From Bacteroidaceae bacterium (GTDB lineage Bacteria; Bacteroidota; Bacteroidia; Bacteroidales; Bacteroidaceae): a stretch of 51,399 nucleotides of DNA. The notes under the pieces were generated by a model. It worked only from the letters and a program-made list of their open reading frames with translations. It ran no database searches and had not been told where the DNA came from. The DNA is taken from the NCBI GenBank assembly GCA_017540585.1, contig JAFYAT010000096.1:1-51399 (forward strand). Direction: 5' to 3'. Shown piece by piece: positions 1-51,399 of this stretch (within the stretch, counting starts at the first letter, position 1; every line of letters starts with the position of its first letter). A program made the translations under genes and the position numbers.

Positions 1-25
1 ATTATAAACGCTGTTTCATGCAAAT

Positions 26-98
26 GCGTCCTTAGCTCAGCTGGTAGAGCAATTGACTCTTAATCAATGGGTCCAGGGTTCGAGCCCCTGAGGGCGTA
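26..98 (+). tRNA. tRNA-Lys (anticodon CTT)
   Basis: A full cloverleaf can be folded: acceptor arm GCGTCCT/AGGGCGT, D arm GCTC...GAGC, anticodon loop CTCTTAA with anticodon CTT, T arm CAGGG/CCCTG and discriminator A. CCA is not fully encoded (A then CA follows). It reads codon AAG. It lies 42 bp before tRNA-Ser on the same strand, so the two may be co-transcribed. Confidence 0.95.
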
Positions 99-140
99 CA
101 ATCTGCAAAGATTATTCGACCGAAGTCGTGGAGCAGTGTT

Positions 141-225
141 GGAGAGATGGCAGAGTGGTCGATTGCATCGGTCTTGAAAACCGACGTACTGAGAGGTACC
201 GGGGGTTCGAATCCCTCTCTCTCCG
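141..225 (+). tRNA. tRNA-Ser (anticodon TGA)
   Basis: This 85-nt tRNA has acceptor arm GGAGAGA/TCTCTCC, a long variable arm typical of serine tRNAs, anticodon loop CTTGAAA with anticodon TGA, T arm GGGGG/CCCTC and discriminator G. It is followed at once by a rho-independent terminator. Its 3' end is partly duplicated about 110 bp downstream. Confidence 0.95.
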
Positions 226-233
226 CAACAAAG

Positions 234-262
234 AAAGGAAGTCTAATTGACTTCCTTTTTTT
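234..262 (+). terminator. Intrinsic terminator of the tRNA-Lys/tRNA-Ser unit
   Basis: The hairpin AAAGGAAGTC/GACTTCCTTT has a 5-nt loop and is followed by a run of T. It lies 8 bp after the mature end of tRNA-Ser. Confidence 0.85.
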
Positions 263-325
263 GTGCGGTTTAGAGAGTGTGGATGAGAACCCAAGGGTTC
301 GACCCTCGTAGAGCTGGGCGTAGCC

Positions 326-376
326 AATCCCTCTCTCTACGCAACGAAGAAGGAAGTCAAAATGACTTCCTTTTTT
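326..376 (+). repeat. Decayed duplicate of tRNA-Ser 3' end plus its terminator
   Basis: This stretch repeats bases 211-261 nearly word for word: AATCCCTCTCTCT, then ACGCAACGAAGAAGG, then a second GGAAGTC...GACTTCC hairpin with a T run (350-376). Bases 270-325 also contain tRNA-like pieces such as GGGTTCGACCC. A further, more diverged copy is visible around 391-440. No intact cloverleaf can be folded, so this is a remnant and not a tRNA gene. Duplicated tRNA 3' ends usually mark past integration or unequal recombination. Confidence 0.7.
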
Positions 377-470
377 GTTGTTATACTTAGATGAGAGTGG
401 ACGAGATCCTTTGCTTAGGGTTGTTCGAACTTCGAAGAGCACAGCGCAGTTATAAACTGCTTGAATGGAA

Positions 471-505
471 AACTCCCTGTATTGCAACTGCAATACAGGG
501 AGTTT
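471..505. terminator. Bidirectional terminator between tRNA block and secA
   Basis: AACTCCCTGTATTGCA is followed almost immediately by its exact reverse complement, giving a stem of about 14-16 bp with flanking T run on the plus strand and A run on the left for the minus strand. It lies 20 bp past the secA stop codon and so can serve both transcripts. Confidence 0.8.
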
Positions 506-525
506 TTGTTTATATGGATAGGGGA

Positions 526-3500
526 TTAGAGTCCCTTTCCGTGACAGTGCTTATATTTCTTGCCAGAGCCGCATGGACACGGATCATTGCGACCAATCTT
601 AGGACCATTGACGATTGGCTGTGTTGGCTGCTGTACGCGTGTATCACGGCGTGCCTCTGCCATGTTTGGCTCGTCAGGGTTCTCCTTTGTCTCTACATAC
701 TGTGGCTTTGGCTCTGGGCGCTGTGGCTGAGCCTGTGCCTGCTGTACTTCCTCGTTCTCCAACTCTGGGATTGAGCAACGCATGAGGACAGATACTGTAC
801 TATCGTTAATCTCATTTACCATGTTGTCGAAGAGTGTAACAGATTCAAGCTTGAAGATGAGGAGTGGATCCTTCTGTTCGTATGATGCATTCTGTACTGA
901 CTGCTTGAGTTCATCGAGAGCACGGAGATTTTCCTTCCAAGCCTCATCGATGGTGTGGAGCAACATTGACTTCTCGAAAGCGATGAGGAGATTATCACAC
1001 TGTGACTCGTATGCTTCCTTGAGGTTGATGTTCATCCAGCGTCCACGTCCGTTACCCCATGTGATAGGTACTTGTACGTTTACCTGTTCGATGTTAGCGA
1101 TGCGATCCTTGTTTTCCTCGTATGCCTTCTTGATGACAAGGTATGCTGTATTCTTGAGACGACTTGTGCGCTCCTTGAATGTGGCGATAACTGTGTCGAA
1201 TGTCTTGTCTTCAAGTTTCTCGCGTTCTGTAGATTCGAATTCTTCAGCTGTGAATGGTACGTCCATAGCGAAGAGACGGAAGAAGTCCTCACGTACATCT
1301 TTGAAGTTTCCGTTATGCATTACATGGAGTACACGGTTCCATATCATGTTAGAGATATCCATACCGATACGCTGTCCCATGAGTGCATGACGACGACGTT
1401 CGTAGATGACCTTACGCTGCTTGTTCATTACGTCATCGTACTCAAGGAGACGCTTACGGATACCGAAGTTGTTTTCCTCTACCTTCTTCTGTGCACGCTC
1501 GATGGACTTGTTAATCATAGGGTGCTCAATCATCTCACCTTCCTCGAAACCGAGACGGTCCATAATCTTAGAGATACGGTCAGATGCGAAGAGACGCATG
1601 AGCTTGTCCTCAAGTGATACGTAGAATACTGATGAACCTGGGTCACCCTGACGACCTGCACGTCCTCGGAGCTGACGGTCAACACGACGGCTCTCGTGAC
1701 GCTCTGTACCGATGATGGCAAGACCACCTGCAGCCTTAACCTCGTCAGAGAGCTTGATGTCGGTACCACGTCCTGCCATGTTTGTGGCAATTGTTACGAT
1801 TGATTTCTGACCTGCCTGAGCAACGATGTCTGCCTCCTTCTGGTGGAGCTTGGCATTGAGGACATTGTGCTCAATCTTGCGGAGCTGAAGCATCTTAGAG
1901 AGCATCTCAGAGATTTCGACTGATGTTGTACCTACGAGTACTGGGCGACCTGCCTGAACCATACGCTCAATCTCTTCGATAACTGCTTTATACTTTTCGC
2001 GGTTTGTCTTGTAAACACGGTCGTTAAGATCCTTACGTGCGATAGGACGGTTAGTTGGAATCTCAACTACATCGAGTTTGTAGATGTCCCAGAACTCACC
2101 TGCCTCTGTGATGGCTGTACCTGTCATACCTGAGAGTTTGTGGTACATACGGAAGTAGTTCTGGAGAGTGATTGTGGCAAATGTCTGTGTAGCTGCCTCT
2201 ACCTTAACGCGCTCCTTAGCCTCTACTGCCTGATGGAGACCGTCAGACCAACGACGACCGTCCATGATACGACCTGTCTGCTCATCGACAATCTTAACCT
2301 GTCCATCCATTACGACATAATCGTCGTCCTTGATGAACATTGTGTATGCTTTGAGAAGCTGTTGGATGGTATGAACACGCTCAGCCTTGATTGCATAGTC
2401 CTGCATGAGTGCATCCTTCTGTGCAAGTTTTTCTTCCTCAGGAAGGTTCTTTGACTCAAGTTCTGAAAGTTGTGTAGTGATATCTGGGAGAACGAAGAAG
2501 TTATCGTCCTTAACGATGCTTGCGATAAGTTGGTTACCCTTGTCTGTCATCTCAACTGACTTCAGTTTTTCGTCAACAACGAAGAAGAGTGGGTCAGTAG
2601 CCTCTGGCATACGACGGTTGTTGTTCTCCATGTAGATTTCCTCTGTCTGGAGAAGTCCTGTCTTGATACCTGGCTGTGAGAGATACTTGACGAGGGCATT
2701 GTTCTTAGGCATACCTTTGTAGGCACGGAAGAGTGAGAGGAAGCCGTCAACGACAGCCTGCTTATCCTCGCTCTCGATGTTCTTCTTTGCCTCTGTGAGA
2801 TAGTTCTGAGTAAGCTTGCGCTGTGCCTCTACGAGTTGCTCAACGATAGGGCAGTACTGCTCAAACATCTGGTCGTCACCCTTTGGTACAGGACCTGAAA
2901 TGATAAGAGGAGTACGTGCATCATCAATGAGGACTGAGTCCACCTCATCGACGATGGCGAAGTTGTGCTCACGCTGTACAAGCTCACTTGGATCCATTGT
3001 CATATTATCACGGAGGTAGTCGAAACCGAACTCGTTGTTTGTACCGTAAGTGATATCAGCCTGATAAGCACGACGACGTGCGTCAGAGTTTGGCTGGTGT
3101 TTGTCGATACAGTCAACAGAGAGACCATGGAACATAAAGAGAGGACCCATCCATTCCGAGTCACGCTTAGCGAGGTAGTCGTTTACAGTTACGACGTGAA
3201 CACCGTTGCGTGTGAGGGCGTTGAGGAAGATAGGGAGTGTACCCACGAGAGTCTTACCTTCACCTGTAGCCATCTCGGCAATCTTACCCTGATGGAGTAC
3301 AATACCACCGAAGAGCTGAACGTTGTAGTGAATCATGTTCCATACTGTGTCGTTACCTCCTGCTACCCAGTGGTTGTGCCATATAGCGTTGTCACCATCA
3401 ATTTCTACGAAGTCACGACCTTCTGCAGCAAGCTGACGGTCAAAGTCTGTTGCCTTTACAATGACTGTACCATTCTCGCTCTGTGCAAAACGACGTGCTG

Positions 3501-3855
3501 TGTCCTTTACTATTGCGAAGACAGTAGGGAGAACCTCTGTGAGTCCTTCCTCAAACTTGTCGAGGATGTCCTTCTCAATCTTGTCTATCTGATTGAAGAG
3601 AGGCTGACGACGGTCGATGTCTGTCTTCTGAATTGTCTCATTAAGTTCGGCTATCTTGTCACGATATTCCTTAACAGAATCCTGAAGATATGCCTTGATT
3701 TCGTCCACCTTGGCACGAAGCTCATCATTAGAGAGTGCCTGAATCTGTGGCTCTATTGCAAGAATCTGGTCAACGATAGGCTTAATCTCCTTGTAGTCGC
3801 GGGAAGCCTTGTTGCCGAATAGACTTGACAAAAATGCGTTTAAGTTAAATGCCAT
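526..3855 (-). CDS. secA: Preprotein translocase subunit SecA
   Basis: SecA is the ATPase motor that pushes unfolded preproteins through SecYEG in the cytoplasmic membrane. The 1109-residue product shows the Walker A segment ATGEGKT at about 196-202, the DEVD box at about 303-306, the helicase-like region with TNMAGRGTD, and the [18 protein letters not shown] motif VI. The extreme C-terminus carries the zinc-binding pattern [13 protein letters not shown] (Cys1093, Cys1095, Cys1104, His1105). The length is larger than E. coli SecA (about 900) but usual for Bacteroidetes, which carry insertions in the motor domains. The ATG at 3855 begins MAFNLNAFL, as expected for the family. No TAnnTTTG promoter is obvious just upstream, so read-through from the genes behind it is possible (93-bp gap). 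Confidence 0.98.
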
Positions 3856-3948
3856 ATATTTGTTTTGTTTTATTCCTGATAAATTATTTCTTTCTTTAGA
3901 TCGACTATTTGTTATAGTTTCTCTATGTCTTATAGTTTTTTTGTCTCT

Positions 3949-5517
3949 TTAGAAGAGTGGGGCAGTATTGCAAGCATTTGGTGCCCTTATTCTTATATGA
4001 TGTGCAATTGTAGGTGCTATGCAGTCTGTTGTTACTGGCGTCTGCACTTTTTCTGCCTTTATTTTGTTACCAAAGAATATCAGAGGAAATTCAAAGAACG
4101 ACTCACGTTGGAGTTTGCTTGTTCTTCTGTCTTCATCCACCAATTTCCAACCTGGGGCAGGCTTGATGATGATGTCGCCTGAACACTTGGCATTATAGCC
4201 ATTGCGTATGCTGCCAATACCTTGTGACCATGCTCCTTGTGTAAGTCGCTGGGATGTATATACATCACCTACTCCTTCGAAGCGGAAAAGGAAATCCTCA
4301 CAGTTGGATAAAACATCATTGAGTCGTAACTGCTTCTGTTCGAGTAACTGATGATTGAGATATATCTGTGCATCGAAGTAGCCATCTACATACTGTCCTC
4401 TGCCGTACATAGCTGAGAGGTACATGTTGAGGAGAGCAGCACATCGGTTGATTGTGAAATTGCCAGATGGAACACGGAACTGTGAGAGTGCTGGGTCTTC
4501 CTGTACGTTCTCGTAACCTGTTGATGTGAGGTAGATAAGTACCTTGTCAAGTCCCACGAGCATGTCAATCTCACTGAGGAGTTTGGCAATCTCCTTGTCC
4601 AGTCGGGCGTATGTGTCCTGTAACTCTGTTGTTGTCTCAGAGAGAGGCAGGTCATTATAGTTGCCTGCATAGTAGCAGACAGATATATAGTCTGTGACAA
4701 GGTCAAGTCCTGCGTTTCCACTCGTGAGGAAAGAACGTGCAGCCTTGGTGATTTCCTCGTTTATAAGAGCACTATGCTTGAATGACTCAATATTGCCCTT
4801 GAGGTCCTTGTCGTTGAACTTATGCTTGAAGGATTTCTGAACAGATGTGAGATAATAGTTGTATGTTCCAATATAGCTGTTCAGAGGTTCCCATACGAGA
4901 TTTTCGATGACTGATGTGGCATTGGTTGTGTGGAGGAACTTCATCCATGATGGTGCGCTTCCATAATAAGATGTTCCAGCCCAAGTACCTGTCTCTGAGT
5001 CAATCCATATTGCCCAGTCGGCTGCATGACCTGCTGCGAGGATTGCAGCCTCTCTGTTTGGTGCAGCAGAATATACGAGACATTTGCCACTTGTCGCTAC
5101 CTTCAGTTCGTCGCCTATTGTGCTTACGAGAAGGTTCTTAGGCGAAGAGCAATCCTTTGTTTCTATTCCCTGCCATTCTTTGTCATCTACGCAGAACTTC
5201 TTGGATAGAGAAGAGCGGTCAAGCCATTCATTTGCAATGATTCCGTGATTGTATGGTGCACTTCCCGTAGCTATAGTTGCTATTGCAGATGCTCGGTCAA
5301 TACCCTTGGATGGATATTGTACATTGGAATAGACCTGTCCTTCTGTAAGTAGTTTCTTGAAACCTTTCTCCCCATAGAGTGGGGCGAAAGCATTGAGATA
5401 ATCCGTACGGAGATTATCTATGGTTATACCAACAACAAGGCGTGGCACCTCGTTATTCGATTGTGCCATCGCACTGGAGAAAGCTACAGTTGCAATGATT
5501 GTTGTCAGTAAACGCAT
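3949..5517 (-). CDS. Exported alkaline-phosphatase-fold protein, probably catalytically inactive
   Basis: The 522-residue product has a signal peptide (cleavage after SSAMA, about residue 19) and the overall layout of the PafA-like phosphodiesterase/phosphatase family: IDNLRTDYL near 33-41, TGSAPYNHGI near 84-93, DTYARLDKEI near 301-310, and a C-terminal IAPTIAHHIRIRAPNA. The first metal-binding aspartate (D34) is kept. Where PafA has its nucleophile threonine, its D-x-x-x-H metal site and its ADHG site, this protein reads SKGIDRAS (70-77), ISVCYYAGN (278-286) and TSTGY (331-335). By my alignment most metal ligands are therefore gone, which suggests a binding or structural role. It ends 4 bp before nothing else: its neighbour upstream, the DUF4105 gene, stops 4 bp before this start, so the two form an operon. 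Confidence 0.75.
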   Translation of the reverse strand: MRLLTTIIATVAFSSAMAQSNNEVPRLVVGITIDNLRTDYLNAFAPLYGEKGFKKLLTEGQVYSNVQYPSKGIDRASAIATIATGSAPYNHGIIANEWLDRSSLSKKFCVDDKEWQGIETKDCSSPKNLLVSTIGDELKVATSGKCLVYSAAPNREAAILAAGHAADWAIWIDSETGTWAGTSYYGSAPSWMKFLHTTNATSVIENLVWEPLNSYIGTYNYYLTSVQKSFKHKFNDKDLKGNIESFKHSALINEEITKAARSFLTSGNAGLDLVTDYISVCYYAGNYNDLPLSETTTELQDTYARLDKEIAKLLSEIDMLVGLDKVLIYLTSTGYENVQEDPALSQFRVPSGNFTINRCAALLNMYLSAMYGRGQYVDGYFDAQIYLNHQLLEQKQLRLNDVLSNCEDFLFRFEGVGDVYTSQRLTQGAWSQGIGSIRNGYNAKCSGDIIIKPAPGWKLVDEDRRTSKLQRESFFEFPLIFFGNKIKAEKVQTPVTTDCIAPTIAHHIRIRAPNACNTAPLF

Positions 5518-5521
5518 TTAG

Positions 5522-6709
5522 TTAGTTCTTTTTTCTATTGTTTCTATATTCTATAATGTGTACAGATATTGCTCTTAACAGCAAAGTGCTTGCCATTATG
5601 ATTGCTTCTGCCTGAATATCTTGTTTTATGACAAAAATGAGCATGAAGAATATGCCACATACTGCCATATTGACTGCTGCAAATCTGTTTTCCTTATTCT
5701 TTCGCATGCAATATGTCAGATAAATGGCATAGAGCAAGTAGAGCGGATTGAGGATGATGACAAACCAATTGCTGTCAACCGTTGGGTGTTCAGAGAAGAA
5801 GTAGAGGAATGACACGATGATACCTGCAAGTCCTTGGAAGAGGCTGATTGCAATGTCAAATCCGTATGTAACTTTTTTCTTTGTAAAGTCAAATATGCTG
5901 ACTACAAATATGCCAATGAAAAGCAGAGAGAACAAGAGCGTCGGTGTGATAAATGGTGCTTTTTCTGCCATTTCTGGATTGGCATCAAGGATAATCTGCT
6001 TGTATGACACAAGTGGTGCTTCAGTTCCGTCTTCAAGTACGATGTATGCAGAGTCAAGCTCGTTTGCATAATGTGCAGGGATGAACATCTGTTGTCGCTT
6101 GTCGAAATTCTTGTCGTCAAGTTTCTCTCCAAGTACGAGGTCTATGCCGAAACGCAACCATGGAGCATTTTGTAATGACTCGTGAAGTTCCTGTCGTGCT
6201 GTGAGTTTGATAGGATTCTTCTTGTAGATGATGTCATCTGTTATGGCTCTCTCGATGGCATCCCTTGCCCTTGTCGTACAATTGTCGTACAAGTAGTTGT
6301 ATCTGTATTCCATGTTCTCAGGCTTGAGGTTCTCCTCAAGGAGTTCATGGATGTTCTCAGCATCATTCTGGGAGAGATTGAGTACCTGCTCCATCACTTC
6401 AATGCCATAAACCCTGTATCTGTAGAAGAATAGCTTGGCAGGCTCTGCTCCGAGTATGTAATCCGTCTCACCCTTGATGAACTTATATACGAACATGTTG
6501 GAGTTGTAGTCGAAACAACCGTAGTTATATACGACATCTTCCATAGTGTCCATGTTAGTGATACGGATGGCTGTGTGTCCGAAATGAGCATACGCATCAG
6601 TACCTGGAGAGCAAGTGAGAAGGGATACACGCAAATTATCTGCCCTTACTCCATCGAAACAGAGCAAGGACAGCAAGATTGTGTATATATATCGTAAAAA
6701 AACTTGCAT
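5522..6709 (-). CDS. DUF4105 (Lnb-like) membrane protein
   Basis: The product has an N-terminal hydrophobic signal segment, then the DUF4105 domain: SLLTCSPGTDAYAHFGHTAIRI with a conserved GH, VYNYGCFDY, and YNYLYDNCTTRARDAIE, whose cysteine is typical of this papain/NlpC-like fold. About four or five hydrophobic helices follow in the last 130 residues. The family is related to the N-terminal region of the Lnb lipoprotein N-acyltransferase; the function here is not known. I chose the ATG at 6709 rather than the one at 6757, because a TATCTTTG promoter box lies between them at 6728-6735. It is the first gene of a two-gene unit with the phosphatase-fold gene. Confidence 0.8.
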   Translation of the reverse strand: MQVFLRYIYTILLSLLCFDGVRADNLRVSLLTCSPGTDAYAHFGHTAIRITNMDTMEDVVYNYGCFDYNSNMFVYKFIKGETDYILGAEPAKLFFYRYRVYGIEVMEQVLNLSQNDAENIHELLEENLKPENMEYRYNYLYDNCTTRARDAIERAITDDIIYKKNPIKLTARQELHESLQNAPWLRFGIDLVLGEKLDDKNFDKRQQMFIPAHYANELDSAYIVLEDGTEAPLVSYKQIILDANPEMAEKAPFITPTLLFSLLFIGIFVVSIFDFTKKKVTYGFDIAISLFQGLAGIIVSFLYFFSEHPTVDSNWFVIILNPLYLLYAIYLTYCMRKNKENRFAAVNMAVCGIFFMLIFVIKQDIQAEAIIMASTLLLRAISVHIIEYRNNRKKN

Positions 6710-6727
6710 AAAAGGGATAAATTTTTG

Positions 6728-6735
6728 CAAAGATA
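6728..6735 (-). promoter_or_regulatory. Promoter -7 box TATCTTTG for the DUF4105 gene
   Basis: On the minus strand the sequence reads TATCTTTG, an exact match to the Bacteroidetes -7 consensus TAnnTTTG, 18 bp before the ATG at 6709. A clean -33 box at the usual distance is not visible. Confidence 0.6.
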
Positions 6736-6787
6736 CATTATTATTTGCAAAATACATTCTTTAGCACATTATTTTTTGCCCTTTATA

Positions 6788-7891
6788 CTATTCTCCGATA
6801 AATTCAGATACTTCAAAGTTGTTTGCAACAGCAAGACGAGCGCAATTCTGAAGTATTCTTCGGTTGGAGTTATTGACTTGGTTGTTTGTTCCTGTCTTAC
6901 CGTAGATGGTGAAGTCATCTCTGATATTTCGTCCGAGACATGGTGCTATGATTGCCTCATAGAAGGTGCAGGCAAGCAGGTAGCGACCCATGTATGTGTC
7001 GATGTGCTGATTGTCACGCGTAAACTCGTTGTCGGTAACAAGTGAAGATACATTACGTGCGTTCTGTACGGCTGTTCCGCAAGGGATGATGACGTCGATG
7101 CCTGATGCTGCCTTCATCTTCTTGACTGACTCGCATATCTTCTTGTACATGTTCTCAGGATTCTTGTACTTGGCGATGTTCTTATGCTTTGAACTGTATG
7201 ACCAAGTTTGGTTGAATGCGAATGTTGTGCGTGAAGCAATCTTGTTGATGTTGTAAGCCTGAATAATCTTTGAGAGATAAGGTTCATAGCTTGTGTAGTC
7301 GCCTGAGTCGAGTGAATATTGCTGGAACACAACCACATCGTATGGGAAACGGCACATCACATAGTTGATGCTTGTGGCAGATTCCAGTTTCTGCTCTCCC
7401 TTAATGTTGTATTGCCATAGCTCGTACACCTTGTCTCCGTTCTTGTAGTAGTTGTAATGTTCTTTCATAGAGCATCCGCCCTTGTACAGAACATAGACGT
7501 TTACATTGCTGAGACCAAGACAATTGAGGATTTCTGGTAAAGCAGTACTTGTATCGATTGCAAATGAGTTGCCGATAAAGAGAATATCCAGCTTAGATGG
7601 CAGATATGGCAATGGTGGGTTACAGAGGTAGCCACAGTTGACGGCAGTAGAAACTGCTGGTGTTGTTTCCTTTGCGACTTCTTTATTAGTTGCCTTTGCT
7701 GTTGTCTTTGTCTCGGTAGTTTTCTTGGCGGCATCTTTCTTGTCAGTCGCTTTCTTTGCGCTGGTGGTTGATGGCTTCTTTACTACAACTACTGTCTTTT
7801 TGGCAGTCTTACTACTTGTTGTTTTCTTTGTCTGTGCAATATTAGGCAGACATATTGCTAAAATAGCAATGATAAGTAAAAATCTTTTCAT
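6788..7891 (-). CDS. Exported DUF4886 (SGNH-hydrolase-like) protein
   Basis: The product starts with a signal peptide ending near NIAQ, followed by a long Lys/Thr/Ala-rich low-complexity linker, then a DUF4886-type domain. Visible family features are DILFIGNSFAID (block I, with the Ser as likely nucleophile), DVVVFQQYSLDSG, FNQTWSYSS, and near the C-terminus DNQHIDTYMGRYLLAC, which supplies a D-x-x-H dyad. An SGNH-like esterase or acetyl-hydrolase on an extracytoplasmic carbohydrate is a reasonable guess, but the substrate is unknown. I use the ATG at 7891 (MKRFLL); an upstream TTG would only add five residues before the signal peptide. Confidence 0.75.
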   Translation of the reverse strand: MKRFLLIIAILAICLPNIAQTKKTTSSKTAKKTVVVVKKPSTTSAKKATDKKDAAKKTTETKTTAKATNKEVAKETTPAVSTAVNCGYLCNPPLPYLPSKLDILFIGNSFAIDTSTALPEILNCLGLSNVNVYVLYKGGCSMKEHYNYYKNGDKVYELWQYNIKGEQKLESATSINYVMCRFPYDVVVFQQYSLDSGDYTSYEPYLSKIIQAYNINKIASRTTFAFNQTWSYSSKHKNIAKYKNPENMYKKICESVKKMKAASGIDVIIPCGTAVQNARNVSSLVTDNEFTRDNQHIDTYMGRYLLACTFYEAIIAPCLGRNIRDDFTIYGKTGTNNQVNNSNRRILQNCARLAVANNFEVSEFIGE

Positions 7892-8004
7892 ACGACTATT
7901 TACCAAACTCCATAAAGGGAGACAGGTTAAATGTTTTGTTTAATTTTTTTATTGTTGAAGTTTATTGTTTGTTGTCAAGTTTTTTTTACCGAGTCATCGA
8001 CTTT

Positions 8005-8778
8005 CTACTGCTTCAATGCTTCGTACAGCTTATCTATAGCCTTGCCAGCATCGCCTGTTTCCTCAATGAGGTTGACAAACTTGCTGCCGATGATTGCTCC
8101 TGCTGCATTGCTCTGTGCTGCCTCAAGTGTCTGCTTGTTGCTGATACCGAAGCCAATCATGCGAGGATTCCTGAGTCCCATGGCGTTGATGCGTGAGAAG
8201 TAAGCCTGCTTTGCATTGTCAAACTCCTTCTGTGCTCCCGTTGTTGCAGCAGATGAAACCATGTAGATGAATCCGTCCGTGTGTTCGTCGATGAAGCGGA
8301 TGCGCTCATCGCTTGTCTCTGGTGTGATAAGCATGATGATGCGGATGTCATACTTGTCGGCAATTGGCTTGTAATCCTCAAGATAATCCTTGAATGGAAG
8401 GTCTGGGATGATTACTCCGTCAATGCCTTTAGCAACACATTCCTTGCAGAAGTTCTCGAATCCGAACTGCATGATAGGATTAAGATAACCCATGAAGATG
8501 AGCGGAATATTTACCTCTGAACGTATTCCGTCGAGTTGAGAGAACAATTTGCGTAGAGTCATTCCATTTCGCAGAGCCTTTGTGGCTGCATTTTGAATGA
8601 CAGGTCCGTCTGCCATAGGGTCGCTGAATGGCACGCCAATCTCAATCATGTCCACGCCCTTCTGTTCGAGGGTCTTGATGGTGTCTCTTGTACCTTCAAG
8701 TGTTGGGTGTCCAGCACAGAAGTATATTGAAAGTATCTTCTCAGACTTTGTCTGGAATAATTTGTTTATTCTGTTCAT
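8005..8778 (-). CDS. trpA: Tryptophan synthase alpha subunit
   Basis: TrpA cleaves indole-3-glycerol phosphate to indole and glyceraldehyde-3-phosphate and passes indole through a tunnel to TrpB. The 257-residue TIM barrel shows [21 protein letters not shown], which contains the catalytic Glu and Asp, and GFGISN near the phosphate site. It is the last gene of the trp operon, 211 bp after trpF; the gap contains a short tandem repeat. It is separated from trpB by the whole operon, the usual Bacteroidales order. Confidence 0.97.
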
Positions 8779-8854
8779 ATCGTTTCGTGTTTTAATTGTT
8801 TAAGCATTTTGTTACGAATGGCAAGGTTATGCTTCCATTATGTTACTCGCTGAA

Positions 8855-8897
8855 CCTTCGCTAATCCTTCGCTAATGGTTCGCTAACCCTTCCTAAT
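8855..8897. repeat. 11-bp tandem repeat between trpF and trpA
   Basis: About four units are present: CCTTCGCTAAT, CCTTCGCTAAT, GGTTCGCTAAC and CCTTCCTAAT. It lies in the 211-bp gap inside the operon and codes for nothing I can recognise. Confidence 0.8.
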
Positions 8898-8989
8898 TTT
8901 TTCTTGACACCTTGAGTGACAAAAAGAAAATGTTTGTCCGAAAGACTTTGACATAATGTCAGATATTTGCTTGCCTCTGTAGTCACTTT

Positions 8990-9604
8990 CTAAAAGTTTG
9001 CGACGAATGCTTTGATTGCTTCTACGTTCTTGAATGCTGGCGAAGTCTCGAACTTGGAGTTGAGGTCTATGCCTGCAAACATGGGATGATGGAAAGCCTT
9101 TACTTTTTCTGCATCATCGGGCGTTATGCCACCCGTAATGAGGAAAGGTCTTGAACCTTCATACTGCTCCAATATATTCCAATCAAATTGCGTGCCACTA
9201 CCTCCGTATGACTGACATTTTGTCTCAAAGAGAAAATAATCCACTACATCCTCATACATGCTGACACTCCTTATGCCGGTATTGTCAGATACTTGAATCA
9301 TCTTGATTATCTTGATGCTCTTGTCGAGTAAATGTCTGAGTGACTGGCAATAATCTGCATCCTCGTTGCCATGTAGCTGTATGATGTCAAAGCCATATTC
9401 ATGACATTTTGTGAGTATGTCATCTTTCTCGGCATTGACAAAGACGCCTACACGCTTTGAGTTTCTTGGCATATATGATGGCAGAGATTCGACATGACGC
9501 TTGCTTTTTGGAAAGAAGATGAACCCCATCCAGTTTACAGCATCAATATTGTCAACATCCTTGATGTTCTCTGCCTCTCGCATTCCACAAACCTTGATTA
9601 TCAT
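8990..9604 (-). CDS. trpF: Phosphoribosylanthranilate isomerase
   Basis: TrpF turns N-(5-phosphoribosyl)anthranilate into the carboxyphenylamino-deoxyribulose phosphate. The 204-residue protein begins MIIKVCGMREAENI with the catalytic Cys at position 6, and carries GFIFFPKSKRHV, IQLHGNEDADYC and FLITGGITPDD (phosphate binding). It follows trpC by 3 bp, so the two are tightly coupled. Confidence 0.95.
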   Translation of the reverse strand: MIIKVCGMREAENIKDVDNIDAVNWMGFIFFPKSKRHVESLPSYMPRNSKRVGVFVNAEKDDILTKCHEYGFDIIQLHGNEDADYCQSLRHLLDKSIKIIKMIQVSDNTGIRSVSMYEDVVDYFLFETKCQSYGGSGTQFDWNILEQYEGSRPFLITGGITPDDAEKVKAFHHPMFAGIDLNSKFETSPAFKNVEAIKAFVANF

Positions 9605-9607
9605 ATC

Positions 9608-10411
9608 TTACTGTTGTGTTACTTGTGCTATGAATTCCTTGAGCGATTCACCAGGATTTGGAGTCTTCATGAATGTTTCTCCGATGAGGAATCCTCGGAA
9701 GCCAGCCTTACGGAGGTCACGCACGGTGTCAGGATTGCTTATTCCGCTCTCGCTCACGAGTACGAAGTCGCTTGGAAGTTTAGATGCAAGACGGTAGGAG
9801 TTCTGTACGTCTGTGTGGAAAGTACCGAGATTCCTGTTGTTCACGCCTACCATGTCTATATTGTCTCCCACATAGTCAAGCTCGTGCTCTGAATGAATCT
9901 CAAGGAGTGTCTCAAGCCCAAGTTCATGAGCCGTCTTTGCAAGTGTCTTGCACTCGTTCTTCTTGAGGTCAGCAGCAATGAGAAGTACGGCATCAGCTCC
10001 TATCTCTCGTGCCTGAAACAACTGGTACTCATCCACGATAAAATCCTTGCGGAGGATAGGGCAGGTGACCATTGGTCGTGCTGTCTTGATGAATTTGAGT
10101 CTTCCTCCGAAATACTTCTCGTCTGTGAGGATTGATATGGCAGATGCTCCATTCTTGCAGTAGGATGCAGGAATAATCTCTGGTTGTCCTTCTTCCTTTA
10201 TCCATCCTTTAGATGGCGACTTGCGCTTGAACTCGGAGATGATACCTGAATCTGAGTTTCTGAGTGAGGTCTTCATGGAGATTATCTGATGAGCTGTGCC
10301 GTCTGTAATCATGTTCTCCACTTCGTGGTAGAGTGCCTTTGGGGCAATTACCTCCTTCTGTCTTGCAACCTCAATCCTCTTGTGTGCTACTATTTCTTCT
10401 AATATGTCCAT
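9608..10411 (-). CDS. trpC: Indole-3-glycerol-phosphate synthase
   Basis: TrpC closes the indole ring with loss of CO2 and water. The 267-residue TIM barrel shows ISEFKRKSPSKGWI (catalytic Lys), ILTDEKYFGG, ILRKDFIVDEYQ, and VGVNNRNL, LVSESGI. It is a stand-alone enzyme, unlike the TrpC-TrpF fusion of enterobacteria. It is 13 bp downstream of trpD. Confidence 0.97.
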   Translation of the reverse strand: MDILEEIVAHKRIEVARQKEVIAPKALYHEVENMITDGTAHQIISMKTSLRNSDSGIISEFKRKSPSKGWIKEEGQPEIIPASYCKNGASAISILTDEKYFGGRLKFIKTARPMVTCPILRKDFIVDEYQLFQAREIGADAVLLIAADLKKNECKTLAKTAHELGLETLLEIHSEHELDYVGDNIDMVGVNNRNLGTFHTDVQNSYRLASKLPSDFVLVSESGISNPDTVRDLRKAGFRGFLIGETFMKTPNPGESLKEFIAQVTQQ

Positions 10412-10424
10412 GTGGTCATGTTAA

Positions 10425-11420
10425 TTAGGAGTTGAACTCTACGAATTTCTTGAATACGTTGAGGGCTTTACCGCTTTCGAGTGATTCACGAGCCACATTT
10501 ACAGAGTCGTTGATGCTCAGGTTCTTGTCCATCACACTGATACCGCAGGCTGCATTGGCGATGATTACACTCTTCTGTGCCTCTGTGGCTGTACCTTCGA
10601 GTACAGAGTCAAATATCTTCATTGCTTCCTTTGCTGTTTCTCCTCCATAGATTTCTTCCTGATTTATGTACTTAAGACCGAGGTCAACAGGAGTGATGAC
10701 TTTCTCGAAGTTGTTGGTACAAATCTTGAAACCTGATGTGAGGGAAATCTCGTCGTAGCCATCGTATGATGTTATAACTCCATAATTGTCACCAATCTGC
10801 TGGTGTATGTTGGTGTAAAGTCTCAACTGACTTTGGTTGGCTGTTCCGTGGAGTGAGTTCTTTGGATGGCAAGGATTGACGAGAGGACCAAGGATGTTGA
10901 AGCATGTAGGGATGGCAAGTGCCTTACGTGTAGGTCCTACGAACTTCATTCCGTATGCAAAGAGTGGGGCATGGAAATAGCATATTCCTACTTCTTCGAG
11001 GCATTTGCGAAGCTTGTCCTCGTCATCTGTGAACTTGACTCCGTGTCCCATGAGTACATTACTTGCACCACTTACTGAAGAGCTACCGCCATTTCCGTGC
11101 TTTGTTACCTTGTAGCCAGCACCAGCAATTACGAAGGCAGAACATGTGGAGATATTGAATGTGTTCTTTCCGTCACCTCCAGTGCCTACGATATCGAGAG
11201 TGTTAAAGTCCTCAAAGTTGATATATTTGCCTGTTTCGAGAAGTCCCTGACGGAAGCCGAGAATCTCATCTACAGTAGCTCCACGTGTCTGTATTGCCAT
11301 GAGAAGAGCGGCAATCTGCTGGTCATTATACTGCTCCTTTGTGATATTAAGCATTATCTGGTGAGTATCTTCTTGTGAAAGTGTTTCACCATCTATGAGT
11401 TTCAAAAGATATTTTTTCAT
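10425..11420 (-). CDS. trpD: Anthranilate phosphoribosyltransferase
   Basis: TrpD joins anthranilate to PRPP. The 331-residue protein shows VGTGGDGKNTFNISTCSAFV (PRPP-binding glycine loop), KVTKHGNGGSSSVSGASNVLMGHG, and FAYGMKFVGPTRKALAIPT with the family arginine. It has no glutamine amidotransferase domain; trpG is a separate gene. The 180-bp gap to trpG is filled by an octanucleotide repeat. Confidence 0.97.
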   Translation of the reverse strand: MKKYLLKLIDGETLSQEDTHQIMLNITKEQYNDQQIAALLMAIQTRGATVDEILGFRQGLLETGKYINFEDFNTLDIVGTGGDGKNTFNISTCSAFVIAGAGYKVTKHGNGGSSSVSGASNVLMGHGVKFTDDEDKLRKCLEEVGICYFHAPLFAYGMKFVGPTRKALAIPTCFNILGPLVNPCHPKNSLHGTANQSQLRLYTNIHQQIGDNYGVITSYDGYDEISLTSGFKICTNNFEKVITPVDLGLKYINQEEIYGGETAKEAMKIFDSVLEGTATEAQKSVIIANAACGISVMDKNLSINDSVNVARESLESGKALNVFKKFVEFNS

Positions 11421-11432
11421 CTTATCGAGTTT

Positions 11433-11536
11433 TTTGAGTTTGTGAGTTCTTAGGTTCTTAAGTTCTTAAGTTTTTGAGTTTTTGAGTTTTTAAGTTTTTG
11501 AGTTCTTAAGTTTTTGAGTTTTTATGTTTTTAAGTT
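11433..11536. repeat. Octanucleotide tandem repeat between trpG and trpD
   Basis: Thirteen consecutive 8-bp units can be read, with consensus TTTGAGTT alternating with CTTAAGTT, TTTAAGTT and TTTATGTT. It lies inside the trp operon, 12 bp before the trpD start on the transcribed strand, where the units read AACTCAAA or AACTTAAG. A perfect-period repeat of this kind is likely to vary in copy number between strains. Confidence 0.9.
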
Positions 11537-11600
11537 TTAAAATTTTGTGAGTTCTTTTAAGAACCATGAGTTATTGATAAATACAACTAACTCTTAATTC

Positions 11601-12164
11601 TTAATTTTTCAGCCAGTTTTCAATGATTTTCTTTCCGTCAGGAGTGAGTACTGACTCTGGGTGGTACTGGATGCCACGAATGTCATATTCCTTGTGACGG
11701 AGAGACATTATGTAGCCTTCATCGCTGACACTTGTCACCTCAAGACAATCTGGGAAACCGTCGTTGTCAACTACCCATGAGTGGTATCTGCCTATCTCTA
11801 TCTTCTCAGGAAGCCCCTCGAAGAGATAATCTTTCTTTGTTATGGTGCAAGGAGTGGCAACTCCATGATACACCTCACTGAGATTGGTGAGTTTTCCTCC
11901 AAAGCTTTCGCCTATTGCCTGATGACCGAGACATACGCCAAGGATTGGCTTCTTGCCTGCATAACATTTTATTACGTCGAGGAGAAGCCCTGCCTCACAT
12001 GGGATACCAGGACCAGGGGAGAGGATTATCTTGTCGTATGACTTCAACTGCTCAAGCTTGAACATATCATTACGAAACACAGTTACTTTTGCACCGAGTT
12101 CCTTGACAAGGTGACTCAGGTTGTATGTGAATGAATCATAATTGTCTATTATTACAACTTTCAT
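11601..12164 (-). CDS. trpG: Anthranilate synthase component II (glutamine amidotransferase)
   Basis: TrpG releases ammonia from glutamine for TrpE. The 187-residue class I amidotransferase shows SPGPGIP, the nucleophile elbow GVCLGHQAIGESFGG with its Cys, and the catalytic GIQYHPESV His and Glu. It is encoded 32 bp after trpE. A second role in p-aminobenzoate synthesis (PabA) cannot be excluded, as is common for bacteria with one such gene. Confidence 0.96.
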   Translation of the reverse strand: MKVVIIDNYDSFTYNLSHLVKELGAKVTVFRNDMFKLEQLKSYDKIILSPGPGIPCEAGLLLDVIKCYAGKKPILGVCLGHQAIGESFGGKLTNLSEVYHGVATPCTITKKDYLFEGLPEKIEIGRYHSWVVDNDGFPDCLEVTSVSDEGYIMSLRHKEYDIRGIQYHPESVLTPDGKKIIENWLKN

Positions 12165-12196
12165 GTGTCTATACTTTTAGTAATTGTGTTGTTGGA

Positions 12197-13591
12197 TTAT
12201 ATTTTCTCTGCAATACTTATTGCCTTGCGAAGTGCACCGAGCTTGTTGTTTACTTCCTGAAGCTCATATTCTACATCGCTCTTGGCCACTATGCCGCCAC
12301 CAGCTTGGAACCATAATTCGTTGTTACGGCTCACGAATGTGCGGATTGTTATTGCCTGATTGAGATTGCCGTTGAATCCGATGAATCCTATGCAACCGCC
12401 GTATGCTCCTCGACAATGTGGCTCGTATTCGGATATAAGCTGCATGGCACGTACCTTTGGTGCTCCGCTTAGAGTTCCAGCTGGGAATGTGTCGATGAAT
12501 GCCTGTATAGGGTCTGCTTTCTCGTCAAGTTCGCCGCTTACTCTTGAAACAAGGTGGATGACGTGGCTGTAGAACTGCATGTCCTTATAGAAATCAACCT
12601 TAACATTGTGGCAGTTGCGACTGAGGTCGTTGCGTGCAAGGTCAACGAGCATCACGTGTTCTGCATTTTCCTTAGGGTCATTCTGGAGATAGAGCGCATT
12701 CTTTCTGTCCTGCTCTGCATCGCCTGTACGCTTTGTTGTTCCTGCGATAGGGTCGATATAAGCCTTCTTGCCATCTATGCGGCAATGTGTCTCAGGACTT
12801 GAACCAAATATGCGGAATCCTCCGAAGTCGAAGTAGAAGAGATATGGGCTTGGGTTGATGCTTCGGAGTGCTCGGTAGAGCTTGAAGTCATCACCTTCAT
12901 ATTTCTGCTTGAAACGGCGTGAAAGGACAATCTGGAACACATCTCCACGGAGACAATGCTGTATGCCCTTGCGGATGTTCTCGCGATGCTCATCGTCTGT
13001 GAGTGTTGACCAGAAGTCGCCAACTGGCTTGAATCCGTATGTCTGATATGCGCGGCTGTTACAGTCACGTTCAAGCTGGTCAAGGTCGTCTTCTTCGCCT
13101 TCGGAAAGAAGTTCTATAAGTATCATCTCATTGCGGAAGTGGTCAAAGACGATGATGTCCTTGTAGAGGATATAAAGGAGGTCGGGAGCATCGTTTTCGA
13201 GCTGTGTCTCGTCCTTCACGTTGATATTCTCAAAGTAGCGTACAGCATTGAATGACGTGTAGCCATAGAGGCCGCAATAGTTGCTGTTTTCGCCAGAGAT
13301 GTCAAAAGAGTGGAGGAAGTCATTGATGACCTGAGCCGAGCCGTATTCCTTGGTAATCTCTTTCTTGATGATGTTGCCGTCTGGATATTTTGCTATTCCG
13401 AAACCGTGTTCGATTGATATGCTTGCTATCGGGTGAAGTCCTATAAACGACTTTGAATTCTCACCTCCATGGTAGTCGCTTGACTCCATGAGTGCGCTCT
13501 GTGGATAGGCATCACGTACCTTGAGGTAGGTGCTCACAGGTGTATTGAGGTCACCCAGTATTTTCTTTGATGCGGTATGATATTTGTACAT
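12197..13591 (-). CDS. trpE: Anthranilate synthase component I
   Basis: TrpE makes anthranilate from chorismate with ammonia from TrpG. The 464-residue protein has an N-terminal half with the segment SALMESSD, related to the LLES feedback-inhibition motif that binds tryptophan. The C-terminal chorismate-binding half shows FGSSPETH, DPIAGTTKRTGD, DLARNDLSR, FPAGTLSGAPKVRAM and FQAGGGIVAKSD. It starts 26 bp after trpB. Confidence 0.97.
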   Translation of the reverse strand: MYKYHTASKKILGDLNTPVSTYLKVRDAYPQSALMESSDYHGGENSKSFIGLHPIASISIEHGFGIAKYPDGNIIKKEITKEYGSAQVINDFLHSFDISGENSNYCGLYGYTSFNAVRYFENINVKDETQLENDAPDLLYILYKDIIVFDHFRNEMILIELLSEGEEDDLDQLERDCNSRAYQTYGFKPVGDFWSTLTDDEHRENIRKGIQHCLRGDVFQIVLSRRFKQKYEGDDFKLYRALRSINPSPYLFYFDFGGFRIFGSSPETHCRIDGKKAYIDPIAGTTKRTGDAEQDRKNALYLQNDPKENAEHVMLVDLARNDLSRNCHNVKVDFYKDMQFYSHVIHLVSRVSGELDEKADPIQAFIDTFPAGTLSGAPKVRAMQLISEYEPHCRGAYGGCIGFIGFNGNLNQAITIRTFVSRNNELWFQAGGGIVAKSDVEYELQEVNNKLGALRKAISIAEKI

Positions 13592-13617
13592 AATCTCTTA
13601 GTTAGTAATGAGTAACC

Positions 13618-14817
13618 TCATAGTTTTATTTCACTCTGGTGTGCAAGATAAGTGTCGAGGTCCTTGTCTCCGCGTCCGCTTACAGTAAGTACCACTACTG
13701 TGTCTTTTGTAAACTGATTCTGTACCTTGGGGAGGAGTGCAAGAGCGTGTGAACTTTCGAGTGCAGGAATGATTCCTTCCATGCGTGTAAGTTCGAATGC
13801 TGCCCTAAGTGCCTCGTCGTCGTTGGCTGGGAGAACCTGTGCACGTCCTGTTGAGTAGAGGTTACAGTGGATAGGTCCTGTGCCTGGGTAGTCAAGTCCT
13901 GCTGAGATAGAGTATGGCTCGATAATTTGGCCGTCTTCTGTCTGCATGAGCTTGATGCGTGAACCGTGGAGGATACCTGTTGTTCCTACCTGCATTGATG
14001 CAGCTGTCTGTCCGCTATCTACTCCGAGACCTCCTGCCTCACCAAGTATTATCTTTACTCTTTCGTCATCTATATAGTGGTAGATTGTTCCTGCTGCATT
14101 GCTTCCGCCACCTACACAAGCCATGAGATAGTCAGGATAGTCACGTCCTATCTTCTCCTGTAGTTGCCACTTTATCTCTTCTGATATCACGCTCTGGAGT
14201 CGTGCCACCATATCTGGATAAGGGTGTGGTCCTACCGTTGAACCTATTATATAGAATGTGTCTGCTGGATGACAGCACCAGTCACGTATTGCCTCGTTCG
14301 TTGCATCCTTTAGTGTCTTGTTTCCTGACTCAACAGGAACAACTGTTGCTCCGAGCATCTTCATACGCTCCACATTGACATGCTGGCGCTGTACATCGAG
14401 TGCTCCCTGATATACGGTACATGGCATGTCCATGAGAGCACAAGCTGTTGCCGTTGCCACTCCATGCTGTCCTGCACCTGTTTCGGCAATGATACGTTTC
14501 TTGCCCATCTTCTTGGCAAGGAGAATCTGTCCAAGTGCATTGTTAATCTTGTGTGCACCTGTGTGGTTGAGGTCTTCACGCTTGAGATAGAGCTTGCATC
14601 CGTATTTCTCGCTCATGCGCTTGGCGTAGTAGAGTGGTGAAGGACGTCCTACATAATCTCTGAGGAGTGCGTGGTACTCTTCCTTGAATTCCTTGCTCTC
14701 GATGATTGGCAAGTATGCTTTTTTGAGGTCTTCTACAGTCTTGTAGAGAATCTCTGGGATGTATGCACCTCCGTATTCTCCGTAGAAGCCGTTTTCATCT
14801 ACCTGATAACTTTTCAT
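13618..14817 (-). CDS. trpB: Tryptophan synthase beta subunit
   Basis: TrpB condenses indole with serine using pyridoxal phosphate. The 399-residue protein carries [20 protein letters not shown] with the PLP lysine, [15 protein letters not shown], and [13 protein letters not shown] for phosphate binding. It is the TrpB1 type that pairs with TrpA. It is the first structural gene of the operon; the leader and attenuator lie directly upstream. Confidence 0.98.
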
Positions 14818-14867
14818 GTCTATTTTGTTTTTTTGTTTTATTTTTGTTCTGTTGTGGCTGTGTGCGA

Positions 14868-14909
14868 TAAAAAAGAAAAGAACCTATCGTAAGTACGACA
14901 GGTTCTTTT
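14868..14909 (-). terminator. Attenuator (leader terminator) of the trp operon
   Basis: On the transcribed strand AAAAGAACCTGTCGTA is followed by TACGATAGGTTCTTTT with one mismatch in the stem, then CTTTTTTAT, a U-rich tail. It lies between the leader peptide and trpB. Its 3' arm and loop (ACTTACGAT) are exactly complementary to ATCGTAAGT at the leader stop codon, which provides the alternative fold. Confidence 0.85.
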
Positions 14910-14969
14910 GTTCTATGCTTTACTTTTTATGTTTCTATTATGTTGTTCGCATAGTGGCATGACCATCTG

Positions 14970-14978
14970 ACTTACGAT
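14970..14978 (-). promoter_or_regulatory. Anti-terminator segment overlapping the leader stop codon
   Basis: The transcribed strand reads ATCGTAAGT here, with TAA being the leader stop. It can pair over 9 bp with ACTTACGAT in the terminator (14886-14894). A ribosome that has reached the stop would cover it and let the terminator form; a ribosome held at the Trp codons, 24 nt or more upstream, would leave it free. Confidence 0.65.
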
Positions 14979-15034
14979 TTTTTTTGAAATCCTAAGCTAT
15001 GCCAACGCCAATATGTGAATGTATTCTTTCTCAT
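14972..15034 (-). CDS. trpL: trp operon leader peptide
   Basis: A 20-codon reading frame starts at ATG 15034 and ends with TAA. It contains Trp-Arg-Trp at residues 9-11 (context TYWRWHSL), the expected signature of a tryptophan-sensing leader. It lies between a promoter and a terminator directly ahead of trpB. The promoter box ends only 8 bp before the ATG, so the mRNA may have almost no 5' untranslated region. Confidence 0.8.
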   Translation of the reverse strand: MRKNTFTYWRWHSLGFQKKS

Positions 15035-15042
15035 AACGACTG

Positions 15043-15073
15043 CAAAGTAACAGTATATAATTGATATATGCAA
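15043..15073 (-). promoter_or_regulatory. trp operon promoter
   Basis: On the minus strand TTG (15071-15073) is followed after 20 bp by TTACTTTG (15043-15050), which matches seven of eight positions of TAnnTTTG counting the free bases. Spacing fits the Bacteroidetes -33/-7 arrangement. It overlaps the end of the upstream terminator. Confidence 0.65.
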
Positions 15074-15075
15074 GC

Positions 15076-15120
15076 AAAAGAGGGAAAAATTTATCATTTA
15101 GATGAATTTTTCCCTCTTTT
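15076..15120 (-). terminator. Terminator of the T9SS-tail protein gene
   Basis: A perfect 16-bp stem AAAAGAGGGAAAAATT/AATTTTTCCCTCTTTT has a 13-nt loop. On the minus strand it ends in TTTTGCTT. It lies 35 bp after the stop codon of the gene ending at 15156 and abuts the trp promoter. Confidence 0.8.
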
Positions 15121-15155
15121 TTACTATAAATGGTAGTGAGTTATTCGTAATTGGA

Positions 15156-15938
15156 TTACTTTACCATTATCTTCTTGCTCTTTACTACGTAAACGCCTGG
15201 AGCAAGATTGTTGATATCATTGGCTGTTGCATCCTTGGCAACTACCACACCTGATACATTATATACATTGACCTTTTCATTAGCCTTGACTACTGAGTTG
15301 ATGCTTGTAAGCTCGCCCTCTGTGAAGTGCTTGCTTGTGAGCATTGTTGAGTTACCGCTTGAGAGCTTGATGAAGCAGCGTGTAGCGTAGAAGCCTGTTG
15401 AAGTGTTATCTACATTTACAAATGCTGCGTCTGCGTTGTCCTTTGCGAGGATTCCATAGAGTCCTTCTGCGCTCTGATGCTTCTGTGCAGCCCCGAATGT
15501 GACTGTCTCGCCTGTGTTGGCTACTGTGAAGCTTACAGATGCCTCTGCGTTGAGGATTGTAGCGTTCTCCACTGTGAATGACTTATTAGTACTTTCGCCT
15601 GTGTAGTGGAGAATGTAAGGTACGTTTGCCTTGATTCCTTCTTCTTTGCAATCCACGAAATTCATCTTTATGTCCATGCCGTCGTTTTCAACACCAGCGA
15701 GTTTTTCAAGGCGGCAATCATTGCCGAATACCTCGTTTATCTGTTCCTTAGATACGTTGAAAGGAAGTGAGATAGTGTTCCATCCTTTGAAGACGTAACG
15801 TGATACATACACGTTCATTGTCTTGTTGTCATACTTCTGAAGGTCTGTGCCACTATATGTGCTGAGTGACAAAGTCTTCTGTGCGCTTGCAGTCACGCAT
15901 CCAAGTGCGAGTGCTGCAATAAAGAATAGTCTTTTCAT
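15156..15938 (-). CDS. Secreted protein with type IX secretion-like C-terminal tail
   Basis: The 260-residue product has a signal peptide ending near TASAQ, a beta-rich middle with the phrase VFKGWNTISLPFNVS common in Prevotella surface proteins, and a C-terminal tail of about 45 residues (VNVYNVSG, LAPGVYVVKSKKIMVK). The tail has the layout of type A sorting domains of the type IX system (Y-x-x-x-G, then a G-V-Y-hydrophobic strand and a basic end). Function beyond likely export or surface attachment is not evident. It is transcribed alone. Confidence 0.7.
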   Translation of the reverse strand: MKRLFFIAALALGCVTASAQKTLSLSTYSGTDLQKYDNKTMNVYVSRYVFKGWNTISLPFNVSKEQINEVFGNDCRLEKLAGVENDGMDIKMNFVDCKEEGIKANVPYILHYTGESTNKSFTVENATILNAEASVSFTVANTGETVTFGAAQKHQSAEGLYGILAKDNADAAFVNVDNTSTGFYATRCFIKLSSGNSTMLTSKHFTEGELTSINSVVKANEKVNVYNVSGVVVAKDATANDINNLAPGVYVVKSKKIMVK

Positions 15939-15964
15939 ATTATTATGTATTTATAAGTTTTAGA

Positions 15965-16187
15965 GCAGACCCTCTCCCCGGCCCTCCCCCTCTATGGGGA
16001 GAGAGAAGTTACCAAGAGAACGAGCGTTCAAGCCAAGCATTCCGAATGGCTATCACTCTCTGCTCATTAATAATTTCTCATTAGAATCAATTCCTAATTC
16101 CTCATTCCTTATTACTTTCCTACGGTCAGTGAGACCGCTTCGCTTAGTTCCTCATTGAATTAAATCTTAACTCTTAACTCTTAATTC
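15965..16187. repeat. Composite intergenic repeat block
   Basis: This block has a G+C-rich cassette (CCCTCTCCCCGGCCCTCC with a following GGGGAGAG), a CATTCCGAATGGC palindrome, A+T-rich TCATTAATAATTTCTCATT and CTTAACTCTTAATTC repeats, and the segment CGGTCAGTGAGACCGCTTCG. Close relatives of each piece occur at other intergenic sites of this window (for example 24383-24590 and 33270-33397). Confidence 0.7.
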
Positions 16188-18197
16188 TTAATTTTTTATC
16201 ACTTCCTTTATGAAACCGTTGCGGTATGCGTAGAGGAGTTTCTTGAGGTCAGCCACCTTTGCCTGGAGCATGCGTCCCTTGTCTGTGTCCTTCACGAGCA
16301 TTCGCTGTGAACTGTTCTCCACAATTTCGGTGGTGCTGCGTATGTCCTCACATTTCTCAATGGCAAGTTCCGTTGACTGGAATGGCTGGTGCTGCACGAG
16401 GTCAAGTCCACGTGAGTGGTAGGTGAGTGTATATCCAGCTATACCTGTCGTTGGCTGGTATGCCTTGGAGAATCCTCCGTCGATGACTATCAGTTTGCCG
16501 TTGGCCTTGACTGGTGACTCGCCTTTGAGGAGACGGACGGGCACGTGTCCGTTTATGATGTGGCGGTGTTTGCCTTCCACTCCGAAACTGTCGAGGATAT
16601 GGTCAATGACCTTCTCGTCGTTATTGTAGAGGTAGTAGTAGCCTTTGTCTTCCACGTGCGACTTCTTGTCGTCGATGAAGTAGCGCTCAAAGGTTGCCAT
16701 CTTCTTCTTGTCGAAGAGTGGCGAGTCTTCTCCACACCACAGATACCAGATGTAGTCGATGGCAAACTGCTTGTCTTCCTTGCTGCAGTCGTTGCTGAAT
16801 GCCTGGCGCACAAGCATGCCAGTCTTCTTCATCAGTTTTATGCCTGAGTATTTCTTTCCGTTTATCTCTACTTCCTTGAGCGAACCGTCTTCGTTGAGCG
16901 GTACGGATGCATGGAACATGAGGTTGCTGTTGGCGATGGAGTACATACATCCGTGTGCAAGGAGGCAATCGACATGGCGTCTTAGTTTCTCGCTTGTGAG
17001 GAATGAGCGTTCTATCTTCTGCATCATCTGCTCTTCTTCCTTGGTGAGCTCGCATCGCTTGCCGTCGATGAGGGTAGGGAAGAAGGTGTCGTTCAACTTG
17101 TATTCCTTACCTTCGATGATACACGTGCCTTTCTCCTTGTTTATTGTGTCGAGGATGAGGCGGTGCTCCATGTTGAATTCCTTGTGGCGTCTGATTATCT
17201 GTTCCTCTACCTTGAACTGTATGACGGTTATCGCCTTGTGCATCATTGCTATGAGGCGTTGCGATTTCTCGTCCTGACGTGACTCGCTGTCGCCACATTC
17301 CTTCATCTTGAAGTGTGTGCAAGGATCATCCTTGTATGTGTCCATTGCGAAGGTGGCGAGCGGAAGGAGGTTGATGCCGTAGCCGTCCTCGAGTGTTGCC
17401 ATGTTGCCGTAGCGTAGTGACAGGCGGAGTACGTTGCAGATGCACGCACGGTTGCCTGCTGCTGCTCCAAACCAGTTGATATCGTGGTTGCCCCACACCA
17501 TGTCGAAGTTCTGGTAGTTGCAGAGGGTCTCCATGATGAGGTGTGCGCCTGGTCCTCGGTCAAAGATGTCGCCGAGGAGGTGCAGCTTGTCTATGGCGAG
17601 TCGCTGTATGAGGTAACAGATGGCTATGATAAACTGGTCTGCCCTCTGTGTGTCGATGATGCTCTCGATGATGACATTGTAGTACTGGTACTTCTTGTCA
17701 GATACGAGTGGCGACTCGTGAAGGAGCTCTTCGATGACGTATCCGAATTCTTTTGGGAGGTCTTTGCGTATCTTGGAGCGTGTATATTTTGAACTCACCT
17801 CCCTGCACACCTTTATGAGCTGGTTGAGGGTGATGGTGTAGAAGTCTCTGAGGTTTGTTTCCTTTGCCTTGATGAGTTGCAACTTCTGCTCAGGGTAGTA
17901 TATGAGCGTGCATAGGTCTTTCTTCTCCTGTGTGCGTATGGTGTTGCCGAAGATGTTTTCTACCTTGCGCTTTACGTATCCAGACGCATTGCGGAGTACA
18001 TGATTGAAAGCCTCGTATTCGCCGTGAGGGTCGCTGATGAAGTGCTCTGTCGGCTTTGGGAGGTTAAGGATGGCTTCGAGGTTGATTATCTCTGTGCTTG
18101 CCTCTGCCACATTAGGGTAGGAGAGTGCGAGCAGCTGGAGGTATCTGAGGTCGTCCTTTATGCTTTCTTCGTCTATTATTTTATTCGTTTTATCCAT
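16188..18197 (-). CDS. fbp: Class III fructose-1,6-bisphosphatase
   Basis: This enzyme removes the 1-phosphate from fructose-1,6-bisphosphate in gluconeogenesis. The 669-residue protein belongs to the metallophosphoesterase-type class III family: FISDPHGEYEAFNHVLRN, HLLGDIFDRGPGAHLIM and VWGNHDINWFGAAAGN provide the metal ligands, and HIINGHVPVRLLKGESP the later histidine. The length fits the family (about 640-670). I chose ATG 18197 because the -7 promoter box at 18261-18268 would place transcription after the alternative start at 18263. It is preceded and followed by unrelated genes. Confidence 0.95.
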   Translation of the reverse strand: MDKTNKIIDEESIKDDLRYLQLLALSYPNVAEASTEIINLEAILNLPKPTEHFISDPHGEYEAFNHVLRNASGYVKRKVENIFGNTIRTQEKKDLCTLIYYPEQKLQLIKAKETNLRDFYTITLNQLIKVCREVSSKYTRSKIRKDLPKEFGYVIEELLHESPLVSDKKYQYYNVIIESIIDTQRADQFIIAICYLIQRLAIDKLHLLGDIFDRGPGAHLIMETLCNYQNFDMVWGNHDINWFGAAAGNRACICNVLRLSLRYGNMATLEDGYGINLLPLATFAMDTYKDDPCTHFKMKECGDSESRQDEKSQRLIAMMHKAITVIQFKVEEQIIRRHKEFNMEHRLILDTINKEKGTCIIEGKEYKLNDTFFPTLIDGKRCELTKEEEQMMQKIERSFLTSEKLRRHVDCLLAHGCMYSIANSNLMFHASVPLNEDGSLKEVEINGKKYSGIKLMKKTGMLVRQAFSNDCSKEDKQFAIDYIWYLWCGEDSPLFDKKKMATFERYFIDDKKSHVEDKGYYYLYNNDEKVIDHILDSFGVEGKHRHIINGHVPVRLLKGESPVKANGKLIVIDGGFSKAYQPTTGIAGYTLTYHSRGLDLVQHQPFQSTELAIEKCEDIRSTTEIVENSSQRMLVKDTDKGRMLQAKVADLKKLLYAYRNGFIKEVIKN

Positions 18198-18260
18198 TAT
18201 TATAACTACCTTGTTCGTTTGAATGATAACAATATATTTTTCTTCATTATCTAATTGTGG

Positions 18261-18268
18261 CAAAGATA
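18261..18268 (-). promoter_or_regulatory. Promoter -7 box TATCTTTG for fbp
   Basis: The minus strand reads TATCTTTG, an exact TAnnTTTG match, 64 bp before the chosen fbp start. No matching -33 TTTG is seen at the usual distance. Confidence 0.6.
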
Positions 18269-18462
18269 CAAATTATATTAATAAAGTGTTTGGATTTTTT
18301 CAATTATTTCATTGCTTTGTGTCTGTCAGCTAATAATTGGTCTGTTTTTAACTTCATTTAACTTTTTTGTGACTAAACTTTTGAATGAATGGCAAGTCTT
18401 TCGAATTAGGTGTTAATTAGAACACAGAACATCTTTGTTCTGGATATAAAATTTATACTATC

Positions 18463-19278
18463 ATGAAAAAAATTTTGTTATTAGCTGTGTCAGCGCTTAT
18501 GTCAGTTTTTTGCGTGGCACAAACAAAGAATGTGACAAGACAGAAGTCACTTGTGCTTTACTATTCGCAGACGGGTACGACCAAGGTGGTGGCTGACGAG
18601 ATTCGTAAGCTCACGGGTGCTGACATTGCAGTCATTGAGCTTGAAAAGCCTTATAGTGACGATTTCCAACAAACCATTGCACGTTGTCAGGACGAGAAGG
18701 GCAAGGGCATCCTTCCTGTTCTCAAGCCTCTGAAAGCTGACGTGAGCAAGTATGACGTAATCTATCTCGGTTATCCTATCTGGTTCGGCACATACGTTCC
18801 TCCTGTTGAGGCTCTTGTCAAGAAGGTGACATTTGAGGGCAAGACCATTGTTCCGTTCTGTACCTTTGGCAGTGGCGGTCTTGAGGTGAGTGTGCGTGAC
18901 CTCCGCAAGGCTCTTCCTAAGGCTACCGTCAAGGATGGCTATGGCGTGCGTACTGCTCGTAAGGATGCTGTGAGTGCTGAGGTTGACCGTTTCCTCAAGG
19001 AGAATGGTTATATTGCTGGCAAGGTTGAGTCTCTTCCTGACTATTCGGTTCAGAAGCCTGTGACAGATGCAGAGAAGAAACTGTTTGATGAGGCTTGCAG
19101 CAATTATCAGTTTCCTCTTGGCACTCCTGTGACTGTGGGCAAGCGTTCTACAAAGGCTGGTACTGACTATAAGTTTACAGTCAAGTCACGCGGTATGGAT
19201 GGCAAGGATGCTGAATCTGTCATTCTTGTTACTGTTAAGAAGGGTGCAAAGGCTGAGTTCACAAGAGTCATTAGGTAA
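18463..19278 (+). CDS. Exported flavodoxin-family protein
   Basis: A signal peptide (MKKILLLAVSALMSVFCVAQ) precedes a flavodoxin fold. The FMN phosphate loop is LYYSQTGTTKVVADEI; YDVIYLGYPIWFGTYVPPV and FCTFGSGGLEVSVRDL are the isoalloxazine-contact loops of the long-type flavodoxin family. The C-terminal 70 residues form an added domain. A periplasmic electron carrier or quinone reductase role is likely but the partner is unknown. The upstream sequence has CATCTTTG at 18430-18437, one base off the promoter consensus. Confidence 0.8.
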   Translation: MKKILLLAVSALMSVFCVAQTKNVTRQKSLVLYYSQTGTTKVVADEIRKLTGADIAVIELEKPYSDDFQQTIARCQDEKGKGILPVLKPLKADVSKYDVIYLGYPIWFGTYVPPVEALVKKVTFEGKTIVPFCTFGSGGLEVSVRDLRKALPKATVKDGYGVRTARKDAVSAEVDRFLKENGYIAGKVESLPDYSVQKPVTDAEKKLFDEACSNYQFPLGTPVTVGKRSTKAGTDYKFTVKSRGMDGKDAESVILVTVKKGAKAEFTRVIR

Positions 19279-19505
19279 TCTGACAATCTTTGTCTTTTGT
19301 CGATTATGAATTCTTGAATAGATAAAATGGTTCTACAAGATTTTGTGTGGATTTTTCAAAAACACTGATTGCACGAATTTACACTCTAAGTTTGAATTCA
19401 AGGCAGCTTTTTCATTGCACGAAGAATTGCTTGCGTGGTAAAGACATCACCCACACGAATTCTTGTAGTTCCGATAAAATAATCCAAAAATAGGTTGAAG
19501 ATTGT

Positions 19506-19601
19506 TCATGAGTCCAAAAATGAAGGTAAATACGGGACGGGAATGAATATATAGTGTTTAAAAAGCGAAAGTGCCTCTCTTCGCAGAGAAGCACTTTTCA
19601 T
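19506..19601 (-). CDS. Candidate small protein of 31 residues
   Basis: The frame starts at ATG 19601 after an A/G-rich stretch (GAAAGAA) and ends TGA. The product begins MKSASLRREALSLF and continues with a hydrophobic, Pro-rich end. It lies 58 bp downstream of an exact minus-strand TATCTTTG box. Its first codons sit inside the hairpin at 19568-19598, which may be fortuitous. I do not know the family, and chance occurrence is quite possible. Confidence 0.3.
   Translation of the reverse strand: MKSASLRREALSLFKHYIFIPVPYLPSFLDS
19568..19598. terminator. Hairpin between flavodoxin and thioesterase genes
   Basis: AAAGTGC-C-TCTCTTCGCAGAGA-A-GCACTTTT forms a long stem with a short loop and a T run on the plus side. 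It could end plus-strand transcription from the flavodoxin gene, though it is about 290 bp after that stop codon, or end a short minus-strand RNA. Confidence 0.55.
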
Positions 19602-19658
19602 TTCTTTCAATAGGTACTAGTTTTTAAGGCAAAAAGATTGTCTTCAGGATAACGGGTG

Positions 19659-19666
19659 CAAAGATA
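19659..19666 (-). promoter_or_regulatory. Orphan minus-strand promoter box TATCTTTG
   Basis: An exact TAnnTTTG match points away from the thioesterase gene into the intergenic region, with no long gene downstream. Confidence 0.4.
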
Positions 19667-19791
19667 GATGATTTTTTTAGTGTTAAATAGTCTAAAATTT
19701 ATGTTATAGAACATGTTTTTGGATTATTTGCTCGATTTTTATGTTTTTTATCATTATTTTTGAAAAAAAATGAAACGAAAGTGGTGGTTGA

Positions 19792-19822
19792 TTGTATCGT
19801 ATTGCAAAAAATCTTACCTTTG
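19792..19822 (+). promoter_or_regulatory. Promoter of the acyl-ACP thioesterase gene
   Basis: TTG at 19792-19794 is followed after 20 bp by TACCTTTG (19815-19822), an exact TAnnTTTG. The ATG is 37 bp further on. Confidence 0.75.
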
Positions 19823-19858
19823 TATTCAAATGAAAATATTGTAACAGAACAGTAAATT

Positions 19859-20623
19859 ATGTATCAAAAAGTAGATGTACCTTTGGTAGGGTCGTATCAT
19901 CTGGCGGTTGATCCCTTTGATGTGGATTTCACGGGTCGCCTTACCATTGGTCAGTTGGGCAATCACCTGCTCAATGCGGCTGGATTTCATGCCAACGAGA
20001 GAGGATTTGGCATCAGTCGCCTCAATGAGATTGACAACACATGGGTGCTCTCACGTGTGGCTATTGAATTTACGGAATTGCCACGGGAGTATCAGCATTT
20101 CACGGTGGAGACATGGGTGGAAGCGGTGATGCGTATGTTCACATGCCGTAATTTCCGTATCTTGGATCAGATGGGCAATCCTATCGGCTATGCCCGTACC
20201 ATCTGGGCGATGATTAACCGTCAGTCACGAAAGCCTGTTGACCTCACCACCATAAACGACGGCCGTCTCTCTGAGTGGGTGGTGACCGGCAAGGAGTGTC
20301 CTATCGAGCCACCTTCAAAGATTAAGGTGAGCGTGGGCGAGCCTTGCGACACGGTGCGTGTGAAGTACAGCGACATTGACATCAACGGTCACATGAACAG
20401 TTGCCGTTACATAGAGCATATTCTCGACGTGTTCTCGCTCCGCTTCTACAGTGAGCATCGCATCCGCCGTTTCGAGATAGCCTACATGGCTGAGTGTCTT
20501 TGTGACGACGAACTTGCCATATACAAGGATGAAACGTCACCAGGGCTCTTTGAGATTGAGATACGCAAGACAGCCAACGGCGAGATTGCGTGTAGGGGAA
20601 AGATTGTGGTTGAAGCTATCTGA
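19859..20623 (+). CDS. Acyl-ACP thioesterase
   Basis: This enzyme hydrolyses fatty acyl-ACP to free fatty acid. The 254-residue protein is a double hotdog of the plant FatA/FatB type: the N-terminal hotdog runs from about 10 to 140 (DVDFTGRLTIGQLGNHLLNAAG, WVLSRVAIEFTELP) and the C-terminal one from about 160, with the active-site-like motif DIDINGHMNSCRYIEHIL supplying Asn and His. It is a single gene with its own promoter and terminator. Confidence 0.88.
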   Translation: MYQKVDVPLVGSYHLAVDPFDVDFTGRLTIGQLGNHLLNAAGFHANERGFGISRLNEIDNTWVLSRVAIEFTELPREYQHFTVETWVEAVMRMFTCRNFRILDQMGNPIGYARTIWAMINRQSRKPVDLTTINDGRLSEWVVTGKECPIEPPSKIKVSVGEPCDTVRVKYSDIDINGHMNSCRYIEHILDVFSLRFYSEHRIRRFEIAYMAECLCDDELAIYKDETSPGLFEIEIRKTANGEIACRGKIVVEAI

Positions 20624-20644
20624 CACAGTGTTTGGCATCAATGG

Positions 20645-20682
20645 AAATCGAGGTAATCAACAGTGTTTATCTCGATTTTTTT
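20645..20682 (+). terminator. Terminator of the thioesterase gene
   Basis: AAATCGAG and CTCGATTT form an 8-bp stem with an 18-nt loop, followed by a T run. It lies 21 bp after the stop codon. Confidence 0.6.
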
Positions 20683-20833
20683 GTGTAGTTGGTGTTCAGA
20701 CATACTTGCCATTTTGTTAGAGTAGGGAAACGTAGGGGATTCGTTGGGCGAAGTTCATGATGCATGAACTAAGAAACATGAGTGTAAGTAGGTGTGCATA
20801 ATTATTTCTTTTTCCACATTGGTAACAAAAAAA

Positions 20834-20860
20834 ATGGTGTACCATTGTGTGGTACACCAT
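20834..20860 (-). terminator. Terminator of the gene ending at 20883
   Basis: ATGGTGTACC/GGTACACCAT is a perfect 10-bp stem with a 7-nt loop. On the minus strand it is followed by eight T residues. It lies 22 bp past the stop codon. Confidence 0.85.
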
Positions 20861-20882
20861 CATATTGTTCGTATGTTATGAT

Positions 20883-21380
20883 TTACTTCTTGTTGAAGAT
20901 ATTCTTAACCATTGTTGTTGTCTGCTCGTAAGCTTTCTCCCAGTCAGTGTCAAGGCAGAATGGAGTGAGTGAGTTTACATCGTTGACATATACCATTGTG
21001 CGCTCTGTGTCTGTATCCTTGAAGAGAGGATTGTAGAGGGTAGCGTCACGATAGAGCTTGATGACCTCAAGACGCTTCTCGGTAGAGATTGCGCGTGCCT
21101 TTGTGAGGTTCACCTGAAAGTCTGTAACGAAGCTTGTGAGACTTACAGCCTGTGAGTCATAGAAGTAGTTGTCCTTCTTGAGGTTTTTCTGCTGAACCAT
21201 CATTGTGATGTAGTTGAGACATGTAACCTTGAACTGGTTCAACTGGAGTTCTTCCTCAGAAGCATTTGCACTATTAACGACAGCCGTAGCCTTGTCATAT
21301 ACTGTTCTGTAGAGGTTCTGTGCATTCATTGAGCCTGCAAGGAGAACCATTGTAAGTAATGATAGTACAATTTTTTTCAT
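20883..21380 (-). CDS. Exported protein of unknown function
   Basis: The 165-residue product has a signal peptide (cleaved near SMNAQ) and a mostly helical mature part rich in Asn, Lys and Thr, with no cysteine pair beyond C54 and one near the C-terminus and no motif I recognise. It has its own -7 promoter box at 21448-21455 and a strong terminator, so it is a well-formed single gene. It is probably a lineage-specific periplasmic protein. Confidence 0.7.
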   Translation of the reverse strand: MKKIVLSLLTMVLLAGSMNAQNLYRTVYDKATAVVNSANASEEELQLNQFKVTCLNYITMMVQQKNLKKDNYFYDSQAVSLTSFVTDFQVNLTKARAISTEKRLEVIKLYRDATLYNPLFKDTDTERTMVYVNDVNSLTPFCLDTDWEKAYEQTTTMVKNIFNKK

Positions 21381-21447
21381 TTTCTCTTCTTTTTATGTTT
21401 TTTGTTTTTTTTTCTATTGGATGATACTTTATCAATACAATTTGTGG

Positions 21448-21455
21448 CAAAGATA
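21448..21455 (-). promoter_or_regulatory. Promoter -7 box TATCTTTG for the gene at 20883
   Basis: Exact TAnnTTTG match on the minus strand, 68 bp before the start codon. Confidence 0.6.
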
Positions 21456-21569
21456 ATGTTTTTGGATAAATAAAGCATCATGATTTGCTGATTATTTGCA
21501 ATCTGCATGATGTTTTTAGCATTTTTTATCATTTATGACCTTAAAACGATTGCATTTGTGTAATGAGAG

Positions 21570-21679
21570 CAATGAGGAATTAGTAATTAGTAATGAGGAA
21601 TGAGTAATTAGCAATGGGTAATGTGTAATGACTGATTAATGAAGCATGCCGCTCGGTTGCTTGTTCCGAACGGCATGCT
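21570..21679. repeat. A+T-rich repeat with GCATGCCG palindrome
   Basis: Bases 21570-21640 are built of GAGGAATTAGTAATTAGTAATGAG-like 7-8 bp units. Bases 21643-21679 form an interrupted palindrome AGCATGCCG...CGGCATGCT. It lies 43 bp beyond the stop codon of the 5'-nucleotidase gene and might end its transcript, though there is no T run. Confidence 0.6.
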
Positions 21680-21721
21680 GATTGTTTCCTTGCGGTCTGT
21701 AAACTGTTAGCTGAGTCGTGG

Positions 21722-22570
21722 CTATTTCTTCTTCATTTCTACGTCGAGTACTCCGACCCATTGACCGTTCTTGCCCATCTGGTTGCAGAGGACAGGCTTA
21801 CCCTGACTGTTGATGACTGTCTCAGGATGCTCGAAATAACTGTGGCTATGACCGCCAAGCACGATGTCAATGTTGCGTGATGCCTTGATGAATTTCTCGT
21901 CCTCCACATCTACGCCGCTGATATTCCAGCCAAGGTGGGAAAGGCAGATGACAATGTCACACTTCTCCTCGTTTTTGAGATAGTCAGCTACCTTGTTACC
22001 TTCTGTTATAGGATCGAGATATACTGTTGCACCGCTGTTCTTCTCAGATACGAGCCCCTTGAGACGAGTGCATACGGCAAGGACACCTATCTTTAGTCCC
22101 TTGCGGCGGATGATGGTGTAAGGCTTGACGATGTCCGCAAGCTGTGTCTTGGAGAAATCGTAGTTGCTGCAAACGATAGGGAAGTTTGCCATCTTGAAGA
22201 TTCGTTCCATATTTGAGAGCCCGAAGTCGAATTCATGGTTGCCGATAGTTGCAGCATCGTATTTCATCATGTTCATGAGGCTCACCTCCACCTCGCCCTT
22301 GAAGAGGTTGTAGTATGTAGAGCCCTGTGAGAAGTCGCCACTGTCAAAGAGTAAAAGGTCGGAATCCTCCTTGCGCATGTCTTCAACGAATGCCTTGCGA
22401 CGCAGATACCCGCCCTTGTTAGCGATAGATGTGTCGCTGAGGTTAGGATTGAGAGGTTGCACACAACTATGAGTATCGTTGGTGTGGATGACCTTCAAGT
22501 TTATCTTGTCCTGTGCATAGGCACTCAGACATAATGCCCATGCTATAATGTAAAGTGTTAAATGTTTCAT
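21722..22570 (-). CDS. 5'-nucleotidase, metallophosphatase-domain subunit (exported)
   Basis: The 282-residue protein has a signal peptide (ending near SAYAQ) and only the catalytic domain of UshA-type 5'-nucleotidases: VIHTNDTHSCVQ, LLLFDSGDFSQGS, AATIGNHEFDFGL, ICLSHLGWN and IVLGGHSHSYF give the dimetal ligands. The nucleotide-binding C-terminal domain is missing and is encoded by the separate upstream gene ending at 22678. The two products probably act together in the periplasm on nucleotides or related phosphate esters. Confidence 0.9.
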   Translation of the reverse strand: MKHLTLYIIAWALCLSAYAQDKINLKVIHTNDTHSCVQPLNPNLSDTSIANKGGYLRRKAFVEDMRKEDSDLLLFDSGDFSQGSTYYNLFKGEVEVSLMNMMKYDAATIGNHEFDFGLSNMERIFKMANFPIVCSNYDFSKTQLADIVKPYTIIRRKGLKIGVLAVCTRLKGLVSEKNSGATVYLDPITEGNKVADYLKNEEKCDIVICLSHLGWNISGVDVEDEKFIKASRNIDIVLGGHSHSYFEHPETVINSQGKPVLCNQMGKNGQWVGVLDVEMKKK

Positions 22571-22594
22571 GTATAATAATGTGGAAATAATTAC

Positions 22595-22630
22595 GAATTA
22601 TGAATTAGGAATTATGAATTAGGAATTAGC
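22595..22630. repeat. A+T-rich direct repeats between the two 5'-nucleotidase genes
   Basis: The phrase GAATTATGAATTAGGAATTA is repeated about twice. It belongs to the same class of intergenic short repeats seen at 21570, 26608 and 34040. Confidence 0.6.
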
Positions 22631-22677
22631 AGTTTTGTTGCACACCTACTTATTATTCATTAGTGACATTTAATTCC

Positions 22678-23457
22678 TCATTTCTCATTCCTGATTTTAT
22701 TTGTTATCACCGTTCGTCCCTCAATCTTAGCGTTGAGACTTTTGCCTTTGGCATTCTGCTTGCTGATGTAATCCATGTAGATGTCCCTGACAGGTGTGTC
22801 GGTACGGATAGTTTTGACAGCTTTGCAGAAAGCCTTCATGTTGTCATTACCCTCGGCAAGATAGTCGAGTGTGGCAATACGATAGAGCTTGTTATCCTTT
22901 ATCTTCTTACCCTTTAGTGTACCCTCTGATTTCAGCTTCTTTGTGTCCATGAGAATCTTTACACCATGGCTCACACCCTCACCTCCGTAGATGGAAAACT
23001 GATTAAATAATTCCTTTACATCAGAACCTTTAAGTGTAATGATAACCAGCATATTTTGGAATGGAGCAATGTCGATGATGTCACCTCTGCGGATCGCACC
23101 TTTAGGCATTGAGCTGCGAAGACCGCCGATATTGATGACTGCAAAGTCAATCTTGCCATATTTCTTCGAAGCCTCTGTAAGGAGCACGTCTGCTGCCCAG
23201 TTGCTGAGAAGGCTCTCAGGACGGTCAGCATTCATATATATATCGCTGTTGCCGATTACAGGACCTACGAAACTGTCCACCTTTTCCTTAAAAGGGGCAA
23301 GGAAAAGTTCTGCTTCCTTGTAGCCAGGTTTGTTGTCTAAAGCCTTAGTGATTTCGACCCTCTTTGCCTTGATATTACCAATCTCATAATTCTGGGCAAT
23401 TAAAGGGGTACACATTCCTGAAAAAAATACCAATAATTGTACAAAACGTTTTGTCAT
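22678..23457 (-). CDS. 5'-nucleotidase, C-terminal-domain subunit (exported)
   Basis: The 259-residue protein has its own signal peptide (ending near PLIAQ) and matches only the 5_nucleotid_C domain: RPESLLSNWAADVLL, FAVINIGGLRSSMPKGAIRRGDIIDIAPFQN and YRIATLDYLAEGNDNM, which form the substrate-recognition part of UshA-like enzymes. It precedes the catalytic subunit by 107 bp on the same strand, so the two halves of the usual enzyme are encoded in reversed order as an operon. It has a promoter box at 23486-23493. Confidence 0.88.
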   Translation of the reverse strand: MTKRFVQLLVFFSGMCTPLIAQNYEIGNIKAKRVEITKALDNKPGYKEAELFLAPFKEKVDSFVGPVIGNSDIYMNADRPESLLSNWAADVLLTEASKKYGKIDFAVINIGGLRSSMPKGAIRRGDIIDIAPFQNMLVIITLKGSDVKELFNQFSIYGGEGVSHGVKILMDTKKLKSEGTLKGKKIKDNKLYRIATLDYLAEGNDNMKAFCKAVKTIRTDTPVRDIYMDYISKQNAKGKSLNAKIEGRTVITNKIRNEK

Positions 23458-23485
23458 ACTATAGTTTTTTATTGAAAATATGTTT

Positions 23486-23493
23486 CAAAAGTA
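23486..23493 (-). promoter_or_regulatory. Promoter -7 box TACTTTTG for the 5'-nucleotidase pair
   Basis: Exact TAnnTTTG match on the minus strand, 29 bp before the start codon at 23457. Confidence 0.6.
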
Positions 23494-23567
23494 GTATAAA
23501 TTGAAATAATAAAAAAGTTTTAATATAGTTTTTTGAAAAAATACTTCTTTATTAGGAAAAAATATCT

Positions 23568-23575
23568 TAAATTTG
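23568..23575 (+). promoter_or_regulatory. Promoter -7 box TAAATTTG for the TPR protein
   Basis: Exact TAnnTTTG match. It rules out the longer reading frame from 23573 and supports the ATG at 23627. Confidence 0.6.
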
Positions 23576-23626
23576 CGTGCTTTGAGTAAAGCACCTAATC
23601 TGAAAATTAATAAAAATCTAAATAAA

Positions 23627-24304
23627 ATGGCAAAAGAAAATGTACAGAAAGACGAGCCAATAGGCTTGGACGTAGAGCTTCACAAGGCTGAAGCTGTAAT
23701 CGAGAAAAACTGGAAGATTATTGCTGGCGCAATCGCTGCAGTAGTAGTTATCGTAGTGGCAGGATTCCTCTGGAAGAACCACATGGACTCTGTAGAGCAG
23801 GACGCACAGAAGGCAATCGCAACAAGTCAGAACCTCTTCATGGCTCAGCAGTATGAGCAGGCACTCAATGGTGACGGAACTGGTTCAGTAGGTTTCCTCG
23901 CAGTAATCAACAACTACAGCGGAACAAAGACTGCTAACCTCGCTAAGCTTTATGCTGCCCTCTGCTATGCTAACACAGGCAAGACAGACGAGGCTATCAA
24001 GATGTTCGAGGACTTTGACCAGCAGGACGACCAGATGATTTCGCCAGTATCTATTGCAGCACTCGGAAACTGCTACATCCAGAAAGGTGAGAACGAGAAG
24101 GGTGTTGAGCTTATCGTAAAGGCTGCCAAGGAGGCAGACAACGACGCAATCTCTCCAGCTCTCCTTCTTCAGGCAGGTGAGACATACGAGGGTATGAATC
24201 AGAACGAAAAGGCTCTTGAGCTCTACAACGAAATCAAGACTAAGTACTACCTCTCTCCTGTATCACAGGACATCGACAAGTACATCGAAAGAGCTACAAA
24301 GTAA
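23627..24304 (+). CDS. Membrane-anchored tetratricopeptide-repeat protein
   Basis: The 225-residue protein starts MAKENVQKDEP and has one transmembrane helix (WKIIAGAIAAVVVIVVAGFLW) at about 30-50 followed by TPR-like helices (NLAKLYAALCYANTGKTDEAIKMFEDF; ALGNCYIQKGENEKGVELIVKAA; LLQAGETYEGMNQNEKALELYNEI). The layout (short cytosolic N-terminus, single helix, periplasmic TPRs) resembles YfgM, an ancillary SecYEG/chaperone factor, but this is an inference from architecture only. It ends with its own terminator. Confidence 0.8.
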   Translation: MAKENVQKDEPIGLDVELHKAEAVIEKNWKIIAGAIAAVVVIVVAGFLWKNHMDSVEQDAQKAIATSQNLFMAQQYEQALNGDGTGSVGFLAVINNYSGTKTANLAKLYAALCYANTGKTDEAIKMFEDFDQQDDQMISPVSIAALGNCYIQKGENEKGVELIVKAAKEADNDAISPALLLQAGETYEGMNQNEKALELYNEIKTKYYLSPVSQDIDKYIERATK

Positions 24305-24332
24305 TTAGTTCCATACAACGGACTGACATAAC

Positions 24333-24371
24333 AAAGGAAGAATGAAGATGGAATAGTCTCATTCTTCCTTT
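24333..24371 (+). terminator. Terminator of the TPR protein gene
   Basis: AAAGGAAGAATGA/TCATTCTTCCTTT is a perfect 13-bp stem with a 13-nt loop, followed by TTTT. Confidence 0.85.
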
Positions 24372-24382
24372 TTCGATAAATA

Positions 24383-24590
24383 AAGGGAGGCCCCCTCCCG
24401 ACCTCCCAGCAGGGGAGGAGAAAGAGACACCCACGGGGTTTGTCACCGTTCCCGATGTGTTAGCATCGGGAGACAGAGAAAGTTTAAGAAACGAAAAATC
24501 GCACCCTCCTGCGACCGGATGGCATGTTAATTGTTAATTGACGTCCGGATGGCCGCCCCCTTTGGGGGTTGGGGGGCTAAAATTTACAGT
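24383..24590 (+). repeat. G+C-rich composite repeat upstream of ribH
   Basis: The block contains GGGAGGCCCCCTCCCGACC, a CCCGATG...CATCGGG hairpin, CCGGATGGCATGTTAATTG and, directly before the ribH start, TCCGGATGGCCGCCCCCTTT followed by GGGGGTTGGGGGG (24544-24577). The last cassette recurs almost identically at 33364-33397. No FMN-riboswitch-like conserved core is visible. Confidence 0.75.
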
Positions 24591-24591
24591 T

Positions 24592-25104
24592 ATGGCAAGC
24601 AAATATCACAACTTATCAGAATATGACATCAATTCAGTTCCAGATGCTAAGGGCATGAAGATTGGTATCGTAGTAGCAGAATGGAACAACAACATCACAG
24701 ACGCACTCCTTGAGGGCGCAATAGACACACTCATCAAGAATGGTGTGGCAGAAGAGGACATCAAGGTGCTTCGAGTGCCAGGAAGCTTTGAACTCGTGTT
24801 TGGAGCAACACAGATGACCAAGGCTGACGTGGATGCAGTCATCGCCATCGGTTGTGTGGTACGTGGCGACACACCACACTTCGACTACATCTGTGAGGGT
24901 ACCACCTACGGACTTGCTCGTCTTAATGCCACTCAGGATAAGCCAGTAATCTACGGACTAATCACTACTAATGACATGCAACAGGCTCTTGACCGTTGTG
25001 GTGGCAAGATGGGTAACAAGGGAGACGAATGTGCCGTGACAGCCATCAAGATGATTGACTACGCACGCAAGGTTCTTGAACTCCATCCTAAGCTCAGATT
25101 CTAA
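24592..25104 (+). CDS. ribH: 6,7-dimethyl-8-ribityllumazine synthase
   Basis: RibH makes lumazine, the last intermediate before riboflavin. The 170-residue protein shows [19 protein letters not shown] (Trp of the substrate pocket), [30 protein letters not shown] with the catalytic His, and [16 protein letters not shown] start at ATG 24592; an in-frame extension upstream would be translated from the intergenic repeat cassette and is not credible. It precedes the inositol monophosphatase gene by 67 bp. Confidence 0.96.
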
Positions 25105-25171
25105 AACTCGTCATCCTCCGTATTAAATCACAAATACTTAGGAGATGTAAAATGAATTTTGAATTTATCTT

Positions 25172-26011
25172 ATGGATATTAAGAATATAACTGAACATGT
25201 AAAAGCGCTTGCCATAGAGGTTGGCGCTTTTATTCGTCAACAGAGGGAAGAATTCAATCCCGACAGGGTAATCATGAAGTCCTCACACGACTACGTGAGC
25301 TATGTTGACAAGGAAGCAGAAACACGCATCGTGGCAGGACTCAGGAAGATAATGCCAGAAGCAGGATTCGTGACCGAGGAAGGTACATCTGTTGCTACTC
25401 GTGACGAACGTGCCATCATGGAAAAGGGTAAAGAATATTGCTGGGTGGTTGACCCGCTTGACGGTACTACCAACTTTATTCACGGCATGGCACCATACTG
25501 CGTGTGCATTGCACTCAGAACTTTAACAGAAGTAATCTTAGGAGTTGTGTATGAGGTAGTTAATAATGAACTTTTCTGGGCGTACAAAGGGGGTGGTGCA
25601 TACTGTAACGACAAACCAATCAAGGCATCATCCACAGAGAGCCTCAATCAGGCCTTGCTCGTGCTTGGCCTCCCATACGACGTGAAGCGTTACAAGGAGT
25701 TCTACAAGCATCTGTCAGGTGCACTCTACGGCAACGTGGCAAGCATACGCAACCTCGGTTCTGCTGAAGCAGAATTGTGCTATGTGGCGTGCGGAAGGAT
25801 TGACGCCTACGTAGAGCCATGTATCTATCCATGGGATGTGTGTGCCGGTAGCATCATCATACAGGAGGCAGGAGGCAAGATAAGCGACTTCGGCGGTGGC
25901 AACGACCTTTGGGAACAGGGTAGAGAGGTGCTTGCAACCAACGGAAAGATTCATTCAGAGCTGCTCTCAGCTGTTATGGCTTCAAAAGAGGCTGTAAATG
26001 CAAGTTTTTAG
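25172..26011 (+). CDS. Inositol-monophosphatase family protein
   Basis: The 279-residue protein carries all metal-site motifs of the family: FVTEEGT (Glu), WVVDPLDGTTNFIHGMAPYC (Asp-Pro-x-Asp-Gly-Thr) and YPWDVCAGSIIIQEAGG (Trp-Asp). It can be expected to be an Mg-dependent phosphatase. The substrate may be inositol-1-phosphate, fructose-1,6-bisphosphate or 3'-phosphoadenosine phosphate; sequence alone does not decide. It could be co-transcribed with ribH. Confidence 0.88.
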   Translation: MDIKNITEHVKALAIEVGAFIRQQREEFNPDRVIMKSSHDYVSYVDKEAETRIVAGLRKIMPEAGFVTEEGTSVATRDERAIMEKGKEYCWVVDPLDGTTNFIHGMAPYCVCIALRTLTEVILGVVYEVVNNELFWAYKGGGAYCNDKPIKASSTESLNQALLVLGLPYDVKRYKEFYKHLSGALYGNVASIRNLGSAEAELCYVACGRIDAYVEPCIYPWDVCAGSIIIQEAGGKISDFGGGNDLWEQGREVLATNGKIHSELLSAVMASKEAVNASF

Positions 26012-26064
26012 GTCGTTTTAGATAAAAAAACTCCATACTTGTATTGCAAATTAAGCATAATGCT

Positions 26065-26072
26065 TATATTTG
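26065..26072 (+). promoter_or_regulatory. Promoter -7 box TATATTTG for the YhcH-family gene
   Basis: Exact TAnnTTTG match with a TTG at 26044-26046, 18 bp upstream. The start codon is 90 bp downstream. Confidence 0.6.
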
Positions 26073-26162
26073 CAGATAGAATGCGTAAGCATTTGTAATT
26101 GATAATTTATAATTTGTAAATTTTCCCATTCTCCGAGTTGACGGATTAGGGGTTTTAAGATT

Positions 26163-26609
26163 ATGATAATAGACACTCTTGATAATCTTGCAAAGTATGC
26201 AAGTATCAATCCACTTTTCATGGAAGTGGCAGAATACATCAAGGCTAATGACCTCAATGCTCATGAGCCAGGTAAGGTAGAAATAAAGGGCAAAGACCTC
26301 TTTGTCAACTACGCAGTATCAAAGGGTAAGACACCAGAGGAGGCAAAGATTGAAACTCACAATCTCATGATTGACATTCAGATTCCTCTCTCTTGTCCTG
26401 AGACAATGGGTTACACTCCACGTAAGGAACTTCCAGAAGAGGAGTACAACGCTGAGAAAGACATCACTTTCTATAAGGGACGTGCCAAGGAATACGTGAC
26501 TATCCACCCAGGCAGTTTCGTAATATTCTTCCCACAGGACGGACACGCTCCATGTATCTCAAATGAAGCTGAGATAAAGAAGGTGATATTCAAGGTAAAG
26601 AACAATTAG
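26163..26609 (+). CDS. YhcH/YjgK/YiaL family protein
   Basis: The 148-residue protein is a whole-length DUF386 cupin: LEVA-like helix, VEIKGKDLFVNY, AKIETHNLMIDIQIPLSCPETMGY with the conserved E-x-H, FYKGRAKEYVTIHPGSFVIFFPQDGHAPCI and KKVIFKVK. Members include E. coli NanQ, an N-acetylneuraminate anomerase, and EbgC. The substrate here is probably a sugar, but no sialic acid genes are nearby. Confidence 0.88.
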   Translation: MIIDTLDNLAKYASINPLFMEVAEYIKANDLNAHEPGKVEIKGKDLFVNYAVSKGKTPEEAKIETHNLMIDIQIPLSCPETMGYTPRKELPEEEYNAEKDITFYKGRAKEYVTIHPGSFVIFFPQDGHAPCISNEAEIKKVIFKVKNN

Positions 26610-26704
26610 TAATTAGTGAGGAGTAATGAGTAATAATATTTGTCCGTCATAATCCGGATGGCTATTACTCATTACTCATTCCTAATTACCAATTCCTCAT
26701 TAAA
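26608..26704. repeat. Intergenic A+T-rich repeat with CCGGATGGC core
   Basis: TAATTAGTGAGGAGTAATGAG and its complement ATTACTCATTACTCATTCC flank ATAATCCGGATGGCTATTAC. It belongs to the same family as 21570, 30000 and 34040. Confidence 0.65.
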
Positions 26705-26716
26705 CATAAATCTAAT

Positions 26717-28783
26717 ATGGCTTGTAAGAAATCAACAGAGGCTACTAAAGCCAAAAAGGCTACTGCCGTTAAACATATCGGACTTGTCAAGGCAGACTCA
26801 TGGCTCGAACCATACGAACCTGCTATCGTTGGACGTCATCAACACGCAATAGACAAGATTGCGGAACTCACACAGGGAGGCAAACAGTCACTTTCTGACT
26901 TTGCTTCTGGCTACCTCTATTTCGGTCTTCACAGGACCGACAATGGTGGATGGGTGTTGCGTGAGTGGGCACCTAATGCGAATGAAATATTCGTCATAGG
27001 AGACTTCAACGACTGGCAGGAGAATGAGAAGTATCGTATGAAGCGCATCGACAACGGCAATTGGGAAATAAAGCTCAAGTCGGGGCAGATGAAGCATGGT
27101 GACCTCTTCAAGCTCAAGATTAGATGGAATGGCGGTGAAGGTGAACGCATACCTGCATGGATAAATCGTGTGGTACAGGACAACAACACCAAGATATTCT
27201 CTGCACAGGTATGGGCGCCCGAAGTGCCTTACACTTGGAAGAAGAAGAACTTCAAACCTTCCACGTCTCCACTCCTCATATATGAGTGCCATATTGGTAT
27301 GGCACAGGATGCAGAGAAGGTGGGCACATACCTTGAGTTCAAGGACAACATACTCCCTCGCATCAAGAACGAGGGTTATAATGCCATCCAGATAATGGCA
27401 ATAGCCGAGCATCCTTACTACGGTTCATTCGGTTATCATGTCAGCAATTTCTTTGCCTGCTCAAGTCGCTTCGGTACTCCAGAAGAATTGAAGCAGCTCG
27501 TTGATGCCGCCCATGAGATGGGAATAGCCGTAATCATGGACATTGTACACTCTCATGCAGTAAAGAATGAGATGGAAGGACTCGGCAACTTTGCTGGTGA
27601 CGGCTACCAGTACTTCATGCAAGGCGATAGGCGTGAACATCCAGCATGGGATTCGCTATGCTTTGACTATGGCAAAAACGAAGTATTGCATTTCCTCCTA
27701 TCTAACTGTAAGTACTGGCTTGAGGAATACAAGTTTGACGGATTCCGTTTTGATGGTGTCACTTCCATGCTCTACTATAGTCACGGCCTTGGACAGGCAT
27801 TCGGAGGATATGGCGACTACTATAACGGAGGACAAGACGACGAGGCGATATGCTATCTTACACTTGCCAACGAACTCATTCATCAGGTTAATCCTAAAGC
27901 GATAACTATTGCTGAGGAGGTGTCAGGAATGCCAGGACTTGCCGCACCATTCAAGGAAGGCGGCTACGGTTTTGACTACCGTATGCAGATGAATGTGCCT
28001 GACTACTGGATAAAGACTATGAAGGAGAGGAAGGACGAGGAATGGAAACCGTCTTCTATCTTCTGGGAACTTACCAACCGTCGTAAGGACGAGAAAACCG
28101 TTACTTACGCAGAAAGTCACGACCAAGCCCTCGTAGGCGACAAGACTATCGTGTTCCGACTCATTGATGCGGACATGTATTGGCACTTCAAGAAGGGTGA
28201 CGAGAACTTCATGGCTCACCGTGGTATTGCGCTCCACAAGATGATTCGTCTCGTGACGGCTTCAACACTCAATGGCGCATATCTCAACTTCATGGGTAAC
28301 GAGTGGGGACACCCTGAATGGATTGACTTCCCACGCGAAGGTAACGGCTGGAGTCACAAGTATGCACGCAGACAATGGAACCTCGTGGATAATCATGAGT
28401 TATGCTATCATTATCTCGGTGATTTTGATAAGGCTATGCTCGAAGTGTTAAAGTCAGAGAAGAATATAGAGAAGACACCTGTAACTGAGATTTGGCACAA
28501 CGATGGTGACCAGATTCTTGCCTATACACGTGGTGACTTGCTATTCGTGTTCAACTTCAATCCTTCGCAGTCATTCACTGATTACGGATTCCTCGTACCA
28601 GAAGGTTCATACGATGTTGTGCTCAACACAGACAATAGCGACTTCGGAGGTAACAACCTTACAGACGACTCCGTACGTCACTTCACCATGCATGACCCTC
28701 TCTATGAGAAAGACAAGAAGGGCTGGCTCAAACTCTACATCCCTGCACGTTGTGCAATGGTGCTGAGGAAGAATAAGGAGTAA
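26717..28783 (+). CDS. glgB: 1,4-alpha-glucan branching enzyme, eukaryotic type
   Basis: The enzyme makes alpha-1,6 branches in glycogen. The 688-residue GH13 protein has an N-terminal CBM48 module (about 80-170: WVLREWAPNANEIFVIGDFNDW) and a catalytic barrel with VHSHAVKNEMEGL, DGFRFDGVTSMLYYSHG (nucleophile Asp near 345), IAEEVSGMPG (Glu near 400) and YAESHDQAL (Asp near 468), then an all-beta C-terminal domain. Phrases such as YNAIQIMAIAEHPYYGSFGYH and RFGTPEELKQLVDAAHEMGI are those of the GBE1/plant SBE branch, not of the typical bacterial GlgB. The first 20 residues are Lys/Ala-rich. No other glycogen genes are in the window. Confidence 0.93.
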   Translation: MACKKSTEATKAKKATAVKHIGLVKADSWLEPYEPAIVGRHQHAIDKIAELTQGGKQSLSDFASGYLYFGLHRTDNGGWVLREWAPNANEIFVIGDFNDWQENEKYRMKRIDNGNWEIKLKSGQMKHGDLFKLKIRWNGGEGERIPAWINRVVQDNNTKIFSAQVWAPEVPYTWKKKNFKPSTSPLLIYECHIGMAQDAEKVGTYLEFKDNILPRIKNEGYNAIQIMAIAEHPYYGSFGYHVSNFFACSSRFGTPEELKQLVDAAHEMGIAVIMDIVHSHAVKNEMEGLGNFAGDGYQYFMQGDRREHPAWDSLCFDYGKNEVLHFLLSNCKYWLEEYKFDGFRFDGVTSMLYYSHGLGQAFGGYGDYYNGGQDDEAICYLTLANELIHQVNPKAITIAEEVSGMPGLAAPFKEGGYGFDYRMQMNVPDYWIKTMKERKDEEWKPSSIFWELTNRRKDEKTVTYAESHDQALVGDKTIVFRLIDADMYWHFKKGDENFMAHRGIALHKMIRLVTASTLNGAYLNFMGNEWGHPEWIDFPREGNGWSHKYARRQWNLVDNHELCYHYLGDFDKAMLEVLKSEKNIEKTPVTEIWHNDGDQILAYTRGDLLFVFNFNPSQSFTDYGFLVPEGSYDVVLNTDNSDFGGNNLTDDSVRHFTMHDPLYEKDKKGWLKLYIPARCAMVLRKNKE

Positions 28784-28835
28784 AGAATAGCTTATGGAGG
28801 CTTAAATTTTGAGATTATAAATTTGAAATTAAATA

Positions 28836-29990
28836 ATGATTTATACTGTAAATAACGACAATATCAAGAAGACCGCAGGAGTCATAAGACTTGTCTGCGG
28901 AGTCTTGTTTGTATTATTCTGTTTCTTCTTTATCTATTGCATACAAGGAGAAATACTTGCAAAGGCGCAGTTTGTCTATTCTGAAGGACTTACCACTTAT
29001 CACGACATTATGACACCTATCATAGTGTCTCTCGTTTTGCAGATAATACAGGGCGTTGTTTACGGTATGGCACGCCTGCCTCAAAAGTTCTATGCCTTGA
29101 GCTATTTCCCTTCGTTCCTTATACTTGCCATGCTTGCTGACTTCAACGAAGACAGGATAGAGCATTTCTACATGGGAACATGGGCATGGGTTACGCCACT
29201 ATTATTACTATTGTACTTCATTGTTGCACAGGTCATAAGGAGCATGTTTCAGGACAAGGTGCAGGACAGACAGACTTTTGACTACATCATCACACCTAAC
29301 TGTATTATCCTCATGATTATGACGCTCGGAACAGGATTGGTGTCAAACAACAATGATGTATTTCTTTACGAATTGAAGACAGAAAGGCTTGTGGCTGAAG
29401 GCAAATACGAGGATGCTGTTAATGTGGGTGAAAGGTCGCTGAAGAGTTCAAAGAAACTCACTCAGCTGCGCATGTACGCCCTTGCAAAACAGGATTTGCT
29501 TGCTGAACGAATCTTTGACTTCCCACAGTATTATGGTACAGAAGGACTTCTTCCTACCTACGATACTACTCGAAACAAAAGGGTCTTACCGTCTGAGGTT
29601 TATTCATATATGGGTGTCATTCCCGGACGTGGTATCAAGAGTGTTGAGCAATTCCTCAACATCATCATGAATGGAGAGAAGAAACGCTCAAATGCGGCTA
29701 TCGACTATTATCTCTGTTTCCAACTCCTGAAAAAAGACCTCAAGGCATTCGAGACAGTCTTCTACGACAATTACAACCCAGAGAGTATGGACATTCCACG
29801 TGCCTATCAGGAAGCCTTGCTCCTGAAAGCGGAACAGGATGGTGACTCGCTCTCCTACATCCCACAGGAGACAAAGGAAAGATACAATGCATACAAGCTC
29901 GAGAAAGCCCAGTATCTCTCAGAAAGAGCAAAGAGAAACAAGACACGCCAGTCCTTTGGGAACACCTACTGGTGGTACTATGAGAATTGA
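28836..29990 (+). CDS. Polytopic membrane protein, possibly DUF6057 family
   Basis: The 384-residue product has four or five hydrophobic helices in the first 180 residues (for example VIRLVCGVLFVLFCFFFIYCI, PIIVSLVLQIIQGVVYG, WVTPLLLLLYFIVAQVI, CIILMIMTLGTGLV), then a soluble C-terminal half with TPR-like helices (LKTERLVAEGKYEDAVNVGERSLK; AYQEALLLKAEQDGD). This two-part layout fits the DUF6057 proteins of Bacteroides; I assign it with moderate confidence. It lies 52 bp after glgB. Function unknown. Confidence 0.65.
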   Translation: MIYTVNNDNIKKTAGVIRLVCGVLFVLFCFFFIYCIQGEILAKAQFVYSEGLTTYHDIMTPIIVSLVLQIIQGVVYGMARLPQKFYALSYFPSFLILAMLADFNEDRIEHFYMGTWAWVTPLLLLLYFIVAQVIRSMFQDKVQDRQTFDYIITPNCIILMIMTLGTGLVSNNNDVFLYELKTERLVAEGKYEDAVNVGERSLKSSKKLTQLRMYALAKQDLLAERIFDFPQYYGTEGLLPTYDTTRNKRVLPSEVYSYMGVIPGRGIKSVEQFLNIIMNGEKKRSNAAIDYYLCFQLLKKDLKAFETVFYDNYNPESMDIPRAYQEALLLKAEQDGDSLSYIPQETKERYNAYKLEKAQYLSERAKRNKTRQSFGNTYWWYYEN

Positions 29991-29992
29991 CT

Positions 29993-30075
29993 TATAATGA
30001 TATAATGAGTAATAGCCATTCGGAACTGAGTGGTACTTGTTATTCTTCACTACTCATTATACATTCCTAATTTAA
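29993..30075. repeat. Intergenic repeat with CCATTCGGAACTGAG cassette
   Basis: ATAATGAGTAATAGCCATTC and CTACTCATTATACATTCC flank a CGGAACTGAGTGGTACTTGTT segment. The same order of pieces is seen at 34075-34130. Confidence 0.6.
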
Positions 30076-30085
30076 ATTAGAATTT

Positions 30086-31264
30086 ATGCCTACCGAAAAA
30101 AGAACACCTTTTTTTGTTATATTATTACTATTTGCATCGTTCGCTGTAGTGTCATGTGACAATAATGCACGCCTGCTAAAGTCACTTGTAGAGGCAGACA
30201 GCCTTATAATGAATGATGCTGACAGCGCAAAACACATACTTACATCCATACAGGAAGATGTCGCCACAGCAAATGACGATGTCAAGGCTTATTATAACCT
30301 ATTGAGCGTCAAAGTTGACGACAAACTCTTCATAAGACATGATGACGATTCTCTCATAAGATTCGCCACAGATTACTTCGAAAAAACTGGAGATACTCGT
30401 CTTCCTGAGGCGTATTACTTTGCTGGACGAACTTACTCAGATATGACATTGGGCGACAAGGCAATGTTCTATTTCTACAAGGCACTTGAAGACAGCGTCA
30501 ATGTGTCAGATTACCGTCGTAGCCGTATATTTGCCCAGATGGGATATGTTCTCCTTCGTAACGAGCTTCCTGAGGAGGCAAAGAAGATGCATGAGTTGTC
30601 TTACTTTTATTGTAAAAAGATAAACGACACCCTTGCCATGAGGTACTGTCGTGAAGACATTCACACGATTGATTCTCTTATACAGGTGGGTGCATACGAC
30701 ACGTCCATGATGACAGAACGACTGCTTATACTACAAAGAATTAGCGACAAGGTCAAAATCAGCGCACTCAGGCGTGAAAACAAAGACCTCCATTCTGACA
30801 AGCAATCGGACGGAATCTACCTGTTCGCTATTGTTGCATTCATCATAGCCATCGTTGCCTTCATAGCCGTGGTGGCATACAGAAGAAGCAAAACCAATAT
30901 CCCTACACAAGAGCAAGAACCATTACAGAGTAACAAGTTCTATGATGAGGATATTGCAAGTATGATTGACAGCCATGTCAAGACAGACAAGATTCTGAAG
31001 GATTCAGAGTGGAAGATGATTGAGGAAAAGCTTCTTGCCGCATACCCCGACTTCAAGGAGAAACTCTATTCACGTATCAATCTTTCCGACACAGAATATC
31101 ACATCTGTCTCCTGCTCAAACAGGATGTTTCGCCATCAAAAATAGCCAAGGTAATGTCTCTTGCTGTAAGTAGTGTTTCCCAGTCACGCCTCCGTATGCA
31201 ACAAAAAGCGTTTAATGGTGAAGGAACTGCCAAGGATTGGGATAGATTTGTTCTTTCTCTATAA
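30086..31264 (+). CDS. Membrane-anchored TPR lipoprotein with C-terminal helix-turn-helix
   Basis: The 392-residue product starts with a lipoprotein-like signal (FASFAVVSC, Cys at about 24), then helical TPR-like repeats (about 30-220), one transmembrane helix at about 246-265 and a cytosolic C-terminal part. The last 65 residues (LSDTEYHICLLLKQDVSPSKIAKVMSLAVSSVSQSRLRMQQKAF) look like a LuxR-type helix-turn-helix. This is a known Bacteroidetes regulator layout with an outside sensor and an inside DNA-binding domain. It may control the two secreted-protein genes downstream, which is inference from position. Confidence 0.8.
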   Translation: MPTEKRTPFFVILLLFASFAVVSCDNNARLLKSLVEADSLIMNDADSAKHILTSIQEDVATANDDVKAYYNLLSVKVDDKLFIRHDDDSLIRFATDYFEKTGDTRLPEAYYFAGRTYSDMTLGDKAMFYFYKALEDSVNVSDYRRSRIFAQMGYVLLRNELPEEAKKMHELSYFYCKKINDTLAMRYCREDIHTIDSLIQVGAYDTSMMTERLLILQRISDKVKISALRRENKDLHSDKQSDGIYLFAIVAFIIAIVAFIAVVAYRRSKTNIPTQEQEPLQSNKFYDEDIASMIDSHVKTDKILKDSEWKMIEEKLLAAYPDFKEKLYSRINLSDTEYHICLLLKQDVSPSKIAKVMSLAVSSVSQSRLRMQQKAFNGEGTAKDWDRFVLSL

Positions 31265-31376
31265 AATACTGGCAAACACAAGTGTACAAAGGTATTGTGA
31301 AATTTCTGTGAACTGATATTTGAAAATGTGAAAAATTTGTCAACACATTCATACCATGTTTCTTGCCACATATAGT

Positions 31377-31384
31377 TACTTTTG
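31377..31384 (+). promoter_or_regulatory. Promoter -7 box TACTTTTG
   Basis: Exact TAnnTTTG match, 32 bp before the start of the gene at 31417. Confidence 0.6.
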
Positions 31385-31416
31385 CACCATGATTTAACAA
31401 ACAAACTTTTTACACT

Positions 31417-32232
31417 ATGAACAGATTTTTCACAATTCTCGCATTAGTGGCAATCATGCCACTATGCCATGCACAGACAGAAGACCCAAAAGGGGTGTAT
31501 AAGATGACAGGTGTCGTAGGCAAGAATGGCGTTATCAATAATTCCATGGATCAGTATAAGGTATGTACTGACAGCATCACGCTAACGGTATTCTTCCGTT
31601 CCAAGTCTTCATTCAGCATTGTTGATAACGACAAACAAGTACTGAAATATACAGGTAAGGAACCTGATGCTGAGCATCCTGACAAGATACGAATTTTCGA
31701 CAGTAATGCTGAACGTTTCACCCTTCAATGGTTCAATAAAACTTTCACCAATCACACGGTATTCTCCGAGGATGATTGGGTGACGGAATACTATGCTTCA
31801 GATGAATACTCTGAATCAGGAAAGGTGCTCTTTGATGCAATCACCAATCCTGCACCTGCTTACGACAAGGCAAATCCTCTGTATGGTCATTGGCACATTT
31901 TTAACGAACAGTTTGACGAGATACCTGACGCAAAGAAATTCCTCAAAGAAAACAAGAATTTCAACTATCCATATACGGGTAATGACATCTGTATCATCAC
32001 ACCTTCCCACTTTATCTATTGTGGAGGGCAGATTTCCGATTGCAAGTCAGACGGCAAATCTTATTTTGATATTAACTCAAAATGGGACATCCATTGGCTA
32101 TCAAAGGACATTCTTCTCGTAGCAAGAAAACGTAACCGAATAACAGATTACGAGTTATGGACACGTATCACAGACGATGTGACTCCACTCAGTAGAAAAG
32201 CATCTAAGATAATGAATAACAAAAAGAAGTAA
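31417..32232 (+). CDS. Exported protein of unknown function
   Basis: A signal peptide (ending near PLCHAQ) precedes 250 residues of mostly beta structure with aromatic- and Asp-rich turns (YGHWHIFNEQFDEIPDA, DICIITPSHFIYCGGQISDCK). The pattern of an early GVYKMTGVVGK strand and a later PLYGHWHIF strand suggests two lipocalin-like halves. I recognise no family. It overlaps nothing and is followed after 3 bp by the next secreted-protein gene, so the two form an operon. Confidence 0.65.
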   Translation: MNRFFTILALVAIMPLCHAQTEDPKGVYKMTGVVGKNGVINNSMDQYKVCTDSITLTVFFRSKSSFSIVDNDKQVLKYTGKEPDAEHPDKIRIFDSNAERFTLQWFNKTFTNHTVFSEDDWVTEYYASDEYSESGKVLFDAITNPAPAYDKANPLYGHWHIFNEQFDEIPDAKKFLKENKNFNYPYTGNDICIITPSHFIYCGGQISDCKSDGKSYFDINSKWDIHWLSKDILLVARKRNRITDYELWTRITDDVTPLSRKASKIMNNKKK

Positions 32233-32235
32233 GAT

Positions 32236-33042
32236 ATGAAAAGACTTTTACTATCACTATACTTGTGCTTAATATCCTTGGGTGTATTTGCACAATACTC
32301 ACATTTAATGCCGATGTACGATGACGTTGATTCTCTTAGAGACACAAGATGGAAACGTGTGTTTGAGATAGCGAAATCGGAGAAGCAGGAAGGATATATG
32401 TATATGGTTTCGCAGTCATTCTCAAGCTTCTATACCGCACTAATCATAAGCAACGGGAAACTGACTTTCCTCAGAATTCCGAGATTCACGGCAAAGGTAA
32501 AACAATTTCGTCTGAACAAGATTAGAAATGAAATAAAGGAGTTGAAACGAGGCATAAAAATTGCGAAGAAAGACAACTTGGACGGTAAGAACAACACCAA
32601 ACTTCAATCTCTGGAACTTATGCTTTCCAAGAAAGAAAAGGAATTAAAGGAATGCAATGTGAAGGTTCCTAAAATAGAACGCAGGACAATTACAAAAACA
32701 GGGGAAGTAACAAGTTGGTTGAGCAATCTTATATTTTTGGCAGGTACGACAGCCGACGAGAATTATGAGGACTTGGTATTAGACGGAACCAGGTATTATT
32801 TTATTCCAACAAAAGGCTTTTCTCCAATGTCCTTTTATGCACATAGTCCTAAGGACGGCACTCCTGCATCTCATTTTGTCAACATAGTGGGACGAGTAAT
32901 GGAAATGATTGCAACAACAGGACAAATTGATGAATCTGAACTTTATCCAGAAATAAAGAAATGTTATAAGGAGTTGCTTACATTCCCTCAAAACAATAGC
33001 GCATTAAGAATATATTACTTAAATACGTTTGAAAGACAATAA
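32236..33042 (+). CDS. Exported protein of unknown function with coiled-coil insert
   Basis: The 268-residue product has a signal peptide (ending near GVFAQ). Residues about 95-145 are a Lys/Glu-rich coiled coil (IKELKRGIKIAKKD...LMLSKKEKELKE). The flanking parts show TSWLSNLIFLAGTTADENYEDL and PMSFYAHSPKDGTPASHFV. No family is recognised. It is second in an operon with the gene at 31417, converging on the small genes of 33054-34032. Confidence 0.6.
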   Translation: MKRLLLSLYLCLISLGVFAQYSHLMPMYDDVDSLRDTRWKRVFEIAKSEKQEGYMYMVSQSFSSFYTALIISNGKLTFLRIPRFTAKVKQFRLNKIRNEIKELKRGIKIAKKDNLDGKNNTKLQSLELMLSKKEKELKECNVKVPKIERRTITKTGEVTSWLSNLIFLAGTTADENYEDLVLDGTRYYFIPTKGFSPMSFYAHSPKDGTPASHFVNIVGRVMEMIATTGQIDESELYPEIKKCYKELLTFPQNNSALRIYYLNTFERQ

Positions 33043-33053
33043 CAGATACTTCG

Positions 33054-33260
33054 TTAAATCATGAGCATTATCCTGCCTGCTTCCTTTGTGAATATGTCTG
33101 GGTAGTGGCAGATGACAGCATACACCTGACTACTTGTTACCGGATTGCCATCCTTGCGGATATGCAGTCTTTCTCTGTTGATGCAATCGGCAATCTGGTC
33201 GGTAGTCATTCCTCCATTATGCCTTACCATCGCATATACTATTGCTTCTTCTATCTTCAT
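33054..33260 (-). CDS. Small winged-helix-like protein
   Basis: The 68-residue product reads VYAMVRHNGGMTTDQIADCINRERLH, then PVTSSQVYAVICHYPDIFTKEAGRI. The pattern of a helix, a helix-turn-helix with T-x-x-Q-I-A, and a short wing resembles HARE-HTH or similar winged helices. It is the third of three small minus-strand genes and may bind DNA. The composition and phase are those of a real gene. Confidence 0.6.
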   Translation of the reverse strand: MKIEEAIVYAMVRHNGGMTTDQIADCINRERLHIRKDGNPVTSSQVYAVICHYPDIFTKEAGRIMLMI

Positions 33261-33269
33261 TTCCTATAT

Positions 33270-33397
33270 GGCATGTCAATTATCAATTACTTACTTGCGG
33301 TCAGTGAGACTGCTTCGCAAAGTTGTCAATTCTCAATTATCAATTGTCAATTCTCAATTGGCATCCGGATGGCCGCCCCCTTCGGGGGGTGGGGGGC
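33270..33397 (+). repeat. Repeat block that overlaps the end of the RNase H-like gene
   Basis: TGTCAATTATCAATT and TCTCAATTATCAATTGTC direct repeats surround CGGTCAGTGAGACTGCTTCG (also at 16127), followed by TCCGGATGGCCGCCCCCTTC and GGGGGGTGGGGGG (33364-33397, also at 24544). The last cassette is read through by the minus-strand gene at 33347-33838. Confidence 0.75.
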
Positions 33398-33838
33398 CCT
33401 TCTCTCTGTCATGGCATCGTGTGCCAGTTCGTGCGTAGCTGGCAAGATTGAATACTTGTGGAATGGGACAATGCGGACATTGATGGAAGTGTGTCTTGCC
33501 TTGAGTGAGATGCACTCGTTGATGAGGTCGGCATTGGCGGACTTGTCCGTCGGCACCTTGTCGTAGTTCTGCTGTATGTATGAGACGTTTGTCATGAATA
33601 CTATGGAGGCACCCTCTGGGATGACCTTCATGGCATGAATCATGACGGAGAGAATCATGCGGAACTCCGTGGTATGGTCGTCAGAGATGACGTAGGTGTC
33701 AAGCGTCTCGTCATTCCTTTGCATGATATAAGCACCCCCGCTGCAACGCTCGTCATGGGCGTAGTCGCATGAGCCGCCGCACCACACATAGTATGTATCC
33801 GGCTCCATCCGTAGTTTATGTTCCTTCTGTTGTTTCAC
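33347..33838 (-). CDS. RNase H-fold protein with altered active site
   Basis: The 163-residue product has the RNase HI strand and helix order: YYVWCGGSCDYAHDERCSGGAYIM, then TTEFRMILSVMIHAMK with the family Glu, IVFMTNVSYIQQNY where RNase HI normally has T-D-S-x-Y, and HELAHDAM at the last acidic site. The Asp of the third motif is Asn here, so cleavage activity is doubtful. The final 14 residues ([16 protein letters not shown] region) are translated from a dispersed intergenic repeat, so the original C-terminus was probably replaced. It overlaps the upstream small gene by 4 bp. Confidence 0.6.
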   Translation of the reverse strand: MKQQKEHKLRMEPDTYYVWCGGSCDYAHDERCSGGAYIMQRNDETLDTYVISDDHTTEFRMILSVMIHAMKVIPEGASIVFMTNVSYIQQNYDKVPTDKSANADLINECISLKARHTSINVRIVPFHKYSILPATHELAHDAMTERRAPHPPKGAAIRMPIEN

Positions 33839-34032
33839 TTCCTTATTTCTAATGTTACGTCCAAATATGTTCTCCTGCCATCAATATAGTCCGCATATAG
33901 CGTTTCTGCATCCCTTCCTTTGAGAACACGACACTTGCCGCACAACTCGCAGTTGTGAATACATTCCCACGCCTTACGCACGTATGCCAGACGCTCTTCT
34001 CTTGTCGAAGTGTTGATGTCGGGAGGGGCCAT
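33835..34032 (-). CDS. Small cysteine-cluster protein
   Basis: The 65-residue product reads AWECIHNCELCGKCRVLKGRD, a C-x3-C-x2-C-x2-C cluster that could bind zinc or iron, followed by a short helical end. Its stop overlaps the start of the RNase H-like gene (ATG at 33838) by 4 bp, so the two are translationally coupled. Family unknown. Confidence 0.6.
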   Translation of the reverse strand: MAPPDINTSTREERLAYVRKAWECIHNCELCGKCRVLKGRDAETLYADYIDGRRTYLDVTLEIRK

Positions 34033-34039
34033 TTTTTTA

Positions 34040-34240
34040 AATTAGGAATTGTTTCTAATGAGTAATTATCAATGAGAAGTGAGTAATAGTCATTCGGCTA
34101 AGAATCGTTGACGGAACTTGTTACTACTAATTACTAATTATTAATTAATTAAAACGTCGGTGCTTGCCATTACTAATTGCTCATTACTCATTACTAATTA
34201 AAACTCTCCGGATGGCATGTTAATTGTTAATTTTTAATTG
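34040..34240. repeat. Intergenic short-repeat block
   Basis: Repeats of ATTACTAATTA, TCATTACTCATTACTAATT and TTAATTGTTAATT surround CATTCGGCTAAG and CTCCGGATGGCATG. The last phrase also occurs at 24513-24523. Nothing codes here. Confidence 0.7.
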
Positions 34241-34786
34241 TTAATTGGAGCAAGCATTTACGCTTGCTCTTGTCCAGTTATTGAGGAACCTGAGCACCTT
34301 GTCCTTGTTGTAGCTCTTGCCTTCCTCTAGGAAGCTGGAGTCCTGAGTGTGTAGCACCTTACCGTCGGCATCGAGGACCACGAATACAGGGAATCCGAAG
34401 CGGGCAGGGTTATTGAGACGGGCAAGCATTGCCTTTGCCTGTCGGGTCTTCTCCGCACCTTCTGACTTGCGAGGGTTGTAGTTGACGTGTATATAGACGT
34501 AGTTGGTGTCAATGACCTTGCTGATGTCCGCGTCGCTGGTGATGAAGGCAGCGAAGCGGAGACACCACGGACACCAGTTACCGCCCACCTGACAGATGAC
34601 GTGCTTGCCTTCAGCCTTTGCCTTTGCCACGGCATTGTCTATCTGCTGCATCGGGTCGATATTCTCGTCATACACTTTCGTGAGCCTTGTCTCCTGCTTG
34701 TTTCCGTCCGTTTCCTGGGCAGATGCAGGGAGCGTGCCCATTGTCATTGCAGCCATGATGGCTGCGATAATCTGTATCTTCTTCAT
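34241..34786 (-). CDS. Exported thioredoxin-fold protein (CPWC)
   Basis: The 181-residue product has a signal peptide (ending near LPASAQ) and a thioredoxin domain with GGNWCPWCLRFAAFI at about 72-86 and the cis-proline segment FGFPVFVVLDADGKVLHTQD. Such periplasmic CxxC proteins of the DsbD-gamma/thioredoxin_7 type act as thiol-disulfide reductants or isomerases. It has its own promoter box at 34807-34814. Confidence 0.85.
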   Translation of the reverse strand: MKKIQIIAAIMAAMTMGTLPASAQETDGNKQETRLTKVYDENIDPMQQIDNAVAKAKAEGKHVICQVGGNWCPWCLRFAAFITSDADISKVIDTNYVYIHVNYNPRKSEGAEKTRQAKAMLARLNNPARFGFPVFVVLDADGKVLHTQDSSFLEEGKSYNKDKVLRFLNNWTRASVNACSN

Positions 34787-34806
34787 GTTCTTCTCAGTTT
34801 TGTTTG

Positions 34807-34814
34807 CAAAGATA
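34807..34814 (-). promoter_or_regulatory. Promoter -7 box TATCTTTG for the thioredoxin-fold gene
   Basis: Exact TAnnTTTG match on the minus strand, 20 bp before the start codon. Confidence 0.6.
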
Positions 34815-34855
34815 ATGAAAGTTCAAAAAATGAACTAAAAAAATACAATAAATAA

Positions 34856-34887
34856 TTTGCCCGTATTGTGTATTTTTTGTAATTTTG
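34856..34887 (+). promoter_or_regulatory. Promoter of the 368-residue unknown gene
   Basis: TTTG at 34856-34859 is followed after 20 bp by TAATTTTG (34880-34887): both Bacteroidetes elements at canonical spacing. Confidence 0.75.
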
Positions 34888-34972
34888 CATCTAAAAGAGA
34901 TTCATAATATTCTCATTATAAAATAATTTATTATCCCACCCTCCGAATAACTATTAATGTAGTAAGGATAAA

Positions 34973-36079
34973 GTGGAAATGTTTAATATTTTTTTTATGG
35001 CATCAAAAAAGATTTTAAGTATTTCTTCAGTTGAAAAACTGGATTACATCAGACAAAGAGTCTGTAACATTAGTGAGGAAAAACTTCGTGCAGCAATCAA
35101 TACTGTCAGGAAGCAGAGAGATTTAGACGCCCTCATGAATATCTTGTCGAACCTTAACAACACGTTTGCTGCTGAGGAAGAACGACTGTTGGAAGATAGC
35201 GAAACCCACAACAAGAAGTATGCCAATGTCGATAACGACAAGTACTCGACAGCATACACGGTTTTGAACAACATCAAGCAAAGCGTATTTGCATTCTACC
35301 AGATAGTCAGAATGTTTTCAAAACAAAAGAGCCATGCCTTTTATGGCAACCGAAATGAAACAAAAAGCCTTGAGTTCCGCATACGACACAGCACCGTAGG
35401 CGACCTTGAGGTAACCGGATATATATTTGACAATCTTACTCCGTGTCAGAAGAGAGTCTTTACCGAAATGGAAAACTTTATTGAATATCTTGACCGTAGT
35501 CTCGGAATCTGTATAAGAATTATTGAAGAGGAAGAGTCTATAAGAAAAGATGTAACAAAAATACAACAATTATTTGAAAAACAAATTGAAGAAGTCTATC
35601 AGATTGTCAAAAGAAAAAAGGGTGGTTCAAAGGGGAAAACATTCTACAAGGAATTGCTTGAAGCTGACAGTAATCCGGAAAACGTACGAAAATGGTTCCA
35701 TAAAATAACACCCGAACAGATGGGTGATGTGGCAATAGGACTGAAAGACCAGCGTCTTTCAGAGTTCACTCCGTCACAGCGATATGTGTTCAACGAGAAT
35801 CCAGAGGCTATACGTTTCTTCGTTGATGTCGTGTCACATATTGACGACTGTACAGACAAGATTACAGGTGACACAATTGTGAATGTGATGAAATACACCA
35901 ACTGTACATCCAGCCAGACGGCTTTCTACGAGTGTTTCCGCGAAACATACATGCAGAATGGCGGAAAACATCGCGTTGTATCGAAACAAAGATTCAATCA
36001 GGCATGCACGGAACAGAACCATGGAAAGCAGAATAACTATGATTCGTTCGTATCCAAAATGGATATGTACGTGTTTTAA
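34973..36079 (+). CDS. Unknown helical protein, 368 residues
   Basis: I do not recognise the family. The product is largely helical and charged with no signal peptide or transmembrane segment: KLDYIRQRVCNISEEKLRAAINTVRKQRDLDALMNIL, then a central part with YLDRSLGICIRIIEEEESIRKDV and a basic linker KRKKGGSKGK near 215-225. The C-terminal half ends in a run that looks like a helix-turn-helix (NVMKYTNCTSSQTAFYECF). Either ATG 34973 or ATG 34997 (MASKKILS) could be the start. It has its own promoter and a strong terminator and begins the accessory region. Confidence 0.6.
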   Translation: MEMFNIFFMASKKILSISSVEKLDYIRQRVCNISEEKLRAAINTVRKQRDLDALMNILSNLNNTFAAEEERLLEDSETHNKKYANVDNDKYSTAYTVLNNIKQSVFAFYQIVRMFSKQKSHAFYGNRNETKSLEFRIRHSTVGDLEVTGYIFDNLTPCQKRVFTEMENFIEYLDRSLGICIRIIEEEESIRKDVTKIQQLFEKQIEEVYQIVKRKKGGSKGKTFYKELLEADSNPENVRKWFHKITPEQMGDVAIGLKDQRLSEFTPSQRYVFNENPEAIRFFVDVVSHIDDCTDKITGDTIVNVMKYTNCTSSQTAFYECFRETYMQNGGKHRVVSKQRFNQACTEQNHGKQNNYDSFVSKMDMYVF

Positions 36080-36101
36080 ATTACCTGTGAAACTTTCTAT
36101 C

Positions 36102-36141
36102 TCGCATCAGCATATTTCAATATATGTTGATGCGATTTTTT
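36102..36141 (+). terminator. Terminator of the 368-residue unknown gene
   Basis: TCGCATCAGCATAT and ATATGTTGATGCGA form a 14-bp stem with one G-T pair and a 6-nt loop, followed by TTTTTT. It lies 22 bp after the stop codon. Confidence 0.85.
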
Positions 36142-36143
36142 GT

Positions 36144-36298
36144 TTTTGTAAAGTTTTTTGAGTACATGAAATCCGATTTGTAAAGTTTTTGCCTTGTCCC
36201 AACCTTGAAAAACACACGAAAACTTTACAAAATCGAGAGATACTGTCTGAAAAACTTTACAGAAATGGTACATCCCCTCATTTTTGTAAAGTTTTTGC
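36144..36298. repeat. Five copies of TTTGTAAAGTTTTT in mixed orientation
   Basis: Direct copies lie at 36144-36159, 36177-36191 and 36281-36298; inverted copies (AAAACTTTACAAAA-like) lie at 36219-36232 and 36250-36262. The region (part of a 586-bp gap) is otherwise non-coding. Spacing is irregular, more like binding sites for a protein than a satellite. Confidence 0.75.
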
Positions 36299-36419
36299 TT
36301 CTAAAACTTATCAAGCCCCTGAATACGTGTTTTTTACGTTATCTCAAAAAATCCTCATACATTTGCAGCGCAAGTTCGGAGGAAAAGCCAACGCTGATTC
36401 AAGGTTGCAACTCCTAAGA

Positions 36420-36550
36420 TTCTCCGTTCTTCCTCCGTTCGTTCTCCGTTCAGTCTCCGTTCCTGAACGGACAAACGACGGAGAAGTGACGGAGAATCGA
36501 CGGAGAAACATCGGAGAACGAACGGAGAATGAACGGAGAACCGACGGAAA
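36420..36550. repeat. CGGAGAA repeat block with internal inverted symmetry
   Basis: The left half has four TCCGTTC units (TCTCCGTTCTTCCTCCGTTC and so on); the right half has about seven CGGAGAA units spaced 10-13 bp. The halves are complementary and could fold into one long hairpin or cruciform. The units are too short and too irregular for CRISPR. Confidence 0.8.
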
Positions 36551-36665
36551 AGCATTGGAAAACGTTCCTTTGAACTGCAAAATTGAAAATTTAATGTTTA
36601 ACTTTAATCCCGTGAAGTGTCCGACGGGTCATTCTTCTATGGATGGCGAATAGGGCACAATAGAT

Positions 36666-37631
36666 ATGGCAATTTTACGCGGAGCAATCAAAAAGATGAC
36701 CGGTTCAGCAGGTGAGTTTATGTTCCACTCTGAGAGTGGCAGAACAATCGTAAGAGAGAAGCCTGCATCAGTGAAGAACGTTCGAAGCGTTGCACAGCAG
36801 AGAACACGTATGAAGTTTACTAACATCATCCGTATGTACAAGGCTATTTCGCCTTTGGCAATATGCGGCTTTGAGGACAAGGCAAAGGGTGTAAGTGATT
36901 ACAACATGTTTGTTAAGGTAAACATGTATCGCACACCTGTTTTCCTCACAAAGGCAGAGGTGGCAGACAGGGCTTGTGTAGCAGCACCATACAAGATTAC
37001 AGATGGCTCTCTCGACAAGATTTTCGTTACTGGTAAGGGTGCAAATGCAGTAACGAATATTGACCTTGGCGGTCTTGTTATTGATGCCAACACTACGGTA
37101 GGTGAGTTCAGTTCAGTTGTTGTGAGCCTGAACACAGATTATGACAAATATGATTTGTTGTCATTCTACAGTGTGCTTCAGTACGTTGACGAGGAAACTG
37201 GTACACCATTCGTCAAGGCAAATGCTTGCTCAATAAAGCTTGACCCAAAGAATCAGGCACCTCTCTGGACTCTTGTCAACAAGGCAGGTTTTGCAAGCAA
37301 GAACGGGTTCCTTGCTCATGGTGAGAGTGAGGGTGATGGCGTGTTCTGCTGGGTTCACTCACGTAAGAAGGGGGATGGTAGTCTGCTTGTCAGCTCACAG
37401 TGTCTCATTGACAACAACACCATCCTTGCCGACTACACATCTGAGGATGCATACTACGATGCTGTAAACACTTACGGTGGCGAGCGCAATGTATTCCTTG
37501 ACCCAACGACATCAGGCAATGCTGCTCGTCCATCATCTGGTGGTAACGGCGGTACATCAGGTGGTAATGGTGGTAGCACTCCTACGCCTAATCCAAGTAG
37601 TGGTGATGACAACACAGGTGACAGCTTCTAA
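36666..37631 (+). CDS. DUF6266-like protein with Gly/Ser/Pro tail
   Basis: The 321-residue product begins MAILRGAIKKMTGSAGEFMF and continues with SVAQQRTRMKFTNIIRMYKAISPLAICGFEDKAKGVSDYNMFVKVNM, a pattern I associate with DUF6266 proteins of Bacteroidetes; the assignment is moderate. The middle is beta-rich. The last 35 residues are a low-complexity Gly/Ser/Pro/Asn tail. Function unknown. It stands alone between the repeat arrays upstream and the WYL cassette downstream. Confidence 0.65.
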   Translation: MAILRGAIKKMTGSAGEFMFHSESGRTIVREKPASVKNVRSVAQQRTRMKFTNIIRMYKAISPLAICGFEDKAKGVSDYNMFVKVNMYRTPVFLTKAEVADRACVAAPYKITDGSLDKIFVTGKGANAVTNIDLGGLVIDANTTVGEFSSVVVSLNTDYDKYDLLSFYSVLQYVDEETGTPFVKANACSIKLDPKNQAPLWTLVNKAGFASKNGFLAHGESEGDGVFCWVHSRKKGDGSLLVSSQCLIDNNTILADYTSEDAYYDAVNTYGGERNVFLDPTTSGNAARPSSGGNGGTSGGNGGSTPTPNPSSGDDNTGDSF

Positions 37632-38106
37632 CTTGCATTATTATCTTCATAATGCATGAGTTAAAAGTTTAAAAATAAAAGTTATAAGTTAGAGATTACT
37701 CGTATTACATGTTGTTATGCAATAACTTCTAACTATTCAACTCAACTTTTAACTGTTAACTGTAAATTATTAACTCCTGTATGAACAATACAGGTTGTGC
37801 CGCTCACCTGTGAGTCAAAAGACTGCTTCCATTAACTCGAAGCATAAGGTCATTACGTTGTTTTTTATAAATTCGGCAATAAACTCGTTTTGTTGCCGAA
37901 TTTATATGTTTGGATAGAAATGTAAAACATATCAAAAAGTAAATGCTGTTAATAATACTCTGCATTCAACAAAATACGTCATTAAAATGGATTTTTTAAT
38001 GGAATATGCATCAAGTAATTGGAATTATCCTTACATTTGTAACTGTATTTTTCGATAACGGCTCATTTTTCCCGAACCTATGCCACAATTTGGCGCAACC
38101 TTGTTA
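37632..38106. other. Intergenic region with hairpin
   Basis: No gene is seen. Bases 37640-37760 hold AAGTTATAAGTTAGAG-type short repeats and their inverted forms. A perfect 13-bp inverted repeat ATAAATTCGGCAA/TTGCCGAATTTAT lies at 37867-37905 but lacks a T run, so its role as a terminator is uncertain. Confidence 0.6.
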
Positions 38107-38114
38107 TACTTTTG
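38107..38114 (+). promoter_or_regulatory. Promoter -7 box TACTTTTG of the WYL cassette
   Basis: Exact TAnnTTTG match, 19 bp before the ATG at 38133. It supports this start over the upstream alternative at 38112, which would overlap the box. Confidence 0.65.
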
Positions 38115-38132
38115 CAGAAAAAACATAGAAAC

Positions 38133-39086
38133 ATGAACAACGATAGAGGACAAAGTTTGATTACCAAGTACGTCTGGGTGATAGATACCATCTATCGCAG
38201 ACACAATATATCGTTCAAGGAACTGAATGAGCTGTGGCTTAGCGATGATATCAGCAGAGGCGTGGAAATTCCCAAACGCACCTTTGACAGGTGGCGCAGT
38301 GCCATCTTGGATATGTTCGGTATTATCATAGCCAACGAGAATCGTGGCGAGTATCGTTACTACATCGAGAATAAAGAGGACATCAGCAATAACGGACTCC
38401 GTTCATGGCTTTACAATACTTTCTGTGTGAGCAATGCCTTGGCAAACAGTCAGAGCATCAAAGACCGTATCATTCTTGAGAACGTGCCGTCTGGACAGGA
38501 ATACTTGCAGCCTATCATCAAGGCGATGAAGGAAAACCGTGTGCTAAACATAACATATCACAGTTATTGGAAGGATGAGGAGAACAACTTTGATGTTCAG
38601 CCGTATTGCGTGAAACTGTTCCGTCAGCGTTGGTACATGGTTGCACAAAGCATCGATTCGTACTATTCTGAGAAAGGTCCACGTATATATTCGCTTGACC
38701 GTATCAAACATCTTCAAACAACAGGCGAGACATTCAAGATGCCGAAGGACTGGACGGCAGAGGATTTCTTTGACGGCTGCTTTGGAATCATTGCAGAACA
38801 GTCTGTCAAAATCCAACCTGTTAAGTTAAAAGTATCAGTTGGACAGGCCAACTACATCCGTGACTTGAAAATGCATGAGTCGCAGAAAGAGGTAGAGCGC
38901 AACGAAGAGTACAGCATCTTTACTTTCAACCTCCGACCAGAGTTTGATTTCCAGCAGGAACTGCTTTGGCACGGTGAGGATATGGAAGTGCTCGAGCCAC
39001 TCTGGCTACGTAAAGAGATTGCTGAAAAGATAAACAGAATGTGGAACAAATATAGTGCAAGCGAGAACAAAGACAAACTTGTTTGA
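38133..39086 (+). CDS. WYL-domain transcriptional regulator
   Basis: The 317-residue product has an N-terminal winged-helix part (SFKELNELWL...IPKRTFDRWRSAILDMFGI) and a C-terminal WYL domain (about 125-200: VLNITYHSYWKDEENNFDVQPYCVKLFRQRWYMVAQ, IYSLDRIKHLQTT) followed by a WCX-like end. WYL regulators bind nucleic acid or nucleotide ligands and often control defence cassettes (the BrxR/CapW type). Here it starts a four-gene unit with short gaps (49, 39 and 20 bp). Confidence 0.88.
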   Translation: MNNDRGQSLITKYVWVIDTIYRRHNISFKELNELWLSDDISRGVEIPKRTFDRWRSAILDMFGIIIANENRGEYRYYIENKEDISNNGLRSWLYNTFCVSNALANSQSIKDRIILENVPSGQEYLQPIIKAMKENRVLNITYHSYWKDEENNFDVQPYCVKLFRQRWYMVAQSIDSYYSEKGPRIYSLDRIKHLQTTGETFKMPKDWTAEDFFDGCFGIIAEQSVKIQPVKLKVSVGQANYIRDLKMHESQKEVERNEEYSIFTFNLRPEFDFQQELLWHGEDMEVLEPLWLRKEIAEKINRMWNKYSASENKDKLV

Positions 39087-39135
39087 TCTTTGTCGAGTGT
39101 AGCCTATATTATCAAAATACAAGGAGGATAAATAA

Positions 39136-39627
39136 ATGCAAGACTTTGCTGCAATAGATTTTGAGACAGCCAACAATGAGCGCAGTTCTGTCTGTTCTGT
39201 CGGTATAGTCATCGTTCGTGGTGGCGAGATAGTGGATTCGTTCTACTCTCTCATCCAACCGGAACCGAACTATTATAACTACTGGTGCAGTCAGGTGCAT
39301 GGTCTCTGCCAGGAAGATACTGAGGATGCCCCGGTATTCCCGAAGGTATGGGCACAGATAGAACCATTGATTGAAGGCCTGCCACTTGTGGCACATAATA
39401 AGCCATTTGACGAAAGCTGTCTGAAAGCCGTGTTCCGTGTCTATCAGATGGACTATCCAGACTATGAGTTCTACGACACACTTTGTGTCTCACGACGAGT
39501 ACTCCCACACTTGGCTAACCATCAGCTTCACACCGTTGCAGCAGCCTGTGGCTATGAATTGGAGAATCATCACCACGCACTTGCCGATGCCGAAGCATGT
39601 GCATGGATTGCAAGAGAGATATTGTAA
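39136..39627 (+). CDS. DEDDh 3'-5' exonuclease (DnaQ/PolC-epsilon type)
   Basis: The 163-residue product shows all exonuclease motifs: ExoI AAIDFETAN (Asp, Glu), ExoII LVAHNKPFDESCL (Asp) and ExoIII ENHHHALADAEACAWI (His and Asp). It is a stand-alone domain, the size of the small epsilon-like exonucleases, and cleaves DNA or RNA from 3' ends. It is the second gene of the WYL cassette, not near replication genes, so a role in that system is likely. Confidence 0.9.
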   Translation: MQDFAAIDFETANNERSSVCSVGIVIVRGGEIVDSFYSLIQPEPNYYNYWCSQVHGLCQEDTEDAPVFPKVWAQIEPLIEGLPLVAHNKPFDESCLKAVFRVYQMDYPDYEFYDTLCVSRRVLPHLANHQLHTVAAACGYELENHHHALADAEACAWIAREIL

Positions 39628-39666
39628 TAACCAATGAAATAATACATATAAAAAATAATCGATCTT

Positions 39667-40881
39667 ATGTTATTAGTAACTTCAGATAACATAGCTGCCA
39701 TAGAGAAATTCATCTCGAAAAGATGGCCAGATAAGATAGTGTCAACGCAAGATAATCCTGACGCTCAGTATTACAAGCTGGGTAACGAGATAGGTAGTGA
39801 AAGCGTTTATAAGCAATTCACCTATGCTCGTAACGTCATCCAGTGGAACATGAACTTATTCCTCGATGGCAAAGACAATAACTGGTCAAAGCGAGTTTCT
39901 AAGTATAGGGATGAGGTAACTGAAGGTTACAACATCGTGCCTAACTTCTTCATCAGCGCAAGGATGGACAAGGAACTATCCTACGATGATAAGATATATG
40001 AGACTCAGAAGGATAACAAGTTCTTTATCCAACGTCACTTTGAGAACCGCTTGTTCGACCGTGACACTCTGCTTATATACCACTACGATGTGAACTTCCT
40101 TTATGTCGTTTCACTCTATGCCCAAAATGACGATGGAGCAAAGCAACAATGGAAGGATAAGGTCAGAGCATTGTTTAGAAAGGAAATCCAGCAGAAACTG
40201 CAAGGTGACTTCAAGTTCTATGCCATGACTGCCCATCCGAATGTGGATGCTACCCAATACATAGAAGAAAACTTCAAGGAGGTGCTTGGTAAACTCTATC
40301 AGCCCTTCCCTAACAAAGAATTCTTCTCCCTGGCATTGGATTCCAACGAAAAGTACAAGGAAGAGAATGACAAGTTGCTGGAGGAACTGAAAAAGCACTT
40401 CTATGTAGAAGAATGCAAGATTGGTACTGATCCAACAGAAATCTTGGAGGAAGCAAAGGCAATCACCCCTGTGCCAGCCGGCATCGAAAAGCAAAAGACT
40501 GGTGTCCTTATGGTCATGATGGAGAACTTTGCGGACAAGTGCGTGAAGTTCCTACCTTATGGTAAAATTGCCATTGGTATCAAATATTCCAAGGATTCCA
40601 TGGCGATAGTCGAACATCTTTCTGAGATTGGTTACATTCTGTTCCATACTCGCAAGGATGAAGGGCTGCATCTGTTCGCAATCAATGGTGACATCACCGT
40701 GGTTGATTCGGACGAACTTGGTAGCGACGTTTATAAGAATGTAGGCACCACTGAAATGTATGCTGTAGTACCGTTCCAGACAATAGAACTGGATAGTAGT
40801 AACCTGCATTCAAGCAAGAAATCATTCACTCTGAAGACGAGATATGATGCTCAGTTTGAGGAACTAAATAACTTACAATAA
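39667..40881 (+). CDS. Unknown 404-residue protein of the WYL cassette
   Basis: I do not recognise the family. It is soluble, with no signal peptide. Features visible are an early RWPDKIV, a central LIYHYDVNFLYVVSLYAQND strand pair, KVRALFRKEIQQKLQGDFKFYAMT, the segment LGKLYQPFPNKEFFSLALD, a helical KEENDKLLEELKKHF, and a second half (about 285-390) with a mixed alpha/beta pattern (GVLMVMMENFADKCVKFLPYGKIAIGI, EGLHLFAINGDITVV). It lies 39 bp after the exonuclease and 20 bp before the giant gene, so it should act with them. Confidence 0.6.
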   Translation: MLLVTSDNIAAIEKFISKRWPDKIVSTQDNPDAQYYKLGNEIGSESVYKQFTYARNVIQWNMNLFLDGKDNNWSKRVSKYRDEVTEGYNIVPNFFISARMDKELSYDDKIYETQKDNKFFIQRHFENRLFDRDTLLIYHYDVNFLYVVSLYAQNDDGAKQQWKDKVRALFRKEIQQKLQGDFKFYAMTAHPNVDATQYIEENFKEVLGKLYQPFPNKEFFSLALDSNEKYKEENDKLLEELKKHFYVEECKIGTDPTEILEEAKAITPVPAGIEKQKTGVLMVMMENFADKCVKFLPYGKIAIGIKYSKDSMAIVEHLSEIGYILFHTRKDEGLHLFAINGDITVVDSDELGSDVYKNVGTTEMYAVVPFQTIELDSSNLHSSKKSFTLKTRYDAQFEELNNLQ

Positions 40882-40901
40882 TTTTTTGTCTTTACTTCAC
40901 T

Positions 40902-43900
40902 ATGGCTATATTTTCCAATATTCAGCATCTTATCAATGGAGTAGATATTGATACCCTTTTAAGTCAGATAGAGGAACTAACCAACGAACTTAAAAAGGAA
41001 AAAGCAGAAGCACGCAAATCAATATCCTCGCTATCTTCTAAGCTTGAACGGGCTCAGAAAAAGAACGATACTCTAAAAGAAGATCTTACTAGAGAGTCTA
41101 ATAAATGTCATATAGCAGAATCAAAACTTGCAGAGTCAGAAAGTCGTATAGTATCCTTTGCAAAAGAGAATAACGAGTTGTTAAAAACTGAGGAAAAACT
41201 TAAAGCAGACCTACAAAAACTTGGTGCATCAAATAGTAGTTTAAATGGCAAGAATTTGACACTCCACAATAAGGTTACAAAGTTAGAGGATCAAATAAAG
41301 CACCTTAAAGACGAGATAAATGCAAAAGACTCAGAGATTTCGTCCGTAAATAAAAATGCAGAAAGAATTGAAAATCGTCTAAAAAATGAAACTTCACTTT
41401 TAGACGAAGCAAAGAATCTTGTTGAAACTCTAAATGAGGATAACCAGCAACTCAAAGCTGAAATATCAATAAAAACAGAAGAGAACACGATTATATCAAG
41501 CGAGGTTGAAAATCTTAAGAAAATTAACCAAGAATTGAATGCTGACCGTGAAGATAAATTACAGCTTATTAGTGTCTTAGAAAAAGACATAAAAAAAAAT
41601 CAAGATTCTTTTGAATCAGTCACTTGTGACAACAATCGTCTCCAGCAAACTTGTGAAACCATATCTAATGACAATCAAGAACTTAAAAATAAAAACGAAG
41701 AACTTTCTGATAGATTTACTACACTAAATTCTGATTTTGAAAGTCTTAAAATTGAGAACGATAGGATTTGCACAGAACTGGAATTGCAAAAGACAGCCTT
41801 AGAACAAGCGAACGCGGAGAATTCACAACTTAAAAATGATCTCCAAACTGTTCAAAATGAATTTTCGTCAGCCCAAGAACAATTGGACGTCTATGGGAAG
41901 AATTTAGATTCTCTTCAATCTCAAATTCAGATACTGAATTCTGAAAAAGAAGAGTTAAAACCATATATGTACCTTATTGATGCAAAGAAGGAAGATGAAG
42001 CAAAAGAACGTGCACTTAATCTTGCAAAAGACACTTTGCAAGAATTAGTCGATAGGGCTAATAATGTATTGCTAGATTTGAAACACGATGAAGTTTCAAC
42101 ACTATTGTCATCTGCCATTTCTACTGCCCAAGAGCTAATAGACTCAGCTAAAGATATTGCTGCTATTGATGAAGCAAAACATGATTTAGATAAAAGCATT
42201 AACCAGGCGCAATTAAAAGAGCAAGAATTAATTGAAGAAGAGCTCCGGAAGATTAAAGAAGAAGAGGAAGCAAAAGAGCGTGCACTTAATCTTGCAAAAG
42301 ACACTTTGCAAGCCTTAATCAACAAGGCAAATGGTGTGTTGTCTGACTTGAAACATGAGGAAGTATCGGCACCATTGTCTCTTGCTATTTCTATTGCCCA
42401 AGAACATATAGACTCTGCTAAGGACATTACAGCAATCAATGAAGCCAAGCAGGATTTAGACAATTCCTTCAATCAAGCTCAATTAACAGAGCAACAATTG
42501 ATTGAAGAAGAACAACGTAAGCTTAAAGAGGAAGAAAAAACGAAAGTATTGGCACTAAACCAAGCAAAAGAAACTTTACAAGAATTAATAGACAAGGCAG
42601 GTATTGTTTTGTCAGAATTGAAACACGATGAAGTCTCAACACTATTATCATCTGCCATTTCTACAGCCCAAGATCAACTGAGCTCAGCTAAAGATATTGC
42701 TGCTATTGATGAAGCAAAACTTGATTTAGATAAAAGCATCAACCAGGCTCAATCTAAAGAAGCTGATTTACTTGAAGAAGAACATCGTGAACAGCAGGAG
42801 AAAGAAGCTTCTGAAAATGCTGCAAAATTACTTAGCGAAACGAGAAATGTTCTCACAAGACTTATAGATGAAGCAAAAATATACAAAGAGACCATTGAAT
42901 ATGCAGATATTGCTACTGAATTACAATATGTTATAGAGTCTGTAGAAAAATTTTCTGAAGTCAACAGTGATAACATACAAGAGATTCAAAGTAATATATC
43001 GTCTCTTAAAACCGCTTTGTCCAACGCTAAGAACGAAGTAACCAGCGAAAAGAAGACACAATCTCATATTGTAAAACGAAGCATCCTTGAGATTTTCGAC
43101 ACAAAAGAAGGTGATATTATTGAGTCTGAGAAATTCTTTAAACGACCAGAACACGAACTCGTAAGATGGCGTAGAATCTTTGAAGAATCAATTTTGTATG
43201 CTGAACATCGTTTCATCTGCACAAATTGTCGCCAAGACGTAAAAATATCAGGAAGGAAATATGAAAGAGGTCAAGTTGCCTTTTTTTCTCACCTCCATGA
43301 CAGTGACTTCTGTGAGATTAAAACCACGACTGGACTTTCTAAGGAACAGATAGAAGCAAGAAAGTATGGTCTTATTGCTGAGAGTGAGAGACATAAGAGG
43401 CTTAAGAGACTTATTCATCAAGCGCTTGAAGGGTATTCAAGCAGACAAAAGGGTGTAAATAATGTCGTAGAAGAAAAACGAGTTAATAGTGATATTCCTT
43501 ATCTCAATTGGCGTCGACCAGATGTAATGGCCGATTACAATGACATGCATCTTGTTTTTGAGCTTCAATTATCTACAACCTTTGTAAGTGTAGTAGTACA
43601 AAGAGATATATTCTATCGTCTTAATGACTATTTCATAATATGGGTATTTAATTTTGATGATAACGAGAAATACGTTGATCTCACAAACTTAATGTGTAAA
43701 GACATATATTACGCTAATAAGCGTAATGTCTTCATATTCGATAAAGATGCACAGCGAGAAAGTGAAGAACGTGGTGAACTGGTGCTAAAATGTAATTGGC
43801 TGGACATAGACAATACATGGCATTATTCAAACGCAAAAGGAAATGGAGATGGTGTGCTTATAACTCTTGATCAATTGAAATTTGACAAAGAGACATGTAA

Positions 43901-46900
43901 GCCATATTATTTTGATGCGGAAACCCCTTATTATGAGATACATCCTTCTGTCAAAGAGCGAATATTGAAAGAAGAACGCTCAAAGCAACAAATGCTTGAT
44001 GATTTACAAGCTCGTGCTAAACGTGAAGCAGAAGAAGCAATTGTTAAGCGTGATGCAGCATTGAAAGATATGGTTGAGAACAATGGTACAGTAACGCCAT
44101 TCAAAGAAGGAAATAGGTATGGTTTCAAGTATAACAATGTTGTTCTTGTTCCAGCTAAGTACTCTTCACATTCTTCCTTTGGGGAGAATGGAATGTTTAA
44201 GGTATCGTTTAATAGACACTATGGACTAATTGATAAGTACGGAAACGAATTGTTTGCATGTAACTATTTGGATTTTCATCGATTGTCCAATGGCATAATC
44301 GTTGCTGAAAACACAACTGGCTTTTATATGCATTCAGTTGGTTATCTATGTGAAAGAAGTCCTCATGATAGTATTTCATTAAAAGATTTATCTCAAGAAA
44401 TCTCAGTAATTAAGCATAACTCTTCTGAATTAGAAGTTTTTGTCATAGATGACGAACTTGTATTCAAAAGAGACTATAGATCTTTTGCCTTCTATTCATT
44501 AGATGGGAAAAAGATTACTGAGCATACATATAGTCAATACAAATTTTCAAAAAAATATTCTTGTATTTGGGTTAAGGATTCTGAAACGAAGCTATGGCAA
44601 ATAGTAGAACTTAATGGAGAACCTAGAAATGACAAATCATATCAGGAATGTACTTTCAACAACAATATTACTATAGCCATCAATAAGGGACAATCAGATA
44701 TTTATGATGCACAAGGCAATATTTGTATATGTACGAGTTACGACAGTATTAACGAATTTGAAATTGATGGTTATTACAAAGTAGCGAAAGAATCATTATT
44801 CGGATTAATAAATGAGAGATACGAGGAAATCATTCCTACAGATTTCTCAGATATTCAATTACTCGATTCTCATATAATTGCACAAAAAGAAGACAAATGG
44901 GGAATTTTTGATGCAAGTGGTAAAAATTTGACAGGACAAAATTTCGATTGCATAAGATCGTTCTCGGGCTATAAGTATCCATGTAATAACTGGCTTCAGG
45001 TTTCAAAAGACAATCTAATTGGACTATACAATGACAAGAATGAATCTTTATTACCAGTTGAATTTAACTCAATAAAATATGTCAATGGCTGTTTAATAGC
45101 CGAAAAAGATGGTAAATACTATTTGTATAATTCTGAAGGAAATATTCTGATTAATAAGTCTTTTGATGATATACAAGGTATCTATTCTACCAGCAATTTC
45201 AAGTGTTGTACTAGTAATAAATGGCAATTGTTTAATGCTGAAGCTTCAAGCTTGCTTAATGCCCAATATGACTCCATTTCTGCATTGAACGAACAATATG
45301 TTAAAATTGAAGACGAAGGAAAGTATGGACTTATGTCTATGCAAGGAGATATTTGTGTTCCAATTGTTTATGATGATATTGATCAGTTTGTACTATATAC
45401 TGGTAGATATTCAAGGATAAGCAATGAAAGTATATTCAAATGTAAAGACAATGATAAATACGGAGCATTTTCGATGGTTGAAGGAATGCTTGTTATTCCC
45501 ACAATTTTTGATGCTATTGAATGGTGGAATAATAATGTGTTTAAGGTCATGCAAAGTAGTAAATGGGGACTTTATGAACATTCGAAAGGCTTGTTGACGG
45601 AAATTAAATATCAGTCTATATCTAGTTTTAACGAATCTAAAATACAAGTTTCTGTAGAAGATAATTATAAAGTAACAGAAGGACATATTTCACCAGATGG
45701 AAAAGAAATACCATCTGAAGTTATAGCTTTCGAAGAAGGGTTGACCACAAACAAATTTTTCGGTAAATGGGGAGTTTTAAAAGGTTCTTCTATCATAGTT
45801 CCTTATGAACTGGATTCTGCAGCCGAAAGTTTTGGACAAGGACTTCTTAAAGTAAAGATTGGCGATAAAGTTGGTCTGAAAAACTTAGATAACGAATGGG
45901 TATTTCGACCTTCGTTTAGAGATATTTATGGGATTATAGGTTCTAAATATGTAATTGTTAAATTGATAAAGTACCGTAGAGAACGCAAGTATACATGGGG
46001 CAGATCATATCATATGGTTGATGTTGAATACAATGAGTTCCAATTATATTCAATTGATGGCTCACAAAAAGGCATACCTACGGAATATGTTAGTTCGCAA
46101 GCTAAAATAGAGTTTGTGAATGCATCTTTTGTGTGCTATAATAATCGTATTTTGTGTCTGAAAAACTTTAAATGCTCGGAAGGTACATATTATTCAATTC
46201 GGCCAATAAATAATGATGCTTTTGTAATAGCAACAAAAAGCGCTTATGATAGTAAGTTTGGCTTGTTAGATGCTAATTTACAAGAAATTATTCCTTTTGA
46301 GTATAGTTCTATAGAAGCATTTAGTAGTACATTATTCTTGGCAACGAAAAATATCGTTGAACATAATGGTTGGTGGAACACTACAACAAGAGAAGAGAAA
46401 TATTTATTTAAATCTAACGGAAAAGAATGTTCTATTGGAGCAATCAATACAATAAAGTCTTTCGTTGATGGAAAAGCTGAGGTAACTACAATATGGGGAA
46501 ATACTGTGGGGTTCATTGACGAAAATGGAGATATTATTCCTGAGGAAGAAAGTGTAATCAATAATGAAATTAAATTATTATATTCATTTGGCAACATAGA
46601 AATTAGGAAAATTTCAGGGGATATTATTGTGCCGATAAGCCATAAAATAGATTCAGTTGAACCATTAACGGATGGATATTATTTAATCCGTAAATGGAAT
46701 AAATATGGCATTGTTGGGACTGATGGATTACTTGTGGATTGTGATTATGACTCCATTCAGAACTGGTCAGATGGTATAGTGTTGGTAAAGACAACTAGAT
46801 ATTCTGATGATGACGACGACGATCGACGAGAATTTAATAATTACAAACTCTTATCACTTACAGGTTTCCATGTGTCAGAATACGAATATTCGGAAATCTC

Positions 46901-47207
46901 ATCCATAGAAAATGGTGAAGCCATTGCTACTAGAAATGGTGCTTTGGGAAGATTGAATTCAAAAGGTGAAGAGATATGTGATACTACAGAATGTATCAAA
47001 GAGAATATTTTTAAGCACAAGAAATTCGGTAAATGGTATGTTACTAATGCATTAGGTGAAGAAATCCTCCCTGCAAGATTTTCTAAAATTGAATTATTTG
47101 AGGATAAATTTATTATTGCTGTTGTTCAATCAAGCAATAGTTATCCTTACTCGTTGTCAAATTCGTATTTGTACGACTTGAAAGGAAATGAAAAATTAAG
47201 TTTTTGA
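40902..47207 (+). CDS. Giant coiled-coil / DUF6035-like nuclease / WG-repeat protein
   Basis: The 2101-residue frame has, in order: SMC-like coiled coil (about 10-360); four tandem 90-residue FIVAR-like helical repeats (367-716); a CoiA/DUF6035-like nuclease (about 724-925) with a zinc-ribbon pattern FICTNCRQD...FFSHLHDSDFC and a PD-(D/E)xK core RRPDVMAD (Asp near 874) and VFELQLST (Glu near 886); a helical linker; then many WG/KWG-type beta repeats from about 1063 (YGLIDKYGNELF, KWGIFDASGKNL, KYGLMSMQGDI). It ends at a TGA (47205-47207) inside a repeat; the same frame continues. G+C is low: 19 of 60 bases in 45481-45540, against 28 of 60 in a secA sample (2101-2160), which suggests transfer. 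Likely a nucleic-acid sensor or nuclease of a defence system. Confidence 0.75.
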   Translation: MAIFSNIQHLINGVDIDTLLSQIEELTNELKKEKAEARKSISSLSSKLERAQKKNDTLKEDLTRESNKCHIAESKLAESESRIVSFAKENNELLKTEEKLKADLQKLGASNSSLNGKNLTLHNKVTKLEDQIKHLKDEINAKDSEISSVNKNAERIENRLKNETSLLDEAKNLVETLNEDNQQLKAEISIKTEENTIISSEVENLKKINQELNADREDKLQLISVLEKDIKKNQDSFESVTCDNNRLQQTCETISNDNQELKNKNEELSDRFTTLNSDFESLKIENDRICTELELQKTALEQANAENSQLKNDLQTVQNEFSSAQEQLDVYGKNLDSLQSQIQILNSEKEELKPYMYLIDAKKEDEAKERALNLAKDTLQELVDRANNVLLDLKHDEVSTLLSSAISTAQELIDSAKDIAAIDEAKHDLDKSINQAQLKEQELIEEELRKIKEEEEAKERALNLAKDTLQALINKANGVLSDLKHEEVSAPLSLAISIAQEHIDSAKDITAINEAKQDLDNSFNQAQLTEQQLIEEEQRKLKEEEKTKVLALNQAKETLQELIDKAGIVLSELKHDEVSTLLSSAISTAQDQLSSAKDIAAIDEAKLDLDKSINQAQSKEADLLEEEHREQQEKEASENAAKLLSETRNVLTRLIDEAKIYKETIEYADIATELQYVIESVEKFSEVNSDNIQEIQSNISSLKTALSNAKNEVTSEKKTQSHIVKRSILEIFDTKEGDIIESEKFFKRPEHELVRWRRIFEESILYAEHRFICTNCRQDVKISGRKYERGQVAFFSHLHDSDFCEIKTTTGLSKEQIEARKYGLIAESERHKRLKRLIHQALEGYSSRQKGVNNVVEEKRVNSDIPYLNWRRPDVMADYNDMHLVFELQLSTTFVSVVVQRDIFYRLNDYFIIWVFNFDDNEKYVDLTNLMCKDIYYANKRNVFIFDKDAQRESEERGELVLKCNWLDIDNTWHYSNAKGNGDGVLITLDQLKFDKETCKPYYFDAETPYYEIHPSVKERILKEERSKQQMLDDLQARAKREAEEAIVKRDAALKDMVENNGTVTPFKEGNRYGFKYNNVVLVPAKYSSHSSFGENGMFKVSFNRHYGLIDKYGNELFACNYLDFHRLSNGIIVAENTTGFYMHSVGYLCERSPHDSISLKDLSQEISVIKHNSSELEVFVIDDELVFKRDYRSFAFYSLDGKKITEHTYSQYKFSKKYSCIWVKDSETKLWQIVELNGEPRNDKSYQECTFNNNITIAINKGQSDIYDAQGNICICTSYDSINEFEIDGYYKVAKESLFGLINERYEEIIPTDFSDIQLLDSHIIAQKEDKWGIFDASGKNLTGQNFDCIRSFSGYKYPCNNWLQVSKDNLIGLYNDKNESLLPVEFNSIKYVNGCLIAEKDGKYYLYNSEGNILINKSFDDIQGIYSTSNFKCCTSNKWQLFNAEASSLLNAQYDSISALNEQYVKIEDEGKYGLMSMQGDICVPIVYDDIDQFVLYTGRYSRISNESIFKCKDNDKYGAFSMVEGMLVIPTIFDAIEWWNNNVFKVMQSSKWGLYEHSKGLLTEIKYQSISSFNESKIQVSVEDNYKVTEGHISPDGKEIPSEVIAFEEGLTTNKFFGKWGVLKGSSIIVPYELDSAAESFGQGLLKVKIGDKVGLKNLDNEWVFRPSFRDIYGIIGSKYVIVKLIKYRRERKYTWGRSYHMVDVEYNEFQLYSIDGSQKGIPTEYVSSQAKIEFVNASFVCYNNRILCLKNFKCSEGTYYSIRPINNDAFVIATKSAYDSKFGLLDANLQEIIPFEYSSIEAFSSTLFLATKNIVEHNGWWNTTTREEKYLFKSNGKECSIGAINTIKSFVDGKAEVTTIWGNTVGFIDENGDIIPEEESVINNEIKLLYSFGNIEIRKISGDIIVPISHKIDSVEPLTDGYYLIRKWNKYGIVGTDGLLVDCDYDSIQNWSDGIVLVKTTRYSDDDDDDRREFNNYKLLSLTGFHVSEYEYSEISSIENGEAIATRNGALGRLNSKGEEICDTTECIKENIFKHKKFGKWYVTNALGEEILPARFSKIELFEDKFIIAVVQSSNSYPYSLSNSYLYDLKGNEKLSF
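42001..43050 (+). repeat. Four 270-bp tandem repeats inside the giant gene
   Basis: Units begin at 42001, 42271, 42541 and 42811. The first two share long identical stretches (CGTGCACTTAATCTTGC); the first and third share TCAGCTAAAGATATTGCTGC. The fourth is diverged. Each encodes a 90-residue helical module. Confidence 0.9.
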
Positions 47208-48755
47208 TTTAGGTCAATCACGACTTGTAGCAATGGGTTTTACATAATATCTAATGGTTCAAGATGTGCTTTATATAGTGATAATTTAGACGAAATAATT
47301 CCTTTTGACAAAGGTTATACCTCTATTTCCGAATGGACTAACAATAAATTTGTTGCAACGAAAATAGAAAGTTCTTATTACTCGTCTGTAAAATACAGTG
47401 TTATAATTAGTGCCTTAGGAGATGTAATTTCAAAAAAGTATTCCGAAATTGGGCCATTGCAAGATGGTAAAGCGCAAATTGTTCTATATAACCAAAAAGG
47501 CTATATTAACGATGAATGTGTAGAAATTGCAGAAGCAGAAACTCAAGGAGAGTGGACAATTAAATGTTTCCTTGGCAATTATTCTGTGTGGAAAGGTGAG
47601 GAACAGGTTTTGTTTGATTTAGTAGAGGCGTCGTTCTTTAGTCCAACAGTTATAAAGCTGAAAAAGAAGAATGTTAGATATTATAATCTCTATTCTTTGC
47701 AGATGGAGTCAGAATTATCATCCTCATACATTGATATTTCAGACTTATCTGACGGTCAAGCTATTGCTGTAAACATCAACAAATTATCCGGCACTATAGA
47801 TACTAATGGTATTGAAATCTATGATGAAGAAAGCTCTCTGTCTGACAATATTCTTGTCAAAAGAAAGTTCTCAAGATATGACATTTTTGTTGATCAAAAC
47901 GAGGTTATAAGTGGCGTACTAGAAGTTTCTCTATGGGCAACAAATAGGTTAAAAGTAAAGAATGAGTACTCGAAATATCAAATATATAGTATTGAAGACA
48001 ATACATATATAGGAGAGTCCTTTAGCAATATATATGACATACAAGAAGGTAAAGCCAAAGTCTTAAGAAATGGATCCACAGCATATATTGACATAAATGC
48101 AAACATTCTTCCTGAGATGTCACTCTCTATTGGAAACAACCTTATTAAAAAGAAGATATTTGGTTATTGGAATCTAGTTGATAATAATAACAACTCCATT
48201 ATCGAGGGCGAATATCGAGAAATAGGAACTTATAAAGGAAGATTCATAAAATTTGATGGATCTGACTTCTGCGTTCTTGATAAGAAATATACTAAACCAA
48301 TACCAGTAATAGGTACGTTTTATAGACAGTATACATCTACATTAATCTACCTTGTAGGAGGTCATTATGTAAGGATTCAAATAAAGAATTTGGAGTTAAA
48401 TGGAAAGAGTGTTACGGAGTATACAAAAGAACATTCCACTTTGAAACTGATTATAAATTATATAAATTTCAAAAAACAAGCTGTTTATGGAGTTCCATAT
48501 AAGGAAATGAATCCAAAAACATTTGTTCCATTTGAGGATAATCAAGAAATTGAAGGTAAGATTTATAAAGTATTACCTTTTGGAATAAGAATAAAATTTC
48601 AAGATGGACGCCGCACACTAATTCACAAAAATCGCCTTGCAGAAATTGGGTATCAAGATGTATTGTTTACAATAGGGCAAAGTATAACAATTGTCAAGAA
48701 AGGTTATGACGATGAGCATAAAGCTGATATTTGGGATATAATTCAAATAAAATAA
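47208..48755 (+). CDS. In-frame continuation of the giant protein: WG repeats and S1-like domain
   Basis: After the TGA at 47205-47207 the same frame stays open for 515 codons to a TAA. The first codons (FRSITTCSNGFYIISNGSR, then LYSDNLDEIIPFDKGY) continue the WG-repeat pattern with no gap. Residues to about 430 are further repeats; the last 75 (EIEGKIYKVLPFGIRIKFQDGRRTLIHKNRL...GQSITIVKKG) look like an S1/OB RNA-binding domain. No good ATG lies near the break; a TTG at 47457 is the first plausible start. I read this as the 3' part of one 2617-codon gene, broken by one nonsense change, or a second gene made by it. Confidence 0.65.
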   Translation, partial: FRSITTCSNGFYIISNGSRCALYSDNLDEIIPFDKGYTSISEWTNNKFVATKIESSYYSSVKYSVIISALGDVISKKYSEIGPLQDGKAQIVLYNQKGYINDECVEIAEAETQGEWTIKCFLGNYSVWKGEEQVLFDLVEASFFSPTVIKLKKKNVRYYNLYSLQMESELSSSYIDISDLSDGQAIAVNINKLSGTIDTNGIEIYDEESSLSDNILVKRKFSRYDIFVDQNEVISGVLEVSLWATNRLKVKNEYSKYQIYSIEDNTYIGESFSNIYDIQEGKAKVLRNGSTAYIDINANILPEMSLSIGNNLIKKKIFGYWNLVDNNNNSIIEGEYREIGTYKGRFIKFDGSDFCVLDKKYTKPIPVIGTFYRQYTSTLIYLVGGHYVRIQIKNLELNGKSVTEYTKEHSTLKLIINYINFKKQAVYGVPYKEMNPKTFVPFEDNQEIEGKIYKVLPFGIRIKFQDGRRTLIHKNRLAEIGYQDVLFTIGQSITIVKKGYDDEHKADIWDIIQIK

Positions 48756-48846
48756 GCTTATTAGTACGTATATTTGACATTATATTCGATACAAACAGAT
48801 ATTGTAAAGCAACATGAGAAGAAAAAGTTAAACTCGCTTTCTATAA

Positions 48847-48878
48847 AGACAGCCCTGTCCTCACGGATGGGGCTGTTT
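48847..48878 (+). terminator. Terminator of the WYL cassette
   Basis: ACAGCCC/GGGCTGT with an inner TCC/GGA pairing forms a hairpin followed by TTTCG. It lies about 90 bp after the last stop codon. Confidence 0.65.
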
Positions 48879-48929
48879 CGTAATCTAAATATAAACTGAC
48901 TCAACAAATGCTTTTTAACCAACTATTGG

Positions 48930-49106
48930 TGTCCGCTAAAAATCTTTGGTTATTTCATGGATCCCTTTTTTCTCAGACAGCCGATATAATGGACGTATAA
49001 ATACCTATTTTGATGATGTAAAGTGACAGAAGACGCCTCAAAATAGCAAATATGACGATCCAAGGTTAGGTTTATGTCATGTGAGGCGAGAAATTTTTAG
49101 CGGACA
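48930..49106. mobile_element. MITE-like element with 14-bp inverted repeats
   Basis: TGTCCGCTAAAAAT (48930-48943) is exactly inverted at 49093-49106. The inner part holds CGCCTCA...TGAGGCG, a second inverted pair. A further TTTAGCGGACA lies at 49270-49280, which may be the end of a related or longer copy. No transposase is encoded, so this is a non-autonomous or decayed insertion sequence. It fills most of the 648-bp gap after the WYL cassette. Confidence 0.65.
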
Positions 49107-49338
49107 GCCGTTGTCGTCTCTTAAAAAGGGGCTTGTCAAGCTACAAAAGCAGTAAATATAGGGAGAAAACTTGTTTTGCGAACAGCAATAAATGCAAATA
49201 GAGGGCTTACTGAAAAAGGAAAATCACTCAACTCCAGGGTTTCAATGGGTAGAGTGACTTTGTATGATGTTTAGCGGACAGTAATAATTTGGAATGAACG
49301 AGTAGGGAAGAGACAACGAAGAATGTGATATAAAAAAT

Positions 49339-49370
49339 GAGGGTGTACCGCATGTGATGGGTACACCCTC
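49339..49370 (-). terminator. Terminator of the xylE-like gene
   Basis: GAGGGTGTACC/GGTACACCCTC is a perfect 11-bp stem with a 10-nt loop; on the minus strand it is followed by ATTTTTTA. It lies 33 bp past the stop codon. Confidence 0.85.
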
Positions 49371-49403
49371 ATTGATTTGATGATTATATGTTGTGATGGG
49401 GTT

Positions 49404-50873
49404 TTATTTCATCTTATCCTTCCACAGCTTGGTCATGTCCTCGAGGGTCTTGCCCTTTGTCTCTGGGACGAGCTTCCATACGAAGACGGCGGCAACGACG
49501 CAGATGATGCCGTAGAGGGTGTAAACGAATGCGTAGCCGAGGCTATTTGCCATTGGCACGAATGAAGTTGAGACAATCCAGTTGAATATCCACTGGAAGG
49601 CTACGGCAATGGCTACGGCACCACCACGGATGGTGTTAGGGAATACCTCTGCAATGAGTACCCAGCATATTGGTCCCCATGAGAACATGAATGATGCTGA
49701 ATAGACCATGAGGGATATCATGCAGAGGAGCTGCTTTGTCTCTTCACCGTTTATTGCTCCGTCGAATGTACATGCAACTCCGATTGCTCCGAGTGCCATG
49801 CCGAGTGAGCCGACAATGAGGAGTGGCTTACGTCCGAGTTTCTCAACCGTGAAGATGGCTACGCATGTGAAACCGAGGTTTACGATACCGTTGAATACAG
49901 TGAGCTTCATTGGGTCATCAAATCCCATAGCTCCGTAAATACGTGGAGCAAAATAGAGGACGGCGTTGATACCTACTGCCTGCTGGAACACGGAAAGCAT
50001 GATGCCCACGAAGATGCAGATGAATCCGTATGTCATGAGTGGCTCTGTCTTTACGACCATTGTCTCCTTGATGTCGTGGAGAATCTCCTTTGCCTTGCTC
50101 ACTCCGTTAATCTTTGCAAGGATGCTCTCAGCCTTGGCGTCTTCGCCGATGGATGCAAGGTAACGTGGTGTCTCTGGCACGAAGCAGATGAGGATGGCAA
50201 AGAGTCCTGCTGGTATCATCTCTGAACCGAACATATAACGCCAACCTGTTGCGATGGTCCATGGGTCGCTACCAGGAACGAGCTGGTTGATGCCCTGACC
50301 GATGCTCTCAATGACAGGTTGAGTGTGGTCGCCAAGAATGAAGAAGTTGACGAAATAGACGACGAGCTGACCGAAGATGATGGCAAACTGGTTCCAGCTT
50401 ACGAGCATACCACGGATGCCGCTTGGAGCAATCTCGCCGATATACATAGGACATACGGCTGAAGCAAGTCCCACGCCGACACCACCGATGACACGGTAGA
50501 TGTTAAACACGATAAGGAGTGTGAGGTTTGGTTCACCCTTGGCAAGTACCATCGTCTCAGGACACATGGAACCCCATGCTGAGATGAAGAACATGATACC
50601 AGCAAAGATAAGTGACTTCTTACGTCCCCAGTTGCTTGCGAGGAGACCTGAGATACTACTACCGATGATACATCCTATCAGGGCACTTGAGCTTGTGAAA
50701 CCGTGCCAGAAGTCTGTGTACTGGAAGTCTGTAGCTCCCATGAAAAATGCTTGAAGACCTTTCTCTGCACCCGAGATAACGGCTGTGTCATAACCGAAGA
50801 GCAAACCTCCGATTACAGCTACGAGTACAATGGAGAAAAGATAGGCTTTAGAGCCATTCTCGTTTTGATTCAT
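49404..50873 (-). CDS. xylE: Sugar porter family MFS transporter, XylE-like
   Basis: The 489-residue, twelve-helix protein is close in size to E. coli XylE (491). Family motifs are all present: GGLLFGYDTAVISG, NWGRKKSLI, RVIGGVGVGLASAVCPMYIGE, PETPRYL at the loop, FQQAVGINAVLYFAPRI (sugar-binding QQ and N), WGPICWVLIAEVFPN, and the terminal VPETKGKTLEDM. It imports D-xylose, or possibly glucose, with a proton. It starts at ATG 50873, 46 bp after the promoter box. Confidence 0.9.
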   Translation of the reverse strand: MNQNENGSKAYLFSIVLVAVIGGLLFGYDTAVISGAEKGLQAFFMGATDFQYTDFWHGFTSSSALIGCIIGSSISGLLASNWGRKKSLIFAGIMFFISAWGSMCPETMVLAKGEPNLTLLIVFNIYRVIGGVGVGLASAVCPMYIGEIAPSGIRGMLVSWNQFAIIFGQLVVYFVNFFILGDHTQPVIESIGQGINQLVPGSDPWTIATGWRYMFGSEMIPAGLFAILICFVPETPRYLASIGEDAKAESILAKINGVSKAKEILHDIKETMVVKTEPLMTYGFICIFVGIMLSVFQQAVGINAVLYFAPRIYGAMGFDDPMKLTVFNGIVNLGFTCVAIFTVEKLGRKPLLIVGSLGMALGAIGVACTFDGAINGEETKQLLCMISLMVYSASFMFSWGPICWVLIAEVFPNTIRGGAVAIAVAFQWIFNWIVSTSFVPMANSLGYAFVYTLYGIICVVAAVFVWKLVPETKGKTLEDMTKLWKDKMK

Positions 50874-50919
50874 AAAGTTTAGATGTTAGTTTAAAAAATA
50901 TCAAATTTGTCTTTCATCG

Positions 50920-50950
50920 CAAAATTACAAAAAAGGGTAGTGCTGACAAA
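50920..50950 (-). promoter_or_regulatory. Promoter of the xylE-like gene
   Basis: On the minus strand TTTG (50947-50950) is followed after 19 bp by TAATTTTG (50920-50927), both exact matches at canonical spacing. Confidence 0.75.
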
Positions 50951-51069
50951 TTTTTTGTAAAGATATTTATCTTCAAGCCTGTTATAATTGACAATTATTA
51001 ACAAATGAGGTTCTTTCTTATCGTATTTACTACGAAAAGAACCCTCAATAGTTCTTCGAAATAATGTAC

Positions 51070-51103
51070 AAAAAAAAGGTGCGTCAAGCACGCTTGACAC
51101 ACC
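51070..51103 (-). terminator. Terminator of the sugar transporter gene at the window end
   Basis: GGTG-C-GTCAAG/CTTGAC-A-CACC forms a stem with a CACG loop; on the minus strand it is followed by eight T residues. It lies 31 bp past the stop codon. Confidence 0.8.
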
Positions 51104-51133
51104 CTATATATTTACCGATTGTTCTAATCGTGA

Positions 51134-51399
51134 TTAGTCAACCTTGATATCCTTATTTACGTTCTTGCAACCTGATACAGAGTACCAGAGGATGTAAACG
51201 AGCATGGCAACGATGAGCCAGTATGAACCGAGGTAGCCAGTGAATGGACATACAACGAGGTCCTGGAAGAATGGCATCATTCCACCACCGAACACCATCA
51301 CCATGAAGAGACCTGAAGCCTTGGCTGTATATTTGCCGAGTCCCTCAGTAGAGAGGTTGAAGATTCCACCCCACATGACTGATGTGCAAAGTCCGCAAA
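51134..51399 (-). CDS. Sugar MFS transporter, C-terminal part (FucP/GluP-like), cut by window edge
   Basis: Only the last 88 residues lie in the window; the frame continues open to base 51399. The segment LCTSVMWGGIFNLSTEGLGKYTAKASGLFMVMVFGGGMMPF and the following YWLIVAMLVYILWYSVSG match the end of glucose/galactose or fucose permeases of the FHS family. The ATG at 51374-51376 is internal, not the start. It lies directly upstream of the xylE-like gene on the same strand but is separated from it by a terminator and a promoter. Confidence 0.75.
   Translation of the reverse strand, partial: CGLCTSVMWGGIFNLSTEGLGKYTAKASGLFMVMVFGGGMMPFFQDLVVCPFTGYLGSYWLIVAMLVYILWYSVSGCKNVNKDIKVD

What the first reader, a model, noticed from the sequence alone, without database searches (positions are those of the whole stretch)
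38107..48878. Candidate undescribed system: WYL regulator, DEDDh exonuclease, unknown 404-residue protein and a giant nuclease/WG-repeat/S1 protein
Four plus-strand genes with gaps of 49, 39 and 20 bp share one promoter and end at one terminator, in an A+T-rich accessory region beside a MITE. Seen: the WYL and DnaQ-type motifs, the RRPDV...FELQ nuclease core with a CxxC/HxxH/C zinc pattern, long coiled coil, WG repeats and an S1-like end. Known: WYL regulators commonly control phage-defence operons, and CoiA/DUF6035-like proteins carry a PD-(D/E)xK fold. Inference: the giant protein may sense or hold nucleic acid through its repeats and cut it, with the exonuclease degrading products. I cannot match the set to a named defence system.
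Basis: partly seen in the sequence, partly recalled or inferred. Interest (0 to 1): 0.85.

Follow-up and report, generated by a model that had tools for sequence, protein, structure and literature searches.

The report
WYL-controlled operon with patchwork defence cargo
This is not one conserved four-gene system: it is a regulator-plus-exonuclease front end that carries different defence-type genes in related bacteria, here a headless restriction-enzyme remnant and a giant nuclease gene broken by a stop codon near its end.

Summary
The genes are real and the gaps (49, 39, 20 bp), shared promoter-like box, terminator and MITE hold, but three corrections matter. (1) The giant ORF ends at an in-frame TGA (47205-47207); the S1-like end lies beyond it. 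Three relatives have the same architecture (zinc ribbon, PD-(D/E)xK-type nuclease, WG repeats, S1) as one open frame, so the gene is split here. (2) The 404-residue protein is the C-terminal half of a LlaJI-type restriction subunit without its catalytic motifs, so probably dead. (3) The four-gene order was not seen elsewhere. What recurs is the head: WYL regulator, often with the exonuclease (10 of the 16 nearest WYL loci in other genomes), mostly under a palindromic operator-like site. Its cargo differs from locus to locus and is rich in restriction-type nucleases (GmrSD, PLD, PD-(D/E)xK, McrBC, Mrr). The giant nuclease's WG-type relatives lie elsewhere, without WYL or exonuclease nearby. Best reading: a WYL-controlled, cargo-swapping defence operon, the giant gene a compositionally foreign insert now interrupted. 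The regulator class is known (it works like BrxR/CapW). The nuclease-WG-S1 fusion was not found in the papers I could search; no defence activity was tested.

The parts
38081..38097 (+). operator-like inverted repeat TGCCA-N5-TGGCGCA, at the promoter
   Evidence: 11 of 12 pattern letters, 0 of 200 shuffles as good; matched at 10/12 or better within 300 bp upstream of WYL in 12 of the 16 other loci (the pattern was read from these same loci); the only exact match in the genome for the looser pattern
38107..38115 (+). Bacteroidetes-type -7 box TACTTTTGC (consensus TAnnTTTG recalled)
   Evidence: sequence; TTTG-like box aligned in most WYL loci
38133..39086 (+). WYL regulator, 317 aa (WYL + WCX)
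   Evidence: Pfam PF13280 1.4e-14, PF25583 3.7e-11; 12-sequence alignment
39115..39135 (+). remnant of the ancestral WYL 3' end directly before the exonuclease ATG, behind a ~60-bp insertion that changed the last WYL codons
   Evidence: the 20 letters before the ATG recur at the WYL end of L053, with small changes in L049 and L056
39136..39627 (+). DEDDh 3'-5' exonuclease, 163 aa
   Evidence: PF00929 2.2e-21; PADLOC DEDDh 1.3e-25; PolC, DinG and DnaQ structures
39667..40881 (+). P404: C-terminal half of a LlaJI R2-type restriction subunit, without its catalytic motifs; first 31 residues of other origin
40902..47207 (+). giant gene, 2101 aa to the TGA: coiled coil with three ~90-aa repeats, zinc ribbon DUF7830, DUF6035/CoiA nuclease, WG repeats
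43080..43949 (+). zinc ribbon + PD-(D/E)xK-type nuclease core of the giant protein
47205..47207 (+). in-frame TGA that splits the giant gene
47208..48755 (+). TAIL: 515 codons in the same frame, WG-like stretch and C-terminal S1-like domain
48847..48878 (+). terminator hairpin
48921..49289 (.). MITE-like element, multi-copy in this genome

Best explanation
The locus is a WYL-controlled accessory operon whose head is kept and whose cargo is exchanged. Shown by sequence: the WYL gene, in most loci with a palindromic operator-like site, recurs at 55-86% identity in the 16 nearest other genomes, often with the DEDDh exonuclease, followed by different genes that are rich in restriction types. Inferred: the WYL protein represses the operon from that site and lets go when it senses single-stranded DNA from damage or phage, as CapW/BrxR do; the exonuclease trims 3' ends and may remove that signal or invader DNA; the cargo makes the cut. 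In this genome the cargo is a headless LlaJI-R2 remnant (very likely inactive) and a compositionally foreign giant nuclease gene. The intact form of that nuclease is a single-protein effector: zinc ribbon and PD-(D/E)xK-type core to cut, WG repeats and a C-terminal S1 fold to hold or sense its target. Here a TGA removes the last 515 codons including the S1 domain, so this copy is probably impaired, unless the stop is an assembly error.
For: Head kept: by blastn the window matches the 16 nearest WYL loci over WYL (starts 38062-38243, ends 39002-39132; in 8 of 16 the match reaches 59-71 bp upstream of the ATG) and over the exonuclease where present (39115-39136 to 39563-39634), not over the rest. 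EXO follows WYL directly or after one to three genes in 10 of 16. Operator-like site at 10/12 or better in 12 of 16 plus the window. Cargo swapped: 60 cargo proteins of 14 loci fall in 36 families; 0 of 91 locus pairs carry the same set, 57 share nothing. Cargo type: GmrSD_N 11, PLDc_2 5, PDDEXK_4 3, McrBC 1, Mrr_cat 1 of 60, against mainly metabolic or household families among the 25 of 85 shown for 61 neighbours of exonucleases without WYL. Named example: plasmid pE2-28, WYL / 3'-5' exonuclease / DUF262 / DUF262. P404: 27 of 27 full-length relatives carry GDSKYYK and the FE..DEL and DH motifs before it, while P404 begins inside that motif with DAQYYK; DNA identity to L009 (86%) starts at 39760; L110 hits RE_LlaJI over its cut-off, beside a C5 methylase, a second methylase-like ORF and an AAA_5 ATPase. 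Giant gene: DUF7830, DUF6035, WG and S1 all over Pfam cut-offs in three uninterrupted proteins (L092, L119, L128). TAIL: 0 stops in 515 codons against 44.8 in shuffles, codon use and GC3 like the giant gene; S1 end matches L092 (4e-5), WG part matches L119 (6e-9).
Against: The exonuclease is not an obligate partner: 17 of 20 other high-identity exonuclease loci have no WYL hit at 1e-20, and 6 of 16 WYL loci lack it (one, L062, is cut by a contig end). Four of 16 WYL loci lack a good operator match and two have it far upstream; 5 more sites of that quality lie elsewhere in the window, and with one mismatch the pattern is only modestly commoner in the genome than its control (44 against 31). No expression, binding or phage data. 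The genome is an unfinished assembly (149 contigs, 86% complete), so the TGA could be an error. The control set also holds a PLD gene 84% like a cargo gene, an EcoRI-type methylase and two Fic proteins, and was not scanned against PADLOC.
Confidence: 0.72

Rival explanations
1. The four genes are one undescribed defence system acting together.
For: Tight spacing, one promoter-like box, one terminator.
Against: The giant nuclease core occurs in only 3 other genomes of 301 in the family, and none of these has a WYL or exonuclease match in the ~18-20 kb fetched around it (L045, L046, L047), so the order occurs in none of them; P404 has no catalytic core; the giant gene differs in composition.
Confidence: 0.07
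2. The TGA is a sequencing or assembly error, or a strain variant; the giant protein is made as one chain with the S1 end and works as a nuclease.
For: Frame behind the stop is clean for 515 codons and has the same GC3 and codon use; three relatives are uninterrupted.
Against: The TGA stands in the only sequence held; no second copy of the nuclease core in the genome.
Confidence: 0.4
3. [quoted passage not shown]
For: 404 codons still open with host-like GC3 0.51.
Against: The seven other matches that cover residues ~32-393 or more all lie in frames of 710-727 residues, and no match reaches residues 1-11. Some shorter frames among the matches were not read.
Confidence: 0.12
4. The exonuclease is simply a household DnaQ-like gene that happens to lie behind WYL.
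For: 161 of 301 family genomes have one at E<=1e-50, mostly one per genome; 17 of 20 further loci without WYL.
Against: 10 of 16 nearest WYL loci have it directly or one to three genes behind WYL; WYL-3'-end-like letters stand before it in the window and in some loci without a whole WYL gene, such as L081; also on plasmid pE2-28.
Confidence: 0.25

Closest known systems
BrxR / CapW WYL repressors of phage-defence operons (PMC9122601 passages, PMC13373217 passages, PMC9122588 start of abstract only)
   Same: WYL+WCX regulator as first gene, inverted repeat at its own promoter, different defence genes downstream
   Different: repeat arms are short (4-5 bp; BrxR's are 11 bp, with the same 5-bp spacer); sequence match to solved WYL proteins is weak (best 4.8e-06, PafBC); a DEDDh exonuclease often follows; ssDNA sensing untested
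LlaJI restriction-modification system (PMC1459862, abstract and passages)
   Same: P404 relatives: C5 methylases, McrB-like ATPase, PD-(D/E)xK R2 subunit
   Different: P404 keeps only the half behind the catalytic motif and has no methylase or ATPase beside it
DUF6035 family (with DUF7830; CoiA-like nuclease)
   Same: zinc ribbon, RPDV...FELQ nuclease core
   Different: most relatives read have about 430-610 residues and, to judge by their length and sequence, no WG/S1 part; here fused to WG repeats and S1, and to a ~720-residue coiled coil seen in none of the three WG-type relatives
GmrSD (type IV restriction)
   Same: most frequent cargo of the same WYL head (11 of 60)
   Different: absent from this locus; the first 31 residues of P404 only weakly resemble the start of a GmrSD_N/DUF7834 cargo gene

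Membership tests
BrxR/CapW-type WYL regulator | WYL and WCX domains | tested here: met
   both over the Pfam cut-off
BrxR/CapW-type WYL regulator | N-terminal winged HTH | tested here: inconclusive
   no HTH hit in Pfam; the N-terminal ~75 residues are well conserved
BrxR/CapW-type WYL regulator | inverted repeat at its promoter | tested here: met
   shorter arms than BrxR's; binding not tested
BrxR/CapW-type WYL regulator | adjacent defence genes | tested here: met
   (by annotation and profile, not by function)
BrxR/CapW-type WYL regulator | ssDNA-relieved repression | not testable with these tools
   needs biochemistry
LlaJI R2 (P404) | PD-(D/E)xK catalytic motif | tested here: not met
   motif region absent, DSK replaced by DAQ; present in 27 of 27 full-length relatives
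LlaJI R2 (P404) | partner methylases and McrB-like ATPase beside it | tested here: not met
   none in the operon; present in relatives
DUF6035-WG-S1 nuclease (giant) | DUF7830 + DUF6035 with conserved CxxC/H/C and PDV/ExQ residues | tested here: met
DUF6035-WG-S1 nuclease (giant) | WG repeats | tested here: met
   PF14903 2.7e-25
DUF6035-WG-S1 nuclease (giant) | C-terminal S1 in the same chain | tested here: not met
   TGA 47205-47207 before it; S1-like part in TAIL, Pfam 15.3 bits under the cut-off of 22, BLASTP 4e-5 to L092
DEDDh exonuclease | RNase_T domain and D-E-D-H-D residues | tested here: met
   (domain); residues read by eye: DFET, HNKPFD, HHHALADAEA
named PADLOC defence system | all parts of one listed system | tested here: not met
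   WYL, Cas3c/WYL, DEDDh/PDC-S48, a weak RTasSbcB and two weak coiled-coil-region models only; P404 and the last ORF none

The most novel reading that the evidence does not exclude
The WYL regulator and the DEDDh exonuclease form a standard 'socket' for plug-in defence genes in Prevotella-type Bacteroidales: the WYL protein senses ssDNA and opens the operon, the exonuclease degrades the ssDNA and closes it again, and any nuclease placed behind is put under damage control. The giant gene is a separate new effector class, a single-chain nuclease whose WG-repeat propeller and S1 fold recognise an invader nucleic acid or ribosome-bound RNA.
Probability: 0.25. Interest if true: 0.72.

Novelty: new variant of a known kind. 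Interest (0 to 1): 0.5.

Why it matters
If right, one small regulator-exonuclease pair marks a place from which restriction-type genes of these bacteria can be mined (36 cargo families in 14 loci, 27 of them seen once), and it offers a testable idea for how such cargo is kept silent. The nuclease-WG-S1 chain is a compact, recurring architecture for which I found no described function. It also warns that a tight operon with one promoter and one terminator need not be one system.

Tried and rejected
Considered and rejected: (a) one four-gene system, see rivals; (b) P404 as an unknown family: libraries gave nothing for it, nor for three of its four relatives first scanned in Pfam beyond weak chance hits, but one later relative, L110, hits RE_LlaJI (L108 does not) and the neighbours agree; (c) clean empty site: the sister genome G315 matches the right flank from 49299 on (94%) but not the left flank within its fetched 15 kb, so no empty site could be shown; (d) P404's first 31 residues from a GmrSD/DUF7834 cargo gene: 2, 3 and 11 of 1000 shuffles as good, but over 10-14 residues only and with no clear DNA match, left as a hint; (e) Rfam, gathering thresholds, 33000-49400: nothing; (f) giant nuclease against solved-structure sequences: nothing up to E 1; (g) papers: DUF6035 1 paper, unrelated by its listing; 'WG repeat' + nuclease 14 papers, 10 listed, none on this by listing; WG repeat protein names 3 papers, none on this by listing; WYL + DUF262 4 papers, listing only. 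That the fusion and the WYL-exonuclease pair are undescribed rests on the listings in this library only; some searches listed only 15 of 136, 15 of 778 and 8 of 45 papers.

Limits of the counts: the 16 WYL loci are the 16 best other-genome hits, 301 genomes. Of 66 automatically chosen cargo ORFs I left out 13 (short, doubtful or far) and added 7 by eye (L051, L056, L060), giving 60; L053 and L059 gave none. Of 81 control ORFs I gave 61. The family tables show 25 of 29, 85 and 84 families. L082 counts as WYL-less though a WYL-like 3' end runs off its contig edge; L084 has only a distant WYL (35%) and is counted as having one.
Full report
What is there. The window belongs to an unfinished genome of 149 contigs, 86% complete. 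Four plus-strand ORFs lie at 38112-39086, 39136-39627, 39667-40881 and 40902-47207, with gaps of 49, 39 and 20 bp, and a fifth open stretch runs in the giant gene's frame from 47208 to 48755. The promoter-like box TACTTTTGC (Bacteroidetes consensus recalled) lies over the TTG that the ORF finder took as the WYL start, so the ATG at 38133 is the likelier start. The operon ends at a strong hairpin, 48847-48878, before a multi-copy MITE-like element.

The giant gene is split. The 2101-residue ORF ends at TGA 47205-47207. The 515 codons behind it contain no other stop (44.8 expected from shuffles), use codons more like the giant gene (mean log P -3.79 against -4.06 and -4.04 in the other frames) and have the same GC3 (0.258 against 0.257), so both were probably one gene until recently. 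Three uninterrupted relatives show what it should look like: DUF7830, DUF6035, WG repeats and a C-terminal S1 domain, each over the Pfam cut-off, in 1296 (L092), 1523 (L119) and 1466 residues (L128, plasmid pE2-28). The end of the TAIL matches the S1 end of the 1296-residue relative (BLASTP 4e-5) and its WG part the 1523-residue one (tblastn 6e-9); Pfam alone scores the S1 under its cut-off. The three begin with the zinc ribbon and lack the ~720-residue coiled coil with its three ~90-residue repeats.

The nuclease core looks intact. In an alignment of the window with 14 relatives of 26-58% identity the zinc positions (C47, C50, H71, C78) and the nuclease positions (E101, H105, D148, E161, Q163) are invariant. 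It is E-x-Q, not E-x-K, at the last motif.

The 404-residue protein is a remnant. It is matched in 45 of 301 family genomes, its own included, from about residue 31 on, and the seven other matches that reach residue 393 or beyond lie in frames of 710-727 residues. Of 27 full-length relatives, 27 have FE..DEL, DH and GDSKYYK motifs, a PD-(D/E)xK-type core; P404 begins inside the last motif with DAQYYK. DNA identity to the intact gene in L009 (86%) starts at 39760. One relative, L110, hits RE_LlaJI (29.0 bits, cut-off 23.6; L108 does not) and stands behind a C5-cytosine methylase, a second methylase-like ORF and an AAA_5 ATPase; a Pedobacter plasmid shows two methylases, an AAA ATPase and the relative by its annotation. 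LlaJI R2 carries the PD-D/ExK motif (PMC1459862, abstract and passages). The same genome holds a relative with the motif elsewhere (contig 140) beside an AAA_5 ATPase and a Vsr gene.

The head is what recurs. WYL relatives occur in 192 of 301 family genomes. In the 16 best other genomes the DNA match covers WYL (in 8 of 16 with 59-71 bp upstream of the ATG) and, where present, the exonuclease; none of the 16 holds P404, the giant nuclease core or the tail in the 10-19 kb fetched. The exonuclease follows WYL in 10 of 16, directly or after one to three genes. In the window a ~60-bp insertion changed the last WYL codons, and the old WYL end still stands before the exonuclease ATG. The palindrome TGCCA-N5-TGGCGTA matches at 10 of 12 letters or better upstream of WYL in the window and 12 of 16 loci (10 of these 12 at -38 to -78; L059 and L060 further away), and fails in L058, L061, L062 and L064. 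Background: 34 such matches on both strands in 305 kb of exonuclease loci, and 5 elsewhere in the window; genome-wide, one exact match, and 44 with up to one mismatch against 31 in the control. The pattern was read from these loci and they share ancestry, so this supports constraint but does not prove an operator.

The cargo is swapped. Sixty cargo proteins from 14 loci form 36 families; no two loci carry the same set and 57 of 91 pairs share none. Eleven match GmrSD_N, five PLDc_2, three PDDEXK_4, three RhuM, three tubulin-type GTPase, two Fic, one each McrBC and Mrr_cat, and several hit PADLOC models such as HEC-06 (9), SspE (6) and PDC-S05 (3). Among the 25 of 85 families shown for the neighbours of exonucleases without WYL, most are metabolic or household, with exceptions such as an EcoRI-type methylase and two Fic proteins, and one neighbour is a PLD gene 84% like a cargo gene. 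This control was not run against PADLOC. Plasmid pE2-28 gives a named, complete case: WYL, 3'-5' exonuclease, DUF262, DUF262, and about 24 kb away on the same plasmid the 1466-residue DUF6035-WG-S1 protein behind a LytTR regulator and one unknown gene, not in the WYL operon.

Results against my reading. The exonuclease is common on its own: 161 of 301 family genomes at E<=1e-50, and 17 of 20 further loci with no WYL hit at 1e-20. So it may be a household gene beside WYL. Nuclease-WG-S1 proteins are rare: of 301 family genomes, 4 match the nuclease core by sequence and 5 by profile, and 3, the window's own included, have frames over 1000 residues; in 344 genomes of the order, 9 match and one more long frame (L119) appears. 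The other relatives read have about 430-610 residues. A named relative on a plasmid of pE2-28 was found only by another search, so the genome counts are lower bounds for distant forms.

How it most likely works. CapW/BrxR repress their operons until they bind ssDNA (PMC13373217, passage); BrxR binds an 11-bp inverted repeat with a 5-bp spacer at its promoter (PMC9122601, passages). By analogy the WYL protein here holds the operon shut from 38081-38097 and opens it when ssDNA appears. The exonuclease could then attack free 3' ends and remove the signal. The cargo does the damage to the invader. Shown: gene content, conservation, operator-like site, cargo exchange, lost motifs, split gene in this assembly. 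Inferred: repression, ssDNA sensing, exonuclease role, defence. Whether the giant protein still acts without its S1 end is open.

Verdict. The finding pointed at a real, interesting locus but drew the wrong unit. It is a new variant of a known kind (WYL-controlled variable defence operon) with one unusual effector architecture, damaged in this copy.

Noticed in passing
window 48921-49289: MITE-like element with 24-nt inverted ends; 14 matches in the genome including itself, a second near-complete copy at 94% on contig 60.
   Followed up: yes
L063 (own genome contig 140) 3194-8239: LlaJI-type restriction subunit of 780 aa with its motif, beside an AAA_5 ATPase and a Vsr gene: the same genome holds an intact-looking relative of P404.
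   Followed up: partly
L125 and L128/L131, plasmid pE2-28 of Prevotella sp. E2-28: One plasmid carries both a WYL-exonuclease-DUF262-DUF262 operon and, about 24 kb away, a DUF6035-WG-S1 protein behind a LytTR regulator.
   Followed up: partly
window 42006-42820 (residues ~369-640 of the giant protein): Three tandem ~90-residue helical repeats, about 72-73% identical in pairs, in the coiled coil: a recent internal duplication.
   Followed up: no
L048, L050, L051, L052: A family of 240-363-residue cargo proteins sits between WYL and the exonuclease in four loci; the L048 member has no Pfam hit, the L050 member a weak YopX hit.
   Followed up: no
L092 7752-9962: Beside the 1296-residue nuclease-WG-S1 gene, on what looks by eye like a mobilizable element, lie a YhcG-type PD-(D/E)xK nuclease and a 350-residue protein without Pfam hit.
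   Followed up: no
window 34973-36079: A 368-residue ORF upstream of the operon without a family over cut-off in Pfam, and without a hit in NCBIfam or PHROGs.
   Followed up: no
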